IMG/VR virus record: IMGVR_UViG_3300029922_000199
Span: 1 to 34,725 of that record
From: a virus
Direction: 5' to 3' (one strand)
DNA length: 34,725 nucleotides
Shown: positions 1-34,725 of the stretch, in pieces
How the letters are laid out: the number at the start of each line of letters is the position of its first letter
How positions within the stretch are numbered: position 1 is the first letter of the stretch
Notes under the pieces: model-generated
Seen by the model: only the letters and a program-made list of their open reading frames with translations
Databases searched by the model: none
What the model was told of the DNA's origin: nothing
Made by a program: the position numbers and the translations under genes

Positions 1-17
1 CCCCATACTATAGAGAC

Positions 18-23
18 TGTCAA
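18..23 (-). promoter_or_regulatory. -35 box of a leftward promoter running off the window
   Basis: On the minus strand a perfect TTGACA lies here. With the 17-base spacer used everywhere else in this window its -10 box would fall just left of base 1. It is back to back with the rightward promoter at 48-76, as at the other divergent promoter pairs here. Only the -35 is visible. Confidence 0.4.
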
Positions 24-47
24 TCGAAAAATAATTTACTTTGGGGG

Positions 48-76
48 TTGACACCCTCACTACCCCATGCTATATT
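48..76 (+). promoter_or_regulatory. sigma70-type promoter (TTGACA-N17-TATATT)
   Basis: TTGACA at 48-53, a 17-base spacer and TATATT at 71-76. The predicted start is near base 83, about 17 bases before the first ATG, with a purine-rich ribosome binding site between. It drives the three small rightward genes that follow. Confidence 0.85.
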
Positions 77-99
77 GATAGGGAAGAGAGGGACGAGAG

Positions 100-282
100 A
101 TGAAAGCATTTTTTGATACTACAAAGGCCTTCGAAATTAAGAATCCTGTTTTTATGGGATTGGTCCACAAAGATAATGCCCAATGGGGTAGGTTCTGGAA
201 TGAAAAAGACGGGGAATACACGTCTTACATGGGATTAATGGCAACTGTAGAGAACGTGAAAGAAGAGTACGGATTTATCTAA
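100..282 (+). CDS. hypothetical phage protein, 60 aa
   Basis: I do not recognise a family. It is a small soluble protein rich in aromatic residues, with no membrane segment or Cys motif. The start is the first ATG after the promoter at 48-76 and has a GAGAGGGA-type ribosome binding site. It is the first gene of a three-gene rightward cassette at the left edge. Position and size suggest an early host-takeover protein, but that is inference from location only. Confidence 0.7.
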   Translation: MKAFFDTTKAFEIKNPVFMGLVHKDNAQWGRFWNEKDGEYTSYMGLMATVENVKEEYGFI

Positions 283-289
283 TAAACAC

Positions 290-310
290 CCCCGGACCAA
301 CCATCCGGGG
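290..310 (+). other. intergenic stem-loop
   Basis: CCCCGGA (290-296) pairs with TCCGGGG (304-310) around a 7-base loop. No U-run follows. The next ribosome binding site (GAGGGG, 312-317) begins directly after the stem, so this is more likely an mRNA processing or stability element than a terminator. Confidence 0.5.
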
Positions 311-323
311 AGAGGGGAATGAA

Positions 324-431
324 ATGGTATTCAGAAAGTACGCCGATAATTGCAATCGGTTCAAAGTTGAGAAGCCCGACGGCAAGTTTATTTGTGTGTC
401 ATTCTGGAAATGGTCCGTCATCTTTGACTAA
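324..431 (+). CDS. hypothetical micro-protein, 35 aa
   Basis: ATG at 324 follows a GAGGGG ribosome binding site at 6 bases and reads 35 codons to TAA. The product is basic and aromatic, starts MVFRKYADN and ends FWKWSVIFD, a plausible folded peptide. A second ATG at 319 opens another frame with a less protein-like product, so 324 is preferred. Family unknown. Confidence 0.6.
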   Translation: MVFRKYADNCNRFKVEKPDGKFICVSFWKWSVIFD

Positions 432-457
432 CCGCTAACTAACGAAAGGGGGATGGG

Positions 458-673
458 ATGAACGAACATAAAAAAGCAATCCTCGAACTGGGACACAATG
501 GAGACCATTATATATGGCCAGAATCTGACTATGGAAAATGCTATGTGTATCGGTGTTGGGATACATTAGTATTGATGGAAATACCTATGTATGGTGGTAA
601 CCCTTCTTTCTCTGGAACTTATCACATTTCAAGAGTTGATGATCTTATTGCTAATGTTGAGCGCTGGACATGA
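458..673 (+). CDS. hypothetical phage protein, 71 aa
   Basis: Small soluble protein with many aromatic and acidic residues and no recognised domain. The ATG follows a strong GAAAGGGGGA ribosome binding site. It is the last gene of the rightward cassette and ends a few bases before a stem-loop shared with the converging terL transcript. Confidence 0.7.
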   Translation: MNEHKKAILELGHNGDHYIWPESDYGKCYVYRCWDTLVLMEIPMYGGNPSFSGTYHISRVDDLIANVERWT

Positions 674-701
674 CTAACCCCTTCTTTCGGGCGGGGGTTA
701 G
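674..701. terminator. convergent stem-loop between the left cassette and terL
   Basis: CTAACCCC (674-681) pairs with GGGGTTAG (694-701), an 8-bp stem. It begins directly after the TGA of the rightward gene and overlaps the TAA of terL on the other strand. There is no long U-run either way, so it may act as an mRNA end or pause rather than a strong intrinsic terminator. Confidence 0.5.
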
Positions 702-1966
702 CGACCGTGGTTCCTGACCATGGAATATAGATCGAAGAAATCAGGATCAGCGGAAACCATGCGGAAAACAACATACTCCAAAGAGTCACAAAAGTCACTC
801 GCTTCCGGGTGAACTGCGGCTTTTTGGGGTTTTCCGTTGTCATCATAGCAACGTGTTTTCCAGGCCAGAATTAGATTCTTTACTGACTTGCAAACCTTCA
901 ATCTACCAGTGGCCAGCATCTTGTTTACGATGAAAACGCGCTCACTAATTGGCGGGTTAATGTTGGCTTGTTTTACATCCATTCCAGCTTGCATGAAAGA
1001 CGACATTTGAGCCTGAATAATCATCTTGCCGGAAGCGTCGGGATAATATGGGATTTCTTGACTAGGAAAATCCCGCCTAATATCTTCTGCCGCCATAGTG
1101 AAGTCTTTGAAACAAAACTCTTTGATGACGTACAGTGTCCCTGCCCTTTTAATGACAGCATTAGCGCAACTTGCCGCCGAGTTCATATCCTGGCCAACCG
1201 ACACCGTTTCCAGGTCTTCGGCCATCATGTCATTTACAACGCAATCACGCTCATTAAAGGCGGGATAGCATCTTCCCGAAGTGAGGTTTACGAACTCACC
1301 ATTTAGGTATGCCTCCCGTTCGTTCTCATCGTACAGGGCGTAAAGTCGCTGATAGTATGCCGGGTCAAGAAAGGTATTTAGTTCAGTTCGTCCACGGATG
1401 ATAACGAATGGTAATGCCTTTTCTCTCAGGTCTTCCGTGATCTGGTAAACGCCGCGCATACCCTGGGCAGTCGTAGTGAACACGGTAAAGGGCCGTCTAC
1501 CATCGGGCAACGGAACACGCGTACGCTCCTGAACTGCCTCGAATGCAAGCATGGCCCGGCTCTGCTCAAGTTCGTCAATTTCGTCCACGATGCTTATCGC
1601 GCTGTTTACACCATAGATCGCCGTTGGGTTTTCGGTAGGAATTACAACAAACTTAACCGAACCGATATAGATGACGTTTTCCTGCTTGTCGTATCTGTGG
1701 GGTATTTTCCCCATAATCAAAGCCTTAGAAAGTTCTTGCCAGATAGTTTTTCGGAATAGTGTAATTGTAGTCGAGAACACTGCGCACGTAACCTGATGAC
1801 CGTTGTATTTTCCTGCTATCGAAAGAATCAAAGCTACTGCCGCCGTGGATTTACCTGATGCGTAACCTCCGATTAAAAACCAGTATTCCACCCCTCGGTA
1901 TTCCTCTTGCCACGGCATATTGACAAGTTGGGCCTGATGTTTCAAAAGCGTTAGTTCATGTTTCAT
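698..1966 (-). CDS. terL: terminase large subunit (packaging ATPase-nuclease)
   Basis: The DNA packaging motor: an N-terminal ATPase drives DNA into the capsid and a C-terminal RNase H-like nuclease cuts the concatemer. Visible are a Walker A motif GGYASGKST near residues 33-41, Walker B SIVDEID near 125-131, an FTTT coupling motif near 163, and nuclease acidic residues in GQDMNS (D260) and ASDFCDSLEY near the C-terminus. The 422 aa length fits a compact TerL. The ATG at 1966 has GGGAG 5 bases upstream and overlaps the stop of the upstream homing endonuclease (ATGA), so the upstream TTG at 1978 is not needed. TerS lies 2.5 kb away and is separated by other genes. Confidence 0.95.
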   Translation of the reverse strand: MKHELTLLKHQAQLVNMPWQEEYRGVEYWFLIGGYASGKSTAAVALILSIAGKYNGHQVTCAVFSTTITLFRKTIWQELSKALIMGKIPHRYDKQENVIYIGSVKFVVIPTENPTAIYGVNSAISIVDEIDELEQSRAMLAFEAVQERTRVPLPDGRRPFTVFTTTAQGMRGVYQITEDLREKALPFVIIRGRTELNTFLDPAYYQRLYALYDENEREAYLNGEFVNLTSGRCYPAFNERDCVVNDMMAEDLETVSVGQDMNSAASCANAVIKRAGTLYVIKEFCFKDFTMAAEDIRRDFPSQEIPYYPDASGKMIIQAQMSSFMQAGMDVKQANINPPISERVFIVNKMLATGRLKVCKSVKNLILAWKTRCYDDNGKPQKAAVHPEASDFCDSLEYVVFRMVSADPDFFDLYSMVRNHGR

Positions 1967-2586
1967 GCAAACTCCCAATGATAGCCGGAAGAGGTTTTAG
2001 ACTGTCTTCTAAGGCAATGCGATATTTTACCACCGTCTTTTGATCCCATGGCAATACCAGCATCTTGTATGCTTTTATACACAATACCAGTTTCTACACA
2101 TCTTACCCGCTTAGATAGCTTTGCTTTTCTGTCTTCTGAAATTGTTCTACCCCTGTGTGCATCACCAATTCTTTTTCTAGTTATTTCTGAAGTCACCTTA
2201 CCAATTTGCCATGCACTCATTTTCTTCTTTGTTTCTTCAGAATGAGTTCTTCCTAATTGAGATTTTACACATTTGAGCCTAGTCTCATCCGACATTCTAC
2301 CGTGTTGACCACTAATCTTTAGATTATACCCATCCGGGTGAAGTGTCTTGTTTTCTGTTATTGCTAGAGCTTCCAATCTGTCTAGTTCCTTTTGATCGTC
2401 AATACCTCGATTTAATACAATGTACTCGAAAGCATTATAGCCATGTTTCTTAATTGCATTGTGAAACTTGGGGCAACCGCCGTTAGGATGCTGATGATCC
2501 CATTTCCTTTGTTCTTCATTCCAAGTCTGACCACAATAACCTTTTCCGGTAACCTTATGCCGGTACATATAGATAATTCCTTCCAT
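1963..2586 (-). CDS. GIY-YIG homing endonuclease with NUMOD3 and NUMOD1 modules
   Basis: A free-standing homing endonuclease. The N-terminus has the GIY-YIG core (GIIYMYR, then GYCGQTW), the middle carries NUMOD3-type repeats (SDETRLK, HSEETKKKMS, ISEDRKAKLS), and the C-terminus has a NUMOD1-like DNA-binding domain ending SGYHWEFA. These modules position the nuclease on a long DNA site. The ATG at 2586 has GGTGAG upstream; a TTG at 2598 is possible but less likely. Its TGA overlaps the terL ATG, so the two genes are translationally coupled. The gene is more AT-rich than terL, consistent with recent invasion next to a conserved packaging gene. Confidence 0.9.
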   Translation of the reverse strand: MEGIIYMYRHKVTGKGYCGQTWNEEQRKWDHQHPNGGCPKFHNAIKKHGYNAFEYIVLNRGIDDQKELDRLEALAITENKTLHPDGYNLKISGQHGRMSDETRLKCVKSQLGRTHSEETKKKMSAWQIGKVTSEITRKRIGDAHRGRTISEDRKAKLSKRVRCVETGIVYKSIQDAGIAMGSKDGGKISHCLRRQSKTSSGYHWEFA

Positions 2587-2599
2587 ACAACTCACCAAA

Positions 2600-2674
2600 T
2601 AAAAAAGCCCTTGACTGACCCCCGCTGGCGAACGGTTCGGGATGATAGTAGCATCCCTGGGTCAATCAAAGGCT
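2600..2674 (-). terminator. terminator/attenuator-like stem-loop before the GIY-YIG and terL genes
   Basis: On the minus strand a 16-base arm (2674-2659) pairs with a second arm (2621-2606) at about 14 of 16 positions, and a run of T follows at 2606-2601. The 37-base interior can form further hairpins, for example GGGATG/CATCCC at 2639-2657. The ribosome binding site of the homing endonuclease begins only about 5 bases past the T-run. With the promoter at 2679-2707 this hairpin would be made as soon as transcription starts, so it looks like an attenuator or a short terminated RNA. Confidence 0.7.
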
Positions 2675-2678
2675 CTTG

Positions 2679-2707
2679 ATATTGCTCTACTATAGCGCAA
2701 CTGTCAA
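2679..2707 (-). promoter_or_regulatory. probable promoter for GIY-YIG/terL (TTGACA-N17-CAATAT)
   Basis: A perfect -35 (minus-strand TTGACA, 2707-2702), a 17-base spacer and a weak -10 CAATAT (2684-2679). The predicted start is about 2672, just inside the stem-loop at 2600-2674. The weak -10 makes it less certain than the other promoters in this window. Confidence 0.55.
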
Positions 2708-2811
2708 TTCATCGCCAGAATCCTTGACGATGAAATAGTAACATATCGCGCTTTATTTATGGAAGGTCAACCAACCCTAAGCCATTCCGGGAGGAAAGTC
2801 TAGGAAAGTGG

Positions 2812-2985
2812 TTAGTCAACGGTATGGAGAATGGCTGTCATTTTGAATGGATGGCTTTCTGTTTCCATCCGATAGACAATGCATTTCCGCTTCTTCCAAA
2901 GTACAATAGCCCTTTTGTGAAATGCGCCTTGAAGAATATCCCAACCCTTCATAGTCCTAACCTTCAAAGGTATCTCTTCACTCAT
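2812..2985 (-). CDS. hypothetical basic protein, 57 aa
   Basis: Reads from ATG at 2985 (GAGG 8 bases upstream) to TAA at 2812. The product begins MSEEIPLKVRTMKGWD and is Lys/Arg-rich (LWKKRKCIVYR). Its ATG overlaps the TGA of the upstream reading frame (ATGA), which supports both. No domain recognised. It is the last gene of the operon starting at 3881. Confidence 0.7.
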   Translation of the reverse strand: MSEEIPLKVRTMKGWDILQGAFHKRAIVLWKKRKCIVYRMETESHPFKMTAILHTVD

Positions 2986-3085
2986 TCAATCAACCTCGCC
3001 AGTTCGCAGTCGGGGGAGTGGTCGTAGGGGTTTGACGTGGCTAGACACCCGCAAAAATGATTAGCCCGTACACTGCAATTTCCAT
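2982..3085 (-). pseudogene. tiny lipoprotein-like gene with an apparent -1 frameshift
   Basis: Translation starts at ATG 3085, which overlaps the TAA of the upstream gene and has GGGGGAG 5 bases upstream, but the frame stops after 14 codons (MEIAVYGLIIFAGV). A -1 shift near the T5/GGG tract (about 3050) gives a 34-residue product with a hydrophobic start, a lipobox-like FAGC and a tail ending DCELARLIE. Its TGA at 2982 overlaps the next ATG (ATGA). Coupled signals at both ends argue that this is one gene, either broken by a 1-base indel or using programmed frameshifting. The whole span is 104 bases, one short of a multiple of three. Confidence 0.45.
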
Positions 3086-3315
3086 TATTTCTCCCCCTTA
3101 TTCCGTTCGGCGAGCATAGCATCGGCGTACCGATATGACCATTGTGCGTTAGCCGAGAACTCATACGCATTGTTTGGTGCGTTCCTCATGGACTGACCCG
3201 CGAACCAATCGCGGAGGCCTTCCTCCGTCTGCATGTTCTTGATTTCCTCACCAGTTGGAAATACCTGCGTACCAGTGTGATTCGTTTTCATAGCCGCTCC
3301 CCCGTCATCTTTCAT
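3085..3315 (-). CDS. hypothetical phage protein, 76 aa
   Basis: Soluble protein containing GLRDWFAGQSM and YRYADAMLAERNK. This pattern (RDWFAGQA followed by YxxADAML) is common in short phage proteins of unknown function and resembles the DUF4062/RdgC-neighbour type seen in enterobacterial phages. The start overlaps the upstream stop (ATGA) and the stop overlaps the next start (TAATG), so it belongs to a tightly coupled operon. Confidence 0.8.
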   Translation of the reverse strand: MKDDGGAAMKTNHTGTQVFPTGEEIKNMQTEEGLRDWFAGQSMRNAPNNAYEFSANAQWSYRYADAMLAERNKGEK

Positions 3316-3542
3316 TCCTCATTCCTCAACAGGATCGTGCCGTGGAAGTCGGTGAATTGGTCGGAATACCATGTATCATCCCAATATCCCAACGGAGTTC
3401 CACCGAATGCATTCTTTTCCCTGTAAACGACCGTTCCATACCGTTCAGAGATAAACAATACAACCACGTCAAATCCTTTCATCAACTTCGGAAACCCCTT
3501 ACCCTCATCCTTAACCGGGTCGGTGATAATGGTGGAGATCAT
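3312..3542 (-). CDS. hypothetical phage protein, 76 aa
   Basis: The product has an aromatic C-terminal half (YWDDTWYSDQFTDFHG) preceded by strands, and looks like a small beta protein. ATG 3542 overlaps the TGA of the upstream micro-gene (ATGA) and is preferred to the TTG at 3557. The function is not recognisable. Coupled to the next gene through ATGA at 3312-3315. Confidence 0.7.
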   Translation of the reverse strand: MISTIITDPVKDEGKGFPKLMKGFDVVVLFISERYGTVVYREKNAFGGTPLGYWDDTWYSDQFTDFHGTILLRNEE

Positions 3543-3673
3543 ACCTTTGCATCCCAATAGTCAATAACTCGCTCGGCGATCCGTTCAGCCAACTGGAAAT
3601 AGAAGTCGCCCCCGGATTCCTCATAGAAAATCCTCAGAATCATTTTCTTATCCTCGTCCATTTCTTCACTCAT
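3539..3673 (-). CDS. hypothetical acidic protein, 44 aa
   Basis: Begins MSEEMDEDKKMILRIFYEE and ends RVIDYWDAKV, probably a short helical protein. A GGGGTG ribosome binding site lies 5 bases before the ATG. It is the first gene after the promoter at 3853-3881 and is separated from it by a leader of about 170 bases. Its TGA overlaps the next ATG. Confidence 0.7.
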   Translation of the reverse strand: MSEEMDEDKKMILRIFYEESGGDFYFQLAERIAERVIDYWDAKV

Positions 3674-3846
3674 CCCCACACCCCCTATATTGGCCGTCTT
3701 TCCGACCTGTCATCTGTATAACCTACAGAAAGATAGCACCTTACGGGTGCAAGTCGTCTGGACTCCCAAGTGATCATAGAAGGACGGTGCCGACCCATCC
3801 AAATCCCAGAACCTTAGCCGTTAGTTTATTTCTAACACTTGGTCGT
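3674..3846 (-). ncRNA. structured 5' leader RNA of a small-gene operon
   Basis: The transcript from the promoter at 3853-3881 would carry about 170 untranslated bases. Read on the minus strand it can form a closing helix CCAAGTG (3842-3836) with CACTTGG (3772-3766). This encloses GTTAG/CTAAC (3836-3820) and a 6-bp GGATGG/CCGTCC helix (3800-3782). Two more hairpins follow: GCACC/GGTGC (3750-3736) and CTGTA/TACAG (3728-3714). I recognise no known riboswitch class. That it acts as a cis-regulator or stable RNA is inference from structure and length. Confidence 0.45.
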
Positions 3847-3852
3847 ATCACC

Positions 3853-3881
3853 ATCCTATCACAACCTATCCACCGTGTCAA
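3853..3881 (-). promoter_or_regulatory. sigma70-type promoter (TTGACA-N17-TAGGAT), leftward
   Basis: Minus-strand TTGACA at 3881-3876, a 17-base spacer and TAGGAT at 3858-3853. It faces away from the rightward promoter at 3906-3934, with 24 bases between the two -35 boxes. It starts the structured leader and the small-gene operon ending at 2812. Confidence 0.8.
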
Positions 3882-3905
3882 CCATAAAACCATCGAAAGA
3901 TTCGG

Positions 3906-3934
3906 TTGACAGTGTTGGTAGTCCGTGGTATACT
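3906..3934 (+). promoter_or_regulatory. sigma70-type promoter (TTGACA-N17-TATACT), rightward
   Basis: TTGACA 3906-3911, a 17-base spacer and TATACT 3929-3934. Drives the three-gene rightward cassette 3956-4477. Confidence 0.85.
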
Positions 3935-3955
3935 GGTTTAAGAGTGAGGGAAGAT

Positions 3956-4099
3956 ATGAACACCGACAAGAACGAAATCAAACTTCCAGTACATCTTCAA
4001 GCCGCACTGGACAAGTACAATGCCAAGCTTGAAGCGTTTGGATTCACGGTGACCGACGTTACACCAGTCGGATACGGAAACATGTCTGATGACGAATAA
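3956..4099 (+). CDS. hypothetical phage protein, 47 aa
   Basis: Starts MNTDKNEIKLPVHLQAALDK and has a helical N-terminal half and an acidic tail. ATG 3956 is chosen because it lies downstream of the promoter and has GAGGGAAG before it; the longer upstream frame would start before the transcription start. Function unknown. Confidence 0.7.
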   Translation: MNTDKNEIKLPVHLQAALDKYNAKLEAFGFTVTDVTPVGYGNMSDDE

Positions 4100-4298
4100 A
4101 TGGCGGTACTTCAGCAAGTGGCGGGGATGCTGGTGCGAGTTCAGCACGCCACCTGGTGAAGTGGAATTGGCAAAGATGAGGCTTTTTCGTTATAGATTGG
4201 AATTGAATGGTGTTGAGGGCGTGCCAAGCTATAAAAGACACGTGACATTCTATGAAGAGTTCTACGAAAAGAATAGAAATATTTTAGGGGGAGAATAA
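4089..4298 (+). CDS. hypothetical phage protein, 69 aa
   Basis: Basic, aromatic product (MTNKWRYFSKWRGCWCEF at the start). It overlaps the previous gene by 11 bases and the next start by TAATG. The ribosome binding site is weak, so coupling to the upstream gene is likely. The family is not recognised. Confidence 0.65.
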   Translation: MTNKWRYFSKWRGCWCEFSTPPGEVELAKMRLFRYRLELNGVEGVPSYKRHVTFYEEFYEKNRNILGGE

Positions 4299-4477
4299 TG
4301 AACGAAGAAGAAAACAAGTGCTTTATTCGCGGTGCCGCATTGGTGCTCGCTGAAATCGCATGCGGTAACAATGTCAAAATGGCTTTAAAGTCTTGTGGTA
4401 TCAAGTCTTTGCAAGACCTGGAAGATGCCGAGGTTTCTTATCTTGACGTTGATCGACTCAGGTTTGTTTGGGAATAA
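4298..4477 (+). CDS. hypothetical phage protein, 59 aa
   Basis: ATG at 4298 overlaps the previous TAA and has AGGGGGAG upstream. The product begins MNEEENKCFIRGAALV and ends LRFVWE, mostly helical with three Cys that do not form a clear metal motif. It is the last gene of the cassette and converges on terS. Confidence 0.65.
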   Translation: MNEEENKCFIRGAALVLAEIACGNNVKMALKSCGIKSLQDLEDAEVSYLDVDRLRFVWE

Positions 4478-4492
4478 CCCACACTCCCGACC

Positions 4493-4969
4493 TCACTCCG
4501 GGGTTTTGGTGGGGAGGTGAAGCTCTACATTACTCATATCGGTGATAGGCTCAACCGTAATCCGAAGGCCACCAGATTCACTTACTGACTCGGGTTGCTT
4601 ATCTCTCCACTTATCCGGCCTTCGATTCTTTAGCCAATTCAAAGCGGCACCCGGTTCAGGGGCTATGTGAACATCATATTCAGCATCCTCAAGTGACCCA
4701 CCCACAACGACTTGCTTCTTCAATCGCAGGTCGTATCCGAGGGCACGTTTAAGGAAAGCGTTCTCGACTCTATCGTCGATAGAAGAGGCCCCGGATTGAA
4801 CCTTCTCTGAAAAATCGGGATATTCTATCTTCCAAGCGTAAAATGTACTGACGTTTATCCCCAAACCCTTAGCAATTTCCTCGTTCGTTAACCCCTGTTT
4901 TGCAAGGGCACCGGCCATTTTGGGAGTAGTGTTTGGATCGTACAGGCTGGGCCGTCCTGGTTCTGCCAT
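4493..4969 (-). CDS. terS: terminase small subunit-like DNA-binding protein
   Basis: TerS recognises the packaging site and delivers DNA to TerL. The 158 aa product has an N-terminal helix-turn-helix (LTNEEIAKGLGINVSTFYAW, about residues 26-45) of the type used by TerS proteins with homeodomain-like HTHs, and the ALNWLKNRRPDKWRDK segment near residues 108-123 that recurs in this family. It is last in the leftward operon beginning near 8854. Between it and terL lie a rightward cassette and a separate leftward operon, which is unusual since the two genes are normally adjacent. Confidence 0.85.
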   Translation of the reverse strand: MAEPGRPSLYDPNTTPKMAGALAKQGLTNEEIAKGLGINVSTFYAWKIEYPDFSEKVQSGASSIDDRVENAFLKRALGYDLRLKKQVVVGGSLEDAEYDVHIAPEPGAALNWLKNRRPDKWRDKQPESVSESGGLRITVEPITDMSNVELHLPTKTPE

Positions 4970-4978
4970 TCCGAAAGG

Positions 4979-5212
4979 TTACTCTAGTTTGGGCGAGATT
5001 GCAAGTTCGTCAATGTAATAGATGATTGCGGATGTCATGTCAGAGTATGAACAACCAGCATATTTACCAAGGACGGTTTCTAACATTGGTTCACCAGGAT
5101 AATCCTTTCTCACCATATCAATGTATTCATCTTCCATTGGCACAGCATCGTAAAGATTGGCAATTCTGTATGCGAACGCCATGACCTTCAAATCGTTTAC
5201 AATTTCTTTCAT
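4979..5212 (-). CDS. hypothetical phage protein, 77 aa
   Basis: Helical soluble product starting MKEIVNDLKVMAFAYR. No domain recognised. GGAG precedes the ATG by about 6 bases. It sits directly upstream of terS in the same operon. Confidence 0.7.
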   Translation of the reverse strand: MKEIVNDLKVMAFAYRIANLYDAVPMEDEYIDMVRKDYPGEPMLETVLGKYAGCSYSDMTSAIIYYIDELAISPKLE

Positions 5213-5215
5213 CCC

Positions 5216-5413
5216 TCACTCCTCTGCTTTGGGGTCAACGATGGTCCACGAATAGATGTAATCATATTCAAAGGACAATTCTACCCCGTCATCAAACGAA
5301 AACACTAGGCAATCATTCATGCCATCATCAATGCGACATGACAAGATCTTTTTACCACTGATCGAACTAGAAAGAAGTTCAATCGTTTTTCTACCGAAAT
5401 CAATATCTTTCAC
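5216..5413 (-). CDS. hypothetical phage protein, 65 aa
   Basis: Starts at GTG 5413, which follows the TAG of the upstream gene with no gap, with GGGTGAAG as the ribosome binding site. The product looks like an alternating beta protein (CLVFSFDDGVELSFEYDY). Function unknown. Confidence 0.65.
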   Translation of the reverse strand: MKDIDFGRKTIELLSSSISGKKILSCRIDDGMNDCLVFSFDDGVELSFEYDYIYSWTIVDPKAEE

Positions 5414-5611
5414 CTACTTCACCCTGGGTGGTTGGGGAAGTTCTGACCAGTATTCGACTTCATTGACATCGCGCCAATAATCATCGCCGTCTTCACCGTC
5501 CCAACAAACGTCATCCGGGTTCCAATATCGAATAAAGATACCATCATGATACCAAACAAGATATTGCCGATTCCACTTAGGAAGATTACTTTGAACACTC
5601 ACCCATTCCAT
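5414..5611 (-). CDS. DUF551-like protein
   Basis: Begins MEWVSVQSNLPKWN and ends EYWSELPQPPRVK. The combination of an N-terminal W-x-S-V...LP and a C-terminal YW-x-x-LP-x-PP is the signature of DUF551, a small phage/prophage family of unknown function. The ATG at 5611 is favoured because GGTGG lies 4 bases upstream; ATGs at 5614 and 5632 are alternatives. Same operon as terS. Confidence 0.75.
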   Translation of the reverse strand: MEWVSVQSNLPKWNRQYLVWYHDGIFIRYWNPDDVCWDGEDGDDYWRDVNEVEYWSELPQPPRVK

Positions 5612-5621
5612 CATTCCACCA

Positions 5622-5846
5622 TTAGAATTCATACTTAGCCTTCTTATACCCCATGGATTCGTTCAATTCCTCAAGTGTCCAAGTCCTTTCTAATCCGCTT
5701 ATCTGCCATTCATAATAGCCGCTCTCGTGTTCCCCCGTAGAATCATTGAATTGTTCACCATAGTAGTTTGGGAAAAAACTCACTCCATGTTTTTCTAAAA
5801 CAGACTTTAGATCAGAATAAAATGTTTGTAGTTCTGTTTCCATCAT
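5622..5846 (-). CDS. hypothetical phage protein, 73-74 aa
   Basis: Soluble product with an aromatic core (YYGEQF, GYYEWQISGLERTWTLEEL). Two adjacent ATGs follow GGAGGTGGA; the first overlaps the upstream TGA (ATGA), the second (5843) has the better spacing. The initiation region shares the 13-base string GGTGGAATGATGG with the next gene's start. Confidence 0.7.
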   Translation of the reverse strand: MMETELQTFYSDLKSVLEKHGVSFFPNYYGEQFNDSTGEHESGYYEWQISGLERTWTLEELNESMGYKKAKYEF

Positions 5847-6190
5847 TCCACCTCCAATTGGTCCATGAACTCCATGATATGCCTTGCACCGTCTTTGTAA
5901 ATGGCCAAATCCGCAAGGCTCATTCCACTCTCACCAGTATCGTAGTAATATAACCCCCTAGCCAACCGTTCGATCATATTGCGTCTTGGCCTCCATTCAC
6001 CATTCCAATTGTGTGGCCTTCCCGGTTCATCCATACGTCTAAATCCTGAAATGGATTTATTTTCTATTTTAATAACCTCATTTATAGCACTTTGACTAAC
6101 GCCCCGTCCTCGTTCAACATCCATCTTTTTATTCCTCCTCTTCATCCTTTCCTCAAAAATCATGCTCATCATTGCTAGGGACATATCCAC
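5843..6190 (-). CDS. XRE-like helix-turn-helix protein
   Basis: Residues about 25-80 read like a Cro/C1-type HTH (GVSQSAINEVIKIENKSISG, then RRNMIERLARGL), interrupted by a Trp/Pro-rich insert (GRPHNWNGEWRP). This points to a transcriptional regulator of the XRE superfamily. A GTG at 6190 and an ATG at 6184 are both possible starts. It lies mid-operon rather than at a divergent promoter, so a classical repressor role is not shown. Confidence 0.6.
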   Translation of the reverse strand: MDMSLAMMSMIFEERMKRRNKKMDVERGRGVSQSAINEVIKIENKSISGFRRMDEPGRPHNWNGEWRPRRNMIERLARGLYYYDTGESGMSLADLAIYKDGARHIMEFMDQLEVE

Positions 6191-6424
6191 TCAACTCTCA
6201 TGTTCATCCGCCTCCCAAATAATATTACAAGTATAGCATACTTTTAATTCACGCGGTCTATTTTTCGACCAGTCGGTGACGGATTCGACGTAACAAGTAT
6301 TCGGACTAGTAAACTTCGGATCAGAGTACTTCATCCTATTCAGCGCATGGTATCGAAACGCCTCCGGCACCATTTCACGCCATTCACTCACTTTTCCGCA
6401 GTCAATGGGTTCTTGAGTGGTCAC
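6191..6424 (-). CDS. hypothetical protein with C-terminal CxxC, 77 aa
   Basis: The C-terminal segment KVCYTCNIIWEADE has one CxxC pair, suggesting a rubredoxin-like or half zinc knuckle. The rest is charged and helical. The start overlaps the upstream stop (ATGA at 6421-6424). Function unknown. Confidence 0.7.
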   Translation of the reverse strand: MTTQEPIDCGKVSEWREMVPEAFRYHALNRMKYSDPKFTSPNTCYVESVTDWSKNRPRELKVCYTCNIIWEADEHES

Positions 6425-6783
6425 TTCCCCTCCGTGCGGCTGGTGAGGAGGGCGTGGAGTTCCCTCGCCAGCATTTCCCCTGTCCAGTATCCCTTGTCAG
6501 CGGACCGAAGCAAGGCTTCCAGCTCCTCCCGACTCACCACGGCGCTAGGTTGTACAGGGGCGACGAGACGGCGAAGGTCGGAGAGCTTGACCCATTCCCC
6601 GTCAGGGGCCTTAGTAGCTCTGTCCGTCCATTGTGTCCACCGTTCCACCCCCTCCAGACTCACGGTCTCGGGAAGTGATCGGAGTTGTCTGATAATTTCG
6701 GCTGACTGATCAAGTGGAAGATATTCGAGATCGTCGATTACTCTTTCCATCAACTTCTTTGAAATCACAACGTCGTTACTCAT
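6421..6783 (-). CDS. hypothetical phage protein, 120 aa
   Basis: Helical charged protein, with EGVERWTQWTDR mid-way and WVKLSDLRRLV. Short phage proteins with an EW-V-LSDLRRL segment are common but have no assigned role. ATGA overlaps at both ends make it a coupled operon member. Confidence 0.7.
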   Translation of the reverse strand: MSNDVVISKKLMERVIDDLEYLPLDQSAEIIRQLRSLPETVSLEGVERWTQWTDRATKAPDGEWVKLSDLRRLVAPVQPSAVVSREELEALLRSADKGYWTGEMLARELHALLTSRTEGK

Positions 6784-7163
6784 GATTTCTCCTTAAGGGC
6801 TTCACCGATACTGCAATCCAATTGATGCAAGCCATTTCCTACTGTTAGCCGATCACGACCATTTGTCGGATATGCGCCACATTCTGGACAACAAAGCCAA
6901 GACTGGGACGCCGTACGACTTCCCCATTGCGCCCGTTCCAACGCACCGCGAAGCATGGTGATTATTTCAGCGTCCCGATTGTACTGAGCTTTGAAACCTT
7001 CGAGTTGCTTATTCGCCGTTTCCAGGTCAAGGCGGGTCTGGATCAGAAGCCCTAGAAAAAACTGGTCGCTTGGGTCTGGGTTACCTTCTGTAATAAGTTG
7101 AATACTTCTGCCGTTCGCCTCTGGCACAAGTCTATTCCAATCTTCCTTCGTCCACTCTTTCAT
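6780..7163 (-). CDS. hypothetical protein with C-terminal zinc-finger-like motif, 127 aa
   Basis: The N-terminal two thirds look helical, possibly coiled coil (residues 40-80). The C-terminal part has SWLCCPECGAYP and later HQLDC, a plausible zinc site. This helix plus Cys-motif arrangement is common in Ead/Ea22-type phage accessory proteins; the assignment is tentative. Coupled to neighbours through ATGA overlaps. Confidence 0.7.
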   Translation of the reverse strand: MKEWTKEDWNRLVPEANGRSIQLITEGNPDPSDQFFLGLLIQTRLDLETANKQLEGFKAQYNRDAEIITMLRGALERAQWGSRTASQSWLCCPECGAYPTNGRDRLTVGNGLHQLDCSIGEALKEKS

Positions 7164-7381
7164 TTCATACCTCCAAAAACAACATTATCCGGCCACCCAG
7201 TATTCAATTCCTGCAAAGAAGCCATCCAAACATCAGCACTGACAACCGCATGGGAACGACAATCGGAATTAGGACACTCAATCCCCACCACTTCAATTAG
7301 TCCCCGCCCGTTCATTACGCCCTGAGTTCCGAGATAGCGCATGGGGGCTTGGCAGGATTTACAGAGGATGGGGTTAGGCAT
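7160..7381 (-). CDS. Lar-like/zinc-ribbon small protein, 73 aa
   Basis: Has CKSC near residue 7-10 and CPNSDC near 36-41, a four-Cys zinc-ribbon layout like that of restriction-alleviation (Lar)-type small phage proteins. Sequence beyond the Cys pairs does not settle the family. Its ATG overlaps the upstream TAA (TAATG). Confidence 0.65.
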   Translation of the reverse strand: MPNPILCKSCQAPMRYLGTQGVMNGRGLIEVVGIECPNSDCRSHAVVSADVWMASLQELNTGWPDNVVFGGMK

Positions 7382-7569
7382 TATTGCAACCTGTAAATAG
7401 TATTCTTTGTTTCGGCAATGCCACGAACAAAGTCAATCTTTTCAATCATTGAAGTTCTAACAACCTCACCATTGTCAAAGCGTTCATCATTAATGACGCT
7501 TCCAATAAGTGAATACCAATCGCCACGATCCTCAATTTTCCAGTTTGTTAGTGTGCTAGTTCTTTTCAT
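7381..7569 (-). CDS. short phage protein with RTS-motif, 62 aa
   Basis: Pattern MKRTSTLTNW ... VVRTSMIEKIDF ... NTIYRL matches a recurrent small phage family of unknown function in which a repeated RTS and a terminal YRL are conserved. Strong GGAGGAGA ribosome binding site. It couples to the next gene by TAATG. Confidence 0.7.
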   Translation of the reverse strand: MKRTSTLTNWKIEDRGDWYSLIGSVINDERFDNGEVVRTSMIEKIDFVRGIAETKNTIYRLQ

Positions 7570-7592
7570 TCATCTCCTCCATAGCAATCTTA

Positions 7593-7967
7593 TCATTCAA
7601 AATCGTAACGATGAGCCCTTGATAGTTCGTCTGTTTTTTCTTCCCACACCTTAGCACTCACTGTTGAAAAACATTCTTTGCAAAGATATTCAGCGGGATC
7701 GCCGAAACTTTCTTCTACTTCTTCTGATCCTCTATTTTCATGACAAAGAGCGCAAACAAAAGAAGCCTTACCAGATTTTTCACATTCTATACAAATCTTT
7801 TGATTATTCTTTTTTGAGTGTGATGAAAAAACAATCCCTTGCTTCTTCATTTGAGATTCTTGGTTGTCTCCAATATAGTATGGAAATAGTCCGTTATTGG
7901 CCTTAATCATCATCGGCCTTTTACAGCAAGCGCATTCCTCAACCTTTAATTCAAATACTTTGGTCAT
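7593..7967 (-). CDS. multi-CxxC zinc-binding protein, 124 aa
   Basis: Four Cys pairs are visible: CACCKRP near 12-15, CIECEKS near 58-61, CALCHEN near 72-75 and CKECFS near 96-99. They probably form two zinc sites. The role is unknown; such proteins often bind RNA polymerase or nucleic acid. It overlaps the upstream gene by 17 bases. Confidence 0.7.
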   Translation of the reverse strand: MTKVFELKVEECACCKRPMMIKANNGLFPYYIGDNQESQMKKQGIVFSSHSKKNNQKICIECEKSGKASFVCALCHENRGSEEVEESFGDPAEYLCKECFSTVSAKVWEEKTDELSRAHRYDFE

Positions 7968-8241
7968 TCATTTCCTCCATTGCCTTCTCATGATTATTCA
8001 ATCTAATCCACTCATTAGCCGTGCCCAAATGAAGGTAACCACAATGACGACACAAGTAAATCTCAAGCCCCGTACAATCCACCGTGCGCCACATATCAAT
8101 CAAAACTTTCCTTGCTTTATTTGGTGCTCCGTATTTCAACTTTCCAGTTACGCACTTCTCGGCCTTGTTGTAATGAAGGAATTGACCGTTGGGGTCGTGG
8201 GATTGTTTTTGTTTTCTGGGTGTGCCTTGGTAGCGGGGCAT
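7951..8241 (-). CDS. zinc-knuckle phage protein (YxCxxCGxxHxG), 96 aa
   Basis: Contains YLCRHCGYLHLGT near residues 62-74, a C-x2-C-x3-H knuckle that recurs in short phage proteins, preceded by a basic N-terminus. Probably nucleic-acid binding, by analogy only. Weak ribosome binding site; likely translated by coupling from the gene at 8245-8454. Confidence 0.7.
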   Translation of the reverse strand: MPRYQGTPRKQKQSHDPNGQFLHYNKAEKCVTGKLKYGAPNKARKVLIDMWRTVDCTGLEIYLCRHCGYLHLGTANEWIRLNNHEKAMEEMNDQSI

Positions 8242-8244
8242 TTA

Positions 8245-8454
8245 TTACCATTCTTCTCTTTGACGGTATTTATCAAATGTTCCAAGCATATCATCCATAT
8301 CACAAAACATTTCCCCTGTGATTTGGTTGACGCAAGACTCGGGACTTAATTCTGCAAAACAGTTATGCTGTAGATTTTTTCTATGAACAATAATCATGTC
8401 CACAATCTCTTTAATAAACTTGTCTCTAATATCAATCCTATCCAGATCCCTCAT
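8245..8454 (-). CDS. hypothetical phage protein, 69 aa
   Basis: Helical product starting MRDLDRIDIRDKFIKEIVDM. No domain recognised. AAGGGGGTGGG precedes the ATG, immediately after the U-run of the terminator-like hairpin at 8468-8494, so its expression may depend on read-through. Confidence 0.7.
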   Translation of the reverse strand: MRDLDRIDIRDKFIKEIVDMIIVHRKNLQHNCFAELSPESCVNQITGEMFCDMDDMLGTFDKYRQREEW

Positions 8455-8467
8455 ATACCCACCCCCT

Positions 8468-8494
8468 TAAAAACCATACCCCATGATTGTGGGG
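8468..8494 (-). terminator. intrinsic terminator/attenuator inside the small-gene operon
   Basis: On the minus strand CCCCA (8494-8490) pairs with TGGGG (8483-8479) around a 6-base loop, with a T-run at 8473-8469. It lies between the first gene of the operon and the next ribosome binding site, so it probably gives partial termination. Confidence 0.6.
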
Positions 8495-8497
8495 AGG

Positions 8498-8806
8498 TTA
8501 AATACCAGCATCATCCAGCATCTTGTCTATATCTTCCCAGTCTTCGTCTGTCTTAACACAGTTTTCAGGTTCAATTTCCAATTCGATCAATTCAATATGA
8601 CCGTTGCACATAAAAACTGTTTTACATTTAGGACATTTCACATAATAAACAAACTCGTCATCAATGTGGAAATGAAGTCCGCACTTGCAATGTACATCCA
8701 TGCAAACGTTAGTACCCTTCCATTGAATCCATCCATGGGGCTTCCCCTCTTGTGTGTCTTGGATTTTCCAAGCATCGTCTTTCGTCTTAGATTTCTTACC
8801 ATTCAT
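8498..8806 (-). CDS. zinc-ribbon protein, 102 aa
   Basis: Two Cys clusters, CKCGLHFHID and CPKCKTVFMC, form a probable zinc ribbon in the middle, flanked by a Lys-rich N-terminus and an acidic C-terminus. First gene after the promoter at 8826-8854, with an extremely strong GGGGGAGGGGGTG ribosome binding site. Function unknown. Confidence 0.75.
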   Translation of the reverse strand: MNGKKSKTKDDAWKIQDTQEGKPHGWIQWKGTNVCMDVHCKCGLHFHIDDEFVYYVKCPKCKTVFMCNGHIELIELEIEPENCVKTDEDWEDIDKMLDDAGI

Positions 8807-8825
8807 AATTCACCCCCTCCCCCAA

Positions 8826-8854
8826 ACACTATCCCACAATACCAATCCTGTCAA
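8826..8854 (-). promoter_or_regulatory. sigma70-type promoter (TTGACA-N17-TAGTGT), leftward
   Basis: Minus-strand TTGACA 8854-8849, a 17-base spacer and TAGTGT 8831-8826. It starts the long small-gene operon that ends with terS. The stretch between it and the gene end at 8964 shows nothing else I can support. Confidence 0.8.
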
Positions 8855-8963
8855 CCGGAAATCGTGGGAAAATTGATATGCCACCAAACAAGCGAGGAGT
8901 GGCCTAGAATCGCCCGGTTTGAAAGTTGGTGAGTTCCACGGGTTACGATTATCGGATAGACCG

Positions 8964-9236
8964 CTATGGCTTGGCATGGCCCTCCAGCCAAGATCCGGTT
9001 CTTCGTTTGGCATCCTTCTGGTAAAGCTCAAGCATTCTTCGGGTTCTTTTGATCGGTGGGGATGGCTTGACGTAGTTCTGCCCCTCGAAACCAGCCCGAC
9101 CACGTGCAAGCCGATCCTCGAACTCATAGACATACTGCGAACACTCGGCGGCGAATACCAGATCGTGTTCGTCTATTTCGCGTTTTATGGATTCTAGGAG
9201 TTCCTTCCATTCGGTTTCCTTGTCGAGACTATCCAC
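8964..9236 (-). CDS. hypothetical phage protein, 90 aa
   Basis: Charged helical protein; residues 1-45 may form a helical hairpin, and the C-terminus is basic (IKRTRRMLELYQKDAKRR). It starts at GTG 9236, overlapping the end of the dnaC-like gene by 8 bases. Last gene of the replication operon; a replication accessory role is inferred from position only. Confidence 0.65.
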   Translation of the reverse strand: MDSLDKETEWKELLESIKREIDEHDLVFAAECSQYVYEFEDRLARGRAGFEGQNYVKPSPPIKRTRRMLELYQKDAKRRTGSWLEGHAKP

Positions 9237-10011
9237 GGCGCGAGGTCCAATTCATAGAAAGTATTTCCCCCGATTCATCGCGGAACCTGTCAATGATAGC
9301 TTCGCCCAAAAACGCCGCAACCTGATCCGAATCAAGATTGGTAATGAGAAGGGTTGGTTTCATAGCGTTATACCTTTCATTGATTAAATCAAAGAAATAA
9401 AGTCTTTCCGAATCACTGTCAAACTGTCTTCCAATTTCGTCCAGAACTAGAAGGTCAACACGGGAATACTTATTTCTAATCTGACTTTCTGAATACTCGC
9501 TATTCTTCCTGTAGCTTTCCTTGATCTTTTCGGTGTACCCCTTAGCGGTGATAAATTGAGCCGTTCCATGATCGTTAATCAGGTCATTGACAATACCGCA
9601 AGAAACCCATGTCTTGCCCGTTCCATACGCACCTTGAATGATAACCGAAGGACAATCTCGGGACAGTATATTGCCAAACCAATTCAAAAGCTGTTTATGA
9701 ATTGTTTCCTGTTCAGTATTGTCGGGAGTCCACGAACGCAATGAAGCTGTTATGTATCTTTCTGGAATACCAGAAGATCGTTTTAGTTTTTCAACTTCTA
9801 TCAATCTTTCATTGTATTCCCTGAGTTTATTTTCAGCTTCGATGGCGTCAAGTCTAGATTCTTCTTCGGGTGTAATAGCTCTAGATTCCATTTCCGCTAA
9901 GATTGCGGCAATAGCTTCCTTTTTCCTGAGTTCTTCCGATTCCCGTTCCCGTTCTAGAATCTCGGCACGTTTGGCCATTGAAGATTCAATTTGTTCGATA
10001 AGCTCACTCAT
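9229..10011 (-). CDS. DnaC-like helicase loader (AAA+ ATPase)
   Basis: Loads the replicative DnaB-type helicase at the phage origin. After a coiled N-terminal region (residues 1-80) it has Walker A GAYGTGKT (127-134), Walker B LLVLDEIG (187-194) and a C-terminal sensor segment ITNLDSDQ followed by IDRFRD. The 260 aa length matches the DnaC/IstB-like family. It overlaps the upstream initiator by ATGA, the classic initiator plus loader arrangement of phages that recruit the host helicase; no phage helicase is visible. Confidence 0.9.
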   Translation of the reverse strand: MSELIEQIESSMAKRAEILERERESEELRKKEAIAAILAEMESRAITPEEESRLDAIEAENKLREYNERLIEVEKLKRSSGIPERYITASLRSWTPDNTEQETIHKQLLNWFGNILSRDCPSVIIQGAYGTGKTWVSCGIVNDLINDHGTAQFITAKGYTEKIKESYRKNSEYSESQIRNKYSRVDLLVLDEIGRQFDSDSERLYFFDLINERYNAMKPTLLITNLDSDQVAAFLGEAIIDRFRDESGEILSMNWTSRRG

Positions 10012-10814
10012 ATTTTCCTCACTGACGCTCCGGGTTTGGTTGGATCGTATTTCCCGGCGGCGGGTTCTTCTCGTTTGGGTTTGAATTTATTGCCGACTAA
10101 CTGAGAGAGTAACATATCCATTTTTTCCCTTAGTTTTGATCCGCACAAAATCCTCGCTTGCCAGAAACCATCTGACTGAGCATATTCAATGGCCCTTTTA
10201 ACTGATTCTATGTCTCGACCATCAATTCTCACAATTTTATCAATATCAGATGCCCACGTCTGCAATGTTTTCTCTATTCCATTTTTACCAAGAAAATCCG
10301 GTTGCCATTTCAGATGTTCGGTATAGAGAAGTTTAGCCATGATAAAAGGAGGGTCATTTTCATTGAACGTCGGACGAGCTTTTTCTTTTGTCTGTATAGA
10401 CAAAGGTGAAGGTGAAGGTGAAGAGGATACCGTTGGCATATCCGAACGCAATGCGAACGCATCGGGAACGGATGTGCTATCATTGATGGGTTTTGGCCAT
10501 CTTGAACGTGCTGACTCAGCGGCCTTCTGTGATTTCTCGTTAGCCCTGTCAATCTCATAATTCATTCTGTCATTGATAATTAAGTCACCTTCCACACGGA
10601 AGAACCGCATAACGGAAGGCTTCACTTTTCGCCATTCCCTTTCTGAGATTCTAAGTATCTTTGACAGTTTTTTGTCGTCATTTGGCAAAGGCTCTTGACG
10701 GTTCCAATATGAAAATAAAAGCAATAAATAAGCCCCGTTTTCTTCAAGATTTAGGTCTTCCGTGTCTCGGATGTAGTCCAGGGTGTACATTGCAAGGAAG
10801 GGTCTGTTAGCCAT
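10008..10814 (-). CDS. DUF1376-type replication initiation protein
   Basis: The N-terminal 100 residues (FLAMYTLDYIRDTEDLNLEE, then GAYLLLLFSYWNR) match the winged-helix DUF1376 domain found in phage replication proteins beside DnaC-like loaders. A Ser/Pro-rich linker (PTVSSSPSPSPLS) precedes a C-terminal domain with the WQARIL segment typical of these proteins. The start overlaps the upstream TAA (TAATG). The linker-coding DNA holds three GGTGAA repeats that could be part of an origin. Confidence 0.85.
   Translation of the reverse strand: MANRPFLAMYTLDYIRDTEDLNLEENGAYLLLLFSYWNRQEPLPNDDKKLSKILRISEREWRKVKPSVMRFFRVEGDLIINDRMNYEIDRANEKSQKAAESARSRWPKPINDSTSVPDAFALRSDMPTVSSSPSPSPLSIQTKEKARPTFNENDPPFIMAKLLYTEHLKWQPDFLGKNGIEKTLQTWASDIDKIVRIDGRDIESVKRAIEYAQSDGFWQARILCGSKLREKMDMLLSQLVGNKFKPKREEPAAGKYDPTKPGASVRKI
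10405..10422 (+). repeat. three tandem GGTGAA hexamers inside the initiator gene
   Basis: Three exact copies in a row, preceded by the inverted repeat GTCT/AGAC at 10390-10401. They encode part of the Ser/Pro linker on the opposite strand. Lambdoid phages keep origin iterons inside the initiator gene, so an origin is possible, but low-complexity coding sequence explains it equally well. Confidence 0.35.
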
Positions 10815-11116
10815 TATCTGGCCCTCTTGAGAAACTTAACCGCTGATTCAAATGGGACATCAAAAAACTCATATCTGAGTCGGCACTCCTTGAAAAAATC
10901 ATGAGCCTTCCTTTCCAGCCCGCGACAATCTTCTGTTGGTTTATAGAAAAATCTAGTTATTGGAGATGCGCTCATCCTTTCTATAGTTTTGTGTCTGGCC
11001 TCACTCTTTGACATTCCTATTTTTATTACACCGTTCTCAAACTCAAGGACGTATGCGAATCCTTTTACCATTTGGCAGTATTCGATCCACGCGTCATCAT
11101 CATAGTCATAGTCCAT
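10814..11116 (-). CDS. T5orf172/MUG113-type GIY-YIG-superfamily protein, 100 aa
   Basis: FAYVLEFENGVIKIGMS (about residues 20-36) followed by ERMSASPI and a C-terminal EFFDVPF is the signature of the T5orf172/MUG113 branch of GIY-YIG-like domains. The chemistry of phage members is not well defined. ATG 11116 comes one base after the TAA of the upstream gene and has GGTGGG upstream; the longer frame from 11182 would overlap that gene by 65 bases and is rejected. It is second in the replication operon. Confidence 0.75.
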   Translation of the reverse strand: MDYDYDDDAWIEYCQMVKGFAYVLEFENGVIKIGMSKSEARHKTIERMSASPITRFFYKPTEDCRGLERKAHDFFKECRLRYEFFDVPFESAVKFLKRAR

Positions 11117-11117
11117 A

Positions 11118-11294
11118 TTAGCCCACCAACTTCCACTTGGTCCTTTTGTTCCATGGTTTCTTCCTGGGTATCTTAGCCTCATCTAAAAGCTGGTAAAGGG
11201 CCATTACATGGATGTCAAGTTTCTTGCAAATCTCGGCCTGGGAAAGAGTTGAATACATTTCTTCAAGCTCTTCCTTGGTTAGCGTTCTGTCCAT
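11118..11294 (-). CDS. small helix-turn-helix protein, 58 aa
   Basis: Residues 5-40 (TKEELEEMYSTLSQAEICKK, then LDIHVMALYQLLDEAKI) form a clear HTH, followed by a basic tail (PRKKPWNKRTKWK). It is the first gene after the leftward promoter at 11318-11347, facing the recombination operon across divergent promoters, so it may be a local regulator of one or both. That role is inferred. Confidence 0.7.
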   Translation of the reverse strand: MDRTLTKEELEEMYSTLSQAEICKKLDIHVMALYQLLDEAKIPRKKPWNKRTKWKLVG

Positions 11295-11317
11295 AGGTTT
11301 TATTTCTCCGTTGTCAG

Positions 11318-11347
11318 ATTCTAAATCATAGCAAAAGATTCTGTCAA
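11318..11347 (-). promoter_or_regulatory. sigma70-type promoter (TTGACA-N18-TAGAAT), leftward
   Basis: Minus-strand TTGACA 11347-11342, an 18-base spacer and TAGAAT 11323-11318. Drives the replication operon; divergent from 11363-11391. Confidence 0.75.
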
Positions 11348-11362
11348 GTGTCCTTTTTCCGG

Positions 11363-11391
11363 TTGACAAGCCCAAAAGGACACTATACAAT
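11363..11391 (+). promoter_or_regulatory. sigma70-type promoter (TTGACA-N17-TACAAT), rightward
   Basis: TTGACA 11363-11368, a 17-base spacer and TACAAT 11386-11391. Drives the recombination operon. Its position shows that the ATG at 11417, not the upstream ATGs, is the translation start. Confidence 0.85.
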
Positions 11392-11416
11392 GCTAGGAAT
11401 GAAGGGAGGAGGGTAT

Positions 11417-12184
11417 ATGGACTGGGATAATGCACTTTTGATGGAACCGCCGAGCTTGCCGATGATGAGCTTGCTCTACGGTGACGCCAAGGTAGGCAAA
11501 ACAGAATTGGCCGCAACATGGCCCAAGCCGATTATCATGGCTTTTGAGAATCCGGGGCCAACGATTAGCGGTCGTAAAGACTTGAAAATCACGCCGTTGA
11601 TTTACAGTTTCGATGACGCTATCGGGTTTTTGACGTTTCTTTACAAGACGCCTAATCATGGGTTTGAAACATTGATTATCGAAACTATTACCAAAATGGA
11701 CAAGATGTTCCAAACTGAGGTAATCGCTTCCGATCCCAAAAAAGCGTCAAGCATCATGGCGGTTCACGGTGGATTTGGCAAAGGTTATGGAATCGTGGCC
11801 GAGATGCACGGAAGGATTTTGAAGGCTTGTGAGGCACTGCGCCGTGATCGTGGAATGAACATCGTTTTCGTGGCTCACGTCGATATTGGCAAGTTTTCCC
11901 CACCTGACGGTGAGACATACAACGTGTACCGTTTGGATATGCACGAGGATAGCGAGAAGCACTATGTCAATAATTCTGACATTATCGCCTTTCTTAGTCA
12001 GAAGACAATGACCCGCGAAGGCGAAGACGGAAAGACTAAGGTGGCCTCAACCGACCAGCGTATCTTGACTTGTAAGTCTTCGGCGGCTCATGTATCGGGC
12101 AATCGGTACGGAATTGTGGACGACATTGTTTTGGAGAAGGGTGTAAATCCACTTTTGAAGTATATGAGTTTTAACAGGAAATAG
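11417..12184 (+). CDS. Sak4-like RecA-fold ATPase (recombination)
   Basis: AAA_24/Sak4-type P-loop ATPase: Walker A GDAKVGKT (residues 22-29), Walker B ETLIIETI around 83-90, and a later VFVAHVDIG strand. Sak4-like proteins are short RecA-related recombinases that work with a phage single-strand binding protein. Consistent with this, a DUF669 SSB-like gene and a PD-(D/E)XK nuclease follow. The start at 11417 has GGGAGGAGGG upstream and lies after the promoter. Confidence 0.85.
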   Translation: MDWDNALLMEPPSLPMMSLLYGDAKVGKTELAATWPKPIIMAFENPGPTISGRKDLKITPLIYSFDDAIGFLTFLYKTPNHGFETLIIETITKMDKMFQTEVIASDPKKASSIMAVHGGFGKGYGIVAEMHGRILKACEALRRDRGMNIVFVAHVDIGKFSPPDGETYNVYRLDMHEDSEKHYVNNSDIIAFLSQKTMTREGEDGKTKVASTDQRILTCKSSAAHVSGNRYGIVDDIVLEKGVNPLLKYMSFNRK

Positions 12185-12192
12185 GGGGTATT

Positions 12193-12582
12193 ATGGCTTA
12201 TTCATATTGGGATGGGCGGGGTAACGCTACCGGATCTACGACAACAGGATATAGCTATACTGATGCTGGGTTTAGTAGTAATACCGATACGAAATGGTAT
12301 TATCCTATGTATACGTCAAGGAAGATTTTGGTTACACCGCCAAAGAATTGGACTGAAAAAGATGTTGATGATTATATTATACTTATCAACATCGAAACCA
12401 AAACTGGTTGGATTGTTACAATGGTTATTAATGGGGATGTTTTGATTGTTGATCCGACCATCGAAACAAGAACACTAAAGGATTTTAATCCTATTTTGAA
12501 AATTAATGCTTCAAAGGAAGATTCTGAAAAGATCGATGAGTTTTTCAAGACTCATAGTATTGAAGATGAGAAGGGGGCTTAG
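12193..12582 (+). CDS. hypothetical protein in the recombination operon, 129 aa
   Basis: The N-terminal 35 residues are Gly/Ser/Thr/Tyr-rich and low in complexity; the rest looks like an alpha/beta domain (KILVTPPKNWTEKD, TGWIVTMVINGD). No family is recognised. AGGGGGT precedes the ATG. It lies between the Sak4-like ATPase and the SSB-like gene. Confidence 0.75.
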   Translation: MAYSYWDGRGNATGSTTTGYSYTDAGFSSNTDTKWYYPMYTSRKILVTPPKNWTEKDVDDYIILINIETKTGWIVTMVINGDVLIVDPTIETRTLKDFNPILKINASKEDSEKIDEFFKTHSIEDEKGA

Positions 12583-12585
12583 TTT

Positions 12586-13104
12586 ATGGCCGTGTTTAAT
12601 GCTCAGGATTACCCGGAAGAAAAGCCGGAAAGTTTTGTAGTTCCGAAGGGTTTGTATGAACTCTATTTCTCTGAAAAGGAAATGAAGTTTTCAAACAATG
12701 GGACTCAGTATGTGAAATGCAAAGTCACAATGAACGAAGGTCCGCGCAAGGGTAAATACTTCTTTCATAATTTCTTTGTCTGGAATAGTGATCCCGCAAA
12801 GGAAAAGAAGGCTCGGTCCTGGCTTGGAAACTTCTTTCGTGCCGTTGGTATCGAATCTTTCGATATTGATGTTGAGGAAGAGTGGAATGTGATTTTGGGT
12901 AAACCGTTTAAAGGCGATGTTGATATTGATACTCAGCCTGGGTATGACCCCAAGAACGTCTTGCTCCCATGGGGTTTTCATTCCTTGACTCCTAAGTCCG
13001 TTTTGGAACAATCGAGCGCGGGTGTACCGCCTCAACCGGCCAAGAAGGATAAATCTTTCAATCCTTCCGATCCCAAGGCATACGAGGACGATATTCCATT
13101 TTGA
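12586..13104 (+). CDS. DUF669 single-stranded DNA-binding protein
   Basis: The 172 aa product matches DUF669 (VPKGLYELYFSEKEMKFSNN, TQYVKCKVTMNEGPRKGKYF), an OB-fold family that replaces SSB in many phages. The last residues are DDIPF, the same acidic tip that bacterial SSB uses to recruit repair and replication proteins, a strong hint that it can engage host SSB partners. It lies downstream of the Sak4-like ATPase, and the operon ends at the terminator 13126-13152. Confidence 0.88.
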   Translation: MAVFNAQDYPEEKPESFVVPKGLYELYFSEKEMKFSNNGTQYVKCKVTMNEGPRKGKYFFHNFFVWNSDPAKEKKARSWLGNFFRAVGIESFDIDVEEEWNVILGKPFKGDVDIDTQPGYDPKNVLLPWGFHSLTPKSVLEQSSAGVPPQPAKKDKSFNPSDPKAYEDDIPF

Positions 13105-13125
13105 CCACTGACTAACGATTTACAG

Positions 13126-13152
13126 CCCCGGCATTTTGTCGGGGTGTTTTTG
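13126..13152 (+). terminator. intrinsic terminator of the recombination operon
   Basis: CCCCGGCA (13126-13133) pairs with TGTCGGGG (13137-13144) with one G-U pair, followed by a T-rich tract. It separates the DUF669 gene from the inserted HNH gene. Confidence 0.8.
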
Positions 13153-13156
13153 TTCC

Positions 13157-13185
13157 TTTACATTATTTCCGTTTCATATTAAAAT
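13157..13185 (+). promoter_or_regulatory. promoter positioned for a leaderless HNH mRNA (TTTACA-N17-TAAAAT)
   Basis: TTTACA 13157-13162, a 17-base spacer and TAAAAT 13180-13185. Six bases separate the -10 box from the ATG at 13192, so transcription would begin at or next to the start codon. It begins just after the terminator T-run. Confidence 0.6.
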
Positions 13186-13191
13186 GGAAAA

Positions 13192-13815
13192 ATGAAAAGA
13201 ATATGTAAGACTTGCGAAACGGAAAAAGATATCGAATATTTCATCCATGGGCATAGGGATTGCAGAGATTGCTATAATGAAAAAAGAAGGCAATATAGAT
13301 GGGAAAATGTTACAAAAATAAGAAAAGAAGATGTTCTTAGAAAGAGAATACAAAACTCTAAAGATAGAACGGAAATATATTTGAATCAAGGAAAAACCTG
13401 TAAGGTTGATCAGGAAGACTTTGACTGGGTTGTTCAATGGAAATGGACATATTTTCAATGTGGATATGCCGGAAGAAAGGTGGATAAAAAGCTAATATAT
13501 CTTCATAGATTAATAATGGGCAATCCTGCTGGAAAAACTATAGACCATATAAATGGAGATACGTTAGACAACAGAAGGGAGAATCTAAGAATATGCACTC
13601 ACGCAGAAAACCTTAGAAACGTTAAAATGCATAAAAACAACACTTCTGGTTATAGGGGTGTAACGTGGGATAAGAGATATGGAAAGTGGGCTTCAAGAAT
13701 AAAATACAATTACAAGAATATTCATCTGGGTTTTTTCAACGATCCAGAAGTAGCATATGAAAGATACAAACAAGAAGCTGTAAAACTATTTGGCGAATAC
13801 GCCAGACTAGAATAG
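13192..13815 (+). CDS. HNH homing endonuclease with AP2 DNA-binding domain
   Basis: The N-terminus has a small zinc motif (CKTC, then CRDC; residues 5-27). The HNH nuclease core is HRLIMGNPAGKTIDHINGD plus NRRENLR (about 105-134), and an AP2 domain (TSGYRGVTWDKRYGKWASRI, then LGFFNDPEVAYERY) occupies 151-205. This is the usual free-standing phage HNH-AP2 homing enzyme. The gene is markedly AT-rich compared with its neighbours and has its own promoter, both signs of insertion between the DUF669 and nuclease genes. No real ribosome binding site precedes the ATG. Confidence 0.9.
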   Translation: MKRICKTCETEKDIEYFIHGHRDCRDCYNEKRRQYRWENVTKIRKEDVLRKRIQNSKDRTEIYLNQGKTCKVDQEDFDWVVQWKWTYFQCGYAGRKVDKKLIYLHRLIMGNPAGKTIDHINGDTLDNRRENLRICTHAENLRNVKMHKNNTSGYRGVTWDKRYGKWASRIKYNYKNIHLGFFNDPEVAYERYKQEAVKLFGEYARLE

Positions 13816-13825
13816 GAGAACTATC

Positions 13826-14512
13826 ATTCATTTTTATTCGACCGACGGAACTATGCACGATGTTTGGGATGTCAGGGCAGGAAAAAAACTAGGATTTCCT
13901 TCCGTTACCACTGTTCTAGGAATGGTTTCAAAGCCGGGTCTGGAATACTGGAAAAGGGAATGGGCTGTTCTCACGGCAGACTCTAATCGACGTGAAGAGA
14001 ACGAAGATCCGAAAGACTACTTCAAGCGCGTAGAGAAGATTTTCAATTCGAGCAACAAAGCGGCAGACATTGGCAAGATGTTGCACAAGTTTGCCGAGTA
14101 TCGTGGTTCCCCGTTGATTGTCGGCTACGAGGATATTTGTGGCAAGATTGCAAAGTGGCAAGAAGAGAACCTTGGAAGGGGCATTGCGGAAGAATCCTTT
14201 GCTTACACCGACTTGAGAATTGGCGGAACTATCGACTGGTACGGCTATGACGTCAACGGAAATAAGACTTTGGTTGATTGGAAGTCACAAAAACCTAAAG
14301 ACGGAAAACTTACATTTTACAAAAGCTGGCGCGGTCAGTTGGCGGCATATTCCAAGGGCGAAACGTCAATTAGGCATATCAGCGTTGTGTTCTCTTCCGA
14401 CCCCAAGGAACCCCTGCTAGAATGGAGGGAGTACACGAAAGAAGAGGTCAAAGAAGCCCTTGAATACTTCCTTGCTTGTCGTACTGTTTGGGAGTTTGAA
14501 AACAATGATTAA
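13826..14512 (+). CDS. PD-(D/E)XK nuclease (RecB/Cas4-like), probable AUU start
   Basis: Exonuclease-type protein of phage recombination modules. FPSVTTVLGM marks the N-terminal region, GGTIDWYG followed by TLVDWKSQKP is the catalytic D...D-x-K set, and GQLAAY is the usual C-terminal helix. The first ATG (13853) has only a poor ribosome binding site and cuts off a conserved-looking HFYSTDGT segment. AGGAG at 13814-13818 stands 7 bases before an in-frame ATT (13826), so AUU initiation is likely. The HNH insertion just upstream may have removed an original AUG. If the AUU is not used, the CDS is 13853-14512. Confidence 0.85.
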   Translation: MHFYSTDGTMHDVWDVRAGKKLGFPSVTTVLGMVSKPGLEYWKREWAVLTADSNRREENEDPKDYFKRVEKIFNSSNKAADIGKMLHKFAEYRGSPLIVGYEDICGKIAKWQEENLGRGIAEESFAYTDLRIGGTIDWYGYDVNGNKTLVDWKSQKPKDGKLTFYKSWRGQLAAYSKGETSIRHISVVFSSDPKEPLLEWREYTKEEVKEALEYFLACRTVWEFENND

Positions 14513-14527
14513 CGGGAGGAAAGAAAA

Positions 14528-14731
14528 ATAACGTACTGGCAAAAATCGGCGATGCACCGCCGACAAAAAACTAAACAAGTCGGCAACAAAACCCGTGAAG
14601 ACCTAATGACCGCATACCACACAATGAAGGGAAAGAACGATGAACGGAACCGAGAAAACCCGATACAGAGCCCGGAAGGAATGGCGGGAGTTCCGTCTGA
14701 ACCTGATAAAAACCCGGGGTCCGAAATGTGA
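14528..14731 (+). CDS. putative small basic protein with non-AUG (AUA) start
   Basis: A strong GGGAGG ribosome binding site (14514-14519) stands 8 bases before an in-frame ATA. The frame reads on as TYWQKSAMHRRQKTKQVGNK and stays open to TGA at 14731, overlapping the next HNH gene by 92 bases. The first 35 codons look like real coding sequence; the overlap part is less convincing. An ATG at 14552 has no ribosome binding site. Confidence 0.4.
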   Translation: MTYWQKSAMHRRQKTKQVGNKTREDLMTAYHTMKGKNDERNRENPIQSPEGMAGVPSEPDKNPGSEM

Positions 14732-14981
14732 GCTTTGCGGGATTAAGAAAAATGCTAAGGACTTGGATGTTCACCACCTTGACCCCTCGGATTATTTTAA
14801 CTTGACAGAATCTAAGTTCAAGATTCTTTGCACGGATTGCCATGCTTACATTGAACGTAGCGCCTTGCGTTTGGGTGGCCGAGAACCATTCCCCAACCGT
14901 GAATTATTCCTTGCATGGGCCGGTGAGTTTGTTCCAACCGTAGAACGCAAGTACGGATTTCCTGTCAAGACTGGTAATTAA
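14640..14981 (+). CDS. HNH endonuclease-family protein, 113 aa
   Basis: CELC and CTDC form the zinc-binding pairs, and LDVHHLDPSDYFNLTESKFK, followed by CHAYIE, is the HNH core, typical of compact phage HNH proteins near recombination or packaging genes. Lack of an AP2 or NUMOD domain suggests a resident phage nuclease rather than a homing enzyme. AAGGGA precedes the ATG. Last rightward gene of this block. Confidence 0.85.
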   Translation: MNGTEKTRYRARKEWREFRLNLIKTRGPKCELCGIKKNAKDLDVHHLDPSDYFNLTESKFKILCTDCHAYIERSALRLGGREPFPNRELFLAWAGEFVPTVERKYGFPVKTGN

Positions 14982-15001
14982 AACAGGCCCTTTCGGGCCC
15001 G
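14981..15001 (-). terminator. intrinsic terminator of the NAMPT/Prs operon
   Basis: On the minus strand GGCCC-GAAA-GGGCC (14999-14986) is followed by TGTTTTAA. It lies directly after the NAMPT-like stop codon. Confidence 0.8.
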
Positions 15002-15004
15002 TGA

Positions 15005-16474
15005 TTATCTCTGACTCTTTAATCTATCCCGAATCTCTTGGAAGGTAACTTCGTTTAGAAGTTTCCCATCCTTGAAAATTGGCCTTAGAATTGAATCCTC
15101 TTGATCTTCTAGGAATCCGTCAGTCATCCAGATAAGACCCTCTTTAACGTCTTCCAAAACGGAAACTCGCCCTTTCTGGGAAACCTTCGTCCCGTTGTCG
15201 GTTACTGGTTTCTTGAATAGCGCCCGTTTCTCACCGCCGAATTGCCCGAAGGTTGTCTTGAGCGCAAATCCGAATGTGTCACGGGTGTTGAACTGGTAGG
15301 TATATGAACCAATTCCATAAACAACGTTAACCGATGCGAAACCCTTCAATTCAAGAGCTTTACAAATCTCTTCAGCTCTCCAGCGTGTAATTGCATCTCC
15401 GTAGATTACTCCGACGTGTGAATCCAGGACTTTGTAACCCTGATCGGTAATGGTTCCGCCAAAGGTATCCCATAGCAGTTCCACAACACCATTTCTAGCC
15501 CTTGGATCAGAAGACTGTGAATCACCTGTCAGAATCTTAACGGGGTCGCCAGAATCGGGCCTAACCACCATTCTGCCATCCCTGGCCAAGATAACATCTT
15601 TCAACTGGGGAATGACTTCGGTGATAACCTTCCACAGGTCCCAAGTATCGGAAACAACCGAGAAGAACCCGGATGGATAAACCGTTGTCAATAGGTGACG
15701 GAATGCGGCAACCTCATCAAGCCCCAAGGATTCCATGACAGAGTGTTCCGTAGCCGGAATACTGGTCCCGATCAATTCCTTTTCGATATCAGCCCCATAA
15801 AACTCCTCAGTGGCCAAAATTGCCGGGATAGTATCGGTCCCCACAAAAGACAGGAGGTGGCCCATCCCGCTCATCTTAGCGGCTTCAAGGCCCTCCATCC
15901 CACGGAATGAGAAGTCATGTCCCTGGAATTGCACCCCATTAGTTGAACCCGTTGTTTTGATCGCATATCCGTCAAGAATCCTTCGGTAATCCTTGGCGAT
16001 TGTTGCGGCGGTAGCCGGTTGCCAAAGTTCGGCGCTCATCAAGGATTCAATGAAGTTGGTCAACCAAAAGAATCTTGGTTCCGTGTTTTCGATGGTCAAC
16101 ATCGGAACGCGAAGAGGAACGGTAGTTCCCTCAGGGACAGCCTTAATCAGCAATGGGAGATATCCGAATTGGTGGAGCTCTCTGATATGCGAATCATCGG
16201 GATTGGCAATTCCAAGGCAAGACTTTAGAACTCTGCTGTATTCTTCGGCAACTTCATTTTCTGGACGGTCAAAGAAATTGGTCTGGAAATATGTTAAGAG
16301 ATATTTCTTGACGAATGCTTGGAATCCGAAGGCGACAACCTTGGAAATCTCAGGGAGTAACGATCCCCTGGGTGTCCAGGTCGAGTAAATGACCTCCGTG
16401 TCTTTGGGGTATTGGTTTTTGTGACTGACTTTGTAAAAGTCGCACAATAGCGAAGCGGGATAAATATAGCTCAT
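15005..16474 (-). CDS. nicotinamide phosphoribosyltransferase-like enzyme, probable NARP1 Namat
   Basis: Full-length NAMPT fold (489 aa; human NAMPT is 491). Conserved active-site positions are visible: DFYKVSH (residues 12-18), HDFSFRG (187-192), GTDT with D214, PATEHS with H244, and VVRPDSGDP with R305 and D307. Canonical NAMPT joins nicotinamide to PRPP to give NMN. When paired with a Prs-like gene in phages, this protein has been shown to join nicotinamide to ADP-ribose-pyrophosphate to make NAD+ directly (Namat of NARP1). The Prs-like gene ends 11 bases upstream and AGAGGAGG precedes the ATG. Fold assignment is secure; substrate is inferred from the pairing. Confidence 0.9.
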   Translation of the reverse strand: MSYIYPASLLCDFYKVSHKNQYPKDTEVIYSTWTPRGSLLPEISKVVAFGFQAFVKKYLLTYFQTNFFDRPENEVAEEYSRVLKSCLGIANPDDSHIRELHQFGYLPLLIKAVPEGTTVPLRVPMLTIENTEPRFFWLTNFIESLMSAELWQPATAATIAKDYRRILDGYAIKTTGSTNGVQFQGHDFSFRGMEGLEAAKMSGMGHLLSFVGTDTIPAILATEEFYGADIEKELIGTSIPATEHSVMESLGLDEVAAFRHLLTTVYPSGFFSVVSDTWDLWKVITEVIPQLKDVILARDGRMVVRPDSGDPVKILTGDSQSSDPRARNGVVELLWDTFGGTITDQGYKVLDSHVGVIYGDAITRWRAEEICKALELKGFASVNVVYGIGSYTYQFNTRDTFGFALKTTFGQFGGEKRALFKKPVTDNGTKVSQKGRVSVLEDVKEGLIWMTDGFLEDQEDSILRPIFKDGKLLNEVTFQEIRDRLKSQR

Positions 16475-16485
16475 AGAGCCTCCTC

Positions 16486-17310
16486 TTAGATTCTTGCCTT
16501 AATGGCGTTGATCTTTTCATGGGTCTTTTCATGGACCATGGAATCGGTAGTAAATACGAACGAGAAAAACGGATCATCAAGAAGTTTTCCCGAGAAAATG
16601 GAGTTTTCACAATGGGCAACCACAAGACACCCGCCATCAATTCCGGCTTCTTCCAATGCCCTAGCTCCACCGATGAAAGTACCCCCATAAGCGCAAAGAT
16701 CATCAATCATGATGACGTTTCGGCTTGGCTCCTGAACTTGTCCGATTTCGATGGACAGGATTTTTCCTGTTGCGAAGTCCCTTTTCTTGCTTCCTACAAT
16801 ATACCTAATTCCTGGGAACATCTTAGAATAACGCTTTTCTGCCCCGGCGTCTGGGAAGTATAGATGATCTTGCAAAGGATCAAAGAATGTTTGTTCCATG
16901 GCAATTTTTACGAGTTCAGGAGTTAGCCATACCGTTCGGCTATTGCGGATAATGGCCGGAGATACGTCCGAATGCGGCTCACCGATAAGAACCTCACGAT
17001 AACCAAGCCCGTTGATAATGTCGGCGACATGGCGAAGGGTAAAGGCGCTATCGTTCTCTGTTCGGTCCATCCTGGAATATGGAAGATATGGAAGTGTTAG
17101 CCCCTTGGCCGCTCCCCACCCAAGGTCATCGAGATACTTTGAAACCAGGATTAAATGGAATAGATCAAGATCAGTTTCGTAGTTCATTCTCACAAGTGGG
17201 AATGTCCAGTCATGTCCCTTACCAGTGAGTAGCTTCCTGAGTTCTGGAATAACCGTTTCACCGTTCGGATATGGCTTAAAATACAGTTTTGTACCGTTTA
17301 CGAATATCAT
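16486..17310 (-). CDS. Prs-like pyrophosphokinase, probable NARP1 Adps
   Basis: Ribose-phosphate pyrophosphokinase family: PNGE (residues 15-18), PYLPYSRMDR (74-83, the counterpart of the PYFGYARQDR-type segment of Prs), FPDAGAEKRY (152-161) and the PRPP-loop-like VIMIDDLCAYGGTF (199-212). At 274 aa it is shorter than bacterial Prs (about 315 aa), with a diverged N-terminal half. In NARP1 the enzyme annotated this way (Adps) pyrophosphorylates ADP-ribose. First gene of a two-gene operon behind the promoter at 17326-17354. An alternative role, PRPP supply for NMN synthesis, cannot be excluded. Confidence 0.9.
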   Translation of the reverse strand: MIFVNGTKLYFKPYPNGETVIPELRKLLTGKGHDWTFPLVRMNYETDLDLFHLILVSKYLDDLGWGAAKGLTLPYLPYSRMDRTENDSAFTLRHVADIINGLGYREVLIGEPHSDVSPAIIRNSRTVWLTPELVKIAMEQTFFDPLQDHLYFPDAGAEKRYSKMFPGIRYIVGSKKRDFATGKILSIEIGQVQEPSRNVIMIDDLCAYGGTFIGGARALEEAGIDGGCLVVAHCENSIFSGKLLDDPFFSFVFTTDSMVHEKTHEKINAIKARI

Positions 17311-17325
17311 ATTACCCCCTATCTC

Positions 17326-17354
17326 ACCCTACAATATCCCGTGCTATCTGTCAA
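17326..17354 (-). promoter_or_regulatory. sigma70-type promoter (TTGACA-N17-TAGGGT) of the NAD+ operon
   Basis: Minus-strand TTGACA 17354-17349, a 17-base spacer and TAGGGT 17331-17326. An AGGGGG ribosome binding site follows. It sits immediately after the terminator of the upstream RtcB operon, so the pair is an independently expressed unit. Confidence 0.75.
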
Positions 17355-17355
17355 C

Positions 17356-17382
17356 AAAAAAACCGGGTGATTAGCCCGGTTT
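17356..17382 (-). terminator. intrinsic terminator of the RtcB operon
   Basis: On the minus strand AAACCGGG (17382-17375) pairs with CCCGGTTT (17367-17360), and the T-run continues to 17356. A clean rho-independent terminator. Confidence 0.9.
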
Positions 17383-17389
17383 GTGTGGA

Positions 17390-17662
17390 TTATTCGTCTT
17401 CCTTGGCGTTGATGAAATCCTCTACATCTTGGGCTTTGATCTTTGGCCAATTGGTAATCATACCGGTATCCATGTCAATATCCAAAATAAGATAATCGCC
17501 ATAGTGTTCGCCGGGGAAGAAGTCGGGGATATATCCCTCATAATCCCTAAGCGACTTTCCATCTTGGTCCACGAGATCGCCGCAAAATCCGTCACGGATT
17601 TTAGAGCAAATCTTGAAAGTCTTTGCGTTAACTTGAACTGGTTTGGTGATATTGATTTCCAT
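17390..17662 (-). CDS. hypothetical acidic protein, 90 aa
   Basis: Begins MEINITKPVQVNAKTFKICS and continues GDLVDQDGKSLRDYEGYIPDF with an acidic C-terminus (ILDIDMDTG). It resembles other small phage proteins with a DQDG-x-x-L-x-DYEGYVPDF pattern whose role is unknown. ATG 17662 overlaps the upstream TGA (ATGA). Last gene of the RtcB operon. Confidence 0.75.
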   Translation of the reverse strand: MEINITKPVQVNAKTFKICSKIRDGFCGDLVDQDGKSLRDYEGYIPDFFPGEHYGDYLILDIDMDTGMITNWPKIKAQDVEDFINAKEDE

Positions 17663-17898
17663 CAATTCAACCCCGGAGCCGAAGTCTCGACATCCGCGCC
17701 GGGCTCGACGGTCCTTTCATGAAACTTGTCAATTGCGGCGTCAAGTTCTTTCATTGCTTTCATTACCGGATCAAGCGGATAATAGAGATGATGGCTATTG
17801 ATCTTGAATGCAACCATTCTGTTCTGAAGGTCGATCAATGTTTGATCTACCGTAAGCGCCCTTGTCTTGGTAGCCTTGGCGTCAAAACTCACTCCCAC
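17662..17898 (-). CDS. hypothetical helical protein, 78 aa
   Basis: No domain recognised; residues 15-60 look helical. GTG 17898 is chosen because AAGGGGG lies 7 bases upstream; a GTG at 17892 overlapping the upstream stop is an alternative. Member of the RtcB operon. Confidence 0.65.
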   Translation of the reverse strand: MGVSFDAKATKTRALTVDQTLIDLQNRMVAFKINSHHLYYPLDPVMKAMKELDAAIDKFHERTVEPGADVETSAPGLN

Positions 17899-18077
17899 GG
17901 ATACACCCCCTTATTATCAAAATAATCCAGCGCATACTGGATACTGAACTGAGTCAGTGAATTAGCGGACAAGTGAACGGTATTGTACTTTGCATCGTTC
18001 TCAGACAAATGCTCGTCAATCCTATCCTTCAAGTCCGCTGGAATCTTGTTATTGAACTGTTTCTTTTCTTCGGTCAA
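17889..18077 (-). CDS. small ribbon-helix-helix-like protein, 62 aa
   Basis: KQFNNKIPADLKDRIDEHL followed by two further helices fits the size and layout of an Arc/MetJ-type ribbon-helix-helix protein, though the match is loose. Starts at TTG 18077 inside the overlap TTGA with the rtcB stop, with AAAGGAGG inside the rtcB 3' end. Could be an operon regulator; not proven. Confidence 0.55.
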   Translation of the reverse strand: MTEEKKQFNNKIPADLKDRIDEHLSENDAKYNTVHLSANSLTQFSIQYALDYFDNKGVYPWE

Positions 18078-19183
18078 ATGTGGCCTCCTTTAATCTTATC
18101 TTCTGAACCCGCCTTGAAATTGTAGAACGGTTTGACAAACTCTATCACGTCAACCGTGTCTGCGATGTTGGCAAGAATCACGTCTTTGTCTTTGTAGGCT
18201 CCGGGGGCTTCGTCCAGGGTGTTGACGTTCGCGGTAGTAGTATACACTCCTTCCATTTGAGTCTTGAAGTCCTCTACCGAAAGACGTTTCTTAGCTTGTG
18301 CCCGGCTCAAGATTCTTCCCGCCCCATGAGGTGCCGAGAAGTTCCATGCCGTATTTCCCTTACCAGAACAAATAGCCAAACCGTCCCGCATATTGAAAGG
18401 AATGATGAGCTTTTCCCCTAGTTTGGCCGAAGTTGCACCCTTTCGGATCATGTTGTCGTCGCCGATGAAGTTGTGAATCGACTCGATGACCTCGACAATT
18501 TCCATGTTTAAAAAGTCGGTTATCCGCTTCATCATGACTTTTCGGTTTATACTGGCGAACCGTTGAGCAACAGCCATATCATGCAAGTAATCAGAACCGT
18601 CATCGGATTCAAGATCAAGGCCGTCAAGATCGTTAATCCCGGCTTTCTTCTGGTAAACATCGGCGACGCATTTCCCAAAGTTCCTTGAACCGGAATGAAT
18701 TGTGATACAGATATTCCCGTTAGAGTTTTTACCGGCTTCAATGAAGTGGTTCCCGCCGCCTAAAGAACCAACGGCCCGAAGCGCCTTTTCGGCGTCAAGT
18801 CCGATTCGTTGACAAACTTCCGTTACTTCATTGGTCAAGTATCCATGATCTTCCAACTTTTCATTGGAGTGGAAACCGGACGGGATATTTGACTTAATGA
18901 AGTCGTCAAGTTGTTCAACATTGAAGTCCTCGAAATCCTTGACTACGTTCATGAGCATACCGCAACCAATGTCAACGCCGATGATGTTAGGAATCACAAT
19001 AGAACCTAGCGGCATTGTGAACCCAACAACAGCACCCTTCCCGGCATGACAATCCGGCATAACCGCAATATTGCCCTCGGCCATGTTTGGATGGTCAACA
19101 AAACTTTGAATCTGTTCCCGTGTAGTTTCGTCGATTTCTTCAATCATGACGTTCGCGGAATTGTACCTTCCCTTTATTACCAT
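18074..19183 (-). CDS. rtcB: RtcB-type RNA-splicing/repair ligase
   Basis: Joins RNA 3'-phosphate or 2',3'-cyclic phosphate ends to 5'-OH ends using GTP and Mn2+. Hallmarks are visible: PDCHAGKG (43-50), GVDIGCGM with metal ligands D71 and C74, GGGNHF (142-147), HSGSRNFG (162-169) and the guanylylated-His motif PHGAGR with H285. At 369 aa it is slightly shorter than E. coli RtcB (408 aa). ATG 19183 is chosen because it follows the promoter and has GGGAGGGGGATGAG upstream. Phage RtcB could repair tRNAs cut by host anticodon nucleases. Confidence 0.95.
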   Translation of the reverse strand: MVIKGRYNSANVMIEEIDETTREQIQSFVDHPNMAEGNIAVMPDCHAGKGAVVGFTMPLGSIVIPNIIGVDIGCGMLMNVVKDFEDFNVEQLDDFIKSNIPSGFHSNEKLEDHGYLTNEVTEVCQRIGLDAEKALRAVGSLGGGNHFIEAGKNSNGNICITIHSGSRNFGKCVADVYQKKAGINDLDGLDLESDDGSDYLHDMAVAQRFASINRKVMMKRITDFLNMEIVEVIESIHNFIGDDNMIRKGATSAKLGEKLIIPFNMRDGLAICSGKGNTAWNFSAPHGAGRILSRAQAKKRLSVEDFKTQMEGVYTTTANVNTLDEAPGAYKDKDVILANIADTVDVIEFVKPFYNFKAGSEDKIKGGHI

Positions 19184-19200
19184 CTCATCCCCCTCCCACC

Positions 19201-19229
19201 ACCATACTACCAATCAATAGGCTAGTCAA
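19201..19229 (-). promoter_or_regulatory. sigma70-type promoter (TTGACT-N17-TATGGT) of the rtcB operon
   Basis: Minus-strand TTGACT 19229-19224, a 17-base spacer and TATGGT 19206-19201, followed by the rtcB ribosome binding site. Confidence 0.8.
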
Positions 19230-19251
19230 CCCCTTTGTTATGTGGTATGGT
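19223..19251 (+). promoter_or_regulatory. possible rightward promoter sharing the -35 region (TAGTCA-N17-TATGGT)
   Basis: TAGTCA 19223-19228, a 17-base spacer and TATGGT 19246-19251. The -35 overlaps that of the leftward rtcB promoter on the near-palindromic bases, so the two promoters would exclude each other. It is the only candidate for the rightward genes that follow. Confidence 0.45.
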
Positions 19252-19270
19252 GGATTGAAGGGGGAATGAG

Positions 19271-19540
19271 ATGAAACCTGAAGACTTTTCTATGGACTCG
19301 GCCTGTGAACATATCCTGTGGATTTGGTATCAATACGGTACACACCGTAAAACAGAAGATGGATTGTTTCTTATCGACCATTCGTGCATGAGCGCGGGTG
19401 AAGATGCTACGGATTTCTTAGAGCATTATGGATATGGCTCTGACCTGGGATGGTCAATTGCACTTACTAGAAAGGGTCTTGAAGTTATTTGGGAACATGA
19501 TTGCATCGGAATTGACGAAGTAAAAAGGACTGACATTTGA
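19271..19540 (+). CDS. hypothetical phage protein, 89 aa
   Basis: Acidic soluble protein (MKPEDFSMDSACEHILWIWY at the start) with three Cys and several Trp. No domain recognised. GAAGGGGGAATGAG precedes the ATG. Followed by a TTGA-coupled membrane protein. Confidence 0.75.
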   Translation: MKPEDFSMDSACEHILWIWYQYGTHRKTEDGLFLIDHSCMSAGEDATDFLEHYGYGSDLGWSIALTRKGLEVIWEHDCIGIDEVKRTDI

Positions 19541-20376
19541 ACCCCACCGCCAAAGACTACATCAAAAAGTACTACCGTTCCCTAAAAGAATGGCCCGAAA
19601 CCTCAGACATCGTACAAAATTGCCACTGTTCCCCGCAAGATGCTGAGGAATGGTTGAAACGGTGTCAGGGGAGTGTGAAGGCGGCTGGGGTGAAAGAACC
19701 TGTCAAGTGGTCTTTCGATAAAGCCGTTATCCGGTTCACTCATCAGCTTCAATACTTTGCTTTTCTTTTCGCCAGCATTGCTGATATGGCCCTTGCGGTT
19801 TTCTTTTACTGGTCACTTGGGTTTGATCTAGCTAGCCGGGTAGTGCTAGGAATCTGGGGAATTGTTCAGACGGGTGGGAAGCTGTTCGCCTGGGCCAACA
19901 AAAAGACCATCATAGCCCTCTGGGCGGCCTTCCTGTCGGTCGTTGCCACGGTTAGCATATTCCTTGCCGTTATTGACACGCAGTCGGCTAGCGCGGCTGT
20001 ATCGAAGACTGACACGGTATTAATGATCGAATCCCAAATAGCCGATAAATCGTCAGAAAATAAAACACTTGACAAACGGTTGGCAGAAACACCTTCAGAC
20101 TATTTGAAGGCCCAAAGGGATATTTCGGCAATGATAGCCGAGAATGACAAAACAATTTCGGCACTAAGAACCGAACTTGTCACGGCTCAAAAAGTTGTCA
20201 AGAGGGATTTTGAACTAGATGCCTGGAAAATCTTTAGTCAGTTGACGTCTTTCAAGTGGAATGACCCTTCGCACATTTTTGCGCTTGTGATCATTCTCAC
20301 TCTTGCCGTGTTTTTTGAAATGCTGATTTATGTCACGATTCCAAAAGAGGAACTCAGGAGACGGAAACGGGCTTAA
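19537..20376 (+). CDS. multi-pass membrane protein with coiled-coil domain, 279 aa
   Basis: TTG start overlapping the upstream TGA. Layout: a cytosolic N-terminal 65 residues with a small Cys pair; hydrophobic segments near 70-115 (FAFLFASIADMALAVFFYW and following) and 121-146 (IIALWAAFLSVVATVSIFLA); a charged, heptad-like region near 155-225 (SSENKTLDKRLAETPSDYLK); and a last membrane segment near 245-268 followed by KEELRRRKRA. Possible roles include superinfection exclusion or membrane sensing, but nothing in the sequence decides. One of few rightward genes here. Confidence 0.75.
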   Translation: MNPTAKDYIKKYYRSLKEWPETSDIVQNCHCSPQDAEEWLKRCQGSVKAAGVKEPVKWSFDKAVIRFTHQLQYFAFLFASIADMALAVFFYWSLGFDLASRVVLGIWGIVQTGGKLFAWANKKTIIALWAAFLSVVATVSIFLAVIDTQSASAAVSKTDTVLMIESQIADKSSENKTLDKRLAETPSDYLKAQRDISAMIAENDKTISALRTELVTAQKVVKRDFELDAWKIFSQLTSFKWNDPSHIFALVIILTLAVFFEMLIYVTIPKEELRRRKRA

Positions 20377-20659
20377 CCGTTTTATTAGTGGATTGTTCTG
20401 GTTTTGGTGGTTCGTAGAGACGGAACTTTCTAGCCATATATGTGACTTCAAAATCAGTACCTGGAAGATAGTTGTTTTTGTGACCATGGAATCTTAGGCC
20501 TAATTCTCTCGTATAATGAATAGAGGTGACCGGGAAGTTTTCTGGTATAACTTCTCTAATGGATAGGATCGTGCCCCTTTTTATTGTAATGTCGGCCCCA
20601 TTAATGCCAGCATCTTCAATACAAATAACCAAGTCACCCACTCCAAACGGTGCTTTCAT
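20354..20659 (-). CDS. hypothetical SH3/KOW-like small protein, 101 aa
   Basis: The N-terminus PFGVGDLVICIEDAG, then IKRGTILSIREV and LGLRFHGH, is the alternating pattern of a small beta-barrel (SH3/KOW-like), seen in short phage proteins of unknown function. Overlaps the converging membrane protein gene by 23 bases and is coupled to the upstream gene by ATGA. Last gene of the 22251-20354 operon. Confidence 0.75.
   Translation of the reverse strand: MKAPFGVGDLVICIEDAGINGADITIKRGTILSIREVIPENFPVTSIHYTRELGLRFHGHKNNYLPGTDFEVTYMARKFRLYEPPKPEQSTNKTVKPVSVS
20365..20384 (+). terminator. weak rightward terminator at the membrane protein gene end
   Basis: AAACGG (20365-20370) pairs with CCGTTT (20377-20382) around the stop codon, followed by TATTAG. 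Short stem and weak U-run. Confidence 0.35.
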
Positions 20660-21072
20660 ACTCCCTCCAAAATCCGGTCAACACTCTTTTTAATTCTCTT
20701 GCTGATTCTCTTCACGTTCGGACCAGACTTGTAAGCATACAGGGCCTTCCTCCAAGTTCCGGTCCGTTCGTGAAGATCGGCCAAGTATCTCAAAGCAATC
20801 TTGGTTGATTCAGTCTCGTTAAACTCGTTGTATTCTTTTGACCCGTTGTACCGTTCGGAGAACTCTTTACGGTGTTTAGGGTTTAGTTGCCAGTATCCCC
20901 ATCCGTTTGGATTGTTCCTGTCATTGCGGTTGTCAGACTCGGAAATCAGGAGTCTATGGGCAATATACAACGGGACTCCAGTTTCTGCACAATAGTGGAA
21001 GATGGTTTGGTTGGGAACGGCGGCTGGCAGTGGAGTGCATTGGATTGCTAGGAGGAGGATTAGAGGTTTCAT
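20656..21072 (-). CDS. secreted lytic transglycosylase-like protein (SLT domain), 138 aa
   Basis: Cleaves peptidoglycan glycan strands. A signal peptide (MKPLILLLAIQCTPLPAA) is followed by an SLT-type core: the catalytic Glu is probably E45 in LLISESDNRN, then GWGYWQLNP (the GxxQ-type motif) and YAYKSGPNVK near the end (the AYNxG-type motif). ATG 21072 overlaps the TGA of the upstream micro-gene (TGATG) and has GGTGG before it, so it is preferred to 21084. It may act in DNA entry or lysis; it lies outside the main lysis block. Confidence 0.8.
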   Translation of the reverse strand: MKPLILLLAIQCTPLPAAVPNQTIFHYCAETGVPLYIAHRLLISESDNRNDRNNPNGWGYWQLNPKHRKEFSERYNGSKEYNEFNETESTKIALRYLADLHERTGTWRKALYAYKSGPNVKRISKRIKKSVDRILEGV

Positions 21073-21194
21073 CAATACCACCATCCCGCATTACGTCCGA
21101 AGTCAACCAGACCACGGACAAAGAAATACTCATGACAGATCGCGAGGCCAATCAAGATTGACCATGTGAAAAGAGTCATCGTTTTACCCTTCAT
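21072..21194 (-). CDS. small single-pass membrane protein, 40 aa
   Basis: MKGKTMTLFTWSILIGLAIC then a charged and aromatic tail ending GRNAGWWY. One membrane segment near residues 7-20. GGGAGTG precedes the ATG and its stop overlaps the transglycosylase start. The partner position suggests a helper of the secreted enzyme, but that is inference. Confidence 0.6.
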   Translation of the reverse strand: MKGKTMTLFTWSILIGLAICHEYFFVRGLVDFGRNAGWWY

Positions 21195-21198
21195 AGAT

Positions 21199-21237
21199 TC
21201 ACTCCCAGACGACGACTAAGATGGTGATGAGTTTCAT
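21199..21237 (-). CDS. 12-residue hydrophobic micro-ORF
   Basis: MKLITILVVVWE, starting at an ATG that overlaps the TGA of the upstream gene (ATGA). Its 3' part supplies the ribosome binding site of the next gene. It could be a coupling peptide rather than a functional protein. Confidence 0.3.
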   Translation of the reverse strand: MKLITILVVVWE

Positions 21238-21515
21238 TGAATAGCCTCGATAAGCATGTCCATTGCCTTAGGATGATCCTTGACAACGTTCCACACTGCA
21301 AAATGTGGATCAACCGTCAATTTCCCATTCTCCCACCGTGGCCGAAAGTCGGGATTGTGTTCTTCGATGAGTTCGATGTGGTTCATGGTGATAAAAGAAC
21401 CGGGATTCAAACGCCACGAACCAAAACGGAATCCGTTAGCATCGCCACCGTTTCTCAAATACGTCCACAATGCCCCAAACTCACTTGGGGTTAGGCGAAG
21501 TCTTGTTTCTTGCAT
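21234..21515 (-). CDS. hypothetical phage protein, 93 aa
   Basis: Begins MQETRLRLTPSEFGALWTYL and contains HIELIEEHNPDFRPRWENGK. Soluble, no recognised domain. The strong TTTAGGAGGG ribosome binding site starts about 4 bases after the tRNA-like element, so both are probably on one transcript. Confidence 0.7.
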   Translation of the reverse strand: MQETRLRLTPSEFGALWTYLRNGGDANGFRFGSWRLNPGSFITMNHIELIEEHNPDFRPRWENGKLTVDPHFAVWNVVKDHPKAMDMLIEAIQ

Positions 21516-21534
21516 AATGCCCTCCTAAAGAAAA

Positions 21535-21603
21535 TGGGGGCCATGGGACTCGAACCCACCCCGGACTGAATCTATCCGTCCACTCCTATCGTGGCACACC
21601 CCC
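21535..21603 (-). tRNA. tRNA-like element, possibly degenerate; anticodon unclear
   Basis: Minus strand: acceptor GGGGGTG (21603-21597) against GGCCCCC (21542-21536) pairs at 6 of 7 positions, then discriminator A; CCA is not encoded. D-arm CCAC/GTGG with a 7-base loop containing GG. Anticodon stem CGGAT/GTCCG with loop AGATTCA, which lacks the usual U33 and would put AUU at 34-36. T-arm GTGGG-TTCGAGT-CCCAT is textbook. The variable region is only 2 bases. It is either a decayed tRNA, an unusual phage tRNA or a tRNA mimic. Confidence 0.5.
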
Positions 21604-21604
21604 G

Positions 21605-21628
21605 AAAAAGCCGGATCGAGACACCGGC
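21605..21628 (-). terminator. terminator-like hairpin directly before the tRNA-like element
   Basis: On the minus strand GCCGG (21628-21624) pairs with CCGGC (21614-21610), followed by TTTTT (21609-21605). The tRNA-like 5' end is one base further on, so read-through or processing would be needed to make it. Confidence 0.55.
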
Positions 21629-21646
21629 AAGTCATCCATTCCCAGT

Positions 21647-21763
21647 TTAATACCAGTCGTCTACTTCTTCACCCGGTTCGTCGTAGTCGTATTCCACGGT
21701 TTCGTCGTCCGGTTCCTCTTCCCATTTTCGGGCATCGTTGTCGTAGTAGAAGTCGCCTTTCAT
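21647..21763 (-). CDS. very acidic micro-protein, 38 aa
   Basis: MKGDFYYDNDARKWEEEP followed by more Asp, Glu and Tyr. Strongly negative, so a DNA mimic or an inhibitor of a nucleic-acid enzyme is conceivable, but nothing shows it. GAGGG precedes the ATG by 7 bases and the start overlaps the upstream stop (ATGA). Confidence 0.65.
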   Translation of the reverse strand: MKGDFYYDNDARKWEEEPDDETVEYDYDEPGEEVDDWY

Positions 21764-21876
21764 TTTCCATCCCTCTTAACCCACCGTTGCTTATTGGCGG
21801 TCTTCTTCTTGCTATCGGTTGTCAAGTGACGAACCTTGATCTTAATAGGAAGATCGTTGAACTCATGCGTTTTCAT
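21760..21876 (-). CDS. basic micro-protein, 38 aa
   Basis: Starts MKTHEFNDLPIKIKVRHLT and ends RWVKRDGK; Lys/Arg-rich. A GGGAGG ribosome binding site precedes it. It sits beside a strongly acidic micro-protein in the same operon. Family unknown. Confidence 0.65.
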   Translation of the reverse strand: MKTHEFNDLPIKIKVRHLTTDSKKKTANKQRWVKRDGK

Positions 21877-22042
21877 TGCTTACCTCCCGATAAGTCTCAT
21901 CCTCAATAATAACGGCATAATCCCGTTCCAAATGTTCCAAAATAATCCCGATAGCAGAATCTTGGTCGAATCGGTGCCGGTACACTGCAATTAAGTCACT
22001 CGTCCGGTGTACGATTCTTTGGTAGTCGGTGAAGGGTTCCAT
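21863..22042 (-). CDS. hypothetical phage protein, 59 aa
   Basis: MEPFTDYQRIVHRTSDLIAV at the start and HLERDYAVIIEDET later; a compact alpha/beta product. Its ATG overlaps the upstream TAA (TAATG) and its end overlaps the next gene by 14 bases. Confidence 0.65.
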   Translation of the reverse strand: MEPFTDYQRIVHRTSDLIAVYRHRFDQDSAIGIILEHLERDYAVIIEDETYREVSNENA

Positions 22043-22251
22043 TAGATGTTAACCCATTTTTCAAAAGCTGGCTTCACCGCAACTTCTTCAAAATCAGAAC
22101 CGTTGTGAATAAGAACGTCAAGCCTACTTCCAACCGATTCAGAAAAGGTACGACTCGCCGCCATTTTTGCACCCCGCAATGTCTTGGAATTGGTCAAGAT
22201 AACACTGTAGCCGGAACCATTGCAGAAAATGTAAAACTTGTCATTGATCAT
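22042..22251 (-). CDS. hypothetical phage protein, 69 aa
   Basis: Reads MINDKFYIFCNGSGYSVILT then a SKTLRGAKMAASR segment. Short phage proteins with FxVxxSKTLxGAKxxA are frequent and uncharacterised. ATG 22251 is chosen since the longer frame starts inside the promoter; GAGGTGATTGAG lies upstream. First gene of its operon. Confidence 0.75.
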   Translation of the reverse strand: MINDKFYIFCNGSGYSVILTNSKTLRGAKMAASRTFSESVGSRLDVLIHNGSDFEEVAVKPAFEKWVNI

Positions 22252-22271
22252 CTCAATCACCTCTTGAATAC

Positions 22272-22300
22272 ATACTAGCACGGCATACCCTATGGGTCAA
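22272..22300 (-). promoter_or_regulatory. sigma70-type promoter (TTGACC-N17-TAGTAT), leftward
   Basis: Minus-strand TTGACC 22300-22295, a 17-base spacer and TAGTAT 22277-22272. Drives the micro-gene, tRNA-like and transglycosylase operon ending at 20354. Confidence 0.75.
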
Positions 22301-22337
22301 TAGGGCGGTATACGATTTCTGAAAGATTTTTTCGATC

Positions 22338-22360
22338 ACCGGAAAGTATCGTTTTCCGGT
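22338..22360. other. stem-loop in the intergenic region
   Basis: ACCGGAAA (22338-22345) pairs with TTTCCGGT (22353-22360), an 8-bp stem. No U-run on either side. It lies between the terminator at 22380-22419 and the promoter at 22272-22300. Confidence 0.5.
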
Positions 22361-22379
22361 ACTTTATGGAGACTCTGGC

Positions 22380-22419
22380 AAAAAAAACCCCGGCAATCGG
22401 AGAGGGGGCCGATTCCGGG
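22380..22419 (-). terminator. intrinsic terminator of the metallophosphoesterase operon
   Basis: On the minus strand CCCCGG (22419-22414) pairs with CCGGGG (22392-22387), reinforced by an inner ATCGG/CCGAT pairing, followed by T7 (22386-22380). Strong rho-independent terminator. Confidence 0.9.
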
Positions 22420-22434
22420 GAGGCTCGTGGCCTG

Positions 22435-22456
22435 ACCGGCTTTGTGTGAAAAGCCG
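22435..22456. other. stem-loop downstream of the metallophosphoesterase gene
   Basis: CCGGCTTT (22435-22442) pairs with AAAGCCGG (22449-22456), an 8-bp stem lying between the stop codon and the terminator. It may protect the mRNA 3' end. Confidence 0.5.
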
Positions 22457-22511
22457 GAAAAAGAAAGGGGGCGGGGGATGAGTCCGCACCCTCAGAATGC
22501 TTTTTAGTCGC

Positions 22512-23789
22512 TCAGGTTGTCAAGGGTGAATAATGGAAGTTCTCTGAAGGTCCGTATTCCTTATGCCAAAGGAAAGCGTCTGCCCCTCTTTGCGAACGCA
22601 TTCCCATGGTTGCTGACCACTCGGAAGCCGAAACGATACTTTGAATAGTGCGAACCTTACACCCGGCAAACTCTTTGACGTTGTCTTGGTGAAAATGCCC
22701 AATATGCCATTCACGGAATCGAGTCCTTCCCCATTCTTCCGGCCAATCAGAGGCCATTATTCCGGGGAGCTTGTCTTGCTTGCATCCCTGACCGTGGGTA
22801 AGCCCGATTAGGTTTTTACCATACTCACGCATTTTGTACATTCTCGGAGAATTGTCCACAGTAACCCCATCATGGTCTTTGAACCAAGATGAAAGAACCT
22901 CGGCCATGTAAAAAGCCCTCTGTAAGTCGTGGTTTCCTCGAATACAAACAACATCAACAGGGGCCAAAGATGACGCTAAAATAACGGCGTCCCTAACTAG
23001 TTTCCAACCGGCAGAAAAAGTTTTCATCCATCTTGTGTCTTCGTCCATTGGCGTGCCAGAAGTGGTGGTATTGGTAAGGGAATCTGAGTTGAAAAAGTCA
23101 TGGCCAATTGGGAAGAGGATTTTTTCCACTGGCCTAGATTTTCCCCATTCGAGCATTCTGGCCACGGTTTCGAGGTAACACTCGGCGGCGATTTTTATAT
23201 CCCAGTCGCCACGTCCGGTCTCTTCACCCCATGACAATTGCCCAAAGTGGGCGTCTGGAATGTTCATTTCCAGCATATAGGACCCGGAAGGCTTAACTAC
23301 ACTCGGCATAATTGGGGGTGTGAATGTTGAAAGCTCTTTTCTAAAATCTTCTGCAATTTCAGCACTTGACAGAAACTTTTTAGGGGTAAGGGTTAGCTTT
23401 ACTTGCTTGTTCTCGTTATCAGGCGAACCCCATGAATTAACTGTAACCTTGTTGACTTCTAGTCGTGTCGTGTCGATATTGTGATAATCAAGGGATTCAG
23501 AAACCGTCGATACTTCGCTAGATCGTCCTGGAATATTCCCGATGATCTTTCTTAATTCTGCTAAATAGGCTTCTTGATTGCAGATTGACCCACAATCTGT
23601 CACAAAAGCCGAATAAGAGTTCCTAACATAGCCCTCACCATGTTTTAGAAGGTTAACCGATAGCCAAGAGTTTAATTTACTTGATCTTGGCCAATATGAA
23701 CCGCAATCCCTGCAAAGTAACCTTTTCTCACCCTTAATAGTTCCCTTGTTCTGCGGAAGCCTGTTTGACCCACATTTAGGACACCCCAT
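22512..23789 (-). CDS. zinc-ribbon metallophosphoesterase, 425 aa
   Basis: An N-terminal zinc ribbon (CPKC at 3-6, CRDC at 26-29) resembling transposase or transcription-factor ribbons is joined to a calcineurin-like phosphoesterase. Metal motifs: PDAHFG (D179, H181), GHDFFN (230-234, in place of the usual GD), RGNHD (284-288), LTHGQG (H332) and IGHFHQ (H365, H367). This architecture is frequent in phages, where it is called a metallophosphoesterase or DNA-repair exonuclease-like protein; the substrate is unknown. Likely a DNA or nucleotide phosphodiesterase targeted by the ribbon. Confidence 0.88.
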   Translation of the reverse strand: MGCPKCGSNRLPQNKGTIKGEKRLLCRDCGSYWPRSSKLNSWLSVNLLKHGEGYVRNSYSAFVTDCGSICNQEAYLAELRKIIGNIPGRSSEVSTVSESLDYHNIDTTRLEVNKVTVNSWGSPDNENKQVKLTLTPKKFLSSAEIAEDFRKELSTFTPPIMPSVVKPSGSYMLEMNIPDAHFGQLSWGEETGRGDWDIKIAAECYLETVARMLEWGKSRPVEKILFPIGHDFFNSDSLTNTTTSGTPMDEDTRWMKTFSAGWKLVRDAVILASSLAPVDVVCIRGNHDLQRAFYMAEVLSSWFKDHDGVTVDNSPRMYKMREYGKNLIGLTHGQGCKQDKLPGIMASDWPEEWGRTRFREWHIGHFHQDNVKEFAGCKVRTIQSIVSASEWSATMGMRSQRGADAFLWHKEYGPSENFHYSPLTT

Positions 23790-23808
23790 CCATCACCACC
23801 CTTTTTTG

Positions 23809-23958
23809 TTAGATCATTCTCTTTCTATACTCTTCACACTCGAAACACCCGCAAAGGCCGTGTTCCTGGTGAAGATAGTAAATTGATTCCTCGTTCGTTA
23901 GATAGATTCCGTATTCATCTAAGTCAATGGTATCCATAATGTCCTCGACCTGTTCCAT
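23809..23958 (-). CDS. small Cys-motif protein, 49 aa
   Basis: MEQVEDIMDTIDLDEYGIYL then HQEHGLCGCFECEEYRKR: a CxCxxC cluster next to His residues that could hold a metal. TAATG overlap with the upstream stop. Function unknown. Confidence 0.65.
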   Translation of the reverse strand: MEQVEDIMDTIDLDEYGIYLTNEESIYYLHQEHGLCGCFECEEYRKRMI

Positions 23959-24122
23959 TATTGACACGCCTCACAAGAATCATCTTCTAGACGGCACAAT
24001 TTAGGCTTGTCGTAAGTGTCGGGGATGTCTTCCCAAATATCAACGGGATGAACCAATGGAATGAAAATACCGTGAACATCTTTACTGATCTTAGCTTTGA
24101 TTTCTTCCGCTGTCTTATTCAC
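23958..24122 (-). CDS. small protein with C-terminal Cys motif, 54 aa
   Basis: GTG start overlapping the TGA of the upstream gene (GTGA) with AAGGGG 8 bases before. Begins with VNKTAEEIKAKISKDVHG and ends CRLEDDSCEACQ. Function unknown. Confidence 0.65.
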   Translation of the reverse strand: MNKTAEEIKAKISKDVHGIFIPLVHPVDIWEDIPDTYDKPKLCRLEDDSCEACQ

Positions 24123-24508
24123 TTAACAAACCCCTTAATAACCACAATAACCGCCACAAGACCGGCACCTACTAAAAACCCTTCACCGGCCATTTTCCAT
24201 TTATCAACGTCGGCATTCTTCAAGTCCAGCATAGCCGCATCATATTTAGGCTTCCACTCGGCAACGGTTAATTGCACGGCCTTGTCAGAAGCCTGTTTTG
24301 CCGCATCCCCGATGATTGAATAGAGTTGGCTCTCAGTTAGTTGGAAAACCGGTTCCGAGGTGGACGGAGATTCGTTCAGCGTCTGCGACTGCGCTGTTAA
24401 CAATGTCACTGTTTGACTTGGCCAATTCAGCCCGTAACTCGGCAGACTGACTAGCAACAACAACAGCGGGGTCAGTAGCGAGGATTTTAGCACGTTCGGT
24501 ATTTTCAA
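24119..24508 (-). CDS. secreted/membrane protein overlapping the preceding lysis gene
   Basis: TTG 24508 is preferred (AAAGGAAAGG just upstream), giving a signal-peptide start MKIPNVLKSSLLTPLLLLLV followed by SLPSYG, a soluble middle, and a C-terminal membrane segment (GFLVGAGLVAVIVVIKGFVK). It overlaps the gene at 24333-24653 by about 176 bases in another frame, an arrangement like the Rz/Rz1 spanin pair. It lacks a lipobox, so spanin identity is not shown. Located in the lysis block. Confidence 0.65.
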   Translation of the reverse strand: MKIPNVLKSSLLTPLLLLLVSLPSYGLNWPSQTVTLLTAQSQTLNESPSTSEPVFQLTESQLYSIIGDAAKQASDKAVQLTVAEWKPKYDAAMLDLKNADVDKWKMAGEGFLVGAGLVAVIVVIKGFVK

Positions 24509-24653
24509 GGGCCTTTCCTTTTTCGGAGGTTGCGGGGACGATAAACAATCCGGCGAGAGCGCAAAGCGGTCCCCAAAGCCAGATAGCAACTATAACGGCG
24601 GCAAGAATGACGACGACTGCAAGAACTTTTCCAAGTCCACTATTGACCGCCAT
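24333..24653 (-). CDS. membrane-anchored protein of the lysis block, possible inner-membrane spanin-like subunit
   Basis: MAVNSGLGKVLAVVVILAAV and following residues form one or two N-terminal membrane segments (about 8-42). A charged helical region (ENTERAKIL, SAELRAELAKSNSD) follows and could be coiled coil. ATG 24653 replaces the much longer frame, which would overlap the holin-like gene. The overlapping out-of-frame gene at its 3' side is reminiscent of spanin genes. Confidence 0.65.
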   Translation of the reverse strand: MAVNSGLGKVLAVVVILAAVIVAIWLWGPLCALAGLFIVPATSEKGKALENTERAKILATDPAVVVASQSAELRAELAKSNSDIVNSAVADAERISVHLGTGFPTN

Positions 24654-24969
24654 TTGACACCGCGATTTGTGCCTTATCGACATTGTGAGATTGCCCCATA
24701 AGGAAAGTTCCCACGGTGATAAACCCAGTAACGAGGCCGGCGGCGATACCAACCAGGGCAACCGCTTGAGAAATGTCTTTGCCGGATTTCATGAGTTCAA
24801 AGGTTACGTTGATAAGGTTCATGGTAGTAACCGAAAGGAACGCCGAAAACACGAAAGCGGCAATGCCCCCGATCTTCCAAACGTCAAGGCTGTACTGGTA
24901 GTCAGATACAAGCCCCCAAATCTCTTTACCGACTCGCTCTAAACCAGAGTACCATTTTTCATTGGCCAT
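24640..24969 (-). CDS. holin-like membrane protein, 109 aa
   Basis: Two membrane segments (about residues 32-60 and 70-93) with a short charged loop and charged ends match a class II holin. It would permeabilise the inner membrane to start lysis. First gene after the promoter at 24990-25018 with a GGAGGATCT ribosome binding site, and grouped with other envelope genes. Holin assignment is from topology and context. Confidence 0.65.
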   Translation of the reverse strand: MANEKWYSGLERVGKEIWGLVSDYQYSLDVWKIGGIAAFVFSAFLSVTTMNLINVTFELMKSGKDISQAVALVGIAAGLVTGFITVGTFLMGQSHNVDKAQIAVSNGGQ

Positions 24970-24982
24970 AGATCCTCCTATA

Positions 24983-25483
24983 TTACGATACTACAATGAT
25001 AACAGGTTCATTTGTCAACATGAACGCAAGGATTTTACACGAAATCCACAAAAGATCAGACAAAGAAAGGATATTCAGGCACCCTAAAGTGGTGGATGTG
25101 CTAGCTGGGTCAGGTCGGTGAAGTCCATAACCCGAATCCATGGCAAAACGGCCAGTGGGTTTATCATACCCGCCCTGAGCATCGAGCGCCCAAACCTCGA
25201 CAAGTTGCCTTGCCTTGGTTGAGATGAATAGCGGGTTAAGATATTTGTCATTAGGATCATCATGAAAAACAATGGCGGTAATGGGCCATGACCCCTCAGG
25301 GAAACCTGTCGGCATATATGGTACTGGATTGGTCCCGTCATCGGGTTCAGTCAATACGACATCCGACGGTAAGTGAAGTTTTCGGCGTCCGTTTGCTACG
25401 TTTCTAACGTCATTCTTGACGGGGATTTCTCTACCGAATGCCGAAAGAGTGGGATTGCCACGGGTCCAGTTGATGGTTTTCAT
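24983..25483 (-). CDS. L,D-transpeptidase (YkuD)-fold protein, 166 aa
   Basis: The C-terminal half has KPTGRF (108-113) followed by GLHRPD with H122 and TTLGCLN with C135, the H...S/T-x-G-C-x-N/R layout of YkuD cysteine transpeptidases, which act on peptidoglycan tetrapeptides. In this lysis block it could work as an endolysin-type peptidase, or modify the wall. No signal peptide, as for holin-dependent endolysins. Coupled to the XhlA-like gene by ATGA. Confidence 0.75.
   Translation of the reverse strand: MKTINWTRGNPTLSAFGREIPVKNDVRNVANGRRKLHLPSDVVLTEPDDGTNPVPYMPTGFPEGSWPITAIVFHDDPNDKYLNPLFISTKARQLVEVWALDAQGGYDKPTGRFAMDSGYGLHRPDPASTSTTLGCLNILSLSDLLWISCKILAFMLTNEPVIIVVS
24990..25018 (-). promoter_or_regulatory. 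sigma70-type promoter (TTGACA-N17-TGTAGT) before the holin-like gene
   Basis: Minus-strand TTGACA 25018-25013, a 17-base spacer and TGTAGT 24995-24990. It lies inside the 3' end of the L,D-transpeptidase-fold gene. Confidence 0.65.
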
Positions 25484-25707
25484 TTCTTCATTACCACGGC
25501 CAACGCAGAACCAAGCCCAGCGAGTAATCCACCATATGAAGCCAATTTAGCCAAAAAATCCCCCCTGACAGCTTTCGAACCGGAGTTCTCGCCGTTCTTT
25601 GTAGCCATAGCGACACGAAGATTTTCAATCTTCTCGGCTTGTTTATCTTGCTTCTCTTCCATTCTCGAAAGTCTGTCTATAATTTGGGAAATGTCGTCGG
25701 CGCTCAT
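25480..25707 (-). CDS. XhlA/hemolysin-like small membrane protein, 75 aa
   Basis: An N-terminal coiled coil (IIDRLSRMEEKQDKQAEKIE) and a C-terminal membrane segment (LASYGGLLAGLGSALAVVM) match the XhlA-type lysis accessory layout. Precedes the L,D-transpeptidase-fold gene with ATGA coupling. Confidence 0.75.
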   Translation of the reverse strand: MSADDISQIIDRLSRMEEKQDKQAEKIENLRVAMATKNGENSGSKAVRGDFLAKLASYGGLLAGLGSALAVVMKK

Positions 25708-25719
25708 GTTGTATATTCC

Positions 25720-26403
25720 TTATGGTGCAGTGTAAACTTGTCCAGAAATTACGGACCAACCAAGTCCATTCCCATCGGTTTGCACGATTAGGTTGGCGTG
25801 GGTCAGCATGGTTGAAAAATACTGAGTAACGGTGAATCCCGGGAATCCATCGGGAACCACGTCACAGTGGAACTCGTAAAGAATGGCCCCTGTTTTGTCA
25901 ATTACGTAGATCGAATACTTGGCGTAGAGTTGTTCGGCTGTCAGTGGGGTTGGAGCGGGTGGGATTACGTCGATGTATAGGTCACCATCAGCGGCGACGG
26001 CATCTGTTAGGAATCCCGAATAGTTATCAACAAGTGATTTTCTTGGCCAATTCGTATGGGAAACTGTAACCGTACCGCCAGCCCCATCTGGATACGTGAT
26101 AGGGATGTGGGTCACTTTGTCAACGATGAAAACATCGCAAGGCGGTGCGTTTTCAAGGTCTGGAATCTCTCCGTCCACAATGAACCACTGATCGGAAATA
26201 TGGGAAGCGTTATAGGCGGCGACTTGAGAGTCGAGATCGACAACCCCAACAGCACGGGCAGAAGTTGGAATCGTCACAGGTTGCCATAGTGAGTTCATAA
26301 CAGTTCTGGATTGAGGAGCTGGTGTAGTAGTCGTTTGCTGTGGCGCAGAAGGATTTGAACATCCAACCAGAACAACGAACACTATCGATAATAACATTTT
26401 CAT
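25720..26403 (-). CDS. lipoprotein, 227 aa
   Basis: Type II signal peptide MKMLLSIVFVVLVGC with the lipobox cysteine at 15, then a Thr/Pro/Ser linker and a folded domain (QWFIVDGEIPDLENAPPCDV, YVIDKTGAILYEF). No family recognised. It could be a superinfection-exclusion or surface lipoprotein; context (lysis block, after the tail fibre) does not decide. Its start overlaps the upstream stop (ATGA). Confidence 0.75.
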   Translation of the reverse strand: MKMLLSIVFVVLVGCSNPSAPQQTTTTPAPQSRTVMNSLWQPVTIPTSARAVGVVDLDSQVAAYNASHISDQWFIVDGEIPDLENAPPCDVFIVDKVTHIPITYPDGAGGTVTVSHTNWPRKSLVDNYSGFLTDAVAADGDLYIDVIPPAPTPLTAEQLYAKYSIYVIDKTGAILYEFHCDVVPDGFPGFTVTQYFSTMLTHANLIVQTDGNGLGWSVISGQVYTAP

Positions 26404-26600
26404 GGGTTCGACTCCTCAAAAGCAAAAGGCCCATCTTCACTCGCATACGGAACAAAACCAGACGAATCACCCCTAGAACGGCATTCAAGCGCCAATCTAT
26501 CGGCATTCCTGATAGCCCAATCTTTTTCTTCCGGCGTATCAGTTGGCCATTCCTCGGCGAACTCGATTTTTTTATCGTCATGGATACAAATATAAAGCAT
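26400..26600 (-). CDS. hypothetical acidic protein, 66 aa
   Basis: MLYICIHDDKKIEFAEEWPT at the start, acidic with several Trp. First gene after the promoter at 26620-26648 with GGAGGG upstream. Function unknown. Confidence 0.7.
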   Translation of the reverse strand: MLYICIHDDKKIEFAEEWPTDTPEEKDWAIRNADRLALECRSRGDSSGFVPYASEDGPFAFEESNP

Positions 26601-26619
26601 TTTTTAACCCTCCACGGGT

Positions 26620-26648
26620 AGGATAGTATCGAATAGGCAATCTGTCAA
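26620..26648 (-). promoter_or_regulatory. sigma70-type promoter (TTGACA-N17-TATCCT), leftward
   Basis: Minus-strand TTGACA 26648-26643, a 17-base spacer and TATCCT 26625-26620. It separates the structural block from the lipoprotein and lysis genes. Confidence 0.8.
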
Positions 26649-27748
26649 GCGAGAAGTCTTGCGGCCCAGGTGTAAGGGAGGAGTCCATATGCTCTTGGGT
26701 CGGTTGTCTTTCCCGCTCGTGTGGTGCCGTTGGTGCCGTCGGTGATGGGACCTGATACCGAATATGATCCGCCGCCACCAGTCCCCGAGTTGGCGATATT
26801 TGAACCAGCCCCGGGTAACGTGCTTCCGCCGATGGAAGCTACGGTTACCCCATTTGTAACCATGCTGTGAAAATGCCCCTGCATCTGGTCCATCTTCCTC
26901 CAGCCATGAATAAAGTTACCGTCATAGTCATAGGTGGCGACGGATCCAAAACCGGAGATTCTAGGCAATACAACGCTAGTCGTGCTTCCTGCAATTCTGT
27001 AAGTAAACAAAATACAAGTCTGAGACCCTGAAGTTGGAGTGCCCGTCACTGTTACCGTTAACCCGCCAACCGAAGCCCCAACAATGGGGTAATCGGTGCC
27101 GTTGACGTTAATGCACCTCTGAGCGGTTCCTGTAAAAACAGCGGCGGCACCAGCCGTCTGGGTTGCAATGTATCCGTTAGCCGTGGCCTCATTGACAATC
27201 ATATTCAGCATTGCAAGATTCTGAGCATTTGAGGCGAACGTGATGACGGAAGCGGCAACCGTTCCCGTCCACTGATTGTAGGCCACACCATTGACGTTGA
27301 TATTGGCCTTCTCTGCCCGATAAGCTGTTACAAGGTCCGGGGCCTGAGCGCTTGTTACTGTATGGTCCGCGTCCCAACGAGCAATAACAGGATTGTAAGT
27401 CGCACTTCCGGAAGTCCAGATAGCTGGTGTTTGCGTAACCTCAGACCAGATTAGTTCGCCGACTCGGTGAGAAACGGCAATCATCGACTTAATCAACTGG
27501 AAATTGTCATCCGGTGCAAGGGCTTGTCCTGTGGCGGTAACGGAGTTCTGGTTTTCCGTGAGCAAACTGGTAACCGCTGACTGGTCCACATTCGCATTAT
27601 TGGCAAACCAATAAGTAAACTGATTCAGGTGTTCGGCAGGATACAGGACTCCGGTGGCGTACAGGTTCGCTTGATCTAGGTTTGTAAGATTCTTCGTTGC
27701 CGTGGTCCCGAGTGCCGGGATTGTTGCCCAAGTTGGGGTAGTAATCAT
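26645..27748 (-). CDS. tail fibre/collar-like protein, 367 aa
   Basis: N-terminal baseplate-binding region, a Thr/Ala/Val-rich middle, and a C-terminal segment MQGHFHSMV ... Gly/Ser-rich linker ... DPRAYGLLPYTWAARLL. The GHxH plus terminal aromatic strand resembles receptor-tip regions of short tail fibres with metal-binding His pairs. Probably the host-recognition fibre; it is the last gene of the structural operon, after the baseplate wedge genes. Confidence 0.75.
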   Translation of the reverse strand: MITTPTWATIPALGTTATKNLTNLDQANLYATGVLYPAEHLNQFTYWFANNANVDQSAVTSLLTENQNSVTATGQALAPDDNFQLIKSMIAVSHRVGELIWSEVTQTPAIWTSGSATYNPVIARWDADHTVTSAQAPDLVTAYRAEKANINVNGVAYNQWTGTVAASVITFASNAQNLAMLNMIVNEATANGYIATQTAGAAAVFTGTAQRCINVNGTDYPIVGASVGGLTVTVTGTPTSGSQTCILFTYRIAGSTTSVVLPRISGFGSVATYDYDGNFIHGWRKMDQMQGHFHSMVTNGVTVASIGGSTLPGAGSNIANSGTGGGGSYSVSGPITDGTNGTTRAGKTTDPRAYGLLPYTWAARLLA

Positions 27749-27751
27749 ATT

Positions 27752-28456
27752 TTATGCTCCGTTTCTTACAAAGACTTGCGGTGCCGTGCAAACCGCCTTG
27801 AAAAGTGCCTGAATAATCCAAAGGTTAGCCAATGAAAGAGGTGTAATGTAGCTGATAATAATGTCAGAATCTGGAAAATAGGAAGGGTCCGTTGATGATA
27901 GGAATCCACCAGTAGTCAATCCGACTCCAGACAATCCGTGTGCGGTATCGGTGACCGGATATGTCGCCGAGGTTCCTAGTGTAAATTGATTGTAGTTTCC
28001 TGGACGGTAAGCATAATTCAACGTTCCAAAACTCGCGGCGATTTTATCAATACTAACCCACGAAAGGCCGTACCATTTTAGATACGCAAAGGCCTTTAAC
28101 AAAATACGGTAACTGGTAATGGGCATGAGCCCCGCCGTCGACGTTGCATCGGAGGCCAATGGTCCCCCGGTCAATAGTCCGACTCCCGATAATCCACGAT
28201 ATGACGACTGTGGATAACTCGCCGAAGTCCCAATAATGAAAGAGTTAGTATCGAAAGTCCCCAAGGGTGCCGATGGCCACGGAAGGCCGACAAGATACCC
28301 GATAGCCGTTAACTCTGCACTAGCGGCGTTATCAATGTTTAGCCCGTACCAATAGCTGATAATTGGATCGGATAGAGCGTACTGATCCTCCACCGTTTGC
28401 ATGGTTCCCTGAGCAAGAGGACCAGAAAGCTGTTTAGCTAGATAATTGCTACTCAT
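27752..28456 (-). CDS. baseplate/tail protein with internal repeat, 234 aa
   Basis: Position between baseplate J and the tail fibre fits a gpI/DUF2612-type baseplate protein. The N-terminal part (ELTAIGYLVGLPWP) is typical of such proteins. Two copies of a segment LGTSATYP...GLSGVGLTTGG are present (about residues 73-100 and 157-184), an internal duplication. Coupled to the J gene by ATGA. Confidence 0.7.
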   Translation of the reverse strand: MSSNYLAKQLSGPLAQGTMQTVEDQYALSDPIISYWYGLNIDNAASAELTAIGYLVGLPWPSAPLGTFDTNSFIIGTSASYPQSSYRGLSGVGLLTGGPLASDATSTAGLMPITSYRILLKAFAYLKWYGLSWVSIDKIAASFGTLNYAYRPGNYNQFTLGTSATYPVTDTAHGLSGVGLTTGGFLSSTDPSYFPDSDIIISYITPLSLANLWIIQALFKAVCTAPQVFVRNGA

Positions 28457-29622
28457 GGACCGCTTGTCCAGAATATGTTAGCCGTTGAAAATGACGGGTA
28501 TTCGTTTGCCGGTACAATGGCGTTTCTCGAATACGTCACACCGTCAATCGAAACGGTGACACCTGTAATCGTGGCATAAGTGAAGTTGTCTAGCGGTCCC
28601 TGAGAAATTGACTGAGCAGTAATGGATTGACCAACGGTGAATGTCGAGTTTTGGGCGACGATTAGATTCTTTGCAATCGTATCCGCACCAGCAATAAGCG
28701 GCATTGTCGGATCATAGTAAATTGTCACGTATACGTTCTGAGGCGTTGCAATGTCATAATTAACCGTCAGGGTTTGGCCCGACAGGTAAGTATAAGTCTC
28801 CGAAGAAGTTCCATCGGTCGGTGCGGTCATGCGTGTGGCATAGGTTGTCGCCAACTCCCCCGATACGTCACCACCCTGTATCACAATCCTCGCATGACGG
28901 GGCTGGACGGTCACGCCACCATTCAAGGTCAACACCGCCACTGTATCGGAATTAAAAAACACGTTTGCCGAGATGATTCCTTGCAATGCCCGTATAGCGG
29001 TAATCGTGCCATTGAGATCCCAGTTAACCGTTCCGTTCCCGGCGACAAGTCTTTGACGGTATGTGGCAGTCGTTTCCGTGGCACTTCCCTGCGTAGAGCT
29101 GGCTGGATTCGTGACGGTCTGGACGTTTGGGATGGAAGTAGAGAACGAGGTAACTTGACCGGCCAAGGCAAGATATGGCCCGGCAGTATCAGCGGTACAG
29201 AATACAGCGACGGTTGTCCCGGCGGGAATCACGGTGGTAGTCCCGACGACAAAGTTAATCCCGTTCCACGGAGCCAGCGTTCCGGAGTTAACGGTGGCAC
29301 TTCCAGCGGCGGCGGCAGTGACGTTTAGCGAAACCGTGGAATACGTGGCCGGAAGCGGCGATGTCCCCGCTACCGGGGCTAGATTCAGTACCTGACTATC
29401 ATCGCAAGTAACCACGTTAAACGACTGACTAGCGGCGTACAGTTTGGCGTCATAAGCCTGTTGCAATCCACCGACTCCGAGGTAATTCAACCAAATAGCA
29501 TTAGTCGGGGAGGCCACTAGGGTCGGGGCGACATTCAGATTATTCAGGTAAGTAAGGTTAGTTTGTGAATGAGTCGCGGCGCTTTGTGGCGTCCAGGTAA
29601 TTCCGTTTACAGTCCAGCTCAT
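28453..29622 (-). CDS. baseplate J-like wedge protein, 389 aa
   Basis: Contains the conserved middle of the baseplate J/gp47 family (TYRQRLVAGNGTVNWDLNGT, then ALQGIISANVFFN) and a C-terminal domain with SGQTLTVNYDIATPQNVYV. It forms the baseplate wedge of contractile-tailed phages. Flanked by the presumed gp25-like gene upstream and the gpI-like gene downstream, the usual order. Confidence 0.88.
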   Translation of the reverse strand: MSWTVNGITWTPQSAATHSQTNLTYLNNLNVAPTLVASPTNAIWLNYLGVGGLQQAYDAKLYAASQSFNVVTCDDSQVLNLAPVAGTSPLPATYSTVSLNVTAAAAGSATVNSGTLAPWNGINFVVGTTTVIPAGTTVAVFCTADTAGPYLALAGQVTSFSTSIPNVQTVTNPASSTQGSATETTATYRQRLVAGNGTVNWDLNGTITAIRALQGIISANVFFNSDTVAVLTLNGGVTVQPRHARIVIQGGDVSGELATTYATRMTAPTDGTSSETYTYLSGQTLTVNYDIATPQNVYVTIYYDPTMPLIAGADTIAKNLIVAQNSTFTVGQSITAQSISQGPLDNFTYATITGVTVSIDGVTYSRNAIVPANEYPSFSTANIFWTSGP

Positions 29623-29960
29623 TTATCCACCACCGCAACGGTTAATTTGTCGTTTACAAGATCGTACTGAGGACGGAAGTTGGGCAGGTTCGTGGCGATT
29701 AGGTTCGACTTAATCTGACCGTCCACCACTCCGAAGTTCACTTGACCGGTGAAAAACTCGACCCACTGGACACCAAAACCCGGAAGTTGAGGGATTGCGC
29801 CTTGCTGTAGATATGCGGCCATTTGAGCGTGTTGGGCATCTTCGATGGACCCAGTAGTTCCGGCGTCGGTTAGGACGGGGACGACATTCCCCTGAACGAG
29901 ATAATCGAACGTCTGGTAATTGTTTGGAGATGTCGAAGATGATTGAAGGGCCATATCCAT
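29619..29960 (-). CDS. small baseplate protein, gp25/W-like by position, 113 aa
   Basis: Lies directly before baseplate J, the usual place of the gp25/W wedge protein, and is coupled to it by ATGA. The sequence (FDYLVQGNVVPVLTDAGTTG, then WVEFFTGQVNFGVVDGQIK) does not itself prove the family. The ribosome binding site is weak. Confidence 0.6.
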   Translation of the reverse strand: MDMALQSSSTSPNNYQTFDYLVQGNVVPVLTDAGTTGSIEDAQHAQMAAYLQQGAIPQLPGFGVQWVEFFTGQVNFGVVDGQIKSNLIATNLPNFRPQYDLVNDKLTVAVVDK

Positions 29961-29973
29961 GCGGGTATATTAC

Positions 29974-30618
29974 CTAAGCCTTAAGCAACAATGCAAGGTT
30001 AGCCCTGTCGGTTGCAATATTCGCTATTGCAGTGGCCGAAGCGGTTGCCATAGCGGCGGATTGTGCAACCAGAGTACCGGCGTTCAATCCCGTGGTGAAT
30101 GTTAGCAATGCCGTTGCCAGTGCGAACATATGAGAATCGAAAGAATCCAGGAGCGTGAAAAGTGATTGCGAATTGTTCTTTATTTGACCGAGTGCAGAAG
30201 CGTCAACATTGATTTGGAATGCTGGTGCCGAGATATTCTGCAAAGGTATCGCCTTCAAAGTTTCCTGATTGTAATGCGGAAAATCGCTAGGCGGTTGGCT
30301 CGGAACCTGAATGCCCTTCGTGCTACTGACAAACTGTTTCAGTCCCACAAGCAATACACCATCCCCAACCGCTATAGGCCACGTTATAGCGGCACTTGCC
30401 GAACCGGGGAAGATTACCTCGACTGCCGTTGAAACCGTCGAGGGAACCGCCGTCCCGTCGATATACTGCCCTTGTACGGCATGGGTTACGTCAACGGTCT
30501 TGTCGGCGTTAACCGCCTTGACGATTCCATAGTCCACAATAAACGATTGTGCGATGTTTTGACGGATAATGTCGCCGAGATTGTATTGGAGTCCGGCTAG
30601 TTCGTTAATGTTATTCAT
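29974..30618 (-). CDS. Gp138-like baseplate spike/OB-fold protein, 214 aa
   Basis: The N-terminal half (FIVDYGIVKAVNADKTVDVT, then WPIAVGDGVLLVGLK) matches the Gp138 N-terminal OB domain of membrane-piercing spikes or baseplate V proteins. The C-terminus is Ala-rich and helical. No good ribosome binding site precedes the ATG, unusual in this window. Immediately upstream lies the divergent gene at 30657. Confidence 0.8.
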   Translation of the reverse strand: MNNINELAGLQYNLGDIIRQNIAQSFIVDYGIVKAVNADKTVDVTHAVQGQYIDGTAVPSTVSTAVEVIFPGSASAAITWPIAVGDGVLLVGLKQFVSSTKGIQVPSQPPSDFPHYNQETLKAIPLQNISAPAFQINVDASALGQIKNNSQSLFTLLDSFDSHMFALATALLTFTTGLNAGTLVAQSAAMATASATAIANIATDRANLALLLKA

Positions 30619-30620
30619 GG

Positions 30621-30649
30621 TAGACAGTATCCAATATACGGTTTATTAT
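30621..30649 (+). promoter_or_regulatory. rightward promoter placed for a leaderless mRNA (TAGACA-N17-TATTAT)
   Basis: TAGACA 30621-30626, a 17-base spacer and TATTAT 30644-30649. Transcription would start at about 30656-30657, the A of the ATG. It overlaps the 5' region of the leftward Gp138-like gene. Confidence 0.6.
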
Positions 30650-30656
30650 TGCAAAC

Positions 30657-30935
30657 ATGAGAAGTGGACTTAAACCCGTTCGAGATGCGTATTACAGTCT
30701 TTGCCTTGAGGTAATCACAAGCGCCGTTGACGATATTGTGTACTATCGAAACGCAACGACGAAAGACAAACGAGGCCGTCATTGGAACGAACGGATGAAA
30801 GATGGAAAGATGGCGACGGCGTTTCTTCTTTCTGACTTCAATATCTATTTCGACTATGTCGAACTGAGAAAGGATCTTGTCATCGAAGAGATGCTTAAAC
30901 GTCTTCACGATCCTGACGCCTGGGGAACTTCATAG
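30657..30935 (+). CDS. lone rightward protein inside the tail block, 92 aa
   Basis: Product begins MRSGLKPVRDAYYSLCLEVI and ends DPDAWGTS, and has a charged helical body. Codon use looks like true coding sequence, unlike the antisense frame. It lies between two leftward baseplate genes, overlaps the end of the hub gene by 31 bases and has its own promoter but no ribosome binding site. This is the typical profile of a moron-type gene or late insertion. The family is not recognised. Confidence 0.7.
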   Translation: MRSGLKPVRDAYYSLCLEVITSAVDDIVYYRNATTKDKRGRHWNERMKDGKMATAFLLSDFNIYFDYVELRKDLVIEEMLKRLHDPDAWGTS

Positions 30936-31843
30936 GTGTTCAGCGCCAATACGGTCATAGCGTTTTGATTCGTGACGGTGTTGTAATTCAGACTCACCGT
31001 TTGGACGATCATTAACCCGTCCGGTTGATAGGTAATCTGAGCCCCCCCGAAGGTTTGACGGAAATAGAGTGGGTCAATTTGAATCACAATTCCGGGCCTG
31101 ATCTTGGGATTCCACGGGGCAACGAAAGTGATTCCCGAAGCCGTTGCCATGGGCGGAGATGATAGCCAATTGATTTGGATAGCACCTTCACCCGTCCGGC
31201 CCTTGTTTGGGGTGTAGATTATCAGGTTGGTTCCGTCGATTAGGTAGGCAATCTTCCATCGGTCTTTGATCTTGTTTAGGCAGTCGATGGGCTTGCCTTG
31301 GAAGTTGAAACCGGCAATATCGGTACTCTTGGGGGTGGTGCTGGTAACGTGAACCGGCAAGGCTTTCAAAAAACTGCTATTGACAAGTTTCCACGGTGTC
31401 CCCGTTGACGACAACCCAATAATCAAAGCATCGAAAATGGTATCCGTGGTCATTCCTGCGTTCGGATAAGTGTTGACGGTAATGTCCCGATTCAAAACAT
31501 CCTCAGCATGACCCACCAACAAGGAAATAAACGTCACCCCATCCGGCGATGGGCTTTCCTGATAAGCGACCTTGACTTGACCGGAGAGCGTCGCACTGTC
31601 GGAATTGTGTTTGTATCCCGCCGTTATGGTCATCCATTTATAGGATGACAGGGGAACGGAGGGGTAGTAATTGACTATCCTGATTTCCACTTCGTTCATA
31701 ACGTCCGAAGGGCGGAAGGTAGCGGAAAGGGTGATATTAGGTTTGTATCCTGTGTCGGGAATGACGATAGAATCAATGGGGGTCGCACTATTCACCGAGT
31801 CAAAGAAGTGCAATTCTATTGACTTGTCAAAAAGTTGGTTCAT
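30905..31843 (-). CDS. baseplate hub protein (gp27/gpD-like), 312 aa
   Basis: Matches the layout of phage hub proteins: two barrel-like domains (TLSATFRPSDVMNEVEIRI, then DVLNRDITVNTYPNAG) and a middle region TPKSTDIAGFNFQGKPIDCL, continuing IKDRWKIAYLIDGT. It would form the trimeric base on which the spike sits. ATG 31843 overlaps the upstream stop (ATGA). Confidence 0.8.
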   Translation of the reverse strand: MNQLFDKSIELHFFDSVNSATPIDSIVIPDTGYKPNITLSATFRPSDVMNEVEIRIVNYYPSVPLSSYKWMTITAGYKHNSDSATLSGQVKVAYQESPSPDGVTFISLLVGHAEDVLNRDITVNTYPNAGMTTDTIFDALIIGLSSTGTPWKLVNSSFLKALPVHVTSTTPKSTDIAGFNFQGKPIDCLNKIKDRWKIAYLIDGTNLIIYTPNKGRTGEGAIQINWLSSPPMATASGITFVAPWNPKIRPGIVIQIDPLYFRQTFGGAQITYQPDGLMIVQTVSLNYNTVTNQNAMTVLALNTYEVPQASGS

Positions 31844-32142
31844 GCCCAAACGATCCAATACATTGACACACTTGACAGGTCATTTTGACCCAGTGTGGTC
31901 AGGGTGGACATTAGCACAAGCCCATAGTCAGGATACGCCGTCCAAGCGGTTACACCAGGAACGGTTGACGCTAAACGAACCGAACCGTCGGCCATTGTTA
32001 CCGAAAGTATCCACGCCGAATTAACCCACTGGAAAAGGAATCCATAGACGTTTCCCGCTATTTTGGAGGTGAATTGGAGAGAGTACGGATTGACACCAGC
32101 CACGGGCAACGGGACGGCATAGGCGGTCTTATAGGCCCTCAA
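31840..32142 (-). CDS. baseplate plug-like protein (DUF6983), 100 aa
   Basis: AGVNPYSLQFTSKIAGNVYG, followed by a YGFLFQW and WILSVTMADG pattern, fits the small baseplate plug family that sits between a Dit-like protein and the hub. Overlaps both neighbours by ATGA. Confidence 0.75.
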   Translation of the reverse strand: MRAYKTAYAVPLPVAGVNPYSLQFTSKIAGNVYGFLFQWVNSAWILSVTMADGSVRLASTVPGVTAWTAYPDYGLVLMSTLTTLGQNDLSSVSMYWIVWA

Positions 32143-32816
32143 AACAGGCCACCTATAACGGAAGAGAAATTAGCAACGGCGAGTCCCTGAGTTACACCCC
32201 GGGGAACAGGATCGGCACCAGGGATGCTACCGGATGGAATGCCGGCAGAAGAACCGGAGTTGAATTTAAGAATGGGAATCTCCTGCAAGGTCATCGTCAC
32301 GGGAATCTGATTTTGCACCAATGGCTGTTTTTCTAGGTCAAGATGCTTGATTCCGACCCATACCGATTCTTCACCGTTAGGCGTCTGAAAAACGAGAACT
32401 TGACGGGACGTCCTCATGTCTTTCAACAACTTTTTCGACTTGGCAAGGTCGGCCTGTAAAAGCGGCGTTGCGAGTTCCCCCATGGTAATCCCATTTACGA
32501 CATTCAAAACCGCCATTCCTTGCGACGGTCCAATGTAACCCGTTAGTCCCCACGTTCTGGGTTTCGGGGCGATATTGTCGGAAATCCAAGTCTTACCGCC
32601 TTCCTTTTCATCGACAATCAATTGGCTAGAAATATCATCGTCCCCGATATCATGATATGAGGCCCCCAAAATTACGACAACATTGGTAGCGTCGGGAACC
32701 GGATATCCGAACCAACCATTTGCGAGGTCCATACTAATCCGTGGATTACTCAAGTAATTCTTAATGAGGTTCAACGCTTGTGTCGATCCGCTGATTAGTT
32801 GGGAGGTTAGGCTCAT
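32139..32816 (-). CDS. Dit-like/DUF6046-type tail protein, 225 aa
   Basis: ISSQLIVDEKEGGKTWISDN, then APKPRTWGLTGYIGPSQ and PLVQNQIPVTMTLQEIPI, resemble the distal-tail (Dit-like) or LysM-region tail proteins found after the tape measure. It connects the tube to the baseplate. Coupled to the tape measure by ATGA. Confidence 0.75.
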   Translation of the reverse strand: MSLTSQLISGSTQALNLIKNYLSNPRISMDLANGWFGYPVPDATNVVVILGASYHDIGDDDISSQLIVDEKEGGKTWISDNIAPKPRTWGLTGYIGPSQGMAVLNVVNGITMGELATPLLQADLAKSKKLLKDMRTSRQVLVFQTPNGEESVWVGIKHLDLEKQPLVQNQIPVTMTLQEIPILKFNSGSSAGIPSGSIPGADPVPRGVTQGLAVANFSSVIGGLF

Positions 32817-34084
32817 TGTGTTAAACTACCATCAAATGCTTTTGAGGTCACATTACCAGATTTATCAATGTTCAAATATAAATGAATAACGTTCTGTTTT
32901 ACGCTAGACTCAACTTGAGAAATCGTAGATAGGCTATTTTGTCCAGACCCCAACCGCTTATCTCGTTCAGCATAAAACTCGTTGTCCATAGCTATCATCG
33001 TGGCGCTGGGGAGTTTTTCAGAGAATGAGGAAAATCTTGTTTTTGCATCTTGAAGTGCCGTGTAATCTTTCCAGGAAAACCCGCTTTTGTAAGCATCGTA
33101 GGCGGACCCAAAACCGCCAAGAATTTCTAGCCTTGCCCCAGGTTCCGAGGCGGTTCCTAAGATTCCGCTAGATTGCAACCAATCTTCTTTTTTTTGAAGA
33201 TCGCTATACGTCTTTCCAATCGCATCGAAGAAATCACCGATTCCCTTCATCAGTCCGTCAAAGAACTTGGATATATCGGCTTGGTGAGCTTCAATGAAGA
33301 GTACAAATTTTTCCAGTGGTTTACGGAGATGGTCGGCCGCAATATCCCCAACAGTTTTGAAAGTTTGGCCAAGATCCGTCGTTACACGATTGAACGCCAA
33401 CATATTAGCCAATGCGTTAGGATCATTTGGCGTTGAGCTTTTTGCGGACTGCTTCTCTAGGTCATAGATGTTTTTATATGGACTATTTGGCGTGTCAAAC
33501 GTAAACATCATGTTTCTAAATGAATCACCGAATATCTCAGCAGAACGGTTTATCAATGCCGTTCTCTTATCACCAGAAGCGCCGTTTATCCTATCGGCAA
33601 TCATGTTCATTCGTTCGGTCTGAGATGCTTTCTTGAACTTGTTTATATCAATACCGGCATTGTTTTTGTCAGTAAAATAGGCGAGCTTGTCGGCCAATGC
33701 AGACCATTTTTCGCCACCACCGCCCGCAAGCTCGGTCATAGCATCGTTTACTTGTGCTAGGTGAGACGCTAGGTCATCAGCGTTTTGTCCTATGAGACTC
33801 ATTCCAACAGACCATTTGTTGAACTCATCCAATTTCATTCCGGAGCCGGTGGCGCTTACAGAGGCTTTACCCTGAATCTGAGAAACGGCATAGGCGGCAC
33901 CTACTGCGGCGGCTCCTATGGCTGTCAAACCCTTGATTGCATCCCCCACGAAAGTCCCAAAGGAAAGACCTGTCTTCTTGATCTTTTCCTCTATAGACCC
34001 TAGATCCTTTTGGGCTTTATCGAATGAGGCTTGATCAGTTTGGAGTTTTAGCGAGGCAAAAAACCCGCCTACCGAAGTTGCCAT
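32813..34084 (-). CDS. tape measure protein, 423 aa
   Basis: Determines tail length and is ejected with DNA. The N-terminal SLKLQTDQASFDKAQKDLGS is the usual start of phage tape measures, followed by a hydrophobic segment (GLTAIGAAAVGAAYAVSQI, about 50-68) and helical regions. At 423 aa it predicts a short tail. Its start overlaps the frameshifted tail chaperone end by 16 bases. Confidence 0.85.
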   Translation of the reverse strand: MATSVGGFFASLKLQTDQASFDKAQKDLGSIEEKIKKTGLSFGTFVGDAIKGLTAIGAAAVGAAYAVSQIQGKASVSATGSGMKLDEFNKWSVGMSLIGQNADDLASHLAQVNDAMTELAGGGGEKWSALADKLAYFTDKNNAGIDINKFKKASQTERMNMIADRINGASGDKRTALINRSAEIFGDSFRNMMFTFDTPNSPYKNIYDLEKQSAKSSTPNDPNALANMLAFNRVTTDLGQTFKTVGDIAADHLRKPLEKFVLFIEAHQADISKFFDGLMKGIGDFFDAIGKTYSDLQKKEDWLQSSGILGTASEPGARLEILGGFGSAYDAYKSGFSWKDYTALQDAKTRFSSFSEKLPSATMIAMDNEFYAERDKRLGSGQNSLSTISQVESSVKQNVIHLYLNIDKSGNVTSKAFDGSLTQ

Positions 34085-34637
34085 TGACTTTCAAGCTCCA
34101 TAAAAATAGGAATACATTCCAAGCCACCGAAAAACTCTTCTATGCTTTCCGGTTTCTTATGTAGCCACCGGATGAACATGAAGTAATTAAACCTCCACTC
34201 CCCGATGGCCCGTATCTTTCGGCCTAGCTTCCCACCGTCGCCACTGCCCCCGGTCCGGTGCCCTTTTTCCGTGGCAGAGTGGATTTTTTTAGCAAGTGAA
34301 CCGACACAATATCGGCCAATGCTTTGTAAGTCGCAGGGTAGTCATTGATGACGGGAAACACCGACCAAGCATCTGTTAAATTGTTCATTCTCACCGAACC
34401 GACGTTAACACCGTCAATCGAGAAAGTAACGGTTTTCCCAAGGATACATTGCCTAACCAACTTGTCACAAAACTGTTTATTGGCGGTATCGCCAAGGAAA
34501 TCCATGAGGTCAAGAATGTCGGGATTGCCAAAGGAACCGTCAATGTCCACGTCAACAGTAGCACGTTGATAGTCGGTCTGGAATTGCTCGACAATCTCGC
34601 TCATTCCTTCGACGACATAATCTCCGTTGTAAAGCAT
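34069..34637 (-). CDS. tail assembly chaperone, -1 frameshifted long form (gpGT-like)
   Basis: Ribosomes slipping -1 on G-AAA-AAG (34269-34263, in frame) leave the short form and read on without a stop to TAG at 34069. The extension begins GHRTGGSGDGGKLGRK and includes EWRFNYFMFIRWLHKKPE, ending just inside the tape measure gene. This two-product arrangement directly before the tape measure is a conserved feature of tail chaperones (lambda G/GT). Confidence 0.75.
34224..34637 (-). CDS. tail assembly chaperone, short form (gpG-like), 137 aa
   Basis: MLYNGDYVVEGMSEIVEQFQ then a compact alpha/beta domain, ending with a Gly/Pro/Ala tail that serves as the frameshift region. ATG 34637 overlaps the upstream TAA (TAATG), so the longer frame to 34667 is rejected. 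It acts with the long form to coat the tape measure during tail assembly. Confidence 0.8.
   Translation of the reverse strand: MLYNGDYVVEGMSEIVEQFQTDYQRATVDVDIDGSFGNPDILDLMDFLGDTANKQFCDKLVRQCILGKTVTFSIDGVNVGSVRMNNLTDAWSVFPVINDYPATYKALADIVSVHLLKKSTLPRKKGTGPGAVATVGS
34263..34269 (-). promoter_or_regulatory. -1 ribosomal frameshift slippery site G-AAA-AAG
   Basis: The heptamer GAAAAAG on the minus strand lies in the chaperone frame as G-AAA-AAG. After a -1 slip the A-site tRNA re-pairs perfectly; the P-site pairing is imperfect. Confidence 0.65.
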
Positions 34638-34725
34638 TACACAAAACTCCCATAGTTGAACGTGCAAGCGTAGTTAGGCAGGTCGTTACCGGCGAGTTTG
34701 ATCGGAGGGTGGGATTCATGGGTCA
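34637..34725 (-). CDS. C-terminal end of an upstream tail gene (partial)
   Basis: 29 codons are visible, containing PPIKLAGNDLPNYACTFNYG and ending SFV. Its TAA overlaps the chaperone ATG. By position it should be a tail tube or completion protein; the sequence is too short to decide. The start lies beyond the window. Confidence 0.7.
   Translation of the reverse strand, partial: THESHPPIKLAGNDLPNYACTFNYGSFV

Follow-up and report, generated by a model that had tools for sequence, protein, structure and literature searches.

A probable NARP1 operon for NAD+ reconstitution in a virus genome from IMG/VR

NARP1, reportedly first described by Osterman et al. in 2024 (doi 10.1038/s41586-024-07986-w, cited in PMC11984713), relies on two enzymes and acts after a host has depleted its own NAD+ to arrest infection. 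ADP-ribose and nicotinamide are the products of NAD+ cleavage by host NADase defences. Adps (a kinase of the Prs fold) places pyrophosphate from ATP onto ADP-ribose with the formation of ADPR-PP, Namat (a transferase of the NAMPT fold possessing an adenine-gripping clamp) joins ADPR-PP with nicotinamide into NAD+, and restored NAD+ allows phage replication to continue despite the host defence. The pairs of Bacillus phage SPbetaL1 (133 kb; Adps WIT26982, Namat WIT26983) and of Paenibacillus foliorum, the latter found on a bacterial contig, are reported to be active (PMC12774641). Adjacent Adps and Namat genes are also present in the 120 kb Alicyclobacillus phage KKP_3916, where both products are annotated as hypothetical proteins, and Staphylococcus phage Baghdad has the adps-namat arrangement as well. 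Another protein of the NAMPT fold, NadV of Haemophilus ducreyi pNAD1 (PDB 9KE8/9KEO), makes NMN (PMC6095924). Here, we consider positions 14983-17354 (minus strand) of the 34.7 kb virus record IMGVR_UViG_3300029922_000199, which is referred to below over its whole length of 34,725 bases as the window. The two-gene cassette located there very probably represents a NARP1 operon, predicted from its sequence to rebuild NAD+ from ADP-ribose and nicotinamide so that the phage could still replicate. The gene pair, the family membership of its products and their key residues were established computationally, while the chemistry and the counter-defence role we infer from what has been published on the NARP1 of SPbetaL1, P. 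foliorum and DyoEdafos. The cassette agrees with that of SPbetaL1 in the order and adjacency of its genes, in the folds and catalytic residues of their products and in the clamp-helix motif, with identity of 61% for Namat and about 44% for Adps; P. foliorum has equal gene order and Namat 62% identical to that of the window, and for KKP_3916 the identities are 61% (Namat) and 41% (Adps). H. ducreyi NadV is about 50% identical to window Namat but, unlike it, has lost the clamp residues and is not accompanied by an Adps gene.

The original prediction of an operon composed of two genes only, Prs-like and then NAMPT-like, and closed by an intrinsic terminator is reproduced by adjacent ORFs separated by 11 bp, each preceded by its own ribosome-binding site, and by a stable hairpin with a T-rich tail (Table 1). 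Since a second terminator hairpin is situated just upstream of the promoter, the cassette is insulated at both ends. The promoter itself had been described as near-consensus, which holds for the perfect -35 hexamer and the spacer but is overstated for the -10 element, and this signal, read from the sequence, was not picked up in the consensus promoter scan. Four near-consensus promoters of sigma-70 type are present elsewhere in the window at 48-76 (+), 3906-3934 (+), 11363-11391 (+), and 11347-11318 (-), each having perfect TTGACA and 5/6 matches in the -10 element, that is, closer to consensus than that of the cassette; two of them are divergent around 11347-11363.

Table 1. Genes and expression signals of the cassette and its borders.
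Feature	Coordinates	Strand	Description
adps	16486..17310	-	Prs-like ORF, 274 aa, Prs fold; predicted ADP-ribose pyrophosphate synthetase
namat	15005..16474	-	NAMPT-like ORF, 489 aa, clamp motif GSYTYQFNTRD; predicted nicotinamide ADP-ribose transferase
adps ribosome-binding site	17315..17320	-	AGGGGG, 4 nt 5' of ATG; from sequence
namat ribosome-binding site	16479..16484	-	AGGAGG, 4 nt 5' of ATG; from sequence
Operon-closing intrinsic terminator hairpin	14983..15002	-	8 pairs, -15.8 kcal/mol, z -3.35, T-rich tail after
Intrinsic terminator hairpin ending the upstream gene	17360..17382	-	8-bp stem and T run, -13.3 kcal/mol, z -3.20
Probable promoter	17326..17354	-	TTGACA-17 bp-TAGGGT; perfect -35 (17354-17349), -10 TAGGGT (17331-17326) 3/6

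The NAMPT-like protein matches nicotinate phosphoribosyltransferase PRK09198 of NCBIfam with 543 bits (cut-off 405) and nicotinamide phosphoribosyl transferase phrog_448 of PHROGs, both being broad names that leave the substrate undecided. Comparison with known structures is more specific. The best PDB sequence matches are 9W5X/9W5W (680 bits), which according to the data statement of PMC12774641 are crystal structures of SPbetaL1 Namat, followed by HdNadV 9KE8 (516 bits) and mammalian NAMPT (about 226 bits), and the AlphaFold2 model (pLDDT 92.5, built from 32 sequences) ranks them in the same order, with Namat crystals first (TM 0.94-0.95), HdNadV next (0.92-0.93) and human NAMPT below (0.87-0.88). 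All residues of the catalytic core, namely Asp13, Tyr15, Phe189, Arg192, Asp215, His245, Arg306, and Asp308 in SPbetaL1 numbering, are identical in the window. The intactness of active sites proposed originally for both enzymes was upheld, but it equally fits Prs and NAMPT, so that the discriminating evidence comes from the clamp, the phosphate loop and phylogeny.

The motif specific for Namat was defined as GSX-Phi-X-Phi-X-Phi-TRD with residues 3 and 7 engaging adenine (PMC12774641), and the window protein agrees with it, reading GSYTYQFNTRD with aromatics in both these positions. Contact positions were compared in an alignment of 166 relatives. For 123 of them the locus fetched includes an Adps gene, and these constitute the paired set. 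Ser391 and Ala/Ser362 are found there in 123/123 proteins, Phe/Tyr392 in 122 and Tyr/Phe396 in 114 of them, whereas in the NadV set the residues are Gly362, mostly Ala391, Gln392, and Arg396, and the NAMPT set carries Gly391 together with Gly or Ala at 392. Having A362, S391, Tyr392, and Phe396, window Namat is of Namat type at all four positions and does not match the NAMPT/NadV signature, i.e., Gly362 and the missing aromatic pair; the corresponding aromatics of SPbetaL1 are F392 and Y396. The deviation concerns the clamp loop, whose stacking residue, Arg40 in SPbetaL1 and also Arg in P. foliorum, is replaced by Leu. Position 40 is occupied by Arg in 92 and by Lys in 27 of the paired relatives with other residues in 4, and within this set only KKP_3916 has Leu in common with the window. 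Since this third position of the loop is described as typically Arg, Lys or Tyr and the loop as variable (PMC12774641), Arg40 was not treated as obligatory. It is conceivable, albeit rather unlikely, that the window and KKP_3916 represent a small Namat variant gripping adenine by aliphatic Leu without the Arg40-Asp400 salt bridge and possibly having a relaxed or altered choice between ADPR-PP and PRPP as donors.

The Prs-like protein scores 62.7 bits against TIGR01251 (ribose-phosphate diphosphokinase), under the curated cut-off of 113, and 199.8 bits against phrog_619. Modelled with AlphaFold2 (pLDDT 93.7), it shows the Prs fold, with sequence identity of about 17-20%. As an Adps, the protein is rather divergent, its highest identity being about 43-46% and its terminal branch having a length of 1.41. 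Its shortness, originally taken as fitting a changed substrate, is real (274 aa versus 315 in E. coli Prs), but length alone is weak evidence for this. More indicative is the phosphate loop. In E. coli Prs, the loop DDMIDTGGT holds the 5′-phosphate of ribose-5-phosphate, and window Adps has DDLCAYGGTF instead. Thr or Ser before GGT/GRT occurs in 0/97 readable Adps loops (28 more were unreadable by the pattern) versus 7/7 readable Prs loops. Judging from what is generally known about the active site of Prs, such an altered loop would be compatible with a substrate whose 5′ phosphate sits in a pyrophosphate bridge, as in ADP-ribose.

Phylogeny was reconstructed for 47 proteins in the case of Namat and for 36 in the case of Adps, the latter with few Prs references (four proteobacterial Prs and one archaeal fragment). 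SPbetaL1 and P. foliorum (locus L105) share with window Namat a set of 11 rows (99/98), and window Adps falls into a 95/96 set with the Adps of the same two sources, Prs standing apart at 100/99. DyoEdafos NARP1, reported to be active in vitro, branches far deeper than the window in the Namat tree, so activity spans the clade. The simplest rival reading, ordinary salvage in which Prs and NMN-forming NAMPT feed the host NMN adenylyltransferase, profits from the folds and catalytic residues being common to Prs and NAMPT and from the fact that Namat itself accepts PRPP in vitro too (PMC12774641). Nevertheless, it is very improbable, being opposed by both trees, by the AU tests rejecting window Namat forced with NAMPT (p-AU 0.0075) and window Adps forced with Prs (p-AU 0.0035), by the presence of the Namat clamp residues, by the altered phosphate loop and by the TIGR01251 score below the cut-off. 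Both proteins group with Adps and Namat and not with Prs and NAMPT, the latter clustering having been named beforehand as refuting, and in combination with the clamp motif and the absence of the usual Prs phosphate loop this supports the proposed NARP1 identity as far as sequences can tell. NARP2, another phage pathway to NAD+ combining NAMPT with NMN adenylyltransferase, could likewise account for a NAMPT-fold gene in a phage, but its probability is negligible: the NARP2-type proteins, that is, NAMPTs residing beside adenylyltransferase/Nudix genes (Ccr32, Moby, RpAliso), form with other NAMPTs one side of the tree (100/99), and gene content refutes this pathway as the partner gene in the window is Adps and not adenylyltransferase.

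A further rival is the idea of a NadV-like reversion, implying that the preference for ADPR-PP was lost with Leu40 and that the window protein acts mainly on PRPP. Besides the replacement of Arg40, it is favoured by the AU test, in which window Namat forced with NadV was not rejected (p 0.43), and NadV is therefore excluded more by residues and gene content than by this test. Aromatics 392/396, Ser391 and Ala362 are kept in the window and lost in proteins of HdNadV type, the window operon includes intact Adps whereas the fetched NadV loci are devoid of it, and single clamp mutations in SPbetaL1 Namat bring a loss of only 1.3- to 1.7-fold (PMC12774641), which together leave this explanation scarcely credible in comparison with a NARP1 operon. 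Pasteurellaceae NadV (pNAD1 nadV at 3828-5315 of locus L005; loci L128-L152) falls inside the Namat clade in a set supported at 97/99, with p-AU of 0.061 against its placement with NAMPT; no Adps gene was found in the fetched loci, and the clamp residues are lost, with Gln in place of F392, Arg in place of Y396, Ala in place of S391, and Gly in place of A362. This is suggestive of a Namat that may have gone back to NMN formation. Two Namat relatives from Desulfotomaculaceae (L126 and L156, GSFTYQRKTRD) keep one aromatic clamp residue and have Arg at the second, and no Adps gene was found in their fetched flanks.

The window (46% G+C), in which terminal repeats and tRNA genes were looked for and not found, carries terminase genes at the left end (698-1978, minus strand), its right end (27752-34667, minus strand) is taken up by a tail module of contractile type, and no head genes were recognised in its 34,725 bases. 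The tail module is collinear with that of the 49 kb Tetrasphaera phage TJE1, and TerL is 42% identical. Since head genes of TJE1 fill about 14 kb between TerL and the tail genes, the record is probably a fragment, and the complete TJE1-related phage probably measures about 48 kb. Of 1,938 annotated phage records with a relative of window Namat (NAMPTs included), a spread of 60 was sampled, and the smallest of these is 72.8 kb, so NARP1 in a phage of about 48 kb looks uncommon. IMG/VR scans with terminase and baseplate proteins gave no close relatives of the phage, the scan with Adps found nothing, probably because the short peptide patterns used are not conserved, a DNA-level search of annotated phages returned zero matches, and PADLOC has no model matching either protein. 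Two likely homing endonucleases, GIY-YIG/NUMOD3 (1963-2598, minus strand) next to TerL and HNH/AP2 (13192-13815, plus strand), are also encoded. An RtcB-type tRNA ligase gene (18074-19213, minus strand) is situated 763 bp upstream of adps. RtcB with 38% identity also resides beside NARP1 in two viral loci (L023/L025), apparently copies of a single locus. For the RtcB-like genes near NARP1 in several Paenibacillus loci identity is only 25-27%, and these may be host genes that are unrelated. For these reasons, an RtcB-NARP1 "repair island" was set aside, and clustering of damage-repair genes may be regarded as possible.

Taken as a whole, the window presents a clear but ordinary further example of the known NARP1 and a fairly distant member of it. 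Leu at clamp position 40 offers a natural test of how important the published clamp loop is, and the family gains a distant NARP1, compactly arranged with a terminator and a probable promoter of its own, from a phage that is probably of medium size and contractile-tailed.
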